Positions 1-64,000 of a stretch of 64,000 nucleotides of DNA are shown here, in pieces. The notes under the pieces are model-generated. The model made no database searches. It had not been told where the DNA came from and was given only the letters and a program-made list of their open reading frames with translations. This DNA is from an uncultured Paracoccaceae bacterium. GTDB taxonomy: Bacteria; Pseudomonadota; Alphaproteobacteria; Rhodobacterales; Rhodobacteraceae. Location of the stretch: contig CANLQO010000002.1 of NCBI GenBank assembly GCA_947493335.1, positions 248,001 to 312,000 of the forward strand, in the 5' to 3' direction. The position numbers and the translations under genes were made by a program. How positions within the stretch are numbered: the first letter of the stretch is position 1; each line of letters opens with the position of its first letter.

Positions 1-1
1 C

Positions 2-121
2 TGGGAGGGTCTGCGGTCGCTCGAGGTGGTCGAGGCTGTGGCGCTTTCATCCGCGACTGGTCGCGAGGTTTCCCTGACCGATGAAGCCGGACGCAAATCT
101 GCGGAGTTCGCCTGCGCATAA
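2..121 (+). CDS. Gfo/Idh/MocA family oxidoreductase, C-terminal fragment
   Basis: The first 39 codons end in TAA at 119-121 and read as the tail of a gene cut by the left edge. The segment LRSLEVVEAVALSSATGREV has the usual ending of NAD(P)-dependent Gfo/Idh/MocA dehydrogenases, where a last helix of the form slevieAay.Sa..Gr.V closes the protein. Only this tail is visible, so the cofactor site cannot be checked. It lies about 100 bp before a TRAP transporter and close to two complete Gfo/Idh genes, so it probably belongs to the same catabolic locus. It precedes the palindromic operator at 123-141 and so is likely to be in a different transcript from dctP. Confidence 0.6.
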   Translation, partial: WEGLRSLEVVEAVALSSATGREVSLTDEAGRKSAEFACA

Positions 122-122
122 G

Positions 123-141
123 CAAAATATCAGATATTTTG
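123..141. promoter_or_regulatory. Palindromic operator upstream of the TRAP operon
   Basis: A perfect 19-bp palindrome: arms CAAAATATC and GATATTTTG around a central A. It lies 82 bp before the dctP start in an AT-rich patch that contrasts with the surrounding high-GC DNA. A second, looser inverted repeat (ATTTTG at 137-142, CAAAAT at 154-159) overlaps its right end. The site at 8837-8855 matches this one at 17 of 19 positions. The arrangement suits a dimeric repressor, but which family binds it cannot be told from the DNA. Confidence 0.7.
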
Positions 142-223
142 TAAAACATATTGCAAAATAGGGAAAATGGGGCATAAATCAGCGCGACGCCCGTTGCGGC
201 GCAAAACTTAAGGGAGGAACCTC

Positions 224-1231
224 ATGTTGAAATTTACGCGTCGTGCCGCGATCGCCTCGGTTGCCGCACTTGGCTTGGCGGCTTCTGCGCTTCCTGCAGC
301 TGCAGACGGGCACAAAGTGACATTTACATTGGCAACGTCCGGCTCTGAAACAGATCAGCGTTCTGTTGCCATGGCCGAAGTCTTTGCGCCGATGGTGGCG
401 GCCTTTGCCGATTATCAGGCCGGTTACAACGGCACGCTATTCGCACAGGGCACTGAGCTGGAAGCCATCGCAGGTGGCAATCTGACCATGTCGATCGCCT
501 CTGCGCAGGAACTGGCACAGTTCTTCCCGGAATTTTCGATCTTTGCGACCGGATATGTCCATCAGGACGCAGCACATCAGGTCCGCGTTTTCAATGACCC
601 GCTGATGGACCCGTTCAAGCAAAAGGTTGAAGACGAGCTTGGCGTGAAGCTGCTGTCGGTCATGTACCTTGGCCGCCGCCACGTGAACCTGCGGCAAACC
701 CGCGATGAACTGGACGTGCAGACACCGGCCGATCTGGCAGGTGTGAACTTGCGGATGCCCGGTACCGATGCATGGCAGTTCCTCGGCGCTGCCCTTGGCG
801 CATCGCCCACACCGCTGGCCTTCTCGGAAGTGTATACATCACTTGCATCGGGCGCGATTGACGGCCAGGACAACCCGCTTCCGACCGTTGTTGACCAGAA
901 GTTCTATGAGGTGACCAAGCAAATCTCGCTCACGTCGCATCTGGTTGACCTGAACTATATCGCGTTCTCGCTCGAGACATGGAACAGTCTGACCCCGGAC
1001 CAGCAGCTTGTCGTTCAGCGCGCCGCTGACGCTGCCGCTGCTTATGGCCGACTGAAGCAGCTCGACAAGGAAAACAATCTGGCCGACTTTATCCGTAGCC
1101 AAGGCGTTGAAATCTACACACCGGACCTTGAAGCGTTCCGCACCCATGTGCAGGCGCAGTATGTCGGCAGCGAAGCTGCGGCATCCTGGCCCGAGGGTGT
1201 TCTGGATCGCATCAACGAGCTGGGCAACTAA
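224..1231 (+). CDS. dctP: TRAP transporter periplasmic solute-binding protein (DctP family)
   Basis: 335 residues. A Sec signal peptide (positive MLKFTRR, hydrophobic core to about residue 25, cleavage near AAA-DG) leads into a DctP-type fold. The conserved LRMPG segment carries Arg177, the position that in this family normally salt-bridges the carboxylate of the ligand. The later segment SGAIDGQDNPLPTV is also typical. The start has a strong Shine-Dalgarno sequence (GGGAGG) 8 bp upstream. It is the first gene of a run with dctQ and dctM and lies behind the palindromic operator at 123-141. The expected ligand is an organic or sugar acid; the specific substrate cannot be assigned. Confidence 0.93.
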   Translation: MLKFTRRAAIASVAALGLAASALPAAADGHKVTFTLATSGSETDQRSVAMAEVFAPMVAAFADYQAGYNGTLFAQGTELEAIAGGNLTMSIASAQELAQFFPEFSIFATGYVHQDAAHQVRVFNDPLMDPFKQKVEDELGVKLLSVMYLGRRHVNLRQTRDELDVQTPADLAGVNLRMPGTDAWQFLGAALGASPTPLAFSEVYTSLASGAIDGQDNPLPTVVDQKFYEVTKQISLTSHLVDLNYIAFSLETWNSLTPDQQLVVQRAADAAAAYGRLKQLDKENNLADFIRSQGVEIYTPDLEAFRTHVQAQYVGSEAAASWPEGVLDRINELGN

Positions 1232-1262
1232 GCCACGAGCAGCCAGCCTCGGGAGAGCCAAG

Positions 1263-1823
1263 ATGAAGAAGCTTCAAGAATGGTTCACCCGTGGCGCAGA
1301 GTTCATCGCCGCCATGTCTTTGGCGGCGATTTTTTTCACGTTTCTTCTGCAAATTCTGTTCCGGTACGTCCCGTTTCTCGAACCCATCGGATGGTCAGTG
1401 GTCTTGATCTCTCTGCTGTGGGTCTTTGTGATTTTCTTCGGCTGCGCGTTCATCGTCCGAGAATCCGACCACGTCGCGTTTGATGTCCTTTATCTGGCCG
1501 TGCCACGACATGTCCGCAAAGTTCTTGCGCTGGTCAGTGCCGTCCTGATGGTCATTGCAATGCTCTATTCTCTGCCCGCCATGTGGGAAACGGTGTTCGC
1601 AAACCGCCTGATGGACCTGAAGAAAATTCAAACCATTCGGATGCCGATTACCGGCGACAAGATCGCGATAAAATGGCTGTTTGCACCCTTTGTGATGCTG
1701 ATGATCGTCGCCACGTTGCGCTATCTTTGGCGCATCTACACGGTGCTGCGCTTTGGTCCACCCGAGACCGAGATGGAAAAGTTGCTTGGCGGTGAGACCG
1801 ACAAGGCGGAGTTGGATCAATGA
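1263..1823 (+). CDS. dctQ: TRAP transporter small permease (DctQ family)
   Basis: 186 residues from the ATG at 1263, which has GGGAGAG a few bases upstream; the frame is open further upstream but that part overlaps dctP. Four hydrophobic segments are visible (about residues 13-35, 48-66, 88-108 and 140-160), with the conserved RES/D pattern (IVRESDHVAFDVL) in the cytoplasmic loop after helix 2. DctQ bridges the binding protein and the large permease in Na+-driven TRAP uptake. It overlaps dctM by the 4 bp ATGA, which indicates translational coupling. Confidence 0.9.
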   Translation: MKKLQEWFTRGAEFIAAMSLAAIFFTFLLQILFRYVPFLEPIGWSVVLISLLWVFVIFFGCAFIVRESDHVAFDVLYLAVPRHVRKVLALVSAVLMVIAMLYSLPAMWETVFANRLMDLKKIQTIRMPITGDKIAIKWLFAPFVMLMIVATLRYLWRIYTVLRFGPPETEMEKLLGGETDKAELDQ

Positions 1824-3115
1824 GCCCTGAGCTGATCCTCGGCATGGCCGCTTTGTTTGGCATGGCGGCCATTGGCACGCCAGTTGCCTATGCCATCCTC
1901 GTCGGTGTTCTGGTTTATCTTGGGGTCTCCGGACAGGATTTGGCCATCGCCGGAACCACAATGGTGCAACGGTTGTTTGATGGCTTCTTGTTGCTGGCTG
2001 TCCCGCTTTTTATCGCGTCCGCCAACATCATGAATGCCGGAACAATCTCGGATCGGCTTTTGCAATTCTGTATCGCGCTTGTAGGGCGCTTCCGGGGCGG
2101 AATGGGTCATGTGAACGTCGTCGCCAGCCTGATTTTTTCAGGCATGTCCGGCTCTGCCGTGGCCGACGCCGCCGGGATCGGCAAGATTATCATCGACATG
2201 ATGGTCAAAAGCGGGCGCTACACCCGTGGCTATGCGGCTGCCATCACGGCCGCGACCGCCACCATCGGACCTATCATTCCTCCGTCCATTCCCATGGTGC
2301 TTTATGCGCTGGTGTCCAACGAATCCGTTGGTGTCCTGTTTCTGGCAGGCATCGTTCCGGGTCTGGTCATGGGTGCCGTGCTGATGGGCATGAATTTCGT
2401 CATCTCACACAGACGCGGCTTTGGGCAGGAAGAGCCGGTTCCCTTGCGCGAGTTGCCGAAACTTACGGCACGCGCAACGCCCGCATTGTTGATGCCGGTC
2501 ATCCTGCTTGGCTGCATCTATTCAGGTGTGACCACACCGACAGAAGCGGCGGCAATCGCGGCTCTTTACGCGCTGATCGTTGCGGCAGGCCTTTATCGCG
2601 CGATCCAGATCAAAACGCTTTATCAAATATTCGTCGAAAGCGCGCGCTCGGCGGCCTCTGTCGGGCTGGTCATCGGGGCGTCGATGATCCTGACCTACGT
2701 CGTCATTCAGGAAAACGTGCCGCAGGCAATCTCTGACATGTTCTCGGGCGCTGACATCAGCCCGCTCATGTTCATTCTGCTGGTAAACATCCTTGTGCTG
2801 CTTTTGGGCTGTATTCTGGATGCCACGGTCATCATCCTTGTCATCATCCCGCTCTTCATTCCGACCTGCCGCGAACTGGGCATCGACCTTGTGCATTTCG
2901 GCGTGCTGATTGTCGTCAATTCAATGATCGGATTGATCACGCCGCCATATGGCATCCTTCTGTTTGTCATCAATGCGGTCACAGGAATTCCGCTGAAAGA
3001 GATCATCGCCGAAGTTTGGGCGTTCCTTGCGGTTCTGCTTGGCGCTTTGCTCCTCATGATCCTCGTTCCGGACATCGTCCTGTGGCTGCCGCGCCTGTTC
3101 GGGTATCAGGGATGA
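1820..3115 (+). CDS. dctM: TRAP transporter large permease (DctM family)
   Basis: 431 residues, the usual family length, with about twelve hydrophobic segments. Recognisable motifs include FSGMSGSAVADAAGIGKI near residue 95 and IGPIIPPSIPMVLYALVS near residue 150, both hallmarks of the DctM/ion-transporter superfamily core, and GVTTPTEAAAIAALYALIV near residue 235. This subunit forms the transport pathway and works with the DctP and DctQ proteins encoded just upstream. Start and stop overlap the neighbouring genes by 4 bp, so dctPQM and the fusion gene after it form one transcript. Confidence 0.93.
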   Translation: MSPELILGMAALFGMAAIGTPVAYAILVGVLVYLGVSGQDLAIAGTTMVQRLFDGFLLLAVPLFIASANIMNAGTISDRLLQFCIALVGRFRGGMGHVNVVASLIFSGMSGSAVADAAGIGKIIIDMMVKSGRYTRGYAAAITAATATIGPIIPPSIPMVLYALVSNESVGVLFLAGIVPGLVMGAVLMGMNFVISHRRGFGQEEPVPLRELPKLTARATPALLMPVILLGCIYSGVTTPTEAAAIAALYALIVAAGLYRAIQIKTLYQIFVESARSAASVGLVIGASMILTYVVIQENVPQAISDMFSGADISPLMFILLVNILVLLLGCILDATVIILVIIPLFIPTCRELGIDLVHFGVLIVVNSMIGLITPPYGILLFVINAVTGIPLKEIIAEVWAFLAVLLGALLLMILVPDIVLWLPRLFGYQG

Positions 3116-4998
3116 CCCGGCTTTCGGTCGCAACGACGAATGTTCCCGGTGATCTGCCGCAGAAACTGGAACAGATCGCGGCGGCGGGGTTCTCTGGTGT
3201 CGAGCTTTATGAACCCGATCTGACAGGCTTTGCAGGCAGCGCGGACGAGATCGGCAAGCTGGCGCGCGCGCTGGGCCTTAACATCGAGGTCATGCAGCCG
3301 TTCCATGATTTCGAGGGATTGACTGACGATGCCCGCAAGGCCGCATTTTCGCGCCTCAAGCACAAGTTGGACCTGATGACGGCGCTTGGTGCCCGAACGC
3401 TGCTGATCGGAAGCAGCACACATCCGGAAGCATCATCAGATTTCGCACAGATCACCGAAGACTTCCGGGAATTGGCGGATTGCGTTGGCAGCGCAGGTTG
3501 TCGCGCCGCCTTGATTGCTTTGCCTTGGGCGCGGCACCTCACGACCGAGCTGAACGCGCTGAAGATCGTTGAGGCCGTAAACAGCCCCGCCTTTGGTATC
3601 GCGCTGAATTCATTCTTTTCACTTGCCGGGGGCGAACAGGCTGCCCGGCTGCGGGACATTCCCGGAGATCAGATATTTCATGTCCAGCTTTCTGACGCCC
3701 CTGCCCTTGAATTTGATATCACACGTCTGAAAAGCCACTTCAGCCTGTTGCCGGGGCAAGGCGGGCTGAACTTGGCAAGTTTTGTCCGGATCGTTGCGCG
3801 ATCAGGCTATCAGGGCCCGTGGTCAATCGCCCGCGTCGGGGCGACCGCAGAAGGTAGCCGGGCGGCCCACGCCCGGGATGCATTTCGCGCGTTGGCTTCG
3901 CTATTGGATGAGGTCGCCATACGTGAGCCTGCATTGGCACATCCGCTTGAAGGCCTACCACCGCGCGTCACTCCAACCGGTCTGGAATTTCTTGAATTTG
4001 CAGCCGCAGGCGCTGACCATGACCGTCTCGCGCGGCTTCTGGAAACCATGTGTTTTCGCAAGGAACGCCAGCACCGGTCCAAATCGGTCGAGCTTTGGCG
4101 TCAGGGCGCAATCAACATCGTGGTCAACTCAGAATCCAAGGGCTTCGCCGCCAAAGCCCGCGCCGAACATGGGCCCTGCGTCTGTGACATGGGATTGCGT
4201 GTTCAGGACGCTGAACAAACGGTGGCGCGGGCCACGGCCCTTGGTGCGCCCGAATTTTCACAACCCGTCGGGACGGGCGAGTTGGATATTCCTGCCATCA
4301 AAGGCGTTGGCGGGTCCGTTGTGCACTTCATCGATGAGAAGTCCGACCTGCATCGCGTCTGGGATATCGAGTTCGATCCCGTACCAAAGGAACGTAGCGT
4401 TCAGCCCGTCGGCCTCCGGCGCATCGACCATGTCGCCCAAACCATGCGCTACCAAGAGATGCAAAGCTGGCTGACTTACTACCTGTCGACTTTTGAGATG
4501 GAAAAGGCAGACGTGGTCGACGTGGCCGACCCGTCGGGCATCATTCTCAGTCAGGCACTGGCCAGCCCGGAAGGCGAAGTTCGGTTGAACCTCAATGGCG
4601 CAGGAGAGCGGCGCACCTTTGCAGGTGCCTTTCTGGCACAAGGGTTTGGCGCAGGCGTGCAGCATCTGGCGTTTCTAAGCGATGATATCTTCGAGACATC
4701 CGATCTGCTTGCCGCCGCCGGATTTGAACGGTTGGCAATGCCCGCAAACTACTATGAAGACCTGCGGGTTCGCTTCGATATGGACGACAATCTGGTCACC
4801 AAATTGAGGGCCGGTGACATCCTCTATGACCGCGACGGTCGGGGGGAGTATTTTCAGATCTATTCGGCCCCGTTCTGGGGCGGGTTCTTCTTTGAAATCG
4901 TGGCGCGCAAAGGGGGCTACCAAGGCTACGGCGCACGCAATGCACCGATCCGGCTGGCCGCGCAGATGCGTCATCTGAAAGAGACGGAGGCGGCATGA
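3112..4998 (+). CDS. 3-dehydroshikimate dehydratase-like / 4-hydroxyphenylpyruvate dioxygenase-like fusion with altered barrel site
   Basis: 628 residues from the ATG at 3112 (4-bp overlap with dctM). Residues 1-275 form a sugar-phosphate-isomerase/dehydroshikimate-dehydratase TIM barrel (QPFHDFEG, FHVQLSDAP); residues 290-620 are two VOC modules of the HPPD type. The layout is that of QuiC1-type fusions. The dioxygenase facial triad is intact: His440 (RIDHVAQ), His518 (GVQHLAF) and Glu595 (FFFEIVARKGG). In the barrel, the QuiC1 metal ligands Glu134, Asp165, Gln191 and Glu239 (numbers recalled from the literature) line up at a constant offset of +1 with Ile135, Asn166, Gln192 and Ala240. Three of four ligands are therefore missing, and the barrel is probably not a working dehydratase. 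The next gene overlaps by 4 bp. Confidence 0.85.
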   Translation: MTRLSVATTNVPGDLPQKLEQIAAAGFSGVELYEPDLTGFAGSADEIGKLARALGLNIEVMQPFHDFEGLTDDARKAAFSRLKHKLDLMTALGARTLLIGSSTHPEASSDFAQITEDFRELADCVGSAGCRAALIALPWARHLTTELNALKIVEAVNSPAFGIALNSFFSLAGGEQAARLRDIPGDQIFHVQLSDAPALEFDITRLKSHFSLLPGQGGLNLASFVRIVARSGYQGPWSIARVGATAEGSRAAHARDAFRALASLLDEVAIREPALAHPLEGLPPRVTPTGLEFLEFAAAGADHDRLARLLETMCFRKERQHRSKSVELWRQGAINIVVNSESKGFAAKARAEHGPCVCDMGLRVQDAEQTVARATALGAPEFSQPVGTGELDIPAIKGVGGSVVHFIDEKSDLHRVWDIEFDPVPKERSVQPVGLRRIDHVAQTMRYQEMQSWLTYYLSTFEMEKADVVDVADPSGIILSQALASPEGEVRLNLNGAGERRTFAGAFLAQGFGAGVQHLAFLSDDIFETSDLLAAAGFERLAMPANYYEDLRVRFDMDDNLVTKLRAGDILYDRDGRGEYFQIYSAPFWGGFFFEIVARKGGYQGYGARNAPIRLAAQMRHLKETEAA

Positions 4999-5807
4999 GC
5001 AAAGACGCCGACGCGGTGCGCCACTGGTGGCGAACCGCGATCATCGACATGGCACCCGGTCGGATTGCCTTTCGCGGGCATCCGATCGAGGATTTGATTG
5101 GCAGCGTCAGCTTTGGGCAGATGATCTGGCTGATGACGCGCGGCGATCTGCCGTCGCCAGAACAGGCGGCGCTGCTGGAGTGCGCCCTTGTCGCAGGTGT
5201 GGATCATGGTCCGCAGGCACCGTCGATTGCCGCCGCGCGCATGGCGGCAACCTGCGGCATCGGCCTTAACAACGTCATGGCGACAGGCGTCAATATGCTG
5301 GGCGATGTCCATGGCGGAGCTGGCGAACAATGCGCAGAGCTTTACGAGGATGTCGCTGCGCGCATGGATGCTGGCGAAGGGCTTCGGGCCGCCACGCGCA
5401 ATGGCCTCGGCGCGTGGCGCGAGGCCAATGGCAAGATCGTTCCGGGCTTCGGCCATCGGTTCCACAAACCCGTCGACCCGCGCGCGCCGCGTCTGATGAA
5501 ATTGGTCCGCGAGGCAGCGGAGGCAGGCACCGTATCGGGCCGGTTCGCCGTAATCGGAGAGGCATTGCAGTCTGAAATCGGTCGCGCCCGCGGCGCAGAG
5601 ATTGCGATGAACATCGACGGCGCGACGGCCGTGATCTTTTGCGAGCTTGGCTTCCCGCCACCACTATCGCGAGGCTTGTTTTGCCTGAGCCGGTCGGTCG
5701 GCGTTCTGGCCCACGGTTGGGAACAAATGCAACAGGGCGGACGCAACAAGGGGCCGATGCCGCCTGCATATTTGCCTGAATACACACCACAGGGGGACAA
5801 TGTGTGA
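4995..5807 (+). CDS. Citrate-synthase-fold protein, citryl-CoA-lyase-like
   Basis: 270 residues, much shorter than full citrate synthase (about 400 or more), resembling the compact citryl-CoA-lyase or ATP-citrate-lyase C-terminal type. The three catalytic positions of the fold are present: His106 (DVHGGAGE), His154 (GFGHRFHKPVDPRA) and Asp208 (NIDGATAV), with spacing close to the His-His-Asp triad of GltA. A cleavage or condensation of a CoA thioester is expected; direction and substrate are unknown. It sits between the fusion gene and a dehydrogenase, with overlaps on both sides, so it belongs to the catabolic operon and not to the TCA cycle. Confidence 0.78.
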   Translation: MSKDADAVRHWWRTAIIDMAPGRIAFRGHPIEDLIGSVSFGQMIWLMTRGDLPSPEQAALLECALVAGVDHGPQAPSIAAARMAATCGIGLNNVMATGVNMLGDVHGGAGEQCAELYEDVAARMDAGEGLRAATRNGLGAWREANGKIVPGFGHRFHKPVDPRAPRLMKLVREAAEAGTVSGRFAVIGEALQSEIGRARGAEIAMNIDGATAVIFCELGFPPPLSRGLFCLSRSVGVLAHGWEQMQQGGRNKGPMPPAYLPEYTPQGDNV

Positions 5808-6984
5808 GCGCGCGAAAGCCTTCCGGGTCGGTCTGATAGGCACCGGTCGCATCAGCGACATCTATCTCAAGAACATCAGGGATTTTGCAGGCGTCGAGAT
5901 CACGGCCTGCGGGAGCCTCAACATGGACGAAAGCCGCGCCAAGGCGGCAGAGCACGGCGTGCCGCGTGTCATGACACCGGAAGAGATCATCGCCGATCCT
6001 GACATCGACGCCGTGCTGAACCTGACCATCCCGGCGGCCCATGCGGGTATCAGTCTGGCAGCGCTTCAGGCCGGCAAGCACGTCTATTCCGAAAAACCCT
6101 TTGTCACCGATCTGGCAGAAGGGCAGCGCATACAGGATTTGGCGAAGGCGCGCGACCTGAAGGTAGGAAGTGCGCCGGATACGTTCTTTGGCGGACGCTG
6201 GCAAACTCTCCGCAAGCTTCTGGATAGCGGCGTGATCGGCGAACCGCATGGGGTATCCGCCTTTGTGCCGACCAGCGGGGTCGAGCGCCACCACCCGAAC
6301 CCGGATTTCTACTATGCCAAGGGCGGCGGGCCCCTGCTGGACCTCGGCCCATACTATCTTGCGGCCATGGTGTTCTGCCTTGGCCCGATTGCGCGGGTTG
6401 CCGGGCTGGGGCGCAAGCGGGAAGCCAGCCGTCTGATCGAAAACGGCCCCCGGAAAGGCCAAAGAATGCCCGTCGAAGTCGACACACATTGCCTAAGTCT
6501 GATCGCGTTCGAAAACGGTGTTGTGGGGCAGATGATGGTCAGCTTCGACGTCTGGGAAAGTGAAACGCCGCGTCTGGAAATCTACGGCACCAAAGGCACA
6601 GTTTGTATCCCTGATCCTGATCCGGGCGATGGTGCCAATATTTTTCAAGGGCCGGTCTGGGTGCGTACCCGCGACACCGCGCGCTGGACAATGCGGCCCC
6701 GGCCGAATGCACCACCGGAATGGGAGGTGGCCGAGAATACACACGGGCTGAATTTTGATGCGCGTGGCATCGGGTTGGCGGATTTGGCCGCAGCCGTGCG
6801 CGAAGGACGAGAGCCCCGCGCCAGCGGCGCGCTTGGCCTGCATCTTTGCGAGGTCATGGAGGGGATGCTGCAAAGTTCAAACCTGGGCGGCTTTGTGGAC
6901 ATCGAAAGCACCTGCACCCGCCCACCGATGCTGGCCGAGACAAAAGAACAAGGCCTGAATGTCGATCTGAAAACTGTGCCATGA
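5800..6984 (+). CDS. Gfo/Idh/MocA family oxidoreductase
   Basis: 394 residues. N-terminal Rossmann fold with GLIGTGRISDIYLKNI (residues 10-25) for NAD(P). The family EKP motif is intact (YSEKPFVTD, Lys99). The later active-site region reads LLDLGPYYLAAMV, the variant with tyrosines where many relatives have G-x-H-x-x-D. Substrates in this family are usually sugars, inositols or sugar acids oxidised or reduced at a hydroxyl group. It starts 8 bp inside the end of the citryl-CoA-lyase-like gene and overlaps the next gene by ATGA. Confidence 0.88.
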   Translation: MCERAKAFRVGLIGTGRISDIYLKNIRDFAGVEITACGSLNMDESRAKAAEHGVPRVMTPEEIIADPDIDAVLNLTIPAAHAGISLAALQAGKHVYSEKPFVTDLAEGQRIQDLAKARDLKVGSAPDTFFGGRWQTLRKLLDSGVIGEPHGVSAFVPTSGVERHHPNPDFYYAKGGGPLLDLGPYYLAAMVFCLGPIARVAGLGRKREASRLIENGPRKGQRMPVEVDTHCLSLIAFENGVVGQMMVSFDVWESETPRLEIYGTKGTVCIPDPDPGDGANIFQGPVWVRTRDTARWTMRPRPNAPPEWEVAENTHGLNFDARGIGLADLAAAVREGREPRASGALGLHLCEVMEGMLQSSNLGGFVDIESTCTRPPMLAETKEQGLNVDLKTVP

Positions 6985-7640
6985 CCATCGAAACGCTGAC
7001 CATCGGCGATCCGTTTTTCGCCATCCGTATCCTCAAAGATGAGGACATCCACCAGATCACCGGGAAAACCATCGTTCTGAATCTCGCTGATGCACCCCTT
7101 CGGGTTCGTGAACAGACCCTTGGCACGCTGCAATCGGCGATCCTGAAGGATACCGAGGTTCGCGACGCGGCGCATGCCGTCCTGATCGAAGGATTTGCCG
7201 ACCACGGTGACGAAACCGCCCTCCTTTCCCGCATCCGGGACACTTGGCCGTCGGCGTATCAGGTGCGTGGCGAGGAACGGTTACGTGGTCTCGAACACTA
7301 TATGTCGCCCAAGGTCTGGATCGGGCAGTTTGGCTTTACCCTTTATCATTCCGCGGCCGTACCGCTGAATGTTGGTCTGCATCGCGATCACGCCTTTTGC
7401 CGGGTGCCGGGCTTCCGCGAGGTGCACACCCAAATCATCGGCTTCGGCAAGATGCAGCAATGCCGCGAGAAAGACGTCGAAACGCTTTACCTCGAAGAAC
7501 CAATGGCCCCGGGCGCGACCCATCGGCCCATGTATGACGCCGACGGGAACTACCCTTGGCACCAATTCGAAACCATCACGCCCTCGGTTTTCATGGCCGT
7601 CGAAATGCTGCCAGAGGGCGCAGTTCCGCCGGAGGTTTGA
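6981..7640 (+). CDS. Conserved protein of unknown function, histidine-rich, possibly cupin-like
   Basis: 219 residues from the ATG at 6981 (ATGA overlap with the dehydrogenase before it). No family was recognised with confidence. The middle and C-terminal part carries regularly placed histidines: His134 and His137 (GLHRDHAF), His149 (EVHTQIIGFG), His181 (PGATHRPMY) and His194 (YPWHQFE). The spacing, with glycine and proline turns, resembles a metal-binding beta-barrel such as a cupin, but this is inference. There is no signal peptide or membrane segment. Placement between two Gfo/Idh genes in a tight operon implies a role in the same pathway, perhaps a lactonase, isomerase or hydrolase step. 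Confidence 0.6.
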   Translation: MTIETLTIGDPFFAIRILKDEDIHQITGKTIVLNLADAPLRVREQTLGTLQSAILKDTEVRDAAHAVLIEGFADHGDETALLSRIRDTWPSAYQVRGEERLRGLEHYMSPKVWIGQFGFTLYHSAAVPLNVGLHRDHAFCRVPGFREVHTQIIGFGKMQQCREKDVETLYLEEPMAPGATHRPMYDADGNYPWHQFETITPSVFMAVEMLPEGAVPPEV

Positions 7641-7643
7641 AGC

Positions 7644-8822
7644 ATGCTATTGCCAGATCAGATTGACATTGATGCGCCGATTCCTCGCTTGTCCCGCCGT
7701 TTGCGTCTGGGCGTAGTCGGTGGTGGCCGCATTGCAGGGATGCAGGCCATGGCCGCACGGATGACTGACCGCTGGGAAGTTGTCGCCGGGGCGTTCTCGT
7801 CCGACCCGGCCCGTGCCAAAGCGGCGGCGACAAGTTGGTATCTTCCAAAGGATCGCTGTTACGCTTCGTTCTCTGTGATGGCCGCTGCCGAAGCGGCCAG
7901 AGACGATGGCGTTGACGCGGTGATGATCACGACGCCAAACCACCTGCATTTCGACTGCGCGAAAGCATTCCTGCAGGCCGGGATTGACGTGCTTTGTGAT
8001 AAGCCGTTGACCAACGATGTGGCCGAGGCGGAAGCCCTTGCAAAGCTGGTGGATCAGACCGGCTGCGTCTTTGGCGTCTCTTATGTCATGTCTTGCTTTC
8101 CGATGATCCGGCAGGCGCGCGAAATCGTGGCAGAGGGCAGGATCGGCAAGATCAACCAAATCCATGTCGAGTTCTTGCAGGACTGGATGACGCCCGAAGG
8201 TGTGGCCGACGCCCCTCATGTGAAATGGCGGCTTGATCCGGCCAAGTCGGGCAAGACAAGCTGTGTTGGCGACATCGGCACGCACGCGGCGCATCTGGCG
8301 AGCTTTGTCAGTCACCTCCCCCTGACTGCACTTCGCGCCGAATTTCACGTTTGCGGTGCGCCAAAGCAGTTAGAAGATACCTTCTTCGCCTGGACCCGTC
8401 ATGGTGATGTACCGGGGACGCTCATGGCCACACGGCTCGCACCCGGTAATCGCGGCGGCTTGCGGCTCCGCGTCTTTGGCTCTGAAGGGGGGCTGGAATG
8501 GGGTTTGGAAGACTGCGACCGGTTAAAGTTCAACCGGTTTGGGGAACCCGACCGTGTCATCAGCCGTGGCCACGGGCATGGGGTTTCGTCTGCCACAGAA
8601 AGGCTTGTCCGATCCGCACGGGGCTTTCCCGAAGGGATTATCGAAGCGTGGGGCAATCTTTATACCGAATTCGCCATGGCCGTGGCCGCCCGCCTTGATG
8701 GGCGCGAGCTGCCCGACGGTTGGCTTGGCATGCCACGCGTTGCCGATGGGGCCGAAGGCGTGCGGTTCATTGCTGCCAGTGTGCAGTCGAATGAGGCTGG
8801 CGGCACTTGGGTGAGAATCTGA
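7644..8822 (+). CDS. Gfo/Idh/MocA family oxidoreductase
   Basis: 392 residues. The Rossmann motif GVVGGGRIAGMQAM lies at about residues 28-41 behind a 20-residue leader that is not a signal peptide. The catalytic lysine motif is DKP (CDKPLTND, Lys120), and the canonical GDIGTHAAHLASF segment supplies the family Asp/His pair, unlike the neighbouring dehydrogenase at 5800. The two enzymes are therefore likely to act on different substrates or positions. It is the last gene of the first transcription unit: a 75-bp AT-rich gap with a second operator follows. The spacing of 3 bp to the preceding gene fits co-transcription. Confidence 0.88.
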   Translation: MLLPDQIDIDAPIPRLSRRLRLGVVGGGRIAGMQAMAARMTDRWEVVAGAFSSDPARAKAAATSWYLPKDRCYASFSVMAAAEAARDDGVDAVMITTPNHLHFDCAKAFLQAGIDVLCDKPLTNDVAEAEALAKLVDQTGCVFGVSYVMSCFPMIRQAREIVAEGRIGKINQIHVEFLQDWMTPEGVADAPHVKWRLDPAKSGKTSCVGDIGTHAAHLASFVSHLPLTALRAEFHVCGAPKQLEDTFFAWTRHGDVPGTLMATRLAPGNRGGLRLRVFGSEGGLEWGLEDCDRLKFNRFGEPDRVISRGHGHGVSSATERLVRSARGFPEGIIEAWGNLYTEFAMAVAARLDGRELPDGWLGMPRVADGAEGVRFIAASVQSNEAGGTWVRI

Positions 8823-8831
8823 TAATTGATG

Positions 8832-8860
8832 ATTTACAAAATATCTGACATTTTGTAAAT
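8832..8860. promoter_or_regulatory. Palindromic operator, second copy, upstream of the isomerase-like gene
   Basis: A 29-bp inverted repeat. The left arm ATTTACAAAATATC and right arm GACATTTTGTAAAT pair at 13 of 14 positions around a central T. Its core (8837-8855) matches the site at 123-141 at 17 of 19 positions. It ends 37 bp before the next start codon, in the only sizeable gap between 3.1 and 13.0 kb. The shared sequence links the two transcription units to one regulator, whose gene is not in the window. Confidence 0.72.
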
Positions 8861-8897
8861 AATAGGAGAATAGTGACTCGGTCCGGGGAGGCCACCC

Positions 8898-9776
8898 ATG
8901 TCAGATGTCCAGCAAGCCGACCGAAGCGAGCCGCTTTTTTCCCTTGCCCATCTGACGTTGATTAACTGCACCCCGGCGGAACTGGTCTACGTCGCAGCAC
9001 GCGCTGGGTACGATGCCGTAAGCCCGCGCCTGATTTCCATGAACGTCCCCGGGGAATTCGCCCATTCTGCGTTGGACAAAGCGCAGGTGCAGGCCACGAA
9101 AACGGCACTTGAAACCACGGGGCTTCAGGTGCTGGATATCGAACTGGCCCGGATCACCGAAGACTGCGACCCGCGCGATTTTGAGGCGGCGCTTGAGCTT
9201 GGTGGAGAACTGGGCGCGCGTCACATGATCATGTCGGCCTGGACTACGCGGCGGGACGACCGGAATTTTCTGTTGGATGTCTATGCCGAGACCTGCGATC
9301 TGGCGGCGCCCTTTGGCCTGACAATCGACCTGGAGTTTCCGTCATTCTCGCGCCTCAGAACGCTGGACGAAGTGCTTGATATCGTGCGCGCCGCCGACCG
9401 GCCCAACGGTGGCATCCTGGTGGACACACTTTATCTGCATCTCAGCCGTGTCGATCTTGGTGAACTTTTGCATGTCCCGCCTGAGTGGCTGCATTTCCTG
9501 CACATCTCTGACTGCTTGCCCGGCATTGCCGACACGCGCGAGGGCATGATCCAGCTGGCACGTGACGCACGACTTTATCCCGGCGAAGGGTGGATCGACT
9601 TTGCCGGCATCATCGAGCGTTGCCCGCCAATGAATTATTCCATCGAACTGCCCAACCAGAGCCGGGTTGTGGAACTTGGTTACGAAGAACACGCCCGCCG
9701 CTGCCTGACACACGCCAAACAGACATTCGGCGCAGCCCGTTCCAAACGCCGGGTTTCCGCGCCACTCGCGGCCTGA
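8898..9776 (+). CDS. Sugar phosphate isomerase/epimerase family protein (xylose-isomerase-like TIM barrel)
   Basis: 292 residues. A single TIM-barrel domain of the AP-endonuclease-2/xylose-isomerase-like superfamily. The four expected divalent-metal ligands are all visible: Glu in IDLEFPSF, Asp in LVDTLYLH, His in LHISDC and Glu in YSIELPN. This contrasts with the degenerate barrel of the fusion protein at 3112, so this protein may carry out the isomerase or dehydratase step in the locus. The ATG follows GGGGAGGCCACCC. It opens the second transcription unit behind the operator at 8832-8860 and is followed by the aldehyde dehydrogenase after 35 bp. Confidence 0.83.
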   Translation: MSDVQQADRSEPLFSLAHLTLINCTPAELVYVAARAGYDAVSPRLISMNVPGEFAHSALDKAQVQATKTALETTGLQVLDIELARITEDCDPRDFEAALELGGELGARHMIMSAWTTRRDDRNFLLDVYAETCDLAAPFGLTIDLEFPSFSRLRTLDEVLDIVRAADRPNGGILVDTLYLHLSRVDLGELLHVPPEWLHFLHISDCLPGIADTREGMIQLARDARLYPGEGWIDFAGIIERCPPMNYSIELPNQSRVVELGYEEHARRCLTHAKQTFGAARSKRRVSAPLAA

Positions 9777-9811
9777 CCTTGAAACATCCAAGCCTTGAGA
9801 GGAAGCCGTGA

Positions 9812-11221
9812 ATGGCACGTGAGTTGACAGAAGACGAAAAGGCCCATGCGCATGACCTGCTGGCGCGCGCCCGCGCCGCCCAGTCCCAGATCGAAGACTG
9901 GACGCAGGACCAATTGGACCGGCTAAGTCAGGCGATTGCGTGGTACGCCGGAAACGAGAAAACGTTCACCCGGCTGGCCGAACAGGGCGTGGATGAAAGC
10001 GGTATCGGCGACCGCAACGGCCGCCCTGCAAAGCGTTTCAAGATCCAGATGGTATTGCGCGATGTGTTGCGCACGCCGTCTACTGGCATCGTCGACGTGG
10101 ACGAAGCAAAGGGACTGGTAAGATACGCAAAGCCGGTGGGTGTCATCGCGTCGCTCATCCCGATGACCAACCCGGCGATGACGCCGCCAGTGACGGGCGT
10201 ATCCTCGGCGAATGCGCGCAACGCGGTGATCTTTTCGCCTCATCCGCGCACGGCGCAAACAACGTGGGAGATGACCGAAGTGATGCGCGCCGCTTGCCGC
10301 GCTGCCGGTGCGCCAGAGGACCTTTTCCAGGCGATCCGCAAACCGTCGATCCCCCTGACGCAATATCTGATGAAAATCTGCGACCTGACCTTGGCCACAG
10401 GCGGCAAACCAATGGTGGAGGCTGCCTATTCCAGCGGCAAGCCTGCCTACGGTGTCGGCGCGGGCAACTCTTCAATCGTCATTGATGAGACCGCGGATAT
10501 CGAGATTGCTGCCCGGAACACGCGCATCTCCAAGACATCTGACTTCGGCTCGGGATGTTCGGCCGATGGCAACATCATCATTCAGCGGTCGATCTACGAC
10601 CGGATGGTGCAGGCGCTGATCGACGAGGGCGGCTATCTCTGTTCGCCCGAAGAAAAGGCGCTGCTAGAGGCGGCGATGTGGGACGAAAAGGGCAACCGCA
10701 CTTTCCCGACCATCGCCTGCCGCCCACAGCAAACCGCAGACGTAGCGGGTTTCTCGATCCCCCAGGATCGCAAGTTCCTGATGGTGGAAAATCAGGGCCA
10801 GATCGGGCCAGAGCACAAATTCTCAAAAGAGAAGCTGACGACCCTGATGGCGCTTTATCACTTCGCGACCTTCGACGATGCGCTCGAAACGGTCGCGGCG
10901 ATCTACAACACGGGCGGGAAGGGCCATTCCTGCGGTATCTACAGCCATAACGATGAGAATATCGACCGGCTGGCGCGTCTGGCACCGGTCAGCCGGATGA
11001 TGGTCCGCCAGCCACAATCAAAGGCCAATGCAGGCGCCTGGACCAACGGGATGCCAATGACCTCCAGCCTCGGATGTGGCGTCTGGGGTGGCAACATCAC
11101 AAACGAGAACGTCACCATGAAACACATGATGAATTACACCTGGGTCAGCCGTCCGATCCCAGAGGATCGCCCCTCAGAAGAAGAACTGTTCGGTGAATTC
11201 TACGGACAAGAGGTCGCGTGA
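9812..11221 (+). CDS. CoA-acylating-type aldehyde dehydrogenase
   Basis: 469 residues. An aldehyde dehydrogenase superfamily protein of the shorter, CoA-acylating branch (related to the AdhE N-terminal domain, EutE and sulfoacetaldehyde dehydrogenase SauS). The nucleophile is Cys249 in FGSGCSADGN. The N-terminal ALDH portion includes VGVIASLIPMTNPAMTPP, typical of the acylating group. The reaction expected is aldehyde + NAD(P)+ + CoA to acyl-CoA. GAGGAAGCC precedes the ATG. The stop overlaps the next start by 1 bp (TGATG), so it is coupled to the ThDP enzyme, which could supply its aldehyde. The SauS resemblance alone does not show a sulfonate substrate. Confidence 0.82.
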   Translation: MARELTEDEKAHAHDLLARARAAQSQIEDWTQDQLDRLSQAIAWYAGNEKTFTRLAEQGVDESGIGDRNGRPAKRFKIQMVLRDVLRTPSTGIVDVDEAKGLVRYAKPVGVIASLIPMTNPAMTPPVTGVSSANARNAVIFSPHPRTAQTTWEMTEVMRAACRAAGAPEDLFQAIRKPSIPLTQYLMKICDLTLATGGKPMVEAAYSSGKPAYGVGAGNSSIVIDETADIEIAARNTRISKTSDFGSGCSADGNIIIQRSIYDRMVQALIDEGGYLCSPEEKALLEAAMWDEKGNRTFPTIACRPQQTADVAGFSIPQDRKFLMVENQGQIGPEHKFSKEKLTTLMALYHFATFDDALETVAAIYNTGGKGHSCGIYSHNDENIDRLARLAPVSRMMVRQPQSKANAGAWTNGMPMTSSLGCGVWGGNITNENVTMKHMMNYTWVSRPIPEDRPSEEELFGEFYGQEVA

Positions 11222-13026
11222 TGCCGGACGGAAAAACAATCAGCAAACTGGACGGCAAAACCGTCGCGGAACATATCGTCGACGCCCTTGAACGGCGGGA
11301 CGTTAAACACGTCTTTGGCCTGTGCGGACACACGAACATCGCCGTGCTGGCCGCTTTGGCGGATAGCCCTATCGACTTCATCACTGTGCGGCACGAGCAA
11401 ATCGCAAGCCACGCCGCCGATGCCTATGCCCGCGTGCAAGGCCGCGCATCGGTGGTGCTGTCGCACCTCTCCCCCGGCCTGACAAACTGCGCCACAGGCG
11501 TCGCCAACGCCGCCTTGGATTGCATCCCGATGGTGGTGATCGCGGGTGATATCCCCACGCACTACTACGGCAAGCATCCGCATCAAGAGGTCAACCTGCA
11601 CGCGGATGCAGCCCAGTGGGAGATTTATCGCCCCTTCGTCAAACGCGCTTGGCGCGTGGATCGTGCCGACCTGATGGCCGAAATCCTGGAAAAGGCCTTT
11701 CATCTTGCTGAAAGCGGCCAACCAGGCCCGGTTCTGGTGAATGTGCCGATGGACATCTTCAGCGAAGTGATCCCGTCGGACAGCTTTGACCGGGTTGCAA
11801 AGAACACCAAAGCACTCGTCAAGCCTTCGCTCGACGACGAAACAGCGGCCCGGATTGTGAGTGATCTGGCAGCCGCCAGGGATCCCGTCGCGTATATTGG
11901 CGGCGGGATCCTGCTTGCGCAGGCCTCTGCCGAGATGGAGGCCTTTGCCGAACATATGGGCCTGCCCATTGCGCATTCGCTGATGGGCAAAGGTGCCGTG
12001 CGCGATGACCACCCTCTTGTGATGGGCATGACCGGGTTCTGGGGTACAGAGCTGGTGAACCAGACCTGTTTGAATGCAGATTGCGTCTTTGCCGTGGGTA
12101 CGCGGTTCAAAGAGGCCGATTGTTCCAGTTGGTATCCCGGATACACTTTCAACATCGCTGCGAAGGGAAATGATACCAAGGTCATCCACATCGACATCGA
12201 GCCACAAGAAATCGGTCGCAACTACCCGACCGAGATCGGCGTGGTTGCGGATGCCAAGGCTGCACTGCGCGTTCTGCTGCGAGTGGCGAAAGACATGTAT
12301 CCAAAGGGCTTCGACCGGGCCGAAAAGAAGGCCGAGATCGCGGCGTTCCGCGAAAACTTCAAGGCCTCCAATCTCGAGATGCAGACATCTGCCGCCTTCC
12401 CGATGATGCCAGAGCGTATTCTGGCCGATACACGCAAGGCGCTCCCTCGCGACGCGATCATCACGACCGACGTCGGTTGGAACAAGAACGGCGTCGGTCA
12501 GCAATTCGACATCCTGACACCGGGTTCGATCCTGACACCCGGCGGCTTTGCCACGATGGGCTTTGGTCCGCCGGGGGCCATCGGGGCCAAACTTGCCGCC
12601 CCGGACAAAGTTGTCCTTAGCCTCGTTGGCGACGGCGGCTTTGGGCAAAACCCTTCTATGTTGGCAACGGCCGTCGAACTGAACCTCGGCATCGTCTGGC
12701 TGGTGATGAACAACAATGCCTTCGGAACCATCGCCGGGCTGCAAAAGGCGCATTACGGTCTGACGTATGGCACGACCTTTCCCGGCCCGCCCGCGGCACC
12801 CACCAACGGACCGTGCTATGCCGAAATCGCGCGCGCCTATGGCGCAGACGGCGTGCGGATCCGCTCCGCACAGGAATTGCTGCCCGCGTTAGAGGCCGCC
12901 ATCGGCTCTGGCCGCCCCACCGTCCTGGACGTGCCGATGATCAATAACCCGACGCCAACGACCGGGCACTGGAACATTCTGGACATCTATTCCCCGGACA
13001 AGGACGTCTCTCACGTATCGACTTAA
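11221..13026 (+). CDS. Thiamine-diphosphate-dependent enzyme (acetolactate-synthase-like)
   Basis: 601 residues from the ATG at 11221 (a GTG one codon earlier is the alternative). Three-domain ThDP enzyme: Pyr domain with the cofactor-activating Glu59 (RHEQIASHAADAYAR), a central domain, and a PP domain with the ThDP/Mg motif GDGGFGQN (from Gly470) ending in MNNNAFGT. It resembles the AHAS, glyoxylate-carboligase and 2-oxoacid-decarboxylase group. Substrate is not assigned: it could decarboxylate a 2-oxo acid to an aldehyde for the acylating dehydrogenase just upstream, or cleave a cyclic diketone as IolD does. It is the last gene of the island. Confidence 0.83.
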   Translation: MPDGKTISKLDGKTVAEHIVDALERRDVKHVFGLCGHTNIAVLAALADSPIDFITVRHEQIASHAADAYARVQGRASVVLSHLSPGLTNCATGVANAALDCIPMVVIAGDIPTHYYGKHPHQEVNLHADAAQWEIYRPFVKRAWRVDRADLMAEILEKAFHLAESGQPGPVLVNVPMDIFSEVIPSDSFDRVAKNTKALVKPSLDDETAARIVSDLAAARDPVAYIGGGILLAQASAEMEAFAEHMGLPIAHSLMGKGAVRDDHPLVMGMTGFWGTELVNQTCLNADCVFAVGTRFKEADCSSWYPGYTFNIAAKGNDTKVIHIDIEPQEIGRNYPTEIGVVADAKAALRVLLRVAKDMYPKGFDRAEKKAEIAAFRENFKASNLEMQTSAAFPMMPERILADTRKALPRDAIITTDVGWNKNGVGQQFDILTPGSILTPGGFATMGFGPPGAIGAKLAAPDKVVLSLVGDGGFGQNPSMLATAVELNLGIVWLVMNNNAFGTIAGLQKAHYGLTYGTTFPGPPAAPTNGPCYAEIARAYGADGVRIRSAQELLPALEAAIGSGRPTVLDVPMINNPTPTTGHWNILDIYSPDKDVSHVST

Positions 13027-13027
13027 C

Positions 13028-13050
13028 GTCCGGCAACAGCAGCGCCGGAC
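13028..13050 (+). terminator. Inverted repeat after the ThDP gene, possible terminator
   Basis: GTCCGGC (13028-13034) pairs with GCCGGAC (13044-13050) across a 9-nt loop, starting directly after the TAA of the ThDP gene. There is no run of T afterwards, so it is at best a weak or Rho-assisted terminator. It lies between two convergent genes. Confidence 0.35.
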
Positions 13051-13090
13051 ATTGGCGCGCGGCCAGGGCCGAAATCGAGAAGGTCCCAGA

Positions 13091-13585
13091 TCAAAACACC
13101 CCCAGCGCCAGACCGGCTGCCAGTCCGGCGCCCAGCGCTGCGCAATCTTCCAGTTGCTCATGCGTCAGGGTCTTGGGCGCCAGAATTGCCTCTGCCGTTT
13201 GCGCGTTTGTGCAGATGATCAAGGGCGGCTGCGCTTCTTTCAGACGCCAACCTGTTGCAATCCGGGCGATTTGCCGCGCCGCGCCTGTCCCATCCGAACC
13301 CGCACAGATCATCAGCGCATAGGGTCGGCCTTCGATCCGGCCCAGAAGCGGATAGTAGCAGCGATCAAAGAATTCCTTCATTTCCCCGGACATCGTGGCA
13401 AGGTTTTCAGGGCAACAGAACAAGAACCCCTTTGCCACAAGCAGATCGTCAGCCTCGGTTTCACTGGCTAACAGAAGACGCGTCCGAATTTCGGGCCGGG
13501 CGCCGGCGGCGGCCGCATCGGCCATCTGGCGGCTGCCACCGGTCCGGGAATGATAAACGATGGCAAGGCTGTTCGGTTCGTCCAT
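13091..13585 (-). CDS. Flavodoxin family protein
   Basis: 164 residues. The N-terminal AIVYHSRTGGSRQMADAAAAGA matches the flavodoxin FMN phosphate loop (T/S-x-T-G-x-S/T). A second FMN-contacting stretch with the TMSGEMKEFFDRCYYPLL helix is typical of small NAD(P)H:quinone-reductase-like flavodoxins. There is no signal peptide, so it is probably a cytoplasmic redox carrier or quinone reductase. The ATG at 13585 is preferred because AAGGA lies about 7 bp upstream; a GTG at 13603 is the alternative. It converges with the catabolic island and does not seem functionally tied to it. Confidence 0.8.
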   Translation of the reverse strand: MDEPNSLAIVYHSRTGGSRQMADAAAAGARPEIRTRLLLASETEADDLLVAKGFLFCCPENLATMSGEMKEFFDRCYYPLLGRIEGRPYALMICAGSDGTGAARQIARIATGWRLKEAQPPLIICTNAQTAEAILAPKTLTHEQLEDCAALGAGLAAGLALGVF

Positions 13586-13683
13586 TTTCTGATCCTTGGT
13601 CACGCTTGCGGATCATTGCAAGGCAAGAATAGTCCGGTGTGTCGGCGTCTCTTCGGGCGAAACGGAATAGGCCGGAACCAATT

Positions 13684-16599
13684 TCAGGCCTGCGCAGGGG
13701 GGCCGCATTCTATGAAAGCATCTGAGGGCTCAGCCGCCAGCGCATCGCGCAAATTTTCGGCCAGCGCCCTTGGTGAGCACGGCTTTTGCAGCAACGGCGC
13801 GATGACATGGCCCATTTCACGGTCGGTGTAAGCGGCGTATCCCGACATATACAGGATCGGAACATCTGGCCGCATCTTGCGCACCTCTGCCGCCAGCTCA
13901 AAGCCACTGATCCCTCCGGGCATCACAATATCGGTCAGCAAAAGATCGAAGGCCTCGCCCTCTTCAACCAGTTTCAATGCGGCCTTGCCGGAGTCCACTG
14001 ACCGGACCGTGTAACCAAAGCTGACAATCATATCCTCCAAGGCTTCACGCAGCGGTTTTTCATCCTCGGCCAGCAGGATCAATTGGCCATCACCGGCGAT
14101 GGGAACATGGCGTTCCATCGGGCCCTCGCGTTCGTCCAGATCCGACCCACGTGGCAAGATCAGGCGCATCGTCGTGCCCTGCCCCGGCTCTGTATAAATG
14201 CGCAGCTCTCCCCCCGACTGCTGAACAAATCCATAGACCATCGACAGGCCAAGCCCGGTCCCGGAATTGGTTGATTTCGTTGTGAAAAACGGGTCAAGCG
14301 CGCGGCGCTTGATCGCATCCGTCATGCCCGGACCATTGTCCGAAATCGAGAATTCCACATAACGATAGGACTGGCCGATGCCGCCCTCCTCCTGATGACG
14401 CAGCTCTGCCTCCAGCACCGTGCCGGGATAGCGATCGGCCTCGGTGTTGCGCTCTGTGCCGGGTGACCGCAGCTCTGTCACGCTGCGCGCAGCCACCGTA
14501 ATTTCGTTCCCCACCCCTTCGCGCAGGATGGCGTCACGCGCATTCAGCACAAGATTAAGCAGGGCGTTCTCCAATTGCGCATCGTCGCAAAAGACGCTCA
14601 TGTCAGGGTCATCGATGCGGAAATTGATCTTGATCGCGGACTCAATGGTCGGCCCGACCAAGACCTTAAAGTCTTCCAGCAGCTTTTCGACGCTATGAGA
14701 GCGCGACTTGCCCGGCTGACGCTTTGCAAATGACAAAAGCCGCCCCGACAATTGTGCGCCTCGTTCCACGGAATCGAGCGCGACCTTCGTGTATTCTTCC
14801 CGGCTTTTGGGGTCGTCTCCATCCGCGGCGAGTTGAACTGCATATTGGATCGTGGCAAGCAAGTTATTGAAATCATGGGCAATACCACCGGTCAATTGCC
14901 CCAGGGCGTCCAAACGGCTTGCCCGTTCGATCTGCTGCCGGTTTTGTTCTGCGTCTGATACGTCATCAATCGCCAGAACCATGCGCACAGTCGATCCCGG
15001 GTCTTCGACCCGGTTGCTGGTCAGCCGCACATACCGGCCGTCGCCGACGCCCACCCGTTCCATCAACGCGATCTCGTGGTTGAGGATTTGGCCCGCGAGC
15101 ACCCGGTTGATCGGGTCAGAGGACGCATCAAGCGGCGCCAGATTTTCGCGGTCCAGAAACGTCACATCCGGCGGTCGGTCAAAAGGGGCTGGGTCAGAGA
15201 TGCCACCCAGAAAGTGACGCGCCGGACGATTGGCCAGAATGATCCGGCCTTCCTTGTCAAAAGCGAGGATTCCGCTCGAGGCGGTATCCAGCACCGTTTC
15301 CAACCGCGTCCCAAGTTGCCGGACCTCGCTGTTGCGCATTGCCAAAGACGCATTGGCATCCCGCAAGGCTGCGGCGTTGCTTTTGAAGACCTCAAGCGCA
15401 CCATTCATCGCGCTTAACTCATCATTGCCCTCTGGAACCGCACCAACGACATCCGGCTCGTCCTTTGCGATTGCCAGAACCCGGCGGGTCAGCCGCCCGA
15501 TGCGCCGATTGAATTGTCGCTCTACCACGATCACCAACACACCGATGATCAAAAGACTGGCCAGCCCGGTAATCAGAATTGTCGCAGTCCTTGCACGCAC
15601 GACCAACGCCTGTGCCTGCTGGCTGGCCGCCACCACGTCCTGATAGGTGCCTTCTGTTTGGCCCCGCGCCAGTTCCAGCAACCCATCGGTGAGCACCTTT
15701 TGTTCGTCAAGCCCGGCCTGCCCTTCGGCACGCGCGTTCTGCAATCGGGCGATCTGATCAAATATACCATCGGTCCCCAACATGATGTCCGAGGTCGCGA
15801 TGGCCCGTTCGGCAAGTGCGGTCTGCGTCGGTCCGCGCTGTAGCTTGGCGATCTGCGTCGCAAGGTTCTGAATCACCAGCTTTGACCTGACCTGCAAGCG
15901 ATGCGGGCGTATCCCTTCAATGTTCTGGCCAATGGACGCGATGAACAGACGCTCGCCCTCTGCCGCGTCAGCGATGCTATTCAGCGTCAGCAGATCGCTG
16001 AAAGTGCGTTGCACCCTGGACGCTGTCGCGGCGTCATTGCTGGCCGCCAATGCCGAGATATCGCGATCAAGCGCGATCTTCTGCGCGACCAGCTCGGTTT
16101 CCAGCAGCGCGAGCATTGCGCCAACCTCTTCCCGGGCATCAAGGGTCTGACTTGCAAGCCTTGCTTCCGCATCCAATTGCTCAATCTGAATGTCCGCAAC
16201 TTTCGCAACCACGGCCTGATAGGCGTCAAGCTGGGTCAGGATGGCATTGGCATTTGCTGCAGCACCCCCATCAGGATCAGACAGCGCTTGTCCCAGCGCA
16301 TCTACATCGCTGATAAGCGTCCCGGTCGCAGATCGCACCTGGTCAATTCGCTGCAAGAAAGTGATGTTGCGCGCTTCGCCCGCGATCCGGTTCAATTCCC
16401 TTATCAAACGCGTTTCACGAAACTCGCTTTCGATCAGATTGCTGGACGCCTCTTCCTGCCGATCAATAAGCTGCCCAGTGGCGTAATTGACGATCGTCGG
16501 CAGAAGGATGATCAACAGCGCAACGGTGAACAGCACGAGGCGCAGTCGGGCGGCGATGCTGGAAATGCCAAGGCGTGATTGGTTCAATACCGTCTCCAT
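13684..16599 (-). CDS. Hybrid sensor histidine kinase/response regulator with a large periplasmic sensor domain
   Basis: 971 residues. One N-terminal membrane helix (about 18-42), about 300 residues of mainly helical periplasmic domain, a second helix (about 342-365), HAMP, a PAS domain (about 425-545), HisKA with phospho-acceptor His575 (GGIAHDFNN), HATPase_c with DNGPGMT and GTGLGLSMVYGFV, then a C-terminal receiver with Asp890 (LLLTDIVMPGG). The architecture is that of TorS/LuxQ-like orphan kinases. No separate output regulator is adjacent. It is divergent from a Tat-exported binding protein (start 16694), which could present a ligand to the periplasmic domain. This pairing is inference. 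Confidence 0.9.
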   Translation of the reverse strand: METVLNQSRLGISSIAARLRLVLFTVALLIILLPTIVNYATGQLIDRQEEASSNLIESEFRETRLIRELNRIAGEARNITFLQRIDQVRSATGTLISDVDALGQALSDPDGGAAANANAILTQLDAYQAVVAKVADIQIEQLDAEARLASQTLDAREEVGAMLALLETELVAQKIALDRDISALAASNDAATASRVQRTFSDLLTLNSIADAAEGERLFIASIGQNIEGIRPHRLQVRSKLVIQNLATQIAKLQRGPTQTALAERAIATSDIMLGTDGIFDQIARLQNARAEGQAGLDEQKVLTDGLLELARGQTEGTYQDVVAASQQAQALVVRARTATILITGLASLLIIGVLVIVVERQFNRRIGRLTRRVLAIAKDEPDVVGAVPEGNDELSAMNGALEVFKSNAAALRDANASLAMRNSEVRQLGTRLETVLDTASSGILAFDKEGRIILANRPARHFLGGISDPAPFDRPPDVTFLDRENLAPLDASSDPINRVLAGQILNHEIALMERVGVGDGRYVRLTSNRVEDPGSTVRMVLAIDDVSDAEQNRQQIERASRLDALGQLTGGIAHDFNNLLATIQYAVQLAADGDDPKSREEYTKVALDSVERGAQLSGRLLSFAKRQPGKSRSHSVEKLLEDFKVLVGPTIESAIKINFRIDDPDMSVFCDDAQLENALLNLVLNARDAILREGVGNEITVAARSVTELRSPGTERNTEADRYPGTVLEAELRHQEEGGIGQSYRYVEFSISDNGPGMTDAIKRRALDPFFTTKSTNSGTGLGLSMVYGFVQQSGGELRIYTEPGQGTTMRLILPRGSDLDEREGPMERHVPIAGDGQLILLAEDEKPLREALEDMIVSFGYTVRSVDSGKAALKLVEEGEAFDLLLTDIVMPGGISGFELAAEVRKMRPDVPILYMSGYAAYTDREMGHVIAPLLQKPCSPRALAENLRDALAAEPSDAFIECGPPAQA

Positions 16600-16610
16600 G
16601 GCGACAAACT

Positions 16611-16622
16611 AACGCTAGCGTT
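16611..16622. promoter_or_regulatory. 12-bp palindrome in the divergent kinase/binding-protein promoter region
   Basis: AACGCTAGCGTT is a perfect 12-bp palindrome in the 94-bp gap between the divergent histidine kinase and binding-protein genes, 12 bp upstream of the kinase start. It may be an operator. No clear promoter hexamers were found beside it. Confidence 0.3.
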
Positions 16623-16693
16623 TGAGCACTCAATTGATACTCTACAACTCATTAGGGTAAATTGCGTCCATTGAATACCCAAAGGAGCGAGCC

Positions 16694-18166
16694 TTGCCCT
16701 TACACCGTGACAGGCCATTATTTCCCACCCGTCGTCGGGTGATGCAGGGGGCGGCAGCGGCGGGTGCACTTTCCATGTCGCCGCTAAAGGTAAAAGCGCA
16801 GGGTATTGAACAGCTTTCATCTTATGCCGCCGAGCGCGCCAAGACCCTTGCAGCCGGGCGCGCCGTCGCCCTGCGCTTTCTTGTTCCCGTGGGGTCAGAG
16901 GCCAACGTCGCACCCGTGATTGCTGCGTTTACAGAGAAAACCGGGATCACGGTCGACCTTCATCCGATTGCGCTGGACGACATCAACACGCATCTGATCC
17001 TTAGCGCGTTTACGAATGATCAGCCCTACGACGTTGCCTTGCCCGCAACCTATGCGCTGCCCGATCTTGTCGATGCCGGGGCCATCCGGCCCCTGACTGA
17101 TTTTGCCCGCCGTCACGAACCTTTGGGATTGCGCAGCGGGGTCCTGTTTGATGTCGGCGATACCTATGATGGCGAAATCTATGGCTTTCAGGCTGATGGC
17201 GACACCTACGTCATGTTCTACAATGCCCGGCTTTTGAATGATCCGGCCGAACAGGACCGCTATCTGGCGCAAACTGGCACGCCACTGACAATCCCGGACA
17301 CCTGGGAAGAACTTGATCAGCAGATGGCCTTTTTTCATCGGCCCGACGCAGGCCTTTATGGCGGTGCGCTTTTTCGGGTGTCCGGGTACCTCGCGTGGGA
17401 ATGGTGGGTGCGATTTCATGCCAAGGGCGTCTGGCCCTTCGCGCCTGATATGACCCCGCAGATTGCCGGTGAGGCCGGCGTTGCCGCCCTGACAGAGCTG
17501 ATTGCCGCATCCGCATTTCTTGTCCCCGAAGCCGCCACGCTGGGCCTTTTCGAGAATTGGCAACGTTTTGGCCGCGGTGATGTCTATTGCAACATCGGCT
17601 GGGGCGGCACGCAGAAGTATCTGAACGGCCCTGAGTCCGCGATCCGCGATGACCTCGTGTTTGGTCCGACACCCGGGGGCGTGGTTGACGGGGAAATCCT
17701 GCGTGCGCCCTATTTTAATTGGGGCTGGGATTATGTTGTCAGTCAGGCCAGCACCGAACCTGAGATCGCCTATCTCTTTTCACTGTTCGCCAGCAGCCCT
17801 GATATCTCAACCCACTCAGTCCGGGCCCGGGACGGTTATTTTGATCCATTCCGCACAGAACACTACGCGGATCCGATCATCCGAGAGGTCTATTCAGACC
17901 CCTTTCTTGATGTGCACCGTGAGAGCCTGCAAAATTCAATCCCCGACCTCTATCTGGCCAATCAAAGCGAGTATTTCAGCGTGCTGAACAACTGGCTTGA
18001 TGCCGCCATGAACCAAGAGATCAGTCCTCATGAGGCACTGGTGCGCACAACGCAGGATTGGTCCCTGATCACCCTGCGCGCCGGGGTGGACAGCCAGACC
18101 GAACGTTGGGCACGTCTGCGGGCAAAGTATCCGGAACCGACGCGCTCCCGCCTTCGCGATCTATAA
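16694..18166 (+). CDS. ABC-type extracellular solute-binding protein, Tat-exported, orphan
   Basis: 490 residues from a TTG start at 16694 with AAGGAG 6-7 bp upstream. The TTG is supported because it brings in the twin-arginine motif PTRRRVMQGAAAAGAL; the next in-frame ATG (16742) would cut it off. The rest is a family-1 extracellular binding-protein fold (LRFLVPVGSEANVAPVIAAFTEKTGI near residue 60). No permease or ATPase gene for it is adjacent: the ABC genes that follow are convergent and have their own binding protein (thiB). The ligand is unknown. Divergence from the hybrid kinase suggests a sensory co-receptor role, as with TorT-TorS. Confidence 0.8.
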   Translation: MPLHRDRPLFPTRRRVMQGAAAAGALSMSPLKVKAQGIEQLSSYAAERAKTLAAGRAVALRFLVPVGSEANVAPVIAAFTEKTGITVDLHPIALDDINTHLILSAFTNDQPYDVALPATYALPDLVDAGAIRPLTDFARRHEPLGLRSGVLFDVGDTYDGEIYGFQADGDTYVMFYNARLLNDPAEQDRYLAQTGTPLTIPDTWEELDQQMAFFHRPDAGLYGGALFRVSGYLAWEWWVRFHAKGVWPFAPDMTPQIAGEAGVAALTELIAASAFLVPEAATLGLFENWQRFGRGDVYCNIGWGGTQKYLNGPESAIRDDLVFGPTPGGVVDGEILRAPYFNWGWDYVVSQASTEPEIAYLFSLFASSPDISTHSVRARDGYFDPFRTEHYADPIIREVYSDPFLDVHRESLQNSIPDLYLANQSEYFSVLNNWLDAAMNQEISPHEALVRTTQDWSLITLRAGVDSQTERWARLRAKYPEPTRSRLRDL

Positions 18167-18170
18167 GCGC

Positions 18171-18857
18171 CTATTTCCCAAGATAGGCTTTCAGCGCTTC
18201 GGGTGGGTCTGCAAAAAGTTCCTGCGTCGGCACAGGCGGGGCAGCGACACCGGCACTGACCAAAATCACCTGATCCGCCGCACGCTGTGCATCGTCAGGG
18301 TCATGGGTCACCATCAGCACCGTGCGCCCGACCAGCTTTTCGCGCACAAGCGCAAGCATTTCGGCCCGCATGCCGGGGCCAAGTGCAGCAAAGGGTTCGT
18401 CAAGCAGGACCACGGGTCGATCCGCCACAAGCAACCGCGCAAGGGCCGCGCGGCTTTGCTGGCCACCTGACATCGCGGCGGGCTTGCGCTGTTCCATGCC
18501 GTCCAGTCCTACGGCCCGCAGCGCCTCTGCCACCGCCAAGAGATCCGTCTGTGACAATTTGAGGTCAGGGCGTAGCCCCAGACCAACGTTTTGTGCGATT
18601 GTCAGGTGCGGAAACAGGTTGTTGTCCTGAAAAAGCGTCGAGATCGGGCGCGCACCGGGCGCGGCGTCGGTGATATCCTGATCCTGCCAAAGCACGCGGC
18701 CGGCTGCCCCGTCCTGAAATCCTGCAATCGCGGCAAGCAGCGTCGACTTGCCACCGCCAGATGGGCCAATGATCGCCGTAATCCCCGGTTGCACCGTCAG
18801 ATTGGCAGACAGCTGGAATGCACCCAGAAAGATGCGCAATCCATCAAGCGTCAGCAT
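18171..18857 (-). CDS. thiQ: Thiamine ABC transporter ATP-binding protein
   Basis: 228 residues. A complete ABC ATPase: Walker A GPSGGGKST (about residues 33-41), Q-loop LFQDNNLFPHLT, signature MSGGQQSRAALAR, Walker B VVLLDEPFAALG and the H-loop VTHDPDDA. It is short, as ThiQ proteins are, with no C-terminal regulatory domain. It powers import of thiamine or its phosphates together with ThiB and ThiP. The start overlaps the end of thiP by 14 bp, and the whole unit lies behind a TPP riboswitch at 21381-21480. Confidence 0.93.
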   Translation of the reverse strand: MLTLDGLRIFLGAFQLSANLTVQPGITAIIGPSGGGKSTLLAAIAGFQDGAAGRVLWQDQDITDAAPGARPISTLFQDNNLFPHLTIAQNVGLGLRPDLKLSQTDLLAVAEALRAVGLDGMEQRKPAAMSGGQQSRAALARLLVADRPVVLLDEPFAALGPGMRAEMLALVREKLVGRTVLMVTHDPDDAQRAADQVILVSAGVAAPPVPTQELFADPPEALKAYLGK

Positions 18858-20352
18858 CGCGGCGGCCTCCCTGATCGCACAGCCAGAACAGCAACAGTGA
18901 CAGCGCCAGCAACAAGAGGCCAGCGCCTGCCGCCGCCTCCATCCGATAGGACCCCATCAGCCGGTACATGGCCAGCGGCAGCGTTTCCTGTGCCTCGCCC
19001 GCAAACAGCGTGATCACCCCCAGATCCCCCATCGACAGCGCCGCAGCCAACCCTGCCGCAAACCCCAAGGGCCTTCGGATGCGCGGAAAAACAACGATGC
19101 GCAACCTGTTCCATCCCTGCATCCCCAGACTTTCGGCCAACTTTCCATAGTCCGCCTTCACATCCGCGACCGCTGGGCCGATTGCCCGCACGGCAAAGGG
19201 CAGCGCCAGCGTGGCATTCACCAGAATGGTCACTGGCAGGGCCACACTCCGCGGCGAGACAAAAGGATAGACCAACACAAAAAGACCGGTCCCCATCACC
19301 AGCCCAGAGGCTGCCAGCGGCATCACCCCGATGACCGAAACCGCCACGCCGCCGCGCAAGGACAATGCAACGGCAAGGACAACACACAACCCGGCCGAAC
19401 CTGTCGCCACCATGATCGACCGCCCCGCGGCGGCCCAAACTGCACTCGGCATCTCGATCAGGCCGGGCACGCCGCGCAGTACCACCATCGCAAGCGGCAA
19501 CAGCAAGAACAACGCAACCAGCGACAGGGCTGCGGCGTCAACGGCGGCGCGTCCCTGATCCCACCGCTGCACAATCCGGTCCATGCCGCGCCCCATGCCT
19601 TGGGTCGGCGTGACCTGCCACGCCACAAACGCCGCCGACAAGCCCAGTCCGAACTGGATGCAGGCCAGCAGGGCCGCGCGCCCCAGATCGAAATCGAACT
19701 GGATCGCCTGATAGATCGCAAGCTCCACAGTCGTGGCTCTTGGTCCGCCACCCAGCGTCAGCGCCACGGCAAAGCTTGTCAGACAAATCAGAAAGATCAC
19801 CAGTGCCGCACCCGGCACGACCCGCGCCAGCATCGGCACTTCCAACAGCCGGAAGACCGACCCGTTGAGCGAGGCGACAAGCCGGAAACGTTCTGCCGGG
19901 ATCGCCTGCCAGCCTTGCAGGATCAGCCGCACCGCCAAGGGCAAATTGAAGAACACATGCGCCAGCACCACGCCCCAAAAACCGTAGATGCTGATCTGCG
20001 GCAGACCGACTGCGGCCAACGCGCTGTTGATCACGCCACCGCGCCCAAAGACCGCCAAAAGACCCAGCACAGCGACAATGACCGGCAACAGAAACGGCGC
20101 ACCCAAAAGCGTGATCAGAATGCGCCGCCCCCGAAACGACCGCCGGGCCAGCGCCCGGGCCGCTGGGATGGCCAGCACCACACTCAGCATCGCAGACATG
20201 ATCGCTTGTGTGATTGTAAACCGGACCGCCGCCCAATCAGCCGCGGATAATCCGCGACCAAGTTCTGCCCGCCAGCCGACTGCGGCAAGGGTGCCAAGGG
20301 TCAACCCCAGCACCAGCGCCATCGCCAGCCATGCGGGCAGCTTTTGGATCAC
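18844..20352 (-). CDS. thiP: Thiamine ABC transporter permease
   Basis: 502 residues from a GTG at 20352 that forms a GTGA overlap with the thiB stop; an earlier GTG at 20373 is also possible. Two MetI-like permease halves are visible, each with an EAA-type loop (one near RFRLVASLNGSVFRLLEVPML, the other near LAESLGMQGWNRLRIVVFP), and about twelve hydrophobic helices in all. This duplicated architecture is the rule for ThiP. It forms the membrane channel for the ThiB-delivered ligand. Confidence 0.92.
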   Translation of the reverse strand: MIQKLPAWLAMALVLGLTLGTLAAVGWRAELGRGLSAADWAAVRFTITQAIMSAMLSVVLAIPAARALARRSFRGRRILITLLGAPFLLPVIVAVLGLLAVFGRGGVINSALAAVGLPQISIYGFWGVVLAHVFFNLPLAVRLILQGWQAIPAERFRLVASLNGSVFRLLEVPMLARVVPGAALVIFLICLTSFAVALTLGGGPRATTVELAIYQAIQFDFDLGRAALLACIQFGLGLSAAFVAWQVTPTQGMGRGMDRIVQRWDQGRAAVDAAALSLVALFLLLPLAMVVLRGVPGLIEMPSAVWAAAGRSIMVATGSAGLCVVLAVALSLRGGVAVSVIGVMPLAASGLVMGTGLFVLVYPFVSPRSVALPVTILVNATLALPFAVRAIGPAVADVKADYGKLAESLGMQGWNRLRIVVFPRIRRPLGFAAGLAAALSMGDLGVITLFAGEAQETLPLAMYRLMGSYRMEAAAGAGLLLLALSLLLFWLCDQGGRRDADA

Positions 20353-21332
20353 TGCGACAGCGCCGCGCGCCACTCTTCCAACGCGCCGTCACGGGCGGCG
20401 GCAGCGGCATCGGATGACAAAAGCAGGGCCTTGTTCGGCGTCACCAAAGTTTCAAAACCTGCAGGCAGCCCTTCGGCGGGCAGCTTGGCAGGGTACATCC
20501 AGTTGGTCGTCGGGATGATCGACTGGAATCCGTCTGACACCATGAAGGCAAGGAACTGATCGGCCAATTCGGGCTGATCCGTGCCGGCCAGCTTTCCGGC
20601 CACTTCGACCTGCATGTAGTGGCCCTCGTCAAAAGCCCATGCGACCTTGCTGTCGTCTTCTTCGGCGATCAGGTGATAGGCAGGCGAGGTGGTATAGGAC
20701 AGCACCGCGTCAGCCTCTCCCTCCAGAAACAGCCCGTAAGCCTCGCTCCAGCCGGGCGTAACCGTGACGATGTTGTCGGCCAGCGCCGCCCAGACGTCTG
20801 CCGCCTCATCCCCATAGGCGGCCTTGACCCACATCAGCAGGCCCAGACCCGGCGTGGAAGAGCGCGGATCCTGAATAAGGATCTTGGCGTCGCTCTCGGC
20901 CAGTGCCTTCAGGGACGTTGCGGCATCTTCGCCCGCGTTGCCGACAAAGGCAAAGTAGCCCCAGTCAAACGGCAGAAACTCTGCATCGTCCCACGAAATC
21001 GGCAAGTCCAGTTCGGCGCTCACGCCATGCGGGGCAAAGAGGCCCGTCGCGCGCGCCGCCGCCGTCAGGTTGGTATCAAGGCCCAGAACAACATCGGCGT
21101 CGCTGCCTTTGCCCTCCAACTGCAGTCGCGCCAGCAATGCCGCGCCGTCGCCTGCGCCGGTAAACACCAGATCGCAGTTGCAGATCTCTTCAAATGCCGC
21201 TTCGACCGCCGGGCCGGGGCCCCAATCACTGACAAAGCTGTCGTAGGTCATCACGTTGAGCGTTGGCGTCTCGGCCATGGCACTTGTCGCGCACAGGGCT
21301 GCTGCAACGCTGATGGATAGGGTGGTTTTCAT
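20349..21332 (-). CDS. thiB: Thiamine ABC transporter periplasmic binding protein
   Basis: 327 residues from the ATG at 21332, which has GGAGGA 5 bp upstream; the upstream extension of the frame lies in the riboswitch leader. Sec signal peptide MKTTLSISVAAALCATSAMA. The mature part has the ThiB pattern LNVMTYDSFVSDWGPGPAVEAAFEE and later FLPFDWGYFAFV and SYTTSPAYH. It binds thiamine, TMP or TPP in the periplasm. It is the first gene of thiBPQ, controlled by the TPP riboswitch directly upstream. Confidence 0.94.
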   Translation of the reverse strand: MKTTLSISVAAALCATSAMAETPTLNVMTYDSFVSDWGPGPAVEAAFEEICNCDLVFTGAGDGAALLARLQLEGKGSDADVVLGLDTNLTAAARATGLFAPHGVSAELDLPISWDDAEFLPFDWGYFAFVGNAGEDAATSLKALAESDAKILIQDPRSSTPGLGLLMWVKAAYGDEAADVWAALADNIVTVTPGWSEAYGLFLEGEADAVLSYTTSPAYHLIAEEDDSKVAWAFDEGHYMQVEVAGKLAGTDQPELADQFLAFMVSDGFQSIIPTTNWMYPAKLPAEGLPAGFETLVTPNKALLLSSDAAAAARDGALEEWRAALSQ

Positions 21333-21380
21333 ATCGTCCTCCATGAGCGGGCAGGCGAATGGGGGACTGCGGAATTGCAA

Positions 21381-21480
21381 GACCTTCCCTCCGCCGGTCC
21401 TAACCGGTTCAGGTTCAACGGGTCAGCTTTCGCAATCTCAGGCCTGATGGCCCCCCCGAGGTACGGGGGAACCTAGGGTC
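21381..21480 (-). ncRNA. TPP riboswitch (THI element) controlling thiBPQ
   Basis: Read on the minus strand, the leader contains CTGAGA (21436-21441), then ACCCGTTGAACCTGA, and then GACCGGCGGAGGGAAGG. These are the conserved blocks of the THI element, in the right order and spacing. GACC at the 5' end (21477-21480) can pair with GGTC at the 3' end (21381-21384) to close stem P1. The element ends about 50 nt before the thiB ATG, long enough to mask or expose the GGAGGA ribosome site. Its 5' end is only 23 bp after the stop of the RND permease gene, which leaves almost no space for a separate promoter. Confidence 0.93.
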
Positions 21481-21503
21481 ATGTCAGACAAAGGGCAAGT
21501 GGG

Positions 21504-24500
21504 TCATTCCGCCGCGACAAGACGTCTTTGCCGCCGCGCGTCCAGCCGTTCGGCCATATTTGCCCCCAGCATCAACATGGCCGGTGTCACCACCAGTGTC
21601 AGCACCGTGGCGATGACCAATCCGCCTGCAATCGCGCTGGACAATTCTGTCCACCACTGTGTGGAGGGCGCGCCATAAACGATCTCGCGCGTGCCAAAAT
21701 TCAGGTTCACACCAATCACCATCGGCATAAGTCCAAGCGCCGTGGTGACAGAGGTCAGGACAACAGGCCGCAGACGCTGTGCGCCGGTCCGCAGCGCCGC
21801 CTCTTTCGCGGATCGGCCTGCGCGGCGCATGTCGTTGTAGGTATCGATCAGGATGATGTTGTTGTTCACCACGATCCCCGCCAGCGCGATAATGCCGATC
21901 CCGACCATCACGATCCCAAACGGGCGGCCTGTCACGATCAGCCCCAGCAGAACACCCGCGATGGAAAAGACAATCGCGCTCATCACGACAAAGGCCTGAT
22001 AGAAGCTGTTGAACTGCAGCACGAGGATCACGAACATCAGGAACACGGCAGAGGCAAAGGCGCTCATCAGGAACACCATCGTCTCGGCCTGATCCTCTGC
22101 TTCGCCCGCGAACGCATAATTGGCCCCATCGGGCAAACCCGTCTCCTCGAGTGCTGCGGTTAACGCCAGAACCTGATCGTTCACCAACACATCAGGGGCG
22201 ACGTTCGATTCAATCGTGACCACGCGTTTCTGATCCAGCCGGACAATGGTGCCGACCCGCTCTGACGGCTCAAACGTCACGAAGTTTGAAATCGGCACCA
22301 GCCCCGATGACGTCGGCACCCGCAGGTTGCCCAATTCCGCCAGCGACCGTTCTTCACGCGGGAAACGCACCCGAATATCCAGTGATCCATCGGTGTCATC
22401 AGGTCGATAGTCCGCGACCGTGATCCCTTGGGTTAGCAGTTGCACCGCCTGCCCCAGCAGGCTGACATCGGCACCAAAACGCGCGGCCTCAGCTCGGTTG
22501 ACGTTGATCGACACTTCAACACCGGGCAAGGGCCGGGTGTCCGTGACGTCCGTGAACCCCCCGATTTCATCCATCAGGCGGCGCACCGTCTCCACCGCTT
22601 CTGCCTGCGTTTCGGGCGACTTGGCCGTCACCTCCAGGCTAATCGGCTTGCCATCTGTCGGGCCACCGCTATCGGTCTGGACCTGCACATCAATGCCCGC
22701 GATATCCGCAACACTTGCGCGAATATCCTCACCAATTTCCGCCGCCGTGCGTCTTGTGTCCCAATCGGTCAGTTCAAGCTGCAGCGTGCCGATCGTCTCT
22801 TCATCACCACGCCCCGCGCTCATCATAGACCGGGCGTAGACACTCGCCACTTCGTCGTAGCCCAGCACACGGTCCTCCACCGCGCGCACCAGCGCATCAC
22901 GTTCGAAGATCGAGAAATTGTCCCGCGCCCGCACCTGCACCTGCATGAATTCGGGTTCAACGTTGGGAAAGAACGTCACCCCGCTGCCGAATTGCCCATA
23001 CAGCTGGAAAGTGCCCAAAAGCATCGCCAGCGCCAGCAGCACGGTCGCGGCTGGTCGCAGGATCGCCCATTGCAACAGGCGCACATAGGCACCCGTCAGC
23101 CCGCCGATCTCGCGCGGATCGCCCGCCTCTGCCGCGTGCAAAGCGGCCTTGGCCTTGGCCGATTGCGGTTGCCGCTTGCCGATCAATCCACCCACCACCG
23201 GGATAAAGATCAGCGCCATAAAGAGTGAGGCAAAAAGCGTCAGGATCACGGTGATCGGCAGGAATTTCATGAACTCGCCCACCATCCCGGTCCAAAAGAG
23301 CAGCGGGAAAAAGACGCTTAGCGTGGTCAGGGTCGAGGCGATGATCGGCCAGGCCATGCGTTTGGCGGCAAAGGCATAAGCCTCTTTCGCGCTGGCCCCT
23401 TCCTGCAATCGCCGGTCCGCCAGTTCTGTCGTGACAATTGCCCCGTCCACCAGCATCCCCACCACCAGAATCAGCGAAAAGAGGACCACGATATTCATCG
23501 TGTAACCCATGACCCACAAGGCCGTGACACCGGCCAGAAACGCACCGGGAATGGCCAGACCCACCAGCAATGATGACCTTGGCCCCAGTGCAAAAACGAC
23601 CACGATCATCACCAGAATGACCGCGGCGATCACGTTCGCCTCCAGATCATTCAGCATGGTTTCCACCTGCTCGGACTGGTCCTGCAGATAGGTGACTTCA
23701 ACTGTGTCGGGCCAATCAACGCTGATCTCATCCACCAGCGCCTGCACCTCTTGCACGGTTTCGATGATATTCGCGCCAGAGCGTTTCTTGACCTCTAGCG
23801 CCAGCGCGGGCTGGCCGTTGATCCGGGCAAATCCGCTGGGGTCCTCAAACGTGCGGCGGATCGTGGCGACATCAGCAAAAGTCACCACCGCATTGCCGCG
23901 CACCTTGATCGGCATCGCCATCACATCATCCAGATCTTCGATCAGACCGGGCACCTTCAGAACGATGCGGCCCGCCCCGGTTTCGATCGCGCCCGCCGCA
24001 ATCAGGCGATTATTGCGCTGGATTTGGCTGATGAGCTCATCAAACGACAAATTATATGTCTGGAACACCGTGGGGTCGATCAGGACCTCCATGAATTCCG
24101 TGCGCTGACCGCCGATATCAACCTCAAGCACGCCACTCAGACCTTCAAGCTGGTCCTTCATGTCATCGGCAAGATTGTTCAGCGTCCGTTCTGGCACCGG
24201 GCCGGACAGAATGGCCGTGATGATCGGGAAAAGCGCGGTGTTGATCTCTGTGATCGTGATATCCTGCGCGCCCTCGGGCAGTTCGCTGTTGGCGCGATCC
24301 GCGGCCTCGCGCACCTTGTCCAGACCTTCCTGCGCATCAAAACCGGGGTTAAACTCCAACTCGATACTGGCAAACCCTTCAGAGGCGTGTGCCTCCATCG
24401 CTTGCAAGCCGGTGATCGACCCGAATTCTGTCTCCATCGGCTCGATCAGCAGACGCTCTGCATCGCCGGGGCTGATCCCATCGAGACTGGTCGAGGCATA

Positions 24501-24638
24501 GAAAAGCGGGATCGGGATTTCCGGGTTCGCCTCTTTCGGGATGGCGCTATAGGCCAAAGCACCAACGCCCAATATCAGCAAAAGCGCCATGACGGCCACG
24601 CGCGACCGCGAGAATGCAGCGTCAATGATCGCGTTCAT
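21504..24638 (-). CDS. RND family efflux transporter permease (AcrB/MexF-like)
   Basis: 1044 residues, normal for the HAE/hydrophobe-exporter RND family. N-terminal helix, a long periplasmic porter domain, a central block of helices with the proton-relay aspartate motif GMLVDGAIVTTELADRRLQEG, a second porter domain, and a second helix block with NNNIILIDTYNDMRRAGRSAKEAA. It is a proton-driven inner-membrane pump that would work with the adaptor encoded just upstream (4-bp overlap) and an outer-membrane TolC-type channel that is not in the window. Substrates cannot be predicted. Confidence 0.92.
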   Translation of the reverse strand: MNAIIDAAFSRSRVAVMALLLILGVGALAYSAIPKEANPEIPIPLFYASTSLDGISPGDAERLLIEPMETEFGSITGLQAMEAHASEGFASIELEFNPGFDAQEGLDKVREAADRANSELPEGAQDITITEINTALFPIITAILSGPVPERTLNNLADDMKDQLEGLSGVLEVDIGGQRTEFMEVLIDPTVFQTYNLSFDELISQIQRNNRLIAAGAIETGAGRIVLKVPGLIEDLDDVMAMPIKVRGNAVVTFADVATIRRTFEDPSGFARINGQPALALEVKKRSGANIIETVQEVQALVDEISVDWPDTVEVTYLQDQSEQVETMLNDLEANVIAAVILVMIVVVFALGPRSSLLVGLAIPGAFLAGVTALWVMGYTMNIVVLFSLILVVGMLVDGAIVTTELADRRLQEGASAKEAYAFAAKRMAWPIIASTLTTLSVFFPLLFWTGMVGEFMKFLPITVILTLFASLFMALIFIPVVGGLIGKRQPQSAKAKAALHAAEAGDPREIGGLTGAYVRLLQWAILRPAATVLLALAMLLGTFQLYGQFGSGVTFFPNVEPEFMQVQVRARDNFSIFERDALVRAVEDRVLGYDEVASVYARSMMSAGRGDEETIGTLQLELTDWDTRRTAAEIGEDIRASVADIAGIDVQVQTDSGGPTDGKPISLEVTAKSPETQAEAVETVRRLMDEIGGFTDVTDTRPLPGVEVSINVNRAEAARFGADVSLLGQAVQLLTQGITVADYRPDDTDGSLDIRVRFPREERSLAELGNLRVPTSSGLVPISNFVTFEPSERVGTIVRLDQKRVVTIESNVAPDVLVNDQVLALTAALEETGLPDGANYAFAGEAEDQAETMVFLMSAFASAVFLMFVILVLQFNSFYQAFVVMSAIVFSIAGVLLGLIVTGRPFGIVMVGIGIIALAGIVVNNNIILIDTYNDMRRAGRSAKEAALRTGAQRLRPVVLTSVTTALGLMPMVIGVNLNFGTREIVYGAPSTQWWTELSSAIAGGLVIATVLTLVVTPAMLMLGANMAERLDARRQRRLVAAE

Positions 24639-25753
24639 GATTGCGGCTCCTCTGGCTGGGGTGAGACGACCTCACCCTCGCTGACGAAACCTTGCCCAAC
24701 GGTCACGATATCCACCGTCTCGGGCAGGCCCGTCACCCAAACGCCGTCGATCTGCGCACTGACGACGTCGATGGGAAAGAAGGCCACGACGTTGTCGGCA
24801 TCCACCGTCTTGACGCCAAGCCGACCATCGGTGTCGAGCGATACGATGCTGGGCGACAGAAAATGCGCCACCACATCACCTGTCGGGATGCTGATTTCGG
24901 CCGAGATGCCTGCAGGGATCGCACCGTCTTCGTTTGGCACTTCGATTTCGGTCAGAAAGGTCCGCGTTTCTGCCGCAGCCGACGTGCCAACAAAACTGAC
25001 GACCCCTTCGCGGACTTCGCCGGTGATGAAGGCTACCGTTGCTGGCTGACCATCCTGAATGGCATTCAGGGATTGCTGCGGCACCTGAATGGACACCGTC
25101 AGCGGCGTGTTGTCGACGATCCGGCCAATCTCTGTCCCGGCTGACACGAATTCACCCGGATCCAGGTCAAGCGTCTCAATCCGCCCGTCAAAGGGCGCCA
25201 GGATCATGGCGTTGTCCACTGCATCCTGTGCCGCGATGACCTGATTTTCGGCAGAATCCACCATTGCCTGATCCTGTGACACACGATCAGCCGTCGCCAC
25301 CCCGCGTTCAAATAGCGCTTGTGTGTCGGCAAGGTCTTCGCGCGCGCGGTTCAGGTCCTCTGTTGCGCGGGATAAATCCGCCTCGGCCCGTTTGACCGAG
25401 ATGCGGGCAATCATGTCCCCGCGCGAAACATTCTGACCCTTCTCAACAAAGACTTCGGCGACATCTCCGGTGGTCTCGGCACGCAACGCGCTGTCACGGT
25501 CCGGCAAGGCCTGCCCTTCGGCCTGAAAGAATTGCGTGACCGCCTCAGCAACAGATCGCCGCACCGCGACCGAGACCGGTGCGACCTCCAGTCGTTCAAC
25601 CTTTTGGTCTGCATCATCCGCCGGGGCGACAAAGCCGCTTCCCATCCAGCCGACAACGGCCAGCGTCAGGATGACCGCAATCCATGTCGACCGCCCCGCC
25701 CCCTTATCATCCTGAAACGTCAATGGCGTCGGCGAAGCGGTGGGTTCGGACAT
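24635..25753 (-). CDS. RND efflux periplasmic adaptor (membrane fusion protein)
   Basis: 372 residues from the ATG at 25753 with GGAGG about 6 bp upstream; a TTG at 25765 is the upstream alternative. One N-terminal membrane helix (STWIAVILTLAVVGWMGSGFV) anchors it. A barrel-sandwich/lipoyl hybrid split by a helical hairpin follows (ETTGDVAEVFVEKGQNVSRGDMIARI ... DLSRATEDLNRAREDLADTQALFERGVA ... ILAPFDGRIETLDLDPGEFV), which is diagnostic of HlyD/AcrA adaptors. It links the pump to an outer-membrane channel. An inverted repeat at 25788-25804 lies in its promoter region. Confidence 0.92.
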   Translation of the reverse strand: MSEPTASPTPLTFQDDKGAGRSTWIAVILTLAVVGWMGSGFVAPADDADQKVERLEVAPVSVAVRRSVAEAVTQFFQAEGQALPDRDSALRAETTGDVAEVFVEKGQNVSRGDMIARISVKRAEADLSRATEDLNRAREDLADTQALFERGVATADRVSQDQAMVDSAENQVIAAQDAVDNAMILAPFDGRIETLDLDPGEFVSAGTEIGRIVDNTPLTVSIQVPQQSLNAIQDGQPATVAFITGEVREGVVSFVGTSAAAETRTFLTEIEVPNEDGAIPAGISAEISIPTGDVVAHFLSPSIVSLDTDGRLGVKTVDADNVVAFFPIDVVSAQIDGVWVTGLPETVDIVTVGQGFVSEGEVVSPQPEEPQS

Positions 25754-25787
25754 CTTGGCCTCCAACGGGCGAACTTCAAATTGGTGT

Positions 25788-25804
25788 TATATCGGCGTGA
25801 TATA
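25788..25804. promoter_or_regulatory. Inverted repeat in the RND operon promoter region
   Basis: TATATC (25788-25793) and GATATA (25799-25804) form a perfect inverted repeat with a 5-nt spacer, framed by AAATTG (25778-25783) and CAATTT (25807-25812). The nested symmetry, 35 bp upstream of the adaptor start, is typical of an operator for a TetR- or MarR-type repressor. No regulator gene is adjacent. Confidence 0.4.
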
Positions 25805-25829
25805 GGCAATTTCCGGCGGCACACTAGTG

Positions 25830-26975
25830 TTAGCCCAGAATATCCCGGGTGATCTGCTCAAAAATATGTGCCCCGACGGGGATCAAATCGTCGGGAAAAT
25901 CATAGTCAGGGTTGTGCAGGGCCGCAAATTCCTCTCCCGGTCCGAGACACAGCATCGCTGCCTTGGCTCCCCAGCCAAAGACGCCAAAATCTTCGGACGC
26001 CCGCATCGGCAATCCCTCTGGCCCGTGGCGCACGCCGATCTTGTCCATCGCCGCCTGTGCCACCTCGGTTGCTTTCGCGTCATTGATGGATGCAGCAAAG
26101 ACATCGCAATCGGCGAATGAAACCGCCAGACCATGCGCCTGTGCCTGATCCTGCGCGAGTTTCCGAGCCTCTGCCGCCATCCCGTCCAATGCATCGTCCC
26201 GCGCTGCCCGCAAGGTGGCGTTGATCACCGCTTGGCCGGGGGCAACCCCAAAGGTCGGCTCGCCCAATTGCACGTGGGTCACGGTGACAAGGCGGAAGTC
26301 GTCGGCAAGTGGACCACCTGGCCCCAGTGCCCCAAGCGCCGGGATCAATGCGGCCACGGCAAGGCCCGGCGATGTACCCTCTTCGGGCTCCGCTGCATGG
26401 GCCGTTTTACCATCCAACCTGATCTCTAACCCGCGCGAGGCGCAATTGATCAACCCTGCCCGTGTCGCCACAAACCCAAAGGGCCGCCCCGGTTCGTTGT
26501 GAATGGCGAAGGCCCAATCGGGCGCGATCTGTGCAAATCGCGGATCGGCCACGACGGCACGCGCGCCGCTGCCATCCTCTTCTGCCGGTTGGAACATCAA
26601 GATGACCCGCCCGGTTTTGGGCGGTGTACGGTTGAGGATCCGGCCCAGCGCCAACAGGAATGTCATATGGCCATCATGGCCACACAGGTGCCCCTTGCCC
26701 GGCACCTCGGATCGCCAGTCCACCTCGGTCAGCTCGTCTATTGGCAGCGCGTCGAGTTCCGCACGGAACAGCACCGTTGGCCCGGCTTGACCGCTGTCGA
26801 ACACCGCTGCCACGCCATGCCCGCCCAACCCGGTCAGTACTTCTGTGGGCTGCAGACCGGCAAGTGCCTTTGTGATGGTGCGCGCGGTTTCAACTTCTTC
26901 GCCCGAAATCTCGGGCCGGCGATGCAGGTCGCGGCGAAAGGCCGTCAGTTCGGCAATGTCGGAGTTGGTCAACAT
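25830..26975 (-). CDS. M20 family amidohydrolase (hippurate hydrolase-like)
   Basis: 381 residues from the ATG at 26975, the usual start context for this family (MLTNSDIAELTAFRRDLHRRPEISGEE). The dinuclear-metal ligands are visible: Cys and His in GHLCGHDGHMTF, Glu in QPAEEDGSGA, His in AIHNEPGRP and His in AALHNPDYDFPDD. Such enzymes remove acyl groups from amino acids or cleave carbamoyl or indole-acetyl amides; the substrate is not predictable. Cytoplasmic, no signal peptide. It is divergent from aroC and lies behind the RND operon on the same strand. Confidence 0.88.
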   Translation of the reverse strand: MLTNSDIAELTAFRRDLHRRPEISGEEVETARTITKALAGLQPTEVLTGLGGHGVAAVFDSGQAGPTVLFRAELDALPIDELTEVDWRSEVPGKGHLCGHDGHMTFLLALGRILNRTPPKTGRVILMFQPAEEDGSGARAVVADPRFAQIAPDWAFAIHNEPGRPFGFVATRAGLINCASRGLEIRLDGKTAHAAEPEEGTSPGLAVAALIPALGALGPGGPLADDFRLVTVTHVQLGEPTFGVAPGQAVINATLRAARDDALDGMAAEARKLAQDQAQAHGLAVSFADCDVFAASINDAKATEVAQAAMDKIGVRHGPEGLPMRASEDFGVFGWGAKAAMLCLGPGEEFAALHNPDYDFPDDLIPVGAHIFEQITRDILG

Positions 26976-27076
26976 GCCCACACTCAAAGCGCAACACTTG
27001 ACCGCGTCAAGACGTCCGGGGGCTTCCCCCGCCCGCGGCTTTGCAATATCGGATGGCGCGAACAAAGGACGCGCCA

Positions 27077-28171
27077 ATGTCGATCAACAGCTTCGGTCAT
27101 CTATTCCGCTTCACCACCTGGGGTGAAAGCCACGGGCCTGCCCTTGGTGCCACGGTTGACGGCTGCCCGCCCGGCGTCGCGATTGACGCCGCAATGATCC
27201 AGCATTGGCTGGATAAACGGCGCCCCGGTCAAAACAAGAATACCACTCAGCGCAACGAACCTGACGCGGTTGAAATTCTGTCAGGTGTCTTTGAGGGCCG
27301 CACAACCGGCACGCCGATCCAGCTGATGATCCGCAACACCGATCAGCGGTCCAAGGATTACGGGGACATTGCCAATACGTTCCGGCCCGGTCATGCCGAT
27401 ATCACCTATCACCAGAAATACGGGCTTCGCGACTATCGCGGCGGTGGCCGGTCCTCTGCCCGCGAAACCGCGGCGCGCGTGGCCGCAGGCGGCATTGCCC
27501 GCGCCGCCATGCCCGATGTTCAGGTCACCGGTTACATGGTGCAGATGGGCGAAAAGAAGATCGACCGCAGCCGCTTTGACTGGGATGTGATCGGGCAGAA
27601 TGATTTTTGGTGCCCTGATCCTGTGGCGGCGATTGAATGGGAAGAATACCTGCAATGGCTGCGCAAGGATGACCACAATTCCGTAGGTGCCGTTATCGAG
27701 GTTGTCGCGCGCGGCGTGCCCGCCGGAATTGGCGCGCCGGTCTATGGAAAACTTGATACCGATCTGGCTGCTGCAATGATGTCGATCAACGCGGTCAAAG
27801 GTGTTGAGATTGGCGAAGGCATGGCGGCAGCGGCCCTGACGGGACGCGAAAACGCGGATGAAATCTTCATGGGGAACGACGGGCAGCCCGTCTATTCGTC
27901 GAACCACGCGGGCGGCATTCTGGGCGGGATCAGCACCGGGCAAGATGTGGTTGTGCGCTTTGCGGTCAAACCGACGTCTTCTATCCTGAGCCCCCGCAAA
28001 TCCATCCGCATGGACGGGACCGCCACCGACGTCGTGACCAAAGGGCGGCATGATCCCTGCGTCGGCATTCGCGCCGTCCCGGTGGGCGAAGCGATGATGG
28101 CCTGTGTGGTCCTTGATCACATCCTGCTGGATCGGGGTCAGACCGGCGGTGTGCGCGGCAAGATCGGCTGA
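27077..28171 (+). CDS. aroC: Chorismate synthase
   Basis: 364 residues from the ATG at 27077. It has the family signatures [18 protein letters not shown] near the N-terminus, [19 protein letters not shown] near residue 130 and the C-terminal [12 protein letters not shown]. It catalyses the last step of the shikimate pathway, converting EPSP to chorismate with reduced FMN. Single gene, divergent from the M20 hydrolase, and followed by a palindromic repeat (28202-28249) that can act as its terminator. Confidence 0.97.
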
Positions 28172-28201
28172 TCAGGTTTCGCTGCCTTTGGCAGCGACCG
28201 G

Positions 28202-28249
28202 CTGGGGGCTTTGCCCCCAGACCCCCAAAGTATTTTCGACCAGAAGAAG
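28202..28249. repeat. Palindromic intergenic repeat, copy A
   Basis: CTGGGGGC (28202-28209) and GCCCCCAG (28213-28220) form a perfect 8-bp stem with a TTT loop, followed by ACCCCCAAAGTATTT and a purine-rich tail CCAGAAGAAG. Read on the other strand, the same blocks (CTTCTTCTGGTC, AAATAC, GGGGGTC, GGGGGC) recur at 44251-44330 and 54603-54665. It lies between the convergent genes aroC and the EamA transporter and may terminate transcription. Repeats of this composition are common in Rhodobacteraceae intergenic DNA. Confidence 0.75.
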
Positions 28250-29122
28250 TCAGGGCGCGGCGGGCTGTTTGCTCAGTTGGACCGCCAGAATGCCACCAGC
28301 GATGATGATCACGCCAAGCACATCTGTCAGCCCCAGCGTCTCTCCCAACAGGACCGCGGCCGTTGCGACACCCAAAAACGGGTTAAGGAAATGGAAGGTA
28401 GAGGCTTTCACCGCGCCAATCCGCCCAACAAGCAGAAACCACACCAACGTCGCCACCAGCCCGGGCACCAGCGTGGTATAGACAAACGCGACAATAAGCT
28501 GCCAGGTCCAGGTGACCTCCCAACTTTCCAGAGCCAGCGCCGGGCCCCACAGCACTGCACTGCCGACCAGCATTTGCAATCCCACGATCATCAGGACATT
28601 GCCGCCCGATGACGCCCCCATCACGGCCAGCGTTGCGACAGTCAACGAGATGACACCGATCACGCAAAGCAGGATGCCAAAGAGGTCAGTACCGCCCTGC
28701 AACCGCGCGCCCATGATCAGGCTGACGCCGATGCAACCTGCGATTAGGCCGGCAACCCCCAATGGACGCACGCGGGTTCCAAAAATCAGCCACCCGGCCA
28801 CCGCAACCAGCAAGGGCATCGTCGAGGCGATGATGGCGGCAAGCGACGCCTCGACCGTTTGCATCGCGATGAAGTTCAACCCCAGATAAAGCGCATTCTG
28901 GCAAACGCCGAAAATCAGGACGCCAATCCACTGGGTGCGGGACAAGCGTGCGGATTGACCCAGCGCCATCGCAATGGCCACGCCGATCAACCCCGAGATC
29001 AGAAAGCGCAGCGCCAGCGCGGTCAGCGGCGGCGCATACTCGACAATGACCCGCGCCGATGTGAAAGCCGAAGACCACATGGCGGCAAAGGCCAGCCCCA
29101 TCAAGATCGCTTTGAAATCCAC
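28250..29122 (-). CDS. EamA/DMT family transporter
   Basis: 290 residues with ten hydrophobic segments in two five-helix EamA repeats, typical of the drug/metabolite transporter superfamily. Each half ends in the usual pattern (for example LNFIAMQTVEASLAAIIASTMP and GRIGAVKASTFHFLNPFLGV). Such proteins export amino acids or small metabolites, and the substrate cannot be inferred. The gene ends immediately next to the repeat at 28202-28249, which could serve as its terminator too. Confidence 0.87.
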   Translation of the reverse strand: MDFKAILMGLAFAAMWSSAFTSARVIVEYAPPLTALALRFLISGLIGVAIAMALGQSARLSRTQWIGVLIFGVCQNALYLGLNFIAMQTVEASLAAIIASTMPLLVAVAGWLIFGTRVRPLGVAGLIAGCIGVSLIMGARLQGGTDLFGILLCVIGVISLTVATLAVMGASSGGNVLMIVGLQMLVGSAVLWGPALALESWEVTWTWQLIVAFVYTTLVPGLVATLVWFLLVGRIGAVKASTFHFLNPFLGVATAAVLLGETLGLTDVLGVIIIAGGILAVQLSKQPAAP

Positions 29123-29195
29123 TGCCTGCCCCGCTGACCCTCAACGTGACTTAGGCCCTAATTCGGCCGGTCCTGCAAGATTTGTGATGATTGGC

Positions 29196-29885
29196 TTAGG
29201 CGCCTGTGCCGCGCCAGACCGCAGCCCCGGTGCGGGCCAGAATGCGCAAGTCGTGCGCAAAGTTCAGGTTTTCGACGTAACGCACATCAAGCGCCACGCG
29301 CCGTTGATAGCTGACCTTGTTGCGTCCCGAAACCTGCCACAACCCAGTGATGCCAGGTTTAGCGGCCTCATACGCCCAGCGACTTGCGCCGTAACGATCC
29401 AGCTCTTCTTCCGTCACCGGGCGCGGCCCGACAAGGCTCATGTCGCCGGTCAGAACGTTCCACAGCTGGGGCAGTTCATCCAAACTTGTCTTGCGCATCA
29501 GCCGCCCGATCCGGGTGATCCGCGGATCGACCTTGAGCTTGTGGGATTGTGACCATTCCGCATATGCGTCCGGATTGTTGCGAAGATGGTCCGCCAGGAC
29601 CCTGTCGCCGTCCGGCACCATCGACCGCAGCTTCCAGCACCGGAACATTCTTCCATCGCGTCCCACGCGCATATGACCGTAAAAGCCACGCCCACCGTCA
29701 CTGCGGACAAGGACCCACAAGAGCGTGACGATCGGAGCGACCACCGGCAAAAGCAGGATGCACACCGCAAGGTCGAATGGCCGCTTCAACACGCGGGCAT
29801 AGACAGATTTCGACGCAGCCCGATCCGGGACAACCTGTCCTGCGACGGTGATGTCGTCGACTGTGATCTCACGCAACTGGTTCAT
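29196..29885 (-). CDS. Bacterial sugar transferase (undecaprenyl-phosphate sugar phosphotransferase family)
   Basis: 229 residues from the ATG at 29885; a GTG at 29903 would add six. One N-terminal hydrophobic hairpin (RPFDLAVCILLLPVVAPIVTLLW) precedes the catalytic domain with KLRSMVPDGD, the conserved TSLDELPQLWNVLTGDMSLVGPRP and PGITGLWQVSGRN. The family starts polysaccharide synthesis by moving a sugar-1-phosphate onto the lipid carrier. No glycan cluster surrounds it, so it is a solitary gene, possibly for exopolysaccharide. Upstream lies an AT-richer 230-bp region with an inverted repeat at 29994-30010. Confidence 0.9.
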   Translation of the reverse strand: MNQLREITVDDITVAGQVVPDRAASKSVYARVLKRPFDLAVCILLLPVVAPIVTLLWVLVRSDGGRGFYGHMRVGRDGRMFRCWKLRSMVPDGDRVLADHLRNNPDAYAEWSQSHKLKVDPRITRIGRLMRKTSLDELPQLWNVLTGDMSLVGPRPVTEEELDRYGASRWAYEAAKPGITGLWQVSGRNKVSYQRRVALDVRYVENLNFAHDLRILARTGAAVWRGTGA

Positions 29886-29993
29886 CTTGTGATCCGACTC
29901 CACAAAATCGGCAATTTGAATGATGTCGAAGATGACGTTACTTCACGACAACGACTTAACAGAATGTTCATACCCTTAGCCGACTTCGTACTC

Positions 29994-30010
29994 CGAATCG
30001 CTACGATTCG
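29994..30010. promoter_or_regulatory. Inverted repeat upstream of the sugar transferase
   Basis: CGAATCG (29994-30000) and CGATTCG (30004-30010) form a perfect 7-bp inverted repeat around CTA. It lies about 110 bp upstream of the sugar transferase start, in the gap shared with the HU terminator. It may be an operator. The rest of the 29904-30085 gap shows no recognisable gene. Confidence 0.35.
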
Positions 30011-30085
30011 CCACACTTCACAGGGTTAACGCCCAAGAACCGTGCAAAGTCAGCGTTTTGCCGCCAAATTGAGCGGTTTTCCAAC

Positions 30086-30116
30086 AAAAAGGCCGCCCGA
30101 TAGAGCGGCCTTTTTT
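30086..30116 (-). terminator. Bidirectional intrinsic terminator after HU
   Basis: The GC-rich stem GGCCGC (30091-30096) pairs with GCGGCC (30105-30110). It has AAAAA on its left side and TTTTTT on its right, so it reads as a stem plus T-run on either strand. On the minus strand it lies 20 bp after the HU stop codon. Confidence 0.85.
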
Positions 30117-30135
30117 CAAGTTATCGACAAACGCC

Positions 30136-30426
30136 TTAGTCGTTCACGCTGTCTTTGAGTGCCTTGGCAATGGTCATCTTGACCACCTTGTCGGCCTCTT
30201 TCTTGAACTGCTCGCCGGTGGCGGGGTTGCGCACCATGCGCTCGGGGCGCTCGCGGCAGTAAATCTTGCCAACACCGGGCAGGGTCACAGCGCCACCGCC
30301 AGCGACTTCGCGGGTGATGATGCCGGTCACAGCGTCCAGAGCAGCGGAAGCCGCTTTCTTGTCTGCGCCCATTTCCTCGGCCAATGCAGTGACAAGCTGC
30401 GCTTTTGTCATTGGTTTCGTCGCCAT
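30136..30426 (-). CDS. hup: HU family DNA-binding protein
   Basis: 96 residues, the standard HU/IHF length. The N-terminal helix pair (MTKAQLVTALAEEMGADKKAASAALDAVTGII) and the beta-arm with GVGKIYCRERPERMVRNPATGEQ are characteristic. The arm holds the RNPATG motif whose proline intercalates into DNA. It bends and compacts the nucleoid. Single-gene unit with a strong terminator at 30086-30116 and an inverted repeat in its upstream region (30497-30512). Confidence 0.95.
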   Translation of the reverse strand: MATKPMTKAQLVTALAEEMGADKKAASAALDAVTGIITREVAGGGAVTLPGVGKIYCRERPERMVRNPATGEQFKKEADKVVKMTIAKALKDSVND

Positions 30427-30496
30427 TTTCTGGTCTCCCTAGTTTGCCCGATCTATGGGGCCTCTGCCCGCGATGATAACGGAATGTAGTGGCACA

Positions 30497-30512
30497 CCAC
30501 AACGTTTTGTGG
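30497..30512. promoter_or_regulatory. Inverted repeat upstream of HU
   Basis: CCACAA (30497-30502) and TTGTGG (30507-30512) form a perfect inverted repeat around CGTT, about 70 bp upstream of the HU start in the 140-bp gap to amn. A regulator site is possible; no promoter elements were assigned with confidence. Confidence 0.35.
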
Positions 30513-30566
30513 CCTCTGGCAAGTGAAAATAAGGGGTTTTTCGCTGTTTTTCGGCATTTCCCGGCG

Positions 30567-32048
30567 TCAGAGGAAGGCCGTTTCCTCAAATGAGCGTAAT
30601 TTCCGGCTGTGAATCCGTTCCAGCGGCATGTCGCGCAGGCGTTCCATCGCGCGAATTCCGATCATCAAATGCGCGGCCACCTGGGTCTTGTAGAAGGTCG
30701 AAGCCATGCCCGGAAGCTTCAATTCACCATGCAACGGTTTGTCCGACACACACAAAAGCGTCCCATAAGGTACGCGGAACCGGAACCCGTTGGCGGCAAT
30801 CGTGGCGCTTTCCATGTCCAGCGCCACAGCGCGCGACTGGCTAAGCCGCTGCACCGGGCCCTCATGTTCGCGCAGTTCCCAATTGCGGTTATCCAGTGTC
30901 GCGACCGTGCCTGTCCGCATGATCCGCTTAAGCTCATATCCTTCCAGTTTGGTCACATCGGCCACCGCACTTTCGAGCGCGACCTGAATCTCGGCCAGCG
31001 GCGGGATCGGCACCCAGACAGGTAAATCAGCATCCAGCACCGCATCTTCGCGCAGGTATGCATGGGCCAGCACAAAATCGCCCAATCGCTGGCTGTTCCG
31101 CAGGCCTGCACAATGCCCGACCATCAGCCAGGCATGGGGGCGCAGCACGGCGATATGATCGGTCGCCGTCTTTGCATTTGAAGGCCCGACCCCGATGTTC
31201 ACCAACGTAATTCCACCACCGCCTTTGCGCTTGAGGTGATAGGTCGGCATCTGCGGCATCTTGGCCGGCACCGGCAATGCGGCGGTCGGGTCCGTAATCT
31301 CGATGTTTCCGGTACTGACAAAACTGGTGTAGCCGCTGTCAGGATCGGCCAGAACCTCGCGCGCATAGGCCTCAAATTCCTGCACATAGAACTGGTAGTT
31401 GGTGAACAGTACGTGGTTCTGAAAATGCTCGGCACTTGTGGCCGTGTAATGCGACAGGCGGGCAAGTGAATAGTCGATCCGCTGTGCCGTGAATGGCGCA
31501 AGCGGGCGGGCACCGTCGGGATAAGTGAACCCCGTCCCATTGACGATATCGTCGTTGGTGTTGCTTAGATCGGGCACATCAAAGATATCGCGCAGCGGAA
31601 ACTCCATCGCGCCACCATGTGGCACGCTGACGTCATCATCGTTGGCCACCGCGAAATGCACCGGCATCGGCGTCTCTGAAACGCCGATCACCACCGGCAC
31701 GCCGTGGTTTTCCAGAAGTAGCCCGATCTGCTGTTCCAGATAATGGCCAAATAAATCCGGGCGGGTGACGGTTGTGGCGTAGACGCCCGGTTCGGCCACA
31801 TGGCCAAAGGACAACCGGCTGTCAGTGCTCGCAAAGCTGGTCGAGGTCAGACGGATTTCCGGGTAAAAGGCCCGATACCGGGCCTCTGCCTGACCGCTGG
31901 CCAATACGGCCTGAAAGTTTTCCGACAGAAAGCTTACCGCAGTGTCATAAAGCGCGCGCAACCGCGCGACGGCGGCGGCCGGATCGGTAAAAGCCTCTGG
32001 GGCGGGCGCTTCGGGCGTCCGCAGCGTCAGTGTCGGGTCAGCGTTCAT
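30567..32048 (-). CDS. amn: AMP nucleosidase
   Basis: 493 residues, the normal length for the long AMP nucleosidases. An N-terminal regulatory domain (to about residue 180) is followed by a phosphorylase-like catalytic domain with NIGVGPSNAKTATDHIAVLRPHAWLMVGHCAGLR and the VALDMESATIAANGFRFRVPYGTLLCVSDKP segment typical of purine nucleoside phosphorylase folds. It hydrolyses AMP to adenine and ribose-5-phosphate. The start overlaps the end of the adenine deaminase gene by ATGA; together they convert AMP to hypoxanthine. Confidence 0.93.
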   Translation of the reverse strand: MNADPTLTLRTPEAPAPEAFTDPAAAVARLRALYDTAVSFLSENFQAVLASGQAEARYRAFYPEIRLTSTSFASTDSRLSFGHVAEPGVYATTVTRPDLFGHYLEQQIGLLLENHGVPVVIGVSETPMPVHFAVANDDDVSVPHGGAMEFPLRDIFDVPDLSNTNDDIVNGTGFTYPDGARPLAPFTAQRIDYSLARLSHYTATSAEHFQNHVLFTNYQFYVQEFEAYAREVLADPDSGYTSFVSTGNIEITDPTAALPVPAKMPQMPTYHLKRKGGGGITLVNIGVGPSNAKTATDHIAVLRPHAWLMVGHCAGLRNSQRLGDFVLAHAYLREDAVLDADLPVWVPIPPLAEIQVALESAVADVTKLEGYELKRIMRTGTVATLDNRNWELREHEGPVQRLSQSRAVALDMESATIAANGFRFRVPYGTLLCVSDKPLHGELKLPGMASTFYKTQVAAHLMIGIRAMERLRDMPLERIHSRKLRSFEETAFL

Positions 32049-33844
32049 TCTGTTTCCTTGAAAAGGTCAGTCAGTTCAAATTTCGTCACATCTACCAGCC
32101 CAAGGTCACTGATCCGTAACGATGGGATCACAACAAGCGCCAGTAAAGAGTGTTGCATGTAAGCATTGTTCAGTGTGCAGCCACAGGCCGCCATCGCCGC
32201 GACCATCTGATCCGCCTTGGCCGCGACCTCGGCGGCGGGGCGGTCGCTCATCAAGCCAGCGATTGGCAGTTCGATCAGTGCGATCTCGGCATCATCCTTC
32301 CAGACGCTGACGCCCCCGCCGACCTCGCCCAGCCGGTTGGCGGCCTTGGCCATCAGCGCACGGTCCGTGCCGACCACGATCATATGGTGACTGTCATGCG
32401 CCACGGTCGAGGCCATGGCCATCGATCCGTCATAGCCGAAACCAGAGACAAAGCCGTTCACTACATCGCCTGTGGCCCTGTGGCGTTCGACCAGCGCGAT
32501 CTGGCAAACGCCATTCGCGCCTTCAACAACCCCATCGACCACTGGCAGATCAGCCTCCAACGCCTCTGTCGGGGCCTGATTTTCGACCACGCCAATCACC
32601 CGCGCGGTTACGCGGTTGCGGCCTTCGGGGGCCGTGACCTCAAAATCAACCGGTGCCAGCGTCTTGCCCATGTGTACGGTCGCGCGGGCATCATCGGGCC
32701 AAGCGTAATGGGGGCAGTCCACCGTGATCTTGCCATCCCGCGCCACGGTTTGGCCCCGCGCGATCACCTCTTCAATCGGCAAGGCGCGCAGGTCCGACGT
32801 CAAGATCATATCGGCGCGGCGTCCGGGTGCGATGCTGCCCAGCTCGCGCTCCAGGCCAAAGTGCGTGGCGGTGTTGATCGTCGCCATCTGCAAGGCCACG
32901 ACGGGGTCGCAACCACATTCAATCGCATGTCGCACCACGCGGTTCATATGCCCGTCGTTCACCAGCGTGCCCGCCATGCAATCATCGGTGCACAGGACAA
33001 AATTGCGCGGGTCGAGCCCCTTTTCCGTCACCGCCGTGATCTGACTTTCAACGTCATACCAGGCGCTGCCCAGCCGCATCATCGACCGCATCCCGTTGCG
33101 CACCCGCGCAATCGCATCCGCCTCTGCGGTGCCTTCATGATCATCCGACGCGCCACCCGCGACATAGGCCGAAAAGGCCACCCCCTTATCAGGAGAGGCA
33201 TAATGCCCACCCACGGTTTTGCCCGCGTTCATCGTCGCGGCCATTTCCGCCAGCATCTGAGCATCCCCATTGATGACGCCGGGAAAGTTCATCATCTCGC
33301 CCAAGCCAATTATTCCGGGCCATGCCATCGCTTCGGTCACGTCCTCAGCGGAAATCTCAAAACCCGTCGTCTCCAACCCCGGGGCAGAGGGCGCGCAGCT
33401 TGGCATCTGGGTGTAAATATTGACCGGCTGCATCAGCGCCTCGTCATGCATCATCCGCACGCCGCGCAGGCCCAATACATTGGCAATCTCATGCGGATCG
33501 GTGAACATCGTGGTCGTGCCATGCGGAATGACGGCGGCGGCGAACTCTGCCGGGGTCAGCATCCCGCTTTCGATGTGCATATGCCCGTCACACAGGCCCG
33601 GGATCAGATAACGCCCGTCCGCGTCGATCACCCGCGTCTCTGGCCCGATGCAATGGCTGGCGTCCGGCCCGACATAGGCAAAGCGCCCTTCGGTCACGGC
33701 GACCTGCCAGCCGTCCAGCACCTCGCGGCTTTGCACGTTCACCAACCTGCCGCCGCGCACCACCAGATCAGCAGGCGCACGCCCTGCCGCCACTGCAACC
33801 AATTGCGGCGCCACCTCAGCCCAAGATTTGATGTGATGTTCCAT
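32045..33844 (-). CDS. ade: Adenine deaminase
   Basis: 599 residues from the ATG at 33844; the open frame continues about 190 bp further upstream into the neighbouring divergent gene, which is not credible as coding. Amidohydrolase fold with YLIPGLCDGHMHIESGMLTPAEFA (metal ligands), then FTDPHEIANVLG and FVLCTDDCMAGTLVNDGHMN. The C-terminal region with VAHDSHHMIVVGTD is typical of the Ade family. It deaminates adenine to hypoxanthine, using the adenine released by Amn, which is encoded next to it with a 4-bp overlap. Confidence 0.94.
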   Translation of the reverse strand: MEHHIKSWAEVAPQLVAVAAGRAPADLVVRGGRLVNVQSREVLDGWQVAVTEGRFAYVGPDASHCIGPETRVIDADGRYLIPGLCDGHMHIESGMLTPAEFAAAVIPHGTTTMFTDPHEIANVLGLRGVRMMHDEALMQPVNIYTQMPSCAPSAPGLETTGFEISAEDVTEAMAWPGIIGLGEMMNFPGVINGDAQMLAEMAATMNAGKTVGGHYASPDKGVAFSAYVAGGASDDHEGTAEADAIARVRNGMRSMMRLGSAWYDVESQITAVTEKGLDPRNFVLCTDDCMAGTLVNDGHMNRVVRHAIECGCDPVVALQMATINTATHFGLERELGSIAPGRRADMILTSDLRALPIEEVIARGQTVARDGKITVDCPHYAWPDDARATVHMGKTLAPVDFEVTAPEGRNRVTARVIGVVENQAPTEALEADLPVVDGVVEGANGVCQIALVERHRATGDVVNGFVSGFGYDGSMAMASTVAHDSHHMIVVGTDRALMAKAANRLGEVGGGVSVWKDDAEIALIELPIAGLMSDRPAAEVAAKADQMVAAMAACGCTLNNAYMQHSLLALVVIPSLRISDLGLVDVTKFELTDLFKETE

Positions 33845-33919
33845 CCCCAAAAATCGCAGAGATTTCAGGCAGCCACAAGGGGTCTGGTGTCCCGCGTTTG
33901 CGAATAGCAAAGTGCCGCC

Positions 33920-34318
33920 ATGTTTGACCCCCTGCTGACCGCCGCCCAACCGATCCCTGTCCATGCCATTCTTGCGCTTGTTGCAATGGTGCTTGGCGCT
34001 TTGCAATTTGCTCTTCCGAAAGGAACGGGACTGCACCGTTTGTTAGGTCGGGGCTGGATCGGGGCGATGCTGATCGTCGCCCTCACCAGCTTTTTCATCT
34101 ACGATTACCGCTGGGTCGGCCGCTTTGGCCCGATTCATTTGCTGTCAGTTCTGACGCTCTGGGGTGTCGGCGAAGGACTTTACCACGCCCGAAAGGGCAA
34201 CATCGCCAAACACAAGTCAAACATGGTGCAGGTCTATTGCTTTGCCCTGATCCTTGCAGGGGCTTTCACCCTTACACCGGGCCGCGTCATGCACCAGGTC
34301 GTCTTTGGTGCGTCATAG
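33920..34318 (+). CDS. DUF2306 family membrane protein
   Basis: 132 residues with four predicted membrane helices (about 12-32, 45-62, 70-88 and 103-122). The pattern HAILALVAMVLGALQFALPKGTGLHRLLGRGW and the later HLLSVLTLW and KHKSNM are those of DUF2306 membrane proteins, which have no established function; the conserved histidines suggest haem or metal binding. It is divergent from ade and converges with tspO, overlapping it by 6 bp. Confidence 0.8.
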   Translation: MFDPLLTAAQPIPVHAILALVAMVLGALQFALPKGTGLHRLLGRGWIGAMLIVALTSFFIYDYRWVGRFGPIHLLSVLTLWGVGEGLYHARKGNIAKHKSNMVQVYCFALILAGAFTLTPGRVMHQVVFGAS

Positions 34319-34792
34319 CCTGTTGAACTCCAGCGGCTTCTGATCGGGGTTAAGCCGCACCATGCTGACATTCAATGCCGCCGCGATGCAGACCCAGACC
34401 ATGTAGGGCACAAAGGCCATGCCAGCCCAGAAATCGAGGCTGAAAGACGTGATCATGCAGCCCAGCACGGCAAACCATAGCCCCGCCATCGCCATCAGCG
34501 AGGCTTTCCAATGCCGTAACCCAAAGAACACGGGCGTCCACAGCGTGTTGAACGCGATCTGAACGGCCCAGAACGCCAGCGCATAGCCGCTGCCATCCAG
34601 CACCGCGACCCGTGCGCCCGCGAACGACATCAGGATGTAGATGCTGGTCCAAGCAATCGGAAAGACCCAGTTGGGCGGCACCCAAGTGGGCTTGTTCAAG
34701 CCCTTGTACCACTCACCCGTGGGAAACAGCGCGCCCGTGGCACCCGCCGCGCCGCAAGCCACAAAAAACAACGCAAACAGCATCCAGTCCAT
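34313..34792 (-). CDS. tspO: TspO/MBR family tryptophan-rich sensory protein
   Basis: 159 residues from the ATG at 34792, with AAGGAG 8 bp upstream; a GTG at 34801 lies too close to that site. Five hydrophobic helices and the TspO signatures FPTGEWYKGLNKPTWVPPNWVF and AFWAVQIAFNTLWTPVFFGL are clear. It is an outer-membrane porphyrin-binding sensor homologous to the mitochondrial translocator protein. In Rhodobacter it dampens photosynthesis gene expression under oxygen. As there, it follows crtI-crtB on the same strand and is probably co-transcribed. Confidence 0.93.
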   Translation of the reverse strand: MDWMLFALFFVACGAAGATGALFPTGEWYKGLNKPTWVPPNWVFPIAWTSIYILMSFAGARVAVLDGSGYALAFWAVQIAFNTLWTPVFFGLRHWKASLMAMAGLWFAVLGCMITSFSLDFWAGMAFVPYMVWVCIAAALNVSMVRLNPDQKPLEFNRL

Positions 34793-34816
34793 GATCGGCA
34801 CTCCTTTGTGGGATGC

Positions 34817-35836
34817 TTACGCCTGCGGCGACCCTTTGCCAATGTTGTCGCGCGCCGCCAGTTCAGCGAGCACGCCGATGACAGCAGCCGAACGCGGCTC
34901 ATTCCGCTGACCCCTTGCGGCGGCATCCACCAGAAAGGCGACCTCTGGTAAGGCTGGCGCGTAGATCGACGCGGGGCGTGGCATCACCGATGACACCGCG
35001 GCCAGCGCACCAGCCTGACCCATCCAGATCAGCTTTTGCCATGTCGCCGTATGGGCACGGAAGTTGATTGAATTGTAGTGCTGCTTGCGCAACTCACCGC
35101 CGATCCCGTCATAGATCAACCGTGCGGCCCAAATGCCCATGCGCGCGCGTCGCGGCAAGGCGCTGATCCCGGCCTCGGACCGCCGGTAAAGCCTGTCCGC
35201 CTCTGCCAGCAGTGCCTTGACCATGCGCCGCACCTCGGGCGTCGGCAGCGGGTTGGCCATAAACGTCTCGGGCGTAAAGCCATCGTCGGCCAGCCAGTCG
35301 GTCGGCAGATAAATCCGGCCCGCGCGCGCATCCTCGCCCACGTCGCGGGCGATGTTGGTCAGCTGCATTGCCACACCCAGATCGCAAGCCCTCGCCAATG
35401 CGTCCCGGTCACGCACGCGCATCAGCACGCACATCATCGCACCCACTGCACTTGCGACCCGTGCGGAATAACTGCGTACATCCGACAGCGTGGCATAGCG
35501 CCGTTCTGCCGCATCCCACGCCAACCCTTCTAACAAGGCCTCCGGCAAGGCACGCGGCATCTCGAACTCTTCGACGATCGCGGCAAAGGCGCGGTCTTCC
35601 GGTGCATCCTTGGGTCGCCCGGCATAGGCCAGATCCAACCGATCCCGCAGCCGCAACACCGCCGCCGCCTTGTGTTGCCCCTCGTCCACCTCGTCATCTG
35701 CAAGGCGGCAAAAGGCATAGAGCGCCAGCGCCGGGTCGCGCACATTGGCAGGCAATAGCTTTGACGCGGCGTGAAAACTCAGCGACCCGGTGCGGATCAC
35801 CTCGCGGCAGTGGTGCAGATCATCAGCCCGGATCAT
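34817..35836 (-). CDS. crtB: Phytoene synthase
   Basis: 339 residues. It has both aspartate-rich motifs of trans-isoprenyl head-to-head synthases: YAFCRLADDEVDEG (DxxxD type, about residues 41-54) and QLTNIARDVGEDARAGRIYLP near residue 160. It condenses two geranylgeranyl diphosphates into phytoene, the first committed carotenoid step. It overlaps crtI by ATGA and is followed by tspO. Its substrate supplier crtE is not in the window. Confidence 0.95.
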   Translation of the reverse strand: MIRADDLHHCREVIRTGSLSFHAASKLLPANVRDPALALYAFCRLADDEVDEGQHKAAAVLRLRDRLDLAYAGRPKDAPEDRAFAAIVEEFEMPRALPEALLEGLAWDAAERRYATLSDVRSYSARVASAVGAMMCVLMRVRDRDALARACDLGVAMQLTNIARDVGEDARAGRIYLPTDWLADDGFTPETFMANPLPTPEVRRMVKALLAEADRLYRRSEAGISALPRRARMGIWAARLIYDGIGGELRKQHYNSINFRAHTATWQKLIWMGQAGALAAVSSVMPRPASIYAPALPEVAFLVDAAARGQRNEPRSAAVIGVLAELAARDNIGKGSPQA

Positions 35837-37362
35837 TCTGCCGCCACCTTCATCGCGGGCCGCGCCGGAGCATCGGGGATCAGAGCGTCAAGCACCTCTG
35901 CACTGCTGATAACACCCGGCACGCCAGCGCCGGGATGCGTGCCCGCGCCCACCAGATAAAGGCCCTTGGCCTCTTCGCTGACATTGTGCGGCCGGAACCA
36001 TGCGCTTTGCAGGATGCGCGGCTCTATCGAAAATCCTGATCCGTTCGGCGACAGATAGCGGTCGCGGAAGTCTTCAGGCGTAAAGACAACCTCTTCGGTC
36101 AGATAATCCTGAAAGCCGGGGATCAGCCCCTCGAGCACCTTGGCCACCTTGGCCTTGTAACCCGCGGCCTCGCCCGCCCAATCGACCGGGTTTTTATGCC
36201 CCAGATGCGGCACCGGGCTGAGCGCATAAAACGTATCATCCCCTGCAGGCGCGACACTTGGGTCCGTCACGGCCGGGCGATGCACATAAAGTGACATGTC
36301 CTCTGCCAGCTTGCCCTTGATGAAAATGTCCCGCAGCAGCCCCTCATACCTTGGTCCGGCCATGATCGTATGATGACCCACGTCGGCCCATTTTGCCGCC
36401 GTGCCCTTGGTGCCAAAGTACCAGACAAACAGCCCCATCGACCACTTGCGGGTCTTGACCTTCTTGGTGGTCCAGCGCTTGCGCGGCGCATCCCGCAGCA
36501 GATGGGTATAGGTGTGGCCCGCGTCGGCGTTGCTGATGACCAGCGGCGCTGTCATCCGTTCCCCACCCTTGAGCGTCACACCCTGCGCCTTGCCGTCTGC
36601 AACTTCGATCCGGTCAACCTCGGCCCCAAATCTGATCTGTCCGCCCTGCGCGCGCACGACCTTCGCCATCGCATCCGCGATTGCTTGCACCCCACCCATT
36701 GCGTAATGCACGCCGAATTCCTTTTCGAGGTATCCGACAAGCGCATACATGCTGGTGACGTTCATCGGATCGCCGCCGATAAAAAGCGGATGAAACGATA
36801 ACGCCATGCGCAAGCGTTCATCTTTTACCCGCGCCCGGGCCAGCCCAAGGATCGACCGATCCGCCCGCAACATCGCGAACTCCGGCAGCACCTTCACCGT
36901 CTCCCACAGCCGATGCATCGGCTTGGTCAGCATCCCTTCAAAGCCCACGACATAGCGGCGATAGCTGTCTTTCAGGAACCGCCGATACCCCGCCACGTCG
37001 CCCGGGTTAAACTTGGCAACCTCTGTCTCCATCCGGGGCGTGTCGCTGCAAGCCTCAAAGACCGATCCGTCGCCCCAGCGGATCTGATAAAAGGGCTCCA
37101 GCGACTTCAACGTGACGTCTTGATGAAAATCTCGTCCGCAGGCCGCCCACAGCTTTTCGTAGACCTGTGGCACGGTGATGATCGTGGGCCCCAGATCGAA
37201 CCTGTGCCCACCCTTGCTGATGCTTGACCCGCGCCCGCCCGCCCGGTCAAGCCGGTCCAGCACCGTCACGTCATAACCTTTGGCCCCCAGCCGCATCGCA
37301 GCCGCAAGCCCGCCAAGCCCGGCACCAATCACAACGGCAGAGGGATCATTGGTAGATTCCAT
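35833..37362 (-). CDS. crtI: Phytoene desaturase
   Basis: 509 residues from the ATG at 37362 (a GTG at 37368 would add two). N-terminal FAD dinucleotide-binding motif VVIGAGLGGLAAAMRLGAKGYDVTVLDRLDRAGGRG, and the C-terminal family signature YLVGAGTHPGAGVPGVISSAEVL. CrtI desaturates phytoene, to neurosporene in the spheroidene branch that CrtA here implies. Its start lies 17 bp from a consensus PpsR site at 37379-37396. It is the first gene of crtI-crtB-tspO, divergent from crtA. Confidence 0.95.
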   Translation of the reverse strand: MESTNDPSAVVIGAGLGGLAAAMRLGAKGYDVTVLDRLDRAGGRGSSISKGGHRFDLGPTIITVPQVYEKLWAACGRDFHQDVTLKSLEPFYQIRWGDGSVFEACSDTPRMETEVAKFNPGDVAGYRRFLKDSYRRYVVGFEGMLTKPMHRLWETVKVLPEFAMLRADRSILGLARARVKDERLRMALSFHPLFIGGDPMNVTSMYALVGYLEKEFGVHYAMGGVQAIADAMAKVVRAQGGQIRFGAEVDRIEVADGKAQGVTLKGGERMTAPLVISNADAGHTYTHLLRDAPRKRWTTKKVKTRKWSMGLFVWYFGTKGTAAKWADVGHHTIMAGPRYEGLLRDIFIKGKLAEDMSLYVHRPAVTDPSVAPAGDDTFYALSPVPHLGHKNPVDWAGEAAGYKAKVAKVLEGLIPGFQDYLTEEVVFTPEDFRDRYLSPNGSGFSIEPRILQSAWFRPHNVSEEAKGLYLVGAGTHPGAGVPGVISSAEVLDALIPDAPARPAMKVAAE

Positions 37363-37378
37363 AGCCACAGCCTAGATA

Positions 37379-37396
37379 TGTCAGCTTTAGTTGACA
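37379..37396. promoter_or_regulatory. PpsR/CrtJ binding site 1, crtI-crtA intergenic
   Basis: TGTCAGCTTTAGTTGACA fits the PpsR/CrtJ consensus TGT-N12-ACA exactly, including the inner C and G (TGTC...GACA). It is 17 bp upstream of crtI. PpsR, encoded at 58819 in this window, represses such promoters under oxygen or strong light. Confidence 0.87.
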
Positions 37397-37444
37397 ATCA
37401 TCTTACGGGGTTAAGTTGACATATACCCCCGGAATCGCGTCAAA

Positions 37445-37462
37445 TGTCAGGGTGAGTTGACA
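37445..37462. promoter_or_regulatory. PpsR/CrtJ binding site 2, crtI-crtA intergenic
   Basis: TGTCAGGGTGAGTTGACA is a second exact TGT-N12-ACA site, centred 66 bp from site 1 and ending 14 bp before the crtA GTG. Paired sites in a divergent promoter suit cooperative binding by PpsR tetramers. It lies close enough to the crtA start to block translation-proximal transcription. Confidence 0.85.
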
Positions 37463-37476
37463 CCGAAAGCCGCGCT

Positions 37477-38181
37477 GTGAGCCAGATCGTTACCCTGTCC
37501 TTTTACCGTTTCACCGGGTTCTCTGCCCGCGCGTGGGCGTTGATGATGATGGCACAGGGGCGCAAACCACTGGCCGCCACACCCGATATCGGCTTTTGGA
37601 AGCTTTGCGGCTCTGGCAAGGGCGAAGGGTTCAACGTCACCCTGAACCCCGCCGTCATCGCCATTCTCGCGGTCTGGCCCGATGCCGAAACGGCCCGCAA
37701 CAGGGTCTCAACCGCGCCGATTTTCGCCCGTTATCGCGCCCGTGCCACTGAAAGCTGGTCGATCCTGCTGACCCCGACGTCGGTCCGCGGACAATGGGAC
37801 GGCAGCGTCCCTTTTGCCGCTACCACCGATCAGTCCACCGGTCCCATGGTCGCCCTGACCCGCGCCGCCATCCGCCGCCGGATCATCCCGCGTTTCTGGC
37901 GGCAAGTGCCTGACATTTCAGCCAAAATTGGTCAGGACCCCAACGTCGCCTTCAAGATCGGGATCGGAGAGCTTCCAATGCTCGATCAGATCACCGTTTC
38001 GATCTGGCCCGACAAATCCAGCATGGATGCCTTTGCCCGCACCGGCCCGCATGGTGCCGCGATCAAGGCCGTCCGCACCGGCGACTGGTTTGCCGAAGAA
38101 CTCTTTGCCCGTTTCAACGTCCATTCGGACATGGGCACATGGGGCGGCGCATCCCCCCTTGCAGCATTGGAGGCCGCATGA
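37477..38181 (+). CDS. crtA: Spheroidene monooxygenase
   Basis: 234 residues from a GTG start. Residues 1-60 (VTLSFYRFTGFSARAWALMMMAQGR and the SGKGEGFNVTLNP segment) and the later KIGIGELPMLDQITVSIWPD segment are typical of CrtA. It introduces the keto group at C-2 of spheroidene to give spheroidenone, using oxygen, which implies the spheroidene branch of carotenoid synthesis. It is the first gene of crtA-bchI-bchD-bchO behind two PpsR sites and overlaps bchI by ATGA. Confidence 0.92.
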   Translation: MSQIVTLSFYRFTGFSARAWALMMMAQGRKPLAATPDIGFWKLCGSGKGEGFNVTLNPAVIAILAVWPDAETARNRVSTAPIFARYRARATESWSILLTPTSVRGQWDGSVPFAATTDQSTGPMVALTRAAIRRRIIPRFWRQVPDISAKIGQDPNVAFKIGIGELPMLDQITVSIWPDKSSMDAFARTGPHGAAIKAVRTGDWFAEELFARFNVHSDMGTWGGASPLAALEAA

Positions 38182-39182
38182 CACAGCCCTTCCCCTTCTC
38201 CGCGATTGTCGGTCAGGAAGAGATGAAACAGGCGATGATCCTCACCGCGATCGACCCGTCCATCGGCGGCGTGCTGGTCTTTGGCGACCGGGGCACCGGT
38301 AAATCCACCGCCGTCCGCGCATTGGCCGCCCTCTTGCCCCCGATCCGCGCGGTCAAAGGTTGCCCGGTCAACAGCGAAAAGCCCGGTCTGGTGCCCGAAT
38401 GGGCCGGTTTGGGGTCAAAACGCACCGCCGAAAAACCAACCCCCGTGGTCGATCTGCCCCTTGGCGCGACAGAGGACCGCGTGACCGGCGCATTGGACAT
38501 CGAAAAGGCGCTGGCCCATGGCGAAAAGGCCTTTGAACCGGGCCTGCTTGCCCGCGCAAACCGAGGTTATCTCTACATCGACGAAGTGAACCTGCTCGAA
38601 GATCACATCGTTGATCTGCTGCTTGATGTGGCCCAATCCGGTGAAAACGTCGTCGAACGCGAAGGCCTGTCCATCCGCCATCCCGCGCGTTTTGTGCTCG
38701 TCGGTTCCGGCAACCCTGAAGAGGGTGAATTGCGGCCGCAACTGCTTGACCGTTTTGGGCTATCGGTCGAAGTCGCAAGCCCCAAAGACATCGACACACG
38801 GATAGAGGTCATCAAGCGCCGCGATGCTTACGAGAATGACAACGCCGCCTTCATGCTGCGCTGGCAGGCCGAAGATGCGGCGATCCGTGACCGCATTCTC
38901 AAGGCCCGCAAGGCATTGAAACGGCTCAAAACACCCGAACAGACACTGCGCGATGTGGCCGAACTGTGCCTCGCCCTCGGCTCTGACGGGTTGCGTGGCG
39001 AACTGACGTTGCTCAAGGCGGCGCGGGCCCACGCGGCCTTCCGCGATGACACCGCGCTGACCCGCGGCCACGTCCGCGCCGTGGCCCCGATGTCGCTGCG
39101 CCACCGTCTGCGTCGCGATCCGCTGGACGAGGCCGGCTCTGGCACACGCGTCACCCGCGTGGTCGAAGATGTCCTCGGATAG
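38178..39182 (+). CDS. bchI: Magnesium chelatase ATPase subunit I
   Basis: 334 residues from the ATG at 38178 (GGAGG about 5 bp upstream, ATGA overlap with crtA). AAA+ ATPase with Walker A GDRGTGKST at residues 36-44, Walker B YLYIDEVNLLEDHIVDLLLD, and the sensor region VLVGSGNPEEGELRPQLLDRFG. BchI forms the ATP-driven ring that, with BchD and BchH, inserts Mg2+ into protoporphyrin IX, the first step specific to bacteriochlorophyll. Confidence 0.97.
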   Translation: MTQPFPFSAIVGQEEMKQAMILTAIDPSIGGVLVFGDRGTGKSTAVRALAALLPPIRAVKGCPVNSEKPGLVPEWAGLGSKRTAEKPTPVVDLPLGATEDRVTGALDIEKALAHGEKAFEPGLLARANRGYLYIDEVNLLEDHIVDLLLDVAQSGENVVEREGLSIRHPARFVLVGSGNPEEGELRPQLLDRFGLSVEVASPKDIDTRIEVIKRRDAYENDNAAFMLRWQAEDAAIRDRILKARKALKRLKTPEQTLRDVAELCLALGSDGLRGELTLLKAARAHAAFRDDTALTRGHVRAVAPMSLRHRLRRDPLDEAGSGTRVTRVVEDVLG

Positions 39183-40797
39183 CCCCTGGGATCAGGCCAT
39201 TCTGGCCCTGCGCCTGCTGGCAATTGATCCTGCCCTTGGCGGCATCACGCTGCGCGCCCGCGCAGGCCCCGTTCGCGATGGATTTCTTGGCAGCCTCGCG
39301 GTGCTGGATTGCAATCTGGTCAAGCTGCACCCGGCAATGACCGATGATGTCCTGCACGGCGGGCTTGACCTGTCCGCAACACTCGCCGCTGGCCGCGTCG
39401 TCCAGAAACAGGGTCTGTTGCAGGGCCCGCGCCCGATTTTGCTGACCATGGCCGAACGCACGCCACCGGGCTTTGCAGCCCGTCTTGCCGCGCATCTTGA
39501 CGCCGGAGGCGGGCCGCTGATTGCGCTCGACGAAGGTGCCGCTCCGGATGAAACCCTGCCCCCCGCGTTGCAGGAAAGATTAGCGTTCGAGGTTGATCTG
39601 ACCGGCATCAGCCGTGCCTCCGCCATCGCGCCCAAGGGCAAGACGCCGCGGCCCTACCCGGTGCTGCATACGCCTGCGCAATTGGCGCAGATTGTCACCA
39701 CCGCGGCGCAATGCGGCATCGACAGCCTGCGCGCGCCTGCTTTCGCACTGGCCGCGGCAAAGGCCCACGCGGTCCTGCATGGCCGCACGGCCCTCTCAGA
39801 CGCCGATATCACCGCCGCCTGCACCCTGACACTGGCCCACCGCGCCACGCAAATCCCAGAGGCAGAGCCGCCCGCGCCGGTACCAGAAACAGAGCCTGAT
39901 GCGGGCGAGAAGACCCAGAACACGGACTTCGACATCCCGAATGAAATCCTTCTGGACGCGATCCGCGCCATGTTGCCAGACGATTTGCTGGATCGTGTCG
40001 CCGCTTTGCGGGCCCGCACTGGCAAGGGCAATGGCACTGGTGCCGCTCGCAAAGGCAACCGCCGGGGCCGGCCACTGCCATCCCGCGCCGGACGCAAAGG
40101 CGATGACGCCCGCATCGACCTTGTGGCGACCTTGCGCGCCGCCGCGCCATGGCAGACCATCCGCCGCCACGACACCGGGCGCGAGGGGCTGCACATCCGC
40201 GCCTCCGACATCCGCGCCAAACGGTTCGAGGAACGCTCTGACCGCCTGCTGATTTTCGCCGTGGACGCGTCGGGTTCGGCAGCTCTCGCCCGTCTGGCAG
40301 AAGCAAAGGGCGCGGTTGAGCTCTTGCTTGCGCAGGCCTATGCCCGCCGCGACCATGTCGCGCTGATATCGTTTCGCGGGACAGAGGCCGAAGTACTCTT
40401 GCCGCCCACCCGCAGCCTTGTGCAGACGAAGCGCCGCTTGGCCAGCCTGCCCGGTGGGGGCGGCACACCTCTTGCCGCTGGCCTGCAGTCAGCGCTGGAG
40501 CAGGCATTGCAGGCCCAGCGCAGGGGCCTGACCCCCACCATTTGCATTCTCACCGATGGCCGCGCCAACATTGCGCGTGACGGATCCGCCAACCGCGTGC
40601 TTGCAGCCGATGATGCCCAGCATATGGCGCGCACCATTCGCGCCAATGGCGTCGACGCGCTTGTAATCGACACCGGAAACCGCCCGGCAGAGGCGCTCAA
40701 ATCCCTGTCACAGACCCTCAAGGCGCCCTATCTGCCGCTGCCGCGCGCGGACGCGAACCGCCTTTCCGCCGCCGTCTCTGACGCCCTTGGTGACTGA
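39169..40797 (+). CDS. bchD: Magnesium chelatase subunit D
   Basis: 542 residues. A degenerate AAA+ domain (no Walker A lysine, about residues 1-220), an acidic proline-rich linker (EAEPPAPVPETEPD), and a C-terminal von Willebrand/integrin I domain with the MIDAS start VDASGSAALARLAEAKG and the later SFRGTEAEVLLPPT and ILTDGRAN. It is a scaffold between the BchI ring and BchH. The start overlaps bchI by 14 bp, so the two are translated in tandem and in equal amounts. Confidence 0.95.
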   Translation: MSSDSPWDQAILALRLLAIDPALGGITLRARAGPVRDGFLGSLAVLDCNLVKLHPAMTDDVLHGGLDLSATLAAGRVVQKQGLLQGPRPILLTMAERTPPGFAARLAAHLDAGGGPLIALDEGAAPDETLPPALQERLAFEVDLTGISRASAIAPKGKTPRPYPVLHTPAQLAQIVTTAAQCGIDSLRAPAFALAAAKAHAVLHGRTALSDADITAACTLTLAHRATQIPEAEPPAPVPETEPDAGEKTQNTDFDIPNEILLDAIRAMLPDDLLDRVAALRARTGKGNGTGAARKGNRRGRPLPSRAGRKGDDARIDLVATLRAAAPWQTIRRHDTGREGLHIRASDIRAKRFEERSDRLLIFAVDASGSAALARLAEAKGAVELLLAQAYARRDHVALISFRGTEAEVLLPPTRSLVQTKRRLASLPGGGGTPLAAGLQSALEQALQAQRRGLTPTICILTDGRANIARDGSANRVLAADDAQHMARTIRANGVDALVIDTGNRPAEALKSLSQTLKAPYLPLPRADANRLSAAVSDALGD

Positions 40798-40800
40798 CCC

Positions 40801-41637
40801 ATGCGCTGGCCGCCGCCGTCCGACTGGCCCATGTCCGCCCACAGCCGACAGGTCTTTTGCCGCCCGCATCGCTGGCACGTGCAAGAGGCGGGCAAGGGCG
40901 AAACGATCCTGTTGATCCACGGTGCCGGGGGTGCCGCTCAAAGCTGGCGCGGCATCTTCCCCCTTCTGTCGGCCAGCCACCACGTCATCGCAGTAGATTT
41001 GCCCGGCCAGGGTTTCAGCCAGTCAGGCGCGCAGCAACGCTTTGGGCTACCCGCCATGGCCGCTGATCTTTTGGCACTTTGCCAATCGCAGGGCTGGCAG
41101 CCCGCCCATATTGTCGGCCACTCGGCAGGGGCTGCGATTGCACTTGAAATGTCCGAGCGATTGCGACCTGACCGGATCACCGGCATCAATGCCGCTTTGA
41201 GCAATTTCAAGGGCGTCGCTGGCTTTCTCTTTCCGCTCCTCGCCAAGGCGCTCGCCATGACGCCGCTGACGGCCAGCGTCTTTTCCAACACAGCCAGCCC
41301 TGACACCGTGCATCGCCTGATCAAAGGCACCGGGTCAACCATCGACGCCGAGGGAGAAGCGCTCTACCTCCGCCTGATCCGGGATAGCGGCCACGTCGAC
41401 GCAACGCTGTCGATGATGGCGCAATGGGATCTCGCCCCGCTTGTCGCCGCCCTGCCTGATATCGTCACGCCAACCCATTTCATCACCGGTGCATTCGACA
41501 AAACCGTGCCGCCCCGCACCAGTGCCGAGGCCGCCGCGCAAATGCCGCACGCGCGGCTAACCGCGCTCGACACGCTGGGCCACCTTGCCCATGAAGAGGA
41601 CCCCGCCCTGATTGCGGACCTCATTACGCGCCCATGA
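40801..41637 (+). CDS. bchO: Alpha/beta hydrolase associated with Mg chelatase (BchO)
   Basis: 278 residues. Alpha/beta-hydrolase fold with the oxyanion segment LLIHGAGGAAQSW and the nucleophile elbow GHSAGAAIALEM; the final His is in LGHLAHEEDPALI and the Asp in TGAFDKTVPP. BchO is always found with bchI and bchD, but its biochemical role is not settled. It is the last gene of the crtA-bchIDO unit, 3 bp after bchD. Confidence 0.92.
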   Translation: MRWPPPSDWPMSAHSRQVFCRPHRWHVQEAGKGETILLIHGAGGAAQSWRGIFPLLSASHHVIAVDLPGQGFSQSGAQQRFGLPAMAADLLALCQSQGWQPAHIVGHSAGAAIALEMSERLRPDRITGINAALSNFKGVAGFLFPLLAKALAMTPLTASVFSNTASPDTVHRLIKGTGSTIDAEGEALYLRLIRDSGHVDATLSMMAQWDLAPLVAALPDIVTPTHFITGAFDKTVPPRTSAEAAAQMPHARLTALDTLGHLAHEEDPALIADLITRP

Positions 41638-41674
41638 AAAAGGGCCGCCCGGTTTCCCGTAGCGGCCCAAAAAA
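41636..41674 (-). terminator. Intrinsic terminator of cycA
   Basis: Read on the minus strand, GGGCCGC (41662-41668) and GCGGCCC (41642-41648) form a stem followed by CTTTTT. It begins about 20 bp after the cycA stop. On the plus strand the stem lacks a T-run, so it ends mainly the leftward transcript. Confidence 0.8.
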
Positions 41675-41694
41675 CCGTCGTTTTGTCGCGGGTC

Positions 41695-42135
41695 TTATTC
41701 CGCGCCAAATGTCGCAAGGAATGCGTAAAGGTTGATCGCCTCTTCTTCCTTGCGGACCTGATAGGCCATCTTGCCGCGCGCGCGGCGGTTGTCCAGCTTT
41801 TCGCGCAGCCAATCAGTTGGGTCCTGCACATAGCCAACAAAGCTTTCTTCGGTCCAGACTTCGCCCGCTTCGCCCAGTTCCACGATGCTGTCGCCGTAGC
41901 GGAAATCTTCAAGGCTTCCGATGGTGCGGCCTGCGACCCCGTAAAGGTTCGGACCCGTCTTTGCGTTGCGCCCGGCCAGAACTTCGCCTGCGTCGTCCAT
42001 CACAACGTGGCAGGCCACGCACTGGCGGTTGAACTGCTCTTCACCAGCCGCCGCATCGCCAGTGGCCGCATGGCCATCCGCAAAGGCGGGTGCTGACAAA
42101 ACGCTCAGCGCAGCCGCAATCTTCAAAGTCTTCAT
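41695..42135 (-). CDS. cycA: Cytochrome c2-type electron carrier
   Basis: 146 residues from the ATG at 42135 with GGGAG nearby. Signal peptide MKTLKIAAALSVLSAPAFA, then a mature class I c-type cytochrome with the haem site CVACH at residues 39-43 and a probable axial methionine in ARGKMAYQVR. Cytochrome c2 carries electrons from the cytochrome bc1 complex back to the photosynthetic reaction centre and also to respiratory oxidases. Its place at the end of the photosynthesis superoperon fits this. It has its own terminators on both sides (42199-42221 before it, 41636-41674 after it), so it is probably expressed separately. Confidence 0.9.
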   Translation of the reverse strand: MKTLKIAAALSVLSAPAFADGHAATGDAAAGEEQFNRQCVACHVVMDDAGEVLAGRNAKTGPNLYGVAGRTIGSLEDFRYGDSIVELGEAGEVWTEESFVGYVQDPTDWLREKLDNRRARGKMAYQVRKEEEAINLYAFLATFGAE

Positions 42136-42198
42136 AGTCTTCTCCCTTAGAAGCAAAATCATTGACCGTTTGCCCCAGTCTGTTGCCAAACTAGCGCT

Positions 42199-42221
42199 CG
42201 AAAACCCGGGGTCCACCCCGG
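42199..42221 (-). terminator. Probable terminator of hemA
   Basis: On the minus strand ACCCCGG (42215-42221) and CCGGGGT (42206-42212) pair as a 7-bp stem with a 2-nt loop, followed by GTTTTCG. It lies about 26 bp after the hemA stop and separates hemA from cycA. The T-run is short. Confidence 0.6.
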
Positions 42222-42246
42222 AAACAAAAATTTGACGCGATCCCGC

Positions 42247-43461
42247 TCATGCCACCGCATGCGCAATCGCACATTGCTTCCACAAAGATGCCAAAGCCCG
42301 CACAAGATATTCAATATCAGCGTCCGTATGCAGCGGTGACGGCGTGAACCGCAACCGCTCTGTCCCCTTGGGAACAGTCGGATAATTGATGGGTTGCACG
42401 TAGATACCCCATTCATCCATCAGATAATCTGCCAACATCCTTGTCTTGACCGGGTCCTTGATCAAGACCGGCACGATATGGCTTTCGTTCATCATGTGCG
42501 GAATGCCCTCACGGTCGAGCATCTTGCGCAAGAGCGCCACTTGGCGCCGCTGCTTGGCTCTTTCCATGTCCGACCCCTTCAGATGCGCGATCGAGGTCCG
42601 TGCGGCGGCTGCCACAGCAGGCGGCAACGCCGTGGTAAAGATGAACCCGCTGGCAAAGCTGCGGATGAAATCACACAAAGCCGCCGACCCGGTGATATAA
42701 CCGCCGACCACGCCATAGGCCTTGCCCAACGTCCCCTCGATCAGCGTGATCCGGTCCGCAAGCCCGCGTTCCTCCGACACACCGCCGCCGCGCGGCCCAT
42801 AAAGCCCCACCGCATGCACCTCATCCAGATAGGTCATCGCACCGTATTTTTCGGCCACATCGACGATCTCCTTGATCGGGGCAATGTCCCCGTCCATAGA
42901 ATAGACGCTCTCAAAGGCCACGATCTTGGGGCATTCGCTTGGCAGTGCCGCCAGCTTCGCCTCAAGGTCCGCCACATCATTGTGCTTCCAGATCACTTTC
43001 TGCGCCTTGGAATGGCGGATACCCTCGATCATGCTGGCGTGATTGCCCGCGTCACTCAGGATCACGCAATCCTTCAGCCTTGACCCCAGCGTGCTCAGCG
43101 CCGCCCAGTTCGAGACATAGCCGCTGGTAAACAACAGCGCGGCTTCCTTACCGTGCAGATCGGCCAGTTCCGCCTCAAGCAGCAAGTGGTCGTGGTTGGT
43201 GCCGCTGATGTTGCGTGTCCCGCCCGCGCCGGTGCCTGTACGCTTGACGGCTTCGCACATCGCCTCAATCACCTTGGGGTGCTGTCCCATGCCCAGATAG
43301 TCGTTCGAACACCACACCGTGACATCCCGCACCCCGTCCTCGGCGTGGTTCGCCGCACGCGGAAACTTGCCCGCCTTGCGCTCCAACTCGGCGAAATAGC
43401 GATAGTTCCCCTCTTCTTTCAGGGTCTCCAACTGAGCGTGAAACAGCGCGTCAAAATCCAT
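42247..43461 (-). CDS. hemA: 5-aminolevulinate synthase
   Basis: 404 residues from the ATG at 43461 ([21 protein letters not shown]). A fold-type I PLP enzyme: [17 protein letters not shown], the catalytic-loop [21 protein letters not shown] and the PLP lysine in [14 protein letters not shown]. It condenses glycine and succinyl-CoA to 5-aminolevulinate, the precursor of all tetrapyrroles, as in other alphaproteobacteria. Its start lies 11 bp inside the end of puhE, so supply of tetrapyrrole precursor is tied to the photosynthesis superoperon. Confidence 0.96.
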
Positions 43462-44242
43462 GGGTCTTGTCCTTGTGAGGTTCCGTCTTGGGCGCAGGCA
43501 ACATCCAGCGCCATAATTTTGCATCCGGCAGCGGCACCACCATCAGCCAATGCTCCAGCAGCGCCAGCGCTGCCAAAGCCGTCAGCAGGCCAAAGCCTGC
43601 GATTGTCACTTCGCTTCCCGCGTTCCACAGCCGCTCGGCGCAGACCGCCAGCAAAGCCGTCAGCACCGTCACCGCCGCCGGAAAGGCCAGCGTGATAGGG
43701 CCGCGGGTGAAATAGCTCTTCAGATGTGCCAGCCGGTCGGGCACGAATTCGGTGTTGATCCGCGGCACGCCAAAATAAAGGTTCAGCTTGGCGCAGATGC
43801 GCGCCAGAAACAGCACAAGAAACGTGGCCAGTGCCATCCGGTTTTCTGCCCCGTCGCTTGCCACGATCAGCGCCCACAACCCGACCACCAACAAAAGCTC
43901 GTGGTAGGACACGGTGCCAAACGCCCGCACAAAGCGCGCGATCCCGACCAATCCCGGCGGACAGTCTTCCCGCACGTGTCCGGTCACGATGCCCGCCAGA
44001 AACGCAAGCTCGATCCAGCCCCAGATCGCCAGCGCCCCGATAAACCCCAGATAGGCTCCCGCCACCGTGTTCAGCCCCAGTGACACCTGCACAAAGGCAG
44101 CACCTATCAACGCCACAGGCAGCCCTGCCAACACGGCCAGCATATGCCCGCCTGTCCGATCTGCACGGCGCACGACCAACAGGATCAGACCGGTGGAAAA
44201 CCACCAGGCGAAAAGCGCAAAAAGGGCCGCAATCCAGCTCAC
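43451..44242 (-). CDS. puhE: Photosynthetic complex assembly protein PuhE
   Basis: 263 residues from a GTG at 44242 with AAAGGGG about 6 bp upstream; the frame is open about 50 bp further but that stretch lies in a repeat. Seven or so hydrophobic helices with the PuhE (DUF3623) segments [19 protein letters not shown] and [29 protein letters not shown]. Loss of PuhE in Rhodobacter changes the amount of light-harvesting complex; the exact role is unknown. It sits between acsF and hemA, the standard order in this group. Confidence 0.9.
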
Positions 44243-44250
44243 ACAGACCC

Positions 44251-44330
44251 CTTTCTTTTGAACACAAATATGCTGGGGGTCCGGGGGCAAAGCCCCCGTA
44301 TGGGGTGGGGGGGCGGGCCCCCCACCCAGA
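44251..44330. repeat. Palindromic repeat, copy B, between acsF and puhE
   Basis: Blocks CTTTCTTTTG, AAATA, GGGGGTC and the stem CGGGGGC/GCCCCCG (44282-44288, 44292-44298) are the same as in copy A read on its other strand. A second strong stem follows: GGGTGGGGGG (44303-44312) with CCCCCCACCC (44318-44327). It fills the gap between acsF and puhE and abuts the puhE ribosome site, so it could stabilise the acsF 3' end or lower read-through into puhE-hemA. Confidence 0.75.
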
Positions 44331-44348
44331 TATGATCAGGCGTCACGA

Positions 44349-45467
44349 TCAATAGGCTGGCTCCAACCTTGGGCTCTGCGGCACCTCGTTTGTCTCCACC
44401 GGAATGGTCAGCAAGGACAGGAACGCCATCCCGGCTCTGGCCGACCCCGCCATGCGCTTGACCCAACCACCAAAGCCACCCTGTTTGCGCCCAAGCGCAA
44501 TCTGCACATTGGCCGCCTGCATCTTGTTCAGCTGCGGGATCCAGCGCGGATGATCGATGTCCAGCGTCATCGGAAACACCTGCTTGGAGATTTCGGACGT
44601 CTTGCGAAACACCTCCTGCCCATACCACGCCGGATCGACGCCCAGCGCCTTGTGGAATTCGGGCCTCTGATGGTCCCGTACCCACATGGTCGAATAAACC
44701 GCCGTCAAAAAGAACTTGATCCACAGCTTGTTCACCCGGCTTTCCGTCAACGCCGGGTCCGTCTTCATCAGCAGGGCAAAGGCCTCTCCATGCGAAAACT
44801 CATCATTGCACCACTCGCGGAACCACTTGAAAATCGGATGGAACCGATGCTCGGGGTTGGCCTCCAGATGCCGGTAGATGGTGATATACCGCGCATAGCC
44901 GATCTTCTCGGACAGATAGGTGGCGTAATAGATGAACTTGGGCCGGAAATAGGTGTATTTCTTCGCCTGCGTCAGGAACCCCAGGTTCACCGCAATCCCC
45001 GCCTCGCGCAGCGCATCGTTGATGAATCCCGCGTGCCGCGCCTCGTCCCGTGCCATCAGCTGAAACAGCGTGGTAATGTCGTCATTCGACCCGCGCCGCT
45101 TCATTTCTTTATACAAGACACAGCCCGAAAACTCCGCCGTGCAGCTTGAGATCAGGAAATCAATGAACTCGGCCTTCAGCGCAGGCTCCATCCCGTCCCA
45201 ATCGACAGTGTCCCAGTCTTCGTTTTTCTTGAAATGCCCGCGGTTCGGGTCCGCCTTCATCGCTGCAATCAGCTTGTCCCACTCTGCCCGCACCGGTGTG
45301 ACGTCGATCGCGTCCATCTCGTCAAAATCGGTGGTGTAGAACCGCGGGGTCAGCAGCGTGTTCGACATTGCCACCTTTGTCGCCTCTTCGTTGGTCAGCG
45401 GCGGCAGCGCCTCTTGCGCGGCGATGGCTTCTTCGGCGGTGGTCGCCTCGGATGAATGCATGTTCAT
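44349..45467 (-). CDS. acsF: Mg-protoporphyrin IX monomethyl ester oxidative cyclase
   Basis: 372 residues. Di-iron carboxylate protein with two-helix iron ligands in SSCTAEFSGCVLYKEMKRR and MARDEARHAGFIND (ExxH), and a second pair in WFREWCNDEFSHGEAFALLM. It forms the fifth ring of bacteriochlorophyll using oxygen, so this organism makes pigment aerobically. No anaerobic bchE is in the window. It overlaps the 98-residue gene by ATGA. Confidence 0.96.
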   Translation of the reverse strand: MNMHSSEATTAEEAIAAQEALPPLTNEEATKVAMSNTLLTPRFYTTDFDEMDAIDVTPVRAEWDKLIAAMKADPNRGHFKKNEDWDTVDWDGMEPALKAEFIDFLISSCTAEFSGCVLYKEMKRRGSNDDITTLFQLMARDEARHAGFINDALREAGIAVNLGFLTQAKKYTYFRPKFIYYATYLSEKIGYARYITIYRHLEANPEHRFHPIFKWFREWCNDEFSHGEAFALLMKTDPALTESRVNKLWIKFFLTAVYSTMWVRDHQRPEFHKALGVDPAWYGQEVFRKTSEISKQVFPMTLDIDHPRWIPQLNKMQAANVQIALGRKQGGFGGWVKRMAGSARAGMAFLSLLTIPVETNEVPQSPRLEPAY

Positions 45468-45760
45468 GACATCACCTCTTCACTGAACGAAAATTCACAC
45501 AACTCCATGAATTCCAGATCACCCGTGGCACGCGTCCACATCTGCTCCAGCTTGCTGGCCCGTGTGATCACGGCGGTGCGCTGTTCCTCGACGATCTCGC
45601 CAAAGGCGGCCATGATCTCTGGCCCTTGTACCTGCACGGTATCACCGGGGTGGATCACCGCCCCATTGTCCAGCCGGACATGCGCCGACAGTTCTTCAAA
45701 CCTGTGCGAGATCGTCACCGTACAGGGTGCCGTCTCTTTACTCCGCGTAATCAGTCCCAT
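45464..45760 (-). CDS. Small conserved protein between puhC and acsF, unknown function
   Basis: 98 residues, soluble, no signal peptide. The N-terminal part is polar with VRLDNGAVIHPGDTVQVQGPEI, a beta-rich segment; the C-terminus (about residues 60-98) is helical and acidic. I do not recognise a named family. The position between puhC and acsF equals that of the small puhD/orf55 of Rhodobacter capsulatus, but the length is different and I cannot align them. The tight ATGA overlap with acsF suggests a partner role in cyclase assembly or function. Confidence 0.7.
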   Translation of the reverse strand: MGLITRSKETAPCTVTISHRFEELSAHVRLDNGAVIHPGDTVQVQGPEIMAAFGEIVEEQRTAVITRASKLEQMWTRATGDLEFMELCEFSFSEEVMS

Positions 45761-45808
45761 GTGAGTTCCCTTTCACAAAGCAATAGGGCGGCTAACCCCA
45801 TCGCGGTT

Positions 45809-46264
45809 TCAGTCCAGCAGCCGGGCAAAGGCCGCCACGTTATCTTGCCCATATCCAATCAGTTCCACGGCCATATCCGTGGTGGGGTCCAGAATGGCGA
45901 TGTTGCCATTGGCGCGGCGCACGACCTGCACGGGTGCATCGCTTTCCACGTCATGCACCAGCCGCTCGCGGTCGATGACGCGCCCCATCACACCCAGAAA
46001 ACCCGCCTTAACCTCTGACGAGACCGCGATCTGATTACCATCAGCCATGACCCGATAGACGCCACTGCGGTCGCCCAGCAGCACGATATCGCGGCTCTGC
46101 ACGACCTCGGCCGCGACCAGCACACCGGTCTGCGGCACGCCGGTCAGCTTGGCGTAACTCACCAATCCAAGGCTGCAGATCATCAGCGCAAACATCGCCT
46201 GCACCAGAAACTTCGGCACCATCTCGCGGTCTCTGTGCCGCATCTGTTGTTCAAGCTGGCTCAT
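45809..46264 (-). CDS. puhC: Photosynthetic complex assembly protein PuhC
   Basis: 151 residues. One N-terminal membrane helix (about residues 16-38) and a periplasmic beta-rich domain with SRDIVLLGDRSGVYRVMADG. It matches PuhC in position and architecture (reaction-centre/LH1 assembly). It follows puhB by 5 bp and is part of the puhABC set. Confidence 0.9.
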   Translation of the reverse strand: MSQLEQQMRHRDREMVPKFLVQAMFALMICSLGLVSYAKLTGVPQTGVLVAAEVVQSRDIVLLGDRSGVYRVMADGNQIAVSSEVKAGFLGVMGRVIDRERLVHDVESDAPVQVVRRANGNIAILDPTTDMAVELIGYGQDNVAAFARLLD

Positions 46265-46269
46265 GTCCC

Positions 46270-46905
46270 CTACTCCGCTGCGACGGCGCCGTGACCGCCC
46301 TCATGTCGTGCCACCGCCGGCTGGCTGATCCGTGTCTCGGCGGCATCGGCAAAAATCTGCGCCACGCTTTGTGCATCCGCGATGCAGCGCAGCGCCGGCT
46401 GAGTCCGCGCCATGCGCCATGGCCGCGCGTGCGGCCAAGTCATCAGGAACGACAACCGCGTGTCGCCGATCAGCTCAAACGCCAGCGTTCCATGCCCGGA
46501 TTTGCGCAGATCAAGCGATGCGGTCCCGATCCAGCTATATGGCAGGTTCAGCGTCATGGTCAGTGCTGCGCCAATCCGCATCGCCACCCGCTTGTTGGTC
46601 AGCGTGTAGACCGCCGACCGCGCCTGAACATAGGCCAGCAGGTACAGGACCCCACAGGCCAAAAGCCCCGACACCACAAAGGGCACCGCATGCATCAGCG
46701 CGATCCCCAACGGGAACTCTGTGCTCGACACACCCACCCGCCACACCGACAGCAGCGCAAAGTAGCCCGCGACCCAGCGGATCTTGTAGGCCTCGCGCGC
46801 CAGCATCCACGCATCGGGAGAGCCCTGCCACAGAATATGCTCATCCTGCGGAAGCTCTTCCGGCAATCCCCGGATGGGCTCAAAGTTAAAGTCGTCGTGG
46901 CTCAT
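46270..46905 (-). CDS. puhB: Photosynthetic complex assembly protein PuhB
   Basis: 211 residues. Starts MSHDDFNFEPIRGLPEELPQDEHILWQGSPDAWMLAREAYKIRWVAGYF, the characteristic PuhB N-terminus (PH-domain-like DUF, with two or three membrane helices near residues 45-100), followed by the cytoplasmic RSAVYTLTNKRVAMRIGAAL. PuhB helps reaction-centre assembly in Rhodobacter. It follows puhA after 49 bp. Confidence 0.93.
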   Translation of the reverse strand: MSHDDFNFEPIRGLPEELPQDEHILWQGSPDAWMLAREAYKIRWVAGYFALLSVWRVGVSSTEFPLGIALMHAVPFVVSGLLACGVLYLLAYVQARSAVYTLTNKRVAMRIGAALTMTLNLPYSWIGTASLDLRKSGHGTLAFELIGDTRLSFLMTWPHARPWRMARTQPALRCIADAQSVAQIFADAAETRISQPAVARHEGGHGAVAAE

Positions 46906-46954
46906 GTCGCTCCCCTTTGGTGGTCAAGGGCGGCTGGCGAGGCCGCCCCCTTGG

Positions 46955-47722
46955 TCAGGCCTCGCCCTTGGCGTACATCGTGCCGCCCGCGTAATAGGCC
47001 ATGATCTTTTCTTCTTCGAGCAGGGTCACCTGCCCCGCGTCCTTGATCGTCGGCACCCCTTCCCAGTTGTGGGCATGCAGGCTGCGTACGGTCACACGAT
47101 CAGTACCGATCTTGGCCATGTTGATCGGGATCAACCGGGTCTTGCCGCTGCCTTCGGGGTTCAGATCGACGGTCAGGAACCGCACCAGCGCCTCTGGCAC
47201 ATCGACCCACATGTCGGTGCAGCGGCCAATGACCTCTCCGTCACCGCCCACAACGGCCAATCCGCGTGGATCGCGCCCGGCGCTGACGTGGAAATCATCC
47301 AACATCGACAGCGGCTTGATCTTGGCATGACCATGGGCGTCCAGTTCCGGCGCATCGCGGCGCGGCGCCCAACTTGCCGGTCCGACACCATCGGCCATCG
47401 GATCACCCGTCGGGACCCACGGCGACCCGGTCGCAGCCGCACTTGGGGCCAGCGCCAGATCGGTGCGCATTTTACTGGCCTCATAATCAAGGCTCGGCAC
47501 CGTCAACTCTCCGCGCCCGTCGCGCAGCTTAAAGGTCTTGGCCTTGGGCAACGGCAGCAAGCTTTCGTTCGCCGGCACGCCGTCCTCGTCATCGCGCAGG
47601 GGATAGCCCTCGCGCTGGTTCTCGGTCTGCAGGTAATAGACAAGCCCCGCAAAGAAGATCCAGAACATCCAGATCGCGGCGCTCGCCAGATCGAAGTCGC
47701 CAAAGAATGTGTTACCAACCAT
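46955..47722 (-). CDS. puhA: Photosynthetic reaction centre H subunit
   Basis: 255 residues, the usual H-subunit length. A single N-terminal membrane helix (FGDFDLASAAIWMFWIFFAGLVYYLQTENQREGYPL) followed by the cytoplasmic PRC-barrel domain with DPRGLAVVGGDGEVIGRCTDMWVDVPEALVRFL. It caps the L/M core on the cytoplasmic side and guides protons to QB. The L and M subunits (pufLM) are not in the window, so the puf operon must lie elsewhere. Confidence 0.96.
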   Translation of the reverse strand: MVGNTFFGDFDLASAAIWMFWIFFAGLVYYLQTENQREGYPLRDDEDGVPANESLLPLPKAKTFKLRDGRGELTVPSLDYEASKMRTDLALAPSAAATGSPWVPTGDPMADGVGPASWAPRRDAPELDAHGHAKIKPLSMLDDFHVSAGRDPRGLAVVGGDGEVIGRCTDMWVDVPEALVRFLTVDLNPEGSGKTRLIPINMAKIGTDRVTVRSLHAHNWEGVPTIKDAGQVTLLEEEKIMAYYAGGTMYAKGEA

Positions 47723-47740
47723 ATCGTGTCCTCTCGTTGG

Positions 47741-49171
47741 TCAGGTCGGAAAGTCTGCCAGCTGCAGCTTGGCAGAGGTTTCCGTAGTCATCGCCCGGAC
47801 CCTTACCAGGGGTCCCAGAACGATCAGGGTGATGAAAAGCAGGCCAATTTCGGTGTGGTAAACAACCGAATAGCCAGTAGCAGGCGTGGCGAGCGCCTCT
47901 CCCAAAGTGCCGTTCCCAGCGGCATGGTTCACAAGGTCACGCAAGGTGCCCCCGATAAAGATGGACAGCCCGGCACCGGTGGCTTGTGCAGCCCCCCATG
48001 CACCAAGGGCCAATCCCCGACCCGCAGCACCTGCGGTCGGCATCGTCATGGCGGCCGTCAGGGTCGCGACCCCGAACAGACCGCCGCCAAAGCCAATCAA
48101 CGTGGCTCCGACATAGAACAAGACGCTCGAATTCAGCGGTGCGGCAAAGATCACAGCGGCAAAGGCGGCGAGCCCCACCAGAATGCCGCGCGCGGCCATC
48201 CGGTATGGGTCCAGCCGCGCGGCGAGCCACCTTGCGGCCATCCAGAACCCGATCAGCGCGCCCCCGGCCCATGTGGCCGTCAGCAATGTGGTGGCGCTGA
48301 CACTCAGCCCCAAAATCTCACCGCCGTAAGGCTCGAGCAGCACATCCTGCATGTTGAAGGCCATGGTTCCGATGAACACCACCGCCAGCAACCGTCCGGC
48401 ATCACCGCCAGCGGCGTAATCGGCCCAGGCATCGCGGAACAGCGGCCTTGGTGCCTCACGTTCCGCCTTTGACATCGGCTTGACCCGTTCCTGCCGCCAC
48501 AGCGCCGTCAGGTTCAACAGCAGCGTCACCACCGCCGTCCCCTGCACCACCTGCACCAGACGCAGCGCGGAATAGTCGCGCAGCAGCGCCCCGATCACGA
48601 TGGCGCTCAACGCCATGCCAATCAGGAACATCACGTAAAGTAGCGCGACGACCTTGGGCCTTGTCTCTTCCGTAGCGCGGTCAGCCGCCAGCGCCAGCCC
48701 CGCCGTCTGGGTCATATGCATGCCCAGCCCGGTCAGCAGAAACGCCAGCCCCGCGCCAAGGTATCCGGCCCAATCGGCATCAATCGCGCGGTCGCCTGAC
48801 AGCACCAGCAAGGCCATCGGCATGATCGCCAGACCGCCGAACTGCCACATGGTCCCGAACCACAGATACGGAATGCGCTTCCATCCGATTGCGCTGCGAT
48901 AGGTGTCGGACTTGAACCCCAGCAGCGCGCGCAAGGGCGCGACGAGGACAGGTATCGCGATCATGCAGGCGACCAGCGTCGCCGCAATCCCCTGCTCGAC
49001 AATCATCACCCGGTTCAGCGTGCCCAACAGCATCACGCTCGCCATGCCAACCGAGACCTGAAACAGGCTCAACCGCAGCAACTGCCCCAACGGCAAGTCA
49101 TCGCTGACCGCATCGCTAAATGGCAGCAGGTTCAGGCTGACCTTCTTCAGGGCGTCGGCGCGAAACAGCAT
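47741..49171 (-). CDS. lhaA: Light-harvesting complex assembly protein LhaA (PucC family)
   Basis: 476 residues, twelve hydrophobic helices of the major-facilitator fold in the bacteriochlorophyll-delivery (PucC/LhaA) family. The start MLFRADALKKVSLNLLPFSDAVSDDLPLGQLLRLSLFQVSVGMASVMLLGTLNRVMIVE is typical. It supports LH1 assembly, probably by delivering or quality-controlling pigment. The start overlaps the bchM stop by 1 bp, and puhA follows 18 bp later. Confidence 0.93.
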   Translation of the reverse strand: MLFRADALKKVSLNLLPFSDAVSDDLPLGQLLRLSLFQVSVGMASVMLLGTLNRVMIVEQGIAATLVACMIAIPVLVAPLRALLGFKSDTYRSAIGWKRIPYLWFGTMWQFGGLAIMPMALLVLSGDRAIDADWAGYLGAGLAFLLTGLGMHMTQTAGLALAADRATEETRPKVVALLYVMFLIGMALSAIVIGALLRDYSALRLVQVVQGTAVVTLLLNLTALWRQERVKPMSKAEREAPRPLFRDAWADYAAGGDAGRLLAVVFIGTMAFNMQDVLLEPYGGEILGLSVSATTLLTATWAGGALIGFWMAARWLAARLDPYRMAARGILVGLAAFAAVIFAAPLNSSVLFYVGATLIGFGGGLFGVATLTAAMTMPTAGAAGRGLALGAWGAAQATGAGLSIFIGGTLRDLVNHAAGNGTLGEALATPATGYSVVYHTEIGLLFITLIVLGPLVRVRAMTTETSAKLQLADFPT

Positions 49172-49860
49172 CAGCGGCCCCCCTCAAACGTCAGGCAGGT
49201 TGAGATGTAGAAGCCCGACTTCACCCGCTCGATTTCGCGCAACCGGCCCTTCACACCCGCATCGCGAAGCGCATTTGCCACCCCTGCCGCGCGGTGTGGC
49301 ACCATCTGTGGCGACCGGTCCGCGCGTGGGAACAATTTGCCCGCCCGGAACATCGCCATCAGCAGCGGCGTGCGTGGTGGCAGGGTAAAGATCACCTTGC
49401 CATCGACCCGCCGCGCCATCTTGCCCATCAGCGCCGCAATGTCGGGGGCCGCGTAATAGATCAGCGAATCCATCGCCATGACGTGGTCAAAGGCACCATG
49501 GGTCGCCTCCAGCATATCGCCCGCGACAAAGTCGATGTTGCCGCGCAGATTGCGCGGGCAACGCTCTTCTGCGATGCCCACCAGCTTGGGTGAGATATCT
49601 ACCGCCACCACCTGCGCCCCACGCTGCGCCAGTTCCACCGCCATCGCCCCCGTGCCGCAACCGGCATCCAGCACCCGCGCCCCGCGCAGATCATCGGGCA
49701 GCTGCGCCAGCATCAAGGCCCGCATCCGGTCACGCCCCGCACGCACCGTCGCCCGCACACCGCTGACCGGCGCGTCCGATGTCAGACGCTCCCATGTCTT
49801 GGTCGCGGAACGGTCGAAATAGTCTTCGACCCGGTCGCGTGTGGTGGCGTAGTTGCTCAT
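49171..49860 (-). CDS. bchM: Mg-protoporphyrin IX methyltransferase
   Basis: 229 residues. Class I SAM-dependent methyltransferase with motif I RVLDAGCGTGAMAVELAQRGAQVVAVDIS (about residues 64-92). The N-terminal sequence DYFDRSATKTWERLTSDAPVSGVRATVRAGRDRMR is diagnostic of BchM. It methylates the ring C propionate, making the substrate of AcsF. It lies between bchL and lhaA; the gap to bchL has an 11-bp tandem repeat. Confidence 0.95.
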   Translation of the reverse strand: MSNYATTRDRVEDYFDRSATKTWERLTSDAPVSGVRATVRAGRDRMRALMLAQLPDDLRGARVLDAGCGTGAMAVELAQRGAQVVAVDISPKLVGIAEERCPRNLRGNIDFVAGDMLEATHGAFDHVMAMDSLIYYAAPDIAALMGKMARRVDGKVIFTLPPRTPLLMAMFRAGKLFPRADRSPQMVPHRAAGVANALRDAGVKGRLREIERVKSGFYISTCLTFEGGR

Positions 49861-49899
49861 TCAGTCTTTCTTTCGTTAACGCCCATTAGGACTTTCGTA

Positions 49900-49935
49900 T
49901 GCATGGGTTGTGCATCGGCTGTGTACGGGTTGTGC
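49900..49935. repeat. 11-bp tandem repeat between bchL and bchM
   Basis: Three consecutive 11-bp units: TGCATGGGTTG (49900-49910), TGCATCGGCTG (49911-49921) and TGTACGGGTTG (49922-49932), then a partial unit TGCC. The unit length equals about one DNA turn. It fills the 75-bp gap between bchL and bchM. Confidence 0.6.
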
Positions 49936-50880
<945 letters not shown>

Positions 50881-50896
50881 TCAGACATTGCGGGCA

Positions 50897-53800
50897 TCAT
50901 TCGGCTGCGACCCCCTCAACGTGATCTTCAAGGGCGTCCGCTGCATCCTGCAGCGCTGCCAAAGTTTCAGAATCCGGTGCCCAGTAGTCCCGATCAGACG
51001 CTTCCAGCAGCCGATTGGCCATCCGGGCGCTGGCCGTTGGGTTCAAACGCGCCAACCGGTCGCGCATCTCGTCGTCAAGCACAAAGGTTTCCGACAAGCG
51101 CTGATAGACCCAAGGCTCCACCTCGCCGGTCGTCGCCGACCACCCCACCGTGTTGGTGATATGCGCCTCGATCTGGCGAACCCCTTCGTGGCCGTGCTTC
51201 AACAGGCCCTCATAAAACTTCGGGTTCAGGCTACGTGACCGGGTCTCGAGCGCGACCTGATCCTGCAGCGTCCGCACCTTGGCTCCGCCGCGTGTCTGAT
51301 CGCCGATATAGACCGGCGCGGCCTTGCCCTTGGCACGTTTCACCGCGCGGGAAATGCCGCCCAGGGTGTCGAAATAATGGTCAACCGTGGTAACACCCAA
51401 CTCGACCGACTCGAGGTTCTGATAGGCTAAGTCCACGTCTTTCAACGCTTTTTGCAGCAACGCCGGGTTCTGCGCCGCCTTGCCATCGACCCCATAGGCA
51501 AAGCTTTTGCGCGCCTCGTAGGCATCGGCCAACTCGTCCTCATCCCCAAAGGCGGAACTGTCGATCAACTGGTTCACATTGGACCCATAGGCCCCTTCCG
51601 CATTGGAAAAGACGCGCAGCGCGGCACTTTCCAGATCGCAGCCCATCTCGGCGGCATAGGTCGTCGCATGGGCCTTGATAAAGTTCATCTCAACCGGTTC
51701 ATCTGCCGTCGCACATTTCAAAGCGGCCTCGGCCAACATCCGGGTTTGCAGCGGCAAGAGATCCCGGAAAATGCCCGAAAGGGTCATCACAACGTCGATC
51801 CGGGGCCGCCCCAGTTCTTCTAGCGGGATCAGTTCTGCCCCGGCAAGCCGCCCGAAATTGTCAAAACGCGGCGCACATCCCATCAGCGCCAGCGCCTGTC
51901 CAATCGGGCCGCCATCGCTTTTGATATTGTCCGAGCCCCACAGGACAATCGCCACGGTCCGCGGCAATTCAGCATGAGTCTCCAACAGCAATTCCGCCTG
52001 TTTTGCGCCCTCGGACAAGGCAAACGCCGTCGGCATCCGGAACGGATCAAAGGCATGCAGATTGCGGCCGGTCGGTAGAATTCCAGCGTTGCGAATAACA
52101 TCGCCGCCCGGCACGGGTGGCACGAACTGAGCATTCAGCGCGCGCATCAGGGCGGGCAGTTCATGGTCTTCTTTCAGTAGGTTAGCAACTTCAGGTGTTG
52201 CATCAGCCATTAGTTCAAGCATCTCTGCACGGGCTGGTTCAGACATGGGCTGCCCGACGATGTGCAGCCCGTCGGGGATCAAAGCGCCTTCGGTTTCCTG
52301 CACCGTAAGCCATAGCTTTTCGATGTTGGTTGCATCCAGATCAACGGCCGCCGCCTGATCACGGATCAACGCTTCCAAATCGCTGCGCGCGCCGTCGGCA
52401 TCTTCAACGGACCGCCACCGGGTCAAGCTGTCCTTGAGCTCTGCAAGGCCTTTATAAAGTCCCGCTTGCGCAAGCGGCGGCGTCAGATGCGTGACGGTCA
52501 CTGCACCCGAGCGGCGCTTGGCAAGGCTCGCCTCGCTCGGGTTGTTGGCCGCATATAGATAGATATTCGGCATCTCGCCGATCAACCGATCCGGCCAGTC
52601 CTTCGCCCCCAATCCCGCCTGCTTGCCCGGCATGAATTCCAACGCGCCATGCATCCCGAAATGCAGCACCGCATCAGTGGCATAGGTATTCCGAAGCCAT
52701 TGATAGAATTGCACAAAGGCGTGGGTGGGCGCGAAACCACGCTCGAACAGCAACCGCATCGGATCGCCCTCATACCCAAAGGCGGGCTGGACGCCGACAA
52801 AGACATTGCCAAAGTGTTGACCCAGCACAAAGACGCCACGCCCATCCGATTGCACACGGCCAGGGGCCGGGCCCCAAGCCGCCTCAACCTCTTCCAGATA
52901 GGTCGTGTCACGCACGATAGTTTCGGCATCCACATGGGCCGCGACGTTGGCCTCTTGCCCGTATTGCTGGGCGTTCCCCTTGAGGATCGCGTCGCGCAAA
53001 TCATCGACTGAGGCTGGCACCTCGACGTGATATCCGTCTGCCTTCATTTGGGTCAGGGTGTTGAAAAGGCTCTCAAAAACGCTGAGATAGGCCGCTGTGC
53101 CAACGGCCCCCGCATTGGGCGGAAAGCCAAACAGCACAACGGCGATCTTCTTTTCGGCATTCGCCTTGCGCCGCAGCGTGGCAAGACGCGCGACCTTTTC
53201 CGTCAGGCTTTCGATCCGTTCCGGGCAAGGGGCCATGGCCTTATGCGCCGCAACACTCCGGCACATGTGCTTGCAACCAGCGCAGCCGTTTTCACCATGA
53301 CGGCCCGCAAAGACCGTGGGATTCGTGGCGCCATCAATCTCGGGTAAGGCGACCAACATCGTCGTCTCAATCGGGCCAAGACCCTGCGCGCTCTCGGCCC
53401 ATTGGCCCAGCGTCTGAAATTCCAGCGGCTGAGCCGAGACATAAGGCACATCCAACCGCTTGAGCAGCTCAACCGCCGCCGCGCTATCATTGTAGGCAGG
53501 ACCGCCAACCAGCGAAAACCCGGTGAGCGAGACCATCGCATCAACCTGGCCCATAAAGTAATCTTCAACGGCAGGGCCACCATCAAGCCCACCGGCAAAG
53601 GCCGGGATGACGCGCAGACCACGCGCCTCAAAACTGCGGATCACCGCATCATAATGTGCGGTGTCACTGGCCAGAATGTAGCTGCGCAGCATCAGTATGC
53701 CGACCGTGCCATGGGTCGCGACGGAACCGGGCAAATCCTTGATATCCGTGGTGATATGGTGTCCGGGCAGGTCGGGATGATATAGTCCCACCTCGGGATA

Positions 53801-54422
53801 TTCGATCGGCAATGCGGCCGAGACACGTTCCCAATCGGGCCGGTCGGCATAGCGATCCAGCAGATAACGCAACATGCTTTCGATGTTGTCATCCGACCCG
53901 CCGAGCCAATATTGCATCGACAGGAACCACGCCCGCAGGTCCTGACTTTTGCCGGGGATCAGCTTGAGAAGCTTAGGCAAACGCCTCAGCGCCTTCATCT
54001 TTTTGGCCCCGGACTGACGATCCTGCTTGCCCGCGCCACGCAGTTTCTTCAGCAGCGCCATGGCCCCGCTGGCGGGTTTGGCCATGTCCAGATCACCCAT
54101 CCGCGTAGCCTTGACGATGGCATTGTCCGAGATCAGGCCCACCATCGCGTCGCAATCATCACGGCGGGCTTCCATCGCAGGCAGGATCGCAGCGACGTGT
54201 TCATCAAGAAATAGCAAGTTGGCGATGATGATATCAGCCTGCGCAATCGCGTCTTTCGCGGTCTGCAATGCCTCTGGGCATTCACCCCATTCAGCAGCGG
54301 CATGTACCGTGACCTCCAGCCCCGGAAATTGCGGCGTCAGCTTGGGCGCAACACGGGCGGCGGGTCCGGCGGAATGCTGGTCCAGCGTGACAATGACCAC
54401 GCGGTAAGGCTTATGCATCACC

Positions 54423-54433
<11 letters not shown>
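50897..54433 (-). CDS. bchH: Magnesium chelatase subunit H
   Basis: 1178 residues, the expected length for BchH. It has the porphyrin-binding CobN/Mg-chelatase architecture, with [21 protein letters not shown] at the start, [47 protein letters not shown] near residue 515, and [21 protein letters not shown] near residue 585. BchH holds protoporphyrin IX while BchI/D drive metal insertion. The ATG at 54433 (overlapping the bchB end by 11 bp, with AAAGG upstream) is chosen; an ATG at 54418 is the alternative. Confidence 0.96.
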
Positions 54434-57738
<3,305 letters not shown>

Positions 57739-57768
57739 GTCCACCCTTTCTGACAGCACTTAGTGTAA

Positions 57769-57798
57769 ATGTTAGGTGGCATTTCAACGATGTGTCAA
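57769..57798 (-). promoter_or_regulatory. bchF: Candidate bchF promoter
   Basis: Minus strand: TTGACA (57793-57798), 18-bp spacer, TAACAT (57769-57774), with the bchF ATG about 31 bp further on. The -35 hexamer lies inside PpsR site 57793-57810, so bound PpsR would block RNA polymerase. Confidence 0.6.
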
Positions 57799-57810
57799 CC
57801 TTGCGTTACA
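57793..57810. promoter_or_regulatory. PpsR/CrtJ binding site 1, bchF-ppaA intergenic
   Basis: TGTCAACCTTGCGTTACA matches TGT-N12-ACA. It covers the proposed bchF -35 hexamer. A weaker partner (TGT at 57764, then GCA in place of ACA at 57779) lies nearer to bchF. Confidence 0.83.
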
Positions 57811-57915
57811 CAAATGGATGCCAACCCAAACGGCTGCTCGCCTGCCGCCGGAACAGAGTTTTTGCCCGGATTTATTGGAATTCCCCGCGTTCTGCCAAAT
57901 CGAAGGCGGCAAGGC

Positions 57916-57933
57916 TGTCAATTTACTTTGACA
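57916..57933. promoter_or_regulatory. PpsR/CrtJ binding site 2, bchF-ppaA intergenic
   Basis: TGTCAATTTACTTTGACA is an exact TGT-N12-ACA site with the inner C and G. It overlaps the -35 hexamer TTGACA (57928-57933) of the proposed ppaA promoter and lies 123 bp from site 1, centre to centre. Confidence 0.87.
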
Positions 57934-57956
57934 TTCGTTCTGACAAGAAAGAGAAT
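57928..57956 (+). promoter_or_regulatory. ppaA: Candidate ppaA promoter
   Basis: TTGACA (57928-57933), 17-bp spacer, GAGAAT (57951-57956; four of six consensus bases). The -35 hexamer is perfect and sits in PpsR site 57916-57933. The start codon at 58013 has AAAGGA 8 bp upstream. This would make the ppaA-ppsR unit autoregulated. Confidence 0.65.
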
Positions 57957-58012
57957 GTCCGAAGCCGAGGTTTTCTTGCTTTTAAAGGCGAATCCGGCGA
58001 AAGGACGCGCGA

Positions 58013-58783
58013 ATGCCTGATGACCACAGAAATGACGGCGCGACGCAGACGCATGAATCCACCGCCGCTTCGCGTGCGGAAGGCGGAGCTGTGCCCGGTG
58101 CACCGAATGATGACAGCAGGATCGCGCTGCTCAAGGCTGCCGCGTTATCGTCTGATGCGGGCGAGAGCAGAAGGGCGCTGGGTCATCTGCTGATGGAAGG
58201 GGTTTCACCTGAAGTCATCGCCGATCATTACATCCCCGGCGCTGCGCGCAGCCTTGGCGAAGGTTGGTGTCGCGATGAGATAGGCTTTGCATCCGTGACT
58301 ATCGGATCATCCCGATTGCAGTCCATGCTGCGCGAGTTGGGCCAGTTCTGGGTGGGTGACGATGTTGCGCGGGCCGATGCGGCAACCGTTCTATTGGTCG
58401 TTTCGCACAACATTCACCATACGCTGGGCGCGGTGGTCGTTGCGGGACAATTGCGCCGCAAGGGCATATCAGTGCGGCTGATGCTGGACGCCAAAGCGCA
58501 CGAAGTTGGGGCAGCCGCGCGGCGCGGGCACTACGATGCCATCTTCTTGTCGGCCAGTTGTGGCGAAAAGCTTGAAAGCTTGCGGCAAATCGTGGATTCT
58601 ATTCGGCAAGATCAGGAGCATGCCACCCCGATCGTGATCGGCGGCACAATTCTGAGCGAACGGTCCCGGGTCGCGAAACTGACAGGGGCAGACTTTGCGA
58701 CCAACGACCCCGACGAGGCCCTAACACTTTGCGGACTAACGACCAAAGACGCGCACAGCCCGAGCAAAGAACGGGTGTCCTGA
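58013..58783 (+). CDS. ppaA: PpsR antirepressor PpaA/AerR (B12-binding domain protein)
   Basis: 256 residues. A helical N-terminal part (about 35-120) precedes a cobalamin-binding Rossmann-like domain, with the probable ligand histidines in VVSHNIHHTLGAVVVAGQLRRKGISVRLML (about residue 140) and a glycine-rich end (IVIGGTI). AerR/PpaA binds B12 and modulates PpsR/CrtJ by light. It stands upstream of ppsR, and the two are probably co-transcribed. Its promoter is overlapped by a PpsR site. Confidence 0.93.
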   Translation: MPDDHRNDGATQTHESTAASRAEGGAVPGAPNDDSRIALLKAAALSSDAGESRRALGHLLMEGVSPEVIADHYIPGAARSLGEGWCRDEIGFASVTIGSSRLQSMLRELGQFWVGDDVARADAATVLLVVSHNIHHTLGAVVVAGQLRRKGISVRLMLDAKAHEVGAAARRGHYDAIFLSASCGEKLESLRQIVDSIRQDQEHATPIVIGGTILSERSRVAKLTGADFATNDPDEALTLCGLTTKDAHSPSKERVS

Positions 58784-58818
58784 ATGATGAACCCGCCGCA
58801 AAGCAAAAGCGTGCCGAG

Positions 58819-60228
58819 ATGACGTCGCGGGGAACCCAATACTGGAAATCCGGATCGATCCCGCTGATCGCGCCAGATATCCTTGGAAATATCATCACGG
58901 AAGTCGCGGACATCGGCATCGTCATTGATGACAGGGGCACGGTGTTGTCGGTTCTGGTCAACCCAAACTACGAATCGTTTCGTCGGCTGGAGGACATTGA
59001 GGGCAAGGACATCCGTGCAGCATTCAACGTCGAATCCCGCCCCAAGTTTGATGAGCGGTTCGCCGCATTCCTTGAAAGCAGGGCAGATGTCCGCCCGGTC
59101 GAGCTTAACCACGCGGACGCCACCGCGCGCTGGGAATTCCCCGTGCGCTACAGTTTTCACAGCATCGGGCCAGATGGCGCAGTGCTGATGCTGGGCCGCG
59201 ACCTGCGGCCCGTAGCAGAGATGCAGCAGCAGTTGGTCAAGGCCCAGCTTTCGCTGGAACGCGATTACGAAGCGCAGCGCGAATACGAAATCCGCTTTCG
59301 TGTGTTGATGGAAAATTCGTCAGACGCTGTGGTGCTGGTGTCGTTGCAGACTGGCAAGATCACGGATGCCAACGCCCTTGCGGCGACACTCTTGGGCCAG
59401 ACGCGCGAGCGGTTGGTAGGCCTGAACTTCGCCAATGGCTTCACCTCCAAAAAGCGTGGAAGCGTTCTGGACCAGGTTGCCAATCACGCTTTGTCCGAAA
59501 ATGACGAGGCGCTGACTGTGCAACTGAGCCACAGCAATCTGCCTGCCAAAGTTCACGCTAAGGCGTTCCGCGTTGCAGGAGAGCGTTTGCTGCTGTGCCG
59601 GATCAGCCCGACGCGGACAACCGAATCCACCGCTGATCATCTGTCGGACAATCTGCGGCAGCTTTATCTGGCTGGTCCTGACGCCATGGTCTTTTCAAAT
59701 GCTGCAGGCGTCGTTCTTTCGGCCAACGAGGCATTCCTGAACCTTCTGGACACTGCAGACGACAGCAGCGTGCGCGGCCACAACCTGGCCGATTTTCTGC
59801 AGCGGGGTTCTGTCGACTTTAAGGTCATGACCGAAAATGCCGCCCGGTCCGGCAAAATGCGCATGTATGCGACCAAGGTCGCGGGCGAATACGGCAGCCC
59901 GCGGAGCGTCGAGGTTTCTGTGGTAGAACTTCAGGCAGCAAGCACACCGATTTATGCCTTCACGCTGCGTGAAGCCAATCGCACCGATGCCAGCGCAAAC
60001 GCCGCTGGTCCTATCGATGAAAACATGCAGTCGGTCATGGAACTTGTTGGGTCAGCGACGCTGAAAGATATCGTCGCTGAAACCACCAATGTGGTTGAAA
60101 AGATGTGTATCGAGACCGCGATTGAACTGACGATGAACAACCGTGTCGCTGCGGCCGAAATGCTGGGCCTGTCGCGGCAATCGCTGTACGTCAAACTGCG
60201 CAAATTCGGAATTTTGAACCGCGACTAG
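58819..60228 (+). CDS. ppsR: Photosynthesis repressor PpsR (CrtJ)
   Basis: 469 residues from the ATG at 58819. Three PAS-type modules (about residues 30-130, 155-260 and 280-390), a coiled Q-linker after the first (LSLERDYEAQREYEIRF), and a C-terminal Fis-type helix-turn-helix (AAEMLGLSRQSLYVKLRKFGI). The two redox-active cysteine positions are present: Cys260 (LLLCRISP) and Cys430 (KMCIETAI), matching in context Cys251 and Cys424 of Rhodobacter sphaeroides. It represses bch, crt and puc genes at TGT-N12-ACA sites; four such sites are in this window. Confidence 0.95.
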   Translation: MTSRGTQYWKSGSIPLIAPDILGNIITEVADIGIVIDDRGTVLSVLVNPNYESFRRLEDIEGKDIRAAFNVESRPKFDERFAAFLESRADVRPVELNHADATARWEFPVRYSFHSIGPDGAVLMLGRDLRPVAEMQQQLVKAQLSLERDYEAQREYEIRFRVLMENSSDAVVLVSLQTGKITDANALAATLLGQTRERLVGLNFANGFTSKKRGSVLDQVANHALSENDEALTVQLSHSNLPAKVHAKAFRVAGERLLLCRISPTRTTESTADHLSDNLRQLYLAGPDAMVFSNAAGVVLSANEAFLNLLDTADDSSVRGHNLADFLQRGSVDFKVMTENAARSGKMRMYATKVAGEYGSPRSVEVSVVELQAASTPIYAFTLREANRTDASANAAGPIDENMQSVMELVGSATLKDIVAETTNVVEKMCIETAIELTMNNRVAAAEMLGLSRQSLYVKLRKFGILNRD

Positions 60229-60686
60229 TGGCCCCCGTGGCCCGCGTCCAAGTCTTCGGTGCTCACAACATCGAAGACAACGTCAAGCCGTCCTGCCGTT
60301 TCAAAGATCAACACCGCCGGCACGGTTTCGCCAGCCTCCAGCGGGTCGCCGTTCAGTCCCATGAACATGATGTGACGCCCGCCCGGTTCAAATGTGATTG
60401 TTTCGCCGGGCGCGATCCCGACTGACATCAAATGTTCCATCTTCGCCACATCACCTTCCATGACGGTGTCGTGCAGCATGACGCGGGGAAAGTCGGCCTC
60501 GACCGCCAATAAGACGTCCGCGGTCGGTCCATTGTTTGTAATCGCGAGGTAACCGGCCCCTGCCATCGCCGACTTTGCCGTCTCACGGATCTTGGGGTGA
60601 CTGACGGTCAGCTCACCGATTGCAAAATCCGCCGCGACAACCGTCGTCGCGAGCATCGAAATCAGAAGCGAAAGGGCGTAACGCAT
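60225..60686 (-). CDS. Periplasmic copper chaperone PCu(A)C
   Basis: 153 residues. Signal peptide MRYALSLLISMLATTVVAA. The copper-ligand motif H-M...M...H-x-M is present as MLHDTVMEGDVAKMEHL and GGRHIMFMGL. These proteins carry copper to the CuA site of cytochrome c oxidase. It converges with ppsR, overlapping it by 4 bp at the 3' end. It is not a photosynthesis gene by function. Confidence 0.9.
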   Translation of the reverse strand: MRYALSLLISMLATTVVAADFAIGELTVSHPKIRETAKSAMAGAGYLAITNNGPTADVLLAVEADFPRVMLHDTVMEGDVAKMEHLMSVGIAPGETITFEPGGRHIMFMGLNGDPLEAGETVPAVLIFETAGRLDVVFDVVSTEDLDAGHGGH

Positions 60687-60913
60687 GCCGGGTCTCCTTT
60701 TCCCGATGGGCTAACCCAGCTTGAAATGAGATACCAGATTGACCTCGCAGCCGCCGTCGGAAATCCGCCGCAAGACCGAGTACACGTATCTGGAACGTTC
60801 TACAGAATAGTTGCCGAATACACGCAAAAGTTGAATAATCGCATCGTCGACTACTGGCCGAATGGCCAATCTTGCCCTACTTTAACCGAAACACACACAA
60901 TTTGGACAGTTCG

Positions 60914-63900
60914 ATGGCCGCACGTGACCTGACAGAACTTCTATTAAGACCGCAACCGCTTATTATCGGGATCGGCGCCTCAGCTGGAGGGCTTGAGGCG
61001 CTTCAGGACTTTTTGGCAAACCTGCCGGACAATCACAAGTATGCCATTGTAATTGTTCAACATCTTGACCCGGACCACGACAGTCTATTGTCTTCACTTT
61101 TGGCAAAGCGCACCAACACGCCGGTGCACACGGCTGTCGAGGGGAGCGCGGTTAAACCCGGGAACATTTATCTGATCGCGCCGGGCGATTCTTTGACGGT
61201 CGCCGATGGTGTTCTGCACACCGAAGATTTCGCGAAACCGCGCGGCCGCCGTCGCCCGATTGATCAGTTTTTCGAATCACTTGCCGATAACTCGGGTTCG
61301 AATGCCGTTGCGGTTGTATTGTCCGGCACCGGAAGTGACGGCAGCAATGGCATTCGCGCGATCAAGGAACAGGGTGGGCTGGTCTTTGTTCAGGACCCTG
61401 AACAGGCGAAATACGATGGCATGCCCCGTTCCGCCATTGAAACGGGCGCACATGATCTGGTGTTGCCTGTCGGTGAAATGGTCGAGGTGCTGAACGACTA
61501 TTTCAACCATTTGGGCGGGTTAGAGCCCGAGCACCTGACAGACGCGCAATTCATTGACCGCGCGATGAAACACGTGCGCTATCGCACCGGCCATGACTTC
61601 AAGAATTACAAACCTGCGACGCTACTGCGCCGGATCGCTGTGCGCATGTCGGTCTTGGGGATCACGCACCCGAATGACTACCTCAAGCGACTGATCGAGA
61701 GCCCGTCAGAGGTGAACCGCCTGTTCCGGGACATCCTGATTAACGTCACCAGTTTCTTCCGTGATCCCAGCACTTTCGACCTGATGGCAGACACGGTGAT
61801 CCCGGAGATCCTGCAGACCGGGGAACCCGACCGCGAGGTCCGCATCTGGGTGCCGGGCTGCTCGACCGGGCAAGAGGCCTATACGATTGCGATGCTTTTT
61901 GCTGATGCGATTGAGCGGCTCGACCTGATGCGCAAGGTGTCGATTTTTGGCACCGATATAGATGATGATGCCCTGCGCGTGGCCCGCCAAGGTGTCTACC
62001 CAAATTCTGCCGCCGATGAGGTGCCGGAAAACCTACTACACAAGTATTTTAACTGGCGGCCTGACGGCTACGAAGTCACCAGTAGCCTGCGCGACATGGT
62101 ACGGTTTTCGAACCAGTCCATCATCAAAGATCCGCCGTTTTCGCGGCTTGACTTGATCACCTGCCGTAACGTGTTGATCTACTTTGACAATGACCTGCAA
62201 GATGTGTCGATGCGGGTGTTCCAATATGGTCTGCGCGAAAAGGGCTACCTGCTTCTTGGATCAAGCGAAAGCCCGGGTCTTGTCGATCAGTTCTTTGACG
62301 AGGTGTCACAAAAGCACAGGCTGTTTCGTCGCCGCCCCGGTCAGGCTGCACGGCTTGACCTGAACGGTCCCGGACGCGCCGCATCAAGCCGCGCTGCTTT
62401 TGAACCCAAGGAACCGTCCAAGAAGCTTGACCCTTATGCCGATCAGCTTTTGGCCGAATTCGCCCCACCCTACGTGGTGCTCAGCCACTCTAGCGAGTTG
62501 CTCTTTGCTTCTGAGGGAGCGGCCAAGTATCTGCAAATGAAACCCGGTCGCCCACAACTTGAAATCGTCAAGCTGATGCGGCCAGAGTTATCGACGGCGG
62601 TACGTCGGATCCTGAACCGAAAGCTCGACCCGAGCGACACGGTGGCGCAGGATTTTCAGGGCGAAATGAACGGCGAGACTGTTCGCATTCGCATTAGCCG
62701 AAAAGTTCTGCCCGACGAGCAACAGCTTCTGGTCTTTCAGGACCAGTTGATGCCGGTTGAGATTGACGATGCAGAATCCGCTATCACCATCGTCAGCCCG
62801 CCCTCGGAATACATTCAGGAGCTTGAGGTCGAGCTGGACGAGGCGCGCCAGACGATCCGCACCACTGTCGAAGAACTTGAGACATCCAACGAAGAGCTCA
62901 AAAGCTCAAACGAAGAAATGATGTCGATGAACGAAGAGCTGCGTTCAGCGAACGAAGAGCTGACCACCACGAATGACGAACTGAATAATAAGATTGCAGA
63001 AGTGCGCGAGATCAATGGCGATCTTGAGAATCTGATCAGCAGTACGCAGATCGCGACGGTTTTCCTTGATAGCGAGATGAATCTGCGCAGCTTTACCCCT
63101 GAGGCGCAAAAGATGTTCCGCTTTGTGCCCAATGATCAGGGGCGTCGGATCGATGACATCGGCACCGATCTGGATATCCGCCTGCTGATGGACGACTGCG
63201 CCAAAGTGTCCAACAACGGGCGCCCGCTTGAAACGGAATACACCACATTGGGCGAGGATCGTGTCTATCGCGCCCGGATCGTGCCCTATCTGGCGGATGA
63301 TGAACTGACCGGCGGCATTGTCTTTACGCTGGTGGACATCACCGAAATCCGGGGCCTTGCGGTCGAGGCGGAGCGGCAGACACAATTGGCGCGACAGCAC
63401 TTTTCCGAGATCCAAGAGCTTTACGACATCAGCCCTCAGGCCATGGCCCTGATCGGCAGCGATCTGACCTATACCCGCGCCAACAAGCAGTTGGCCGCGA
63501 TGAACGGGCTGGACATCGCGGATATCCTGGGCAAGCGGGTCAATCAGGTCATCCCGGACATGGACGCGCAGATCACACCGGTGGTGAAACAGGTTTTTGA
63601 AACTGGCAAGAAAGTTGAAAACCTACGTGCCATTGGACGTACGGCCAAGGACCCCAATGATGAGCGTGTGTGGGAAGCGGACTTTTACCCCGTCCTGACC
63701 GAGGGAGAGATCAAGGGCGTCGGGTTCAACGTGCGCGATATTACCGAACACGCCCGCATGTCGTTCGAACTTCGGCGCATGATGCAGGAGCTGCAGCATC
63801 GCGTGAAAAACATGCTGGCCAATGTGCTGGCGCTTGTTTCCCGCGCAAGCCGGGACGCGACAGAAGAAAAGGAAGTCTTTGTTGCCCTGTCCAAGCGGAT

Positions 63901-64000
63901 TCAGGCATTGGCACAGACCCATAAGCTGTTGACGCAATCGAACTGGAGTTCGGCAAAGTTACACGAGTTGCTGGTGCCCGAATTGGTTGATGTCTACGGC
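60914..64000 (+). CDS. CheB-CheR-PAS-HWE-kinase fusion protein, 3' end beyond the window
   Basis: At least 1029 codons, open to the right edge. Residues 10-190 are a CheB methylesterase domain with Ser23 (GASAGG), His50 (VQHLDPDHDS) and Asp142 (GTGSDGSNG). About 210-470 is a CheR methyltransferase domain (INVTSFFRDP, WVPGCSTGQEAYTIAM, DLITCRNVLIYF). A long acidic coiled coil (about 630-695: LETSNEELKSSNEEM and similar) precedes two PAS domains, and the last visible part is an HWE-type histidine kinase (ELQHRVKNMLANVLALVSR). It lacks the CheB receiver domain. Such proteins are probable light- or stress-linked two-component sensors; the role here is unknown. The ribosome site (GGACAG) is weak. 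Confidence 0.9.
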   Translation, partial: MAARDLTELLLRPQPLIIGIGASAGGLEALQDFLANLPDNHKYAIVIVQHLDPDHDSLLSSLLAKRTNTPVHTAVEGSAVKPGNIYLIAPGDSLTVADGVLHTEDFAKPRGRRRPIDQFFESLADNSGSNAVAVVLSGTGSDGSNGIRAIKEQGGLVFVQDPEQAKYDGMPRSAIETGAHDLVLPVGEMVEVLNDYFNHLGGLEPEHLTDAQFIDRAMKHVRYRTGHDFKNYKPATLLRRIAVRMSVLGITHPNDYLKRLIESPSEVNRLFRDILINVTSFFRDPSTFDLMADTVIPEILQTGEPDREVRIWVPGCSTGQEAYTIAMLFADAIERLDLMRKVSIFGTDIDDDALRVARQGVYPNSAADEVPENLLHKYFNWRPDGYEVTSSLRDMVRFSNQSIIKDPPFSRLDLITCRNVLIYFDNDLQDVSMRVFQYGLREKGYLLLGSSESPGLVDQFFDEVSQKHRLFRRRPGQAARLDLNGPGRAASSRAAFEPKEPSKKLDPYADQLLAEFAPPYVVLSHSSELLFASEGAAKYLQMKPGRPQLEIVKLMRPELSTAVRRILNRKLDPSDTVAQDFQGEMNGETVRIRISRKVLPDEQQLLVFQDQLMPVEIDDAESAITIVSPPSEYIQELEVELDEARQTIRTTVEELETSNEELKSSNEEMMSMNEELRSANEELTTTNDELNNKIAEVREINGDLENLISSTQIATVFLDSEMNLRSFTPEAQKMFRFVPNDQGRRIDDIGTDLDIRLLMDDCAKVSNNGRPLETEYTTLGEDRVYRARIVPYLADDELTGGIVFTLVDITEIRGLAVEAERQTQLARQHFSEIQELYDISPQAMALIGSDLTYTRANKQLAAMNGLDIADILGKRVNQVIPDMDAQITPVVKQVFETGKKVENLRAIGRTAKDPNDERVWEADFYPVLTEGEIKGVGFNVRDITEHARMSFELRRMMQELQHRVKNMLANVLALVSRASRDATEEKEVFVALSKRIQALAQTHKLLTQSNWSSAKLHELLVPELVDVYG

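Follow-up and report, generated by a model that had tools for sequence, protein, structure and literature searches.

A fusion lineage that lost its dehydratase site and kept a more constrained HPPD-like half in a TRAP-linked operon

Introduction

What does a fused enzyme do once the half that should give it its name has lost its active site? The question is raised by P0001, a fusion of a dehydroshikimate dehydratase (DSD)-type barrel with a half resembling 4-hydroxyphenylpyruvate dioxygenase (HPPD), which is encoded in the window, i.e., the 64,000-nucleotide stretch of contig CANLQO010000002.1 from an uncultured Paracoccaceae bacterium that was analysed as a whole. The role of the dioxygenase-like half in two-domain dehydroshikimate dehydratases is called unknown in the excerpted text of PMC7442255, and a contribution to structural stability is proposed in an excerpt of PMC9324987. 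QsuB of Corynebacterium glutamicum resembles P0001 in having two domains with a C-terminal HPPD-like half, but unlike P0001 it keeps all active-site residues listed in the excerpts of PMC7442255 and is an active dehydratase; the same excerpts report no activity of its C-terminal half on protocatechuate and propose a role in oligomerisation. A sequence-only reading of the locus had suggested that the barrel has become a scaffold and that the dioxygenase-like half, with an unknown substrate, is the working enzyme.

Materials and Methods

Half-by-half comparisons used the domain limits aa 3-262 (barrel) and aa 286-618 (HPPD-like half), and the active-site residues of the QuiC1-type dehydratase were taken from the list in PMC7442255. 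Interrupted or partial frames (L021, L034, L035), a match to the barrel only at 23% (L038) and stand-alone HPPDs were omitted before counting, and matches without a locus were left out of the residue-by-residue counts. The duplicates L041 (identical to L008) and L086 (identical to L014) were removed from the count of 99 fusions and remained in the identity means, trees, patristic ratios and the pocket counts of 49 and 53 sequences; L041 is also part of the 36-sequence pocket count. The truncated L082 was excluded from the trees and patristic ratios and kept in the identity means and the 99-fusion count, L027 (E at position 239) belongs to neither group of the identity means, and L047 (E-N-H-E) and L110 (E-G-H-E) were classed as neither lost-site nor intact. 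L147, L148 and L121 were added for the pocket count of 49 lost-site and 53 intact fusions. The 50 operon loci include the duplicate L131 (identical to L008).

Results

P0001 lies in a run of genes on one strand that opens with a TRAP transporter (Table 1). Its nearest solved relative is QuiC1 of P. putida (5hmq; E 8.1e-134 over residues 4-619), with 38-39% identity over the aligned length, which bears out the likeness to QuiC1 that had been seen in the barrel. The QuiC architecture, an N-terminal AP_endonuc_2 barrel followed by an HPPD-like half, is present. Against the NCBIfam QuiC model NF042435, P0001 scored 495.7 bits (cut-off 1200); since the G143 fusion with intact ligands also falls under it, at 662.7, this cut-off is narrow.

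Table 1. Features of the operon around P0001, with positions in the window
Feature	Position	Strand	Evidence and remarks
DctP, TRAP solute-binding protein	224..1231	+	PF03480; closest solved chain 4pf6, E 1.5e-153
DctQ, TRAP small permease	1263..1823	+	PF04290
DctM, TRAP large permease	1820..3115	+	TIGR00786, 388 bits; 4-base overlap with fusion start
DSD-HPPD fusion P0001	3112..4998	+	628 aa; open frame, ATG start
AP_endonuc_2 TIM barrel half of P0001	3118..3897	+	aa 3-262; Pfam PF01261; QuiC1 alignment
HPPD-like half of P0001	3967..4965	+	aa 286-618; Pfam PF14696 and PF00903; alignments
Citryl-CoA lyase homologue	4995..5807	+	NF004864, 434.9 bits, above cut-off 261; 4-base overlap with fusion end
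gfo1, Gfo/Idh/MocA oxidoreductase, accessory	5800..6984	+	PF01408; 21/50 loci
u219, 219-aa accessory protein	6981..7640	+	without family in Pfam/NCBIfam; 19/50 loci
gfo2, Gfo/Idh/MocA oxidoreductase, accessory	7644..8822	+	PF01408; 18/50 loci
Free-standing AP_endonuc_2 TIM barrel	8898..9776	+	PF01261; E/D/H/E metal positions present (alignment); 46/50 loci
Acylating aldehyde dehydrogenase, SauS/EutE-like	9812..11221	+	NF047625, 419.2 bits, below cut-off 600; 42/50 loci
Thiamine-diphosphate (ThDP) enzyme, acetolactate-synthase-like	11218..13026	+	PF02775/02776/00205; 42/50 loci

In the alignment to 5hmq, QuiC1 residues R64, L97, E134, L136, D165, H168, Q191, S206, R210 and E239 correspond to H65, L98, I135, L137, N166, F169, Q192, K207, S211 and A240 of P0001. 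Three of the four barrel metal ligands are thus replaced (I135, N166, A240) and Q192 is the sole survivor, exactly as the sequence-only reading had it, and the constant +1 offset on which that reading relied holds across the aligned active-site positions. The alignment adds four further changes, R64 to H65, H168 to F169, S206 to K207 and R210 to S211. QuiC1 itself shares the two-domain architecture and the HPPD triad with P0001, whereas its site from R64 to E239 is complete.

The losses are not peculiar to P0001. Glu134 is missing from 46 of the 99 distinct fusions and the site is intact in 51; among the 46, D165 is replaced by N in 44 and E239 is lost in 45. As the 47 lost-site sequences placed in the trees group into a single clade whichever half the tree is built from, the losses go beyond chance, and the homologues sharing them make up a lineage with one conserved TRAP operon. 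In clade 1 the former active site shows the near-constant pattern [I/L/M]-L-N-F-Q-K-G-A (exceptions include L012, L083, L088 and L089); in clade 2 positions 64, 206 and 210 are gapped and Gln191 is absent, and the barrel of G606 is degraded still further, both occurring in the same operon. The iron triad HHE is found in all 46 lost-site fusions, versus 50 of the 51 intact ones.

The two halves have diverged at different rates, and the direction depends on the state of the site. The ratio of patristic distances, barrel to HPPD-like half, is 2.24 for the 47 lost-site sequences versus 0.52 for the 51 intact ones, so that the barrel is the more constrained half in intact QuiC1 relatives and the less constrained one in the P0001 lineage. 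Mean pairwise identities of barrel and HPPD-like half are 56.7 and 71.5 in clade 1 (n=33), 65.3 and 81.2 in clade 2 (n=12) and 75.9 and 58.4 in intact fusions (n=23). Across 26 sequences, the barrel has 27 invariant positions out of 285, and the rest of the protein has 122 out of 343; the invariant D, E, H or C residues of the barrel are D36, H190 and D195, with D36 and D195 found in QuiC1 too. The dN/dS of the barrel is below 0.35 wherever defined (12 pairs; 2 saturated) and exceeds that of the HPPD-like half in nine of the ten pairs with both values, being equal in one; for P0001 and L001 it is 0.084 in the barrel and 0.043 in the HPPD-like half. Judged by these ratios, the barrel is still under purifying selection, as a maintained scaffold would be.

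In the HPPD-like half, His440, His518 and Glu595 align with the iron ligands H161, H240 and E322 of P. fluorescens HPPD (1cjx), in agreement with the intact triad noted before. The triad and the pocket residues S201, N216, Q239 and Q309 (P. fluorescens numbers here and below) are retained in all 36 lost-site fusions compared, and P0001 and its lineage share these positions with the HPPDs of P. fluorescens and Arabidopsis (the latter as given in excerpts of PMC6750108). They differ from them at Q225, P214 and L307: position 225 is hydrophobic in lost-site fusions (F in P0001) and is Q in 0 of 36, versus 14 of 14 stand-alone HPPDs, and all 36 have N instead of P214 and Y instead of L307. Q225 is presumably equivalent to Arabidopsis Gln293. 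The excerpted text of PMC6750108 gives the Arabidopsis Q293A variant as about 3722-fold less efficient. In the larger set, Q225 occurs in 0 of 49 lost-site fusions and 1 of 53 intact ones; its loss is thus common to 52 of the 53 intact fusions, whereas P214N is not, since 48 of 49 lost-site fusions carry N at position 214 (N493 in P0001) and all 53 intact ones carry T, V or P there. At this position the pocket was altered along with the loss of the dehydratase site. P0001 scored 218.3 bits against the NCBIfam HPPD model TIGR01263, below the cut-off of 277, and a second locus of the host genome, L040, matches only the HPPD-like half and carries Gln225. By its pocket residues, the dioxygenase-like half is no canonical HPPD.

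The citryl-CoA-lyase homologue is present in all 50 lineage loci. A shikimate-dehydrogenase (SDH) homologue was found in 12 of them and none was detected in the other 38; clustering of 61 loci, duplicates included, gave 14, among them L034, which the 50-locus count had missed. Protocatechuate 3,4-dioxygenase is present in 12 of 17 operon genomes. The remainder of the operon occurs without the fusion in G496, which shows that the core pathway can do without the HPPD-like half and contradicts any view of the fusion as an essential core enzyme. A related cassette in G143 holds a fusion with intact dehydratase ligands, so the cassette alone does not track ligand loss. The ThDP enzyme reached no NCBIfam cut-off among the 25 of 51 families listed, and u219 matched nothing in Pfam or NCBIfam at E 0.001; its matches at E up to 5 were at chance level.

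Discussion

Ligand loss, triad retention and inverted constraint coincide in fusions that form one clade in our sample and share one operon. We consider it likely that P0001 unites a pseudoenzyme and an enzyme, a dead barrel and a catalytic HPPD-like half, in a TRAP-fed operon for a ring acid. The barrel would be without metal and activity and is most likely a scaffold or oligomerisation domain, while the HPPD-like half, a VOC-superfamily member with a 2-His-1-Glu site, is probably where catalysis takes place; it would depend on Fe(II) and O2 and act on a substrate other than 4-hydroxyphenylpyruvate. The proposal made from the sequence alone, a scaffold barrel and a working dioxygenase-like half, gains indirect support from losses fixed in a clade, a triad kept in all 46 lost-site fusions, the inverted distance ratio and a barrel that decays further in clade 2 and G606 yet is kept under purifying selection.

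An assembly error or decaying pseudogene in one genome has next to no probability as the source of the losses: two copies on metagenome-derived contigs (L021, L034) are interrupted, which speaks weakly for it, but 46 distinct proteins, encoded in isolates as well as metagenomes, share losses at the same positions, and the pair of P0001 and L001 is under purifying selection. That P0001 is a plain 4-hydroxyphenylpyruvate dioxygenase carrying a functionless extension at its N-terminus is very unlikely, since the retained triad and four pocket residues, which would fit it, are accompanied by the changes at positions 225, 214 and 307, the sub-threshold HPPD score and a separate HPPD locus in the same genome, and no homogentisate enzyme is among the matches listed for the scanned operon proteins (Pfam, NCBIfam).

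Two further explanations take one half or the other differently. The barrel might be re-purposed rather than dead, performing metal-free chemistry or sensing a ligand via Asn166, Gln192 and Lys207; the near-constancy of such residues in clade 1 would allow residual ligand binding, and purifying selection fits as well, but we find this improbable because clade 2, with its gaps and without Gln191, and the further degraded G606 occur in the same operon, few barrel positions are invariant, and D36 and D195 are shared with QuiC1. Conversely, the HPPD-like half might be structural too, serving oligomerisation as proposed for QsuB (excerpts of PMC7442255), with no catalytic role for the fusion. The inactivity of the QsuB half on protocatechuate and the G496 operon favour such a role, but if holding up an active barrel were its sole task, relaxation would be expected once the barrel dies, whereas this half is the slower-evolving one, keeps its iron triad throughout and has a pocket residue replaced and fixed; we therefore judge it unlikely.

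The operon, fed by its TRAP transporter, would serve the breakdown of a quinate/shikimate-type ring acid, which by the gene context is probably the substrate. Two plasmid fusions with intact-reading sites, which lie directly behind an annotated shikimate dehydrogenase, point the same way. Because 38 of the 50 loci are without a detected SDH homologue and protocatechuate 3,4-dioxygenase occurs in most operon genomes, we only infer this class. The carbon may bypass protocatechuate and instead pass through the free TIM barrel, the ThDP enzyme and the acylating aldehyde dehydrogenase to an acyl-CoA that the citryl-CoA-lyase homologue would split, in this putative order. A more specific and rather doubtful version is a non-aromatising quinate-type route via homocitryl-CoA. 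The ring would be oxidised to 3-dehydroquinate, from which the free TIM barrel would eliminate the C5 hydroxyl to give a 3,4-diketone; opening between C3 and C4 would yield homocitrate semialdehyde, the acylating dehydrogenase homocitryl-CoA, and the citryl-CoA-lyase homologue acetyl-CoA and 2-oxoglutarate, with the HPPD-like half as a new iron oxygenase bringing a second ring substrate into the route. In the open-licence literature we found nothing linking quinate with citryl-CoA lyase, TRAP transport in Rhodobacteraceae or Roseobacter catabolism, and nothing on the operon among the papers listed. Such an oxygenase role, if true, would for the first time assign a function to the C-terminal half of two-domain dehydroshikimate dehydratases.

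A lineage devoid of dehydratase residues, in which the other half evolves more slowly, means that nature has separated the two functions, and the dioxygenase-like half can be assayed without the expected dehydratase background, with the operon partners narrowing the candidate substrates to a few. The inverted ratio is also a clear case of a function being handed over within a single polypeptide. The lineage is a practical warning for annotation, as a protein with about 39% identity to QuiC1 could be named a dehydratase or an HPPD and is probably neither.

Other pathways were considered and rejected. A sulfonate pathway is suggested by SauS/Xsc-like names, but these partners score below their cut-offs and some operons hold SDH homologues. 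The lead to KDO or another sugar acid comes only from 4pf6 as the closest solved DctP, which we take to be the KDO-bound form of a Roseobacter denitrificans protein, and KDO could mimic a ring acid. Protocatechuate 4,5-cleavage, with a Gfo/Idh protein as CHMS dehydrogenase and then citryl-CoA, would explain the lyase, but the hydrolase and hydratase genes it needs are unmatched among the matches listed for the operon proteins. The myo-inositol pathway (IolG/IolE/IolD/IolA) likewise combines a Gfo/Idh dehydrogenase, an AP_endonuc_2 barrel, a ThDP enzyme and an acylating aldehyde dehydrogenase; the P0001 operon differs in its added citryl-CoA-lyase homologue and in a ThDP enzyme that, with 232.4 bits against TIGR04377, stays below the IolD cut-off of 715. 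Another protein of the host genome exceeds this IolD cut-off.

Results

The fusion P0001 is an open frame with an ATG start, and its closest solved relative is QuiC1 of P. putida (5hmq). For the barrel we used the QuiC1/QsuB active-site residues listed in PMC7442255. Alignment with related fusions places H65, L98, I135, L137, N166, F169, Q192, K207, S211 and A240 of P0001 opposite R64, L97, E134, L136, D165, H168, Q191, S206, R210 and E239 of QuiC1. This residue alignment confirms the sequence-only reading in its claims that three barrel metal ligands are lost (I135, N166 and A240 replacing E134, D165 and E239) and that the numbering runs at an offset of +1. Alignment to QuiC1 shows four further active-site residues to be altered. 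The HPPD triad, also claimed to be intact, is so: His440, His518 and Glu595 align with the residues that bind iron in P. fluorescens HPPD. Judged by its defining residues, P0001 should not be called a dehydratase, nor is it a canonical HPPD.

Relatives were collected from genome contigs, near relatives, the family and the class, and among the matches with a locus 99 distinct fusions were read residue by residue. Fifty-one keep E134, D165 and E239, with Q or H at 191 (intact fusions), 46 have lost E134 (lost-site fusions), and two odd ones (L047, L110) lie outside both groups. The shared losses mark a lineage rather than an accident: D165 is N in 44 of the 46 lost-site fusions and E239 is gone in 45, while Q191 is retained in 33. 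The HHE triad is present in 46/46 lost-site and 50/51 intact fusions. In both the barrel tree and the HPPD-half tree the 47 lost-site sequences included are monophyletic, so the loss of the dehydratase site looks like a single event within the sample of the trees. More of the barrel is gone in the clade 2 fusions (about 580 aa), and the fusion of genome G606 is degraded beyond these.

The constraint on the two halves is inverted between the groups. Mean pairwise identity is 75.9% for the barrel vs 58.4% for the HPPD half in intact fusions (n=23), 56.7% vs 71.5% in clade 1 lost-site fusions (n=33), and 65.3% vs 81.2% in clade 2 (n=12). In pairs matched at 60-70% HPPD-half identity, barrel identity is 78.0% in intact fusions vs 49.8% in clade 1, and the patristic barrel/HPPD distance ratio is 0.52 (51 intact) vs 2.24 (47 lost-site). 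The lost-site barrel is still constrained; its dN/dS stays below 0.35 wherever defined (12 pairs, two saturated), exceeding that of the HPPD half in 9 of the 10 pairs with both values and equalling it in one. From the inverted ratios and the low barrel dN/dS, we read the lost-site fusion as a maintained scaffold barrel, predicted to carry a working HPPD-like half.

Pocket positions, in P. fluorescens HPPD numbers, were compared between 36 lost-site fusions and 14 stand-alone HPPDs. All 36 retain S201, N216, Q239 and Q309 and carry P214N, L307Y and F, L, M or I for Q225, which is present in 14/14 stand-alone HPPDs. In a larger set (49 lost-site and 53 intact fusions, duplicates included), Q225 is missing in 49/49 and 52/53, respectively, and its loss therefore probably preceded that of the dehydratase site. 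N214 accompanies the loss of the dehydratase site (48/49 lost-site vs 0/53 intact, which have T, V or P), whereas Y307 is not specific to the lineage (46/49 and 21/53). We take position 225 to correspond to Gln293 of Arabidopsis HPPD. Mutation of Gln293 lowers efficiency about 3722-fold, according to PMC6750108. A second HPPD locus in the source genome matches the HPPD half only and has Q225. On the kept and changed pocket residues and this second locus, the HPPD-like half probably retains the iron chemistry and acts on a different substrate.

The genes from dctP through the ThDP enzyme lie on a single strand, several overlapping by 4-8 bases; the stretch just upstream, mostly beyond the window, has one Gfo/Idh gene along with a GntR gene in divergent orientation. 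We compared 50 lineage loci, which were picked via the fusion or the free TIM barrel and are thus not a blind sample; some contigs end early, L131 is a duplicate, and L021, L034 and L035 are without an active-site reading (L121 was read). The citryl-CoA-lyase homologue occurs in 50/50, DctM in 47, the free TIM barrel and the upstream Gfo/Idh in 46 each, and the acylating dehydrogenase and ThDP enzyme in 42. The accessory genes are less frequent (gfo1 21/50, u219 19/50, gfo2 18/50), as is a shikimate-dehydrogenase homologue (12/50; the three scanned were all above the NF009201 cut-off). In genome G323 the operon is in two pieces, with transporter, fusion and lyase on one contig and TIM barrel and ThDP enzyme on the other (L119/L120); the latter two genes are likewise absent from L029-L031 within the stretch fetched. 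The 219-aa u219 protein accompanies the accessory Gfo/Idh genes and matched no Pfam or NCBIfam family.

Coordinates of the features discussed
Feature	Sequence	Position	Strand
dctP through ThDP enzyme	window	224-13026	
Fusion P0001 (628 aa)	window	3112-4998	+
u219	window	6981-7640	
Free TIM barrel	window	8898-9776	
ThDP enzyme	window	11218-13026	
Thiamine ABC transporter	window	18171-21380	-
HpaI/GarL-like aldolase gene	L022	16613-17443	
HpaI/GarL-like aldolase gene	L023	16724-17488	
G143 cassette	L109	8010-14909	

In the family sample the free TIM barrel was matched at E 1e-40 in 20/295 genomes, one match (G248, 36% identity) lying in a different type of gene neighbourhood. All 17 genomes with at least 78% identity carry a fusion; 13 of the fusions have a lost-site reading and the other four seem to coincide with L022, L025, L031 and L032. 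Protocatechuate 3,4-dioxygenase was above cut-off in 12 of the 17 operon genomes and not in five. On two plasmids a fusion with an intact dehydratase site lies directly behind an annotated shikimate dehydrogenase and a tripartite tricarboxylate transporter.

Discussion

The two-domain architecture of barrel and HPPD-like half is already known. The role of the second half of two-domain dehydroshikimate dehydratases is called unknown in PMC7442255, and a structural role is proposed in PMC9324987. Our searches of open-licence papers brought up no description of a lineage in which the dehydratase is dead and the constraint inverted.

The free TIM barrel has E/D/H/E at its metal positions and shares the operon with the fusion barrel in which these positions are lost. 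Its fold class is that of the enzymes IolE and QuiC, which remove water next to a ketone. The succession of an acylating dehydrogenase and a citryl-CoA-lyase homologue points to a 3-hydroxy-3-carboxy-acyl-CoA intermediate, and quinate has a C(OH)(COOH) centre of this kind at carbon 1. The ThDP enzyme or the HPPD-like half might cut the ring between C3 and C4 to give homocitrate semialdehyde, which would be converted to homocitryl-CoA and then to acetyl-CoA and 2-oxoglutarate; this specific route from the quinate ring is a speculative and rather unlikely one. In genome G143 the genes for the TIM barrel, the acylating dehydrogenase and the ThDP enzyme adjoin a fusion that keeps its dehydratase ligands. 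No citryl-CoA-lyase homologue was found in the G143 cassette; an HMG-CoA-lyase-like gene, which agrees with a retro-Claisen step, stands there instead. The G143 genome had no protocatechuate 3,4-dioxygenase match, though its fusion has the intact ligands. The gene set of G017 (L108) is similar, with a fusion barrel reading E-N-H-E and a lyase-like gene assigned by eye only. The operon of G496 has gfo1-u219-gfo2 without any fusion. The HPPD-like half is thus a usual but dispensable part of the operon, and may supply the core pathway with a second substrate.

An HpaI/GarL-like aldolase gene (family from L023) lies behind the ThDP gene in 12/50 loci. A thiamine ABC transporter is encoded about 5 kb from the ThDP-enzyme operon, with ThiB above its cut-off and the ThiP-like and ThiQ-like components below theirs. 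The sole intact fusion without HHE (1/51), L162 from G354, a class-level relative, shows the reciprocal loss: its dehydratase ligands are intact and its triad reads H-Q-E, one histidine being gone.
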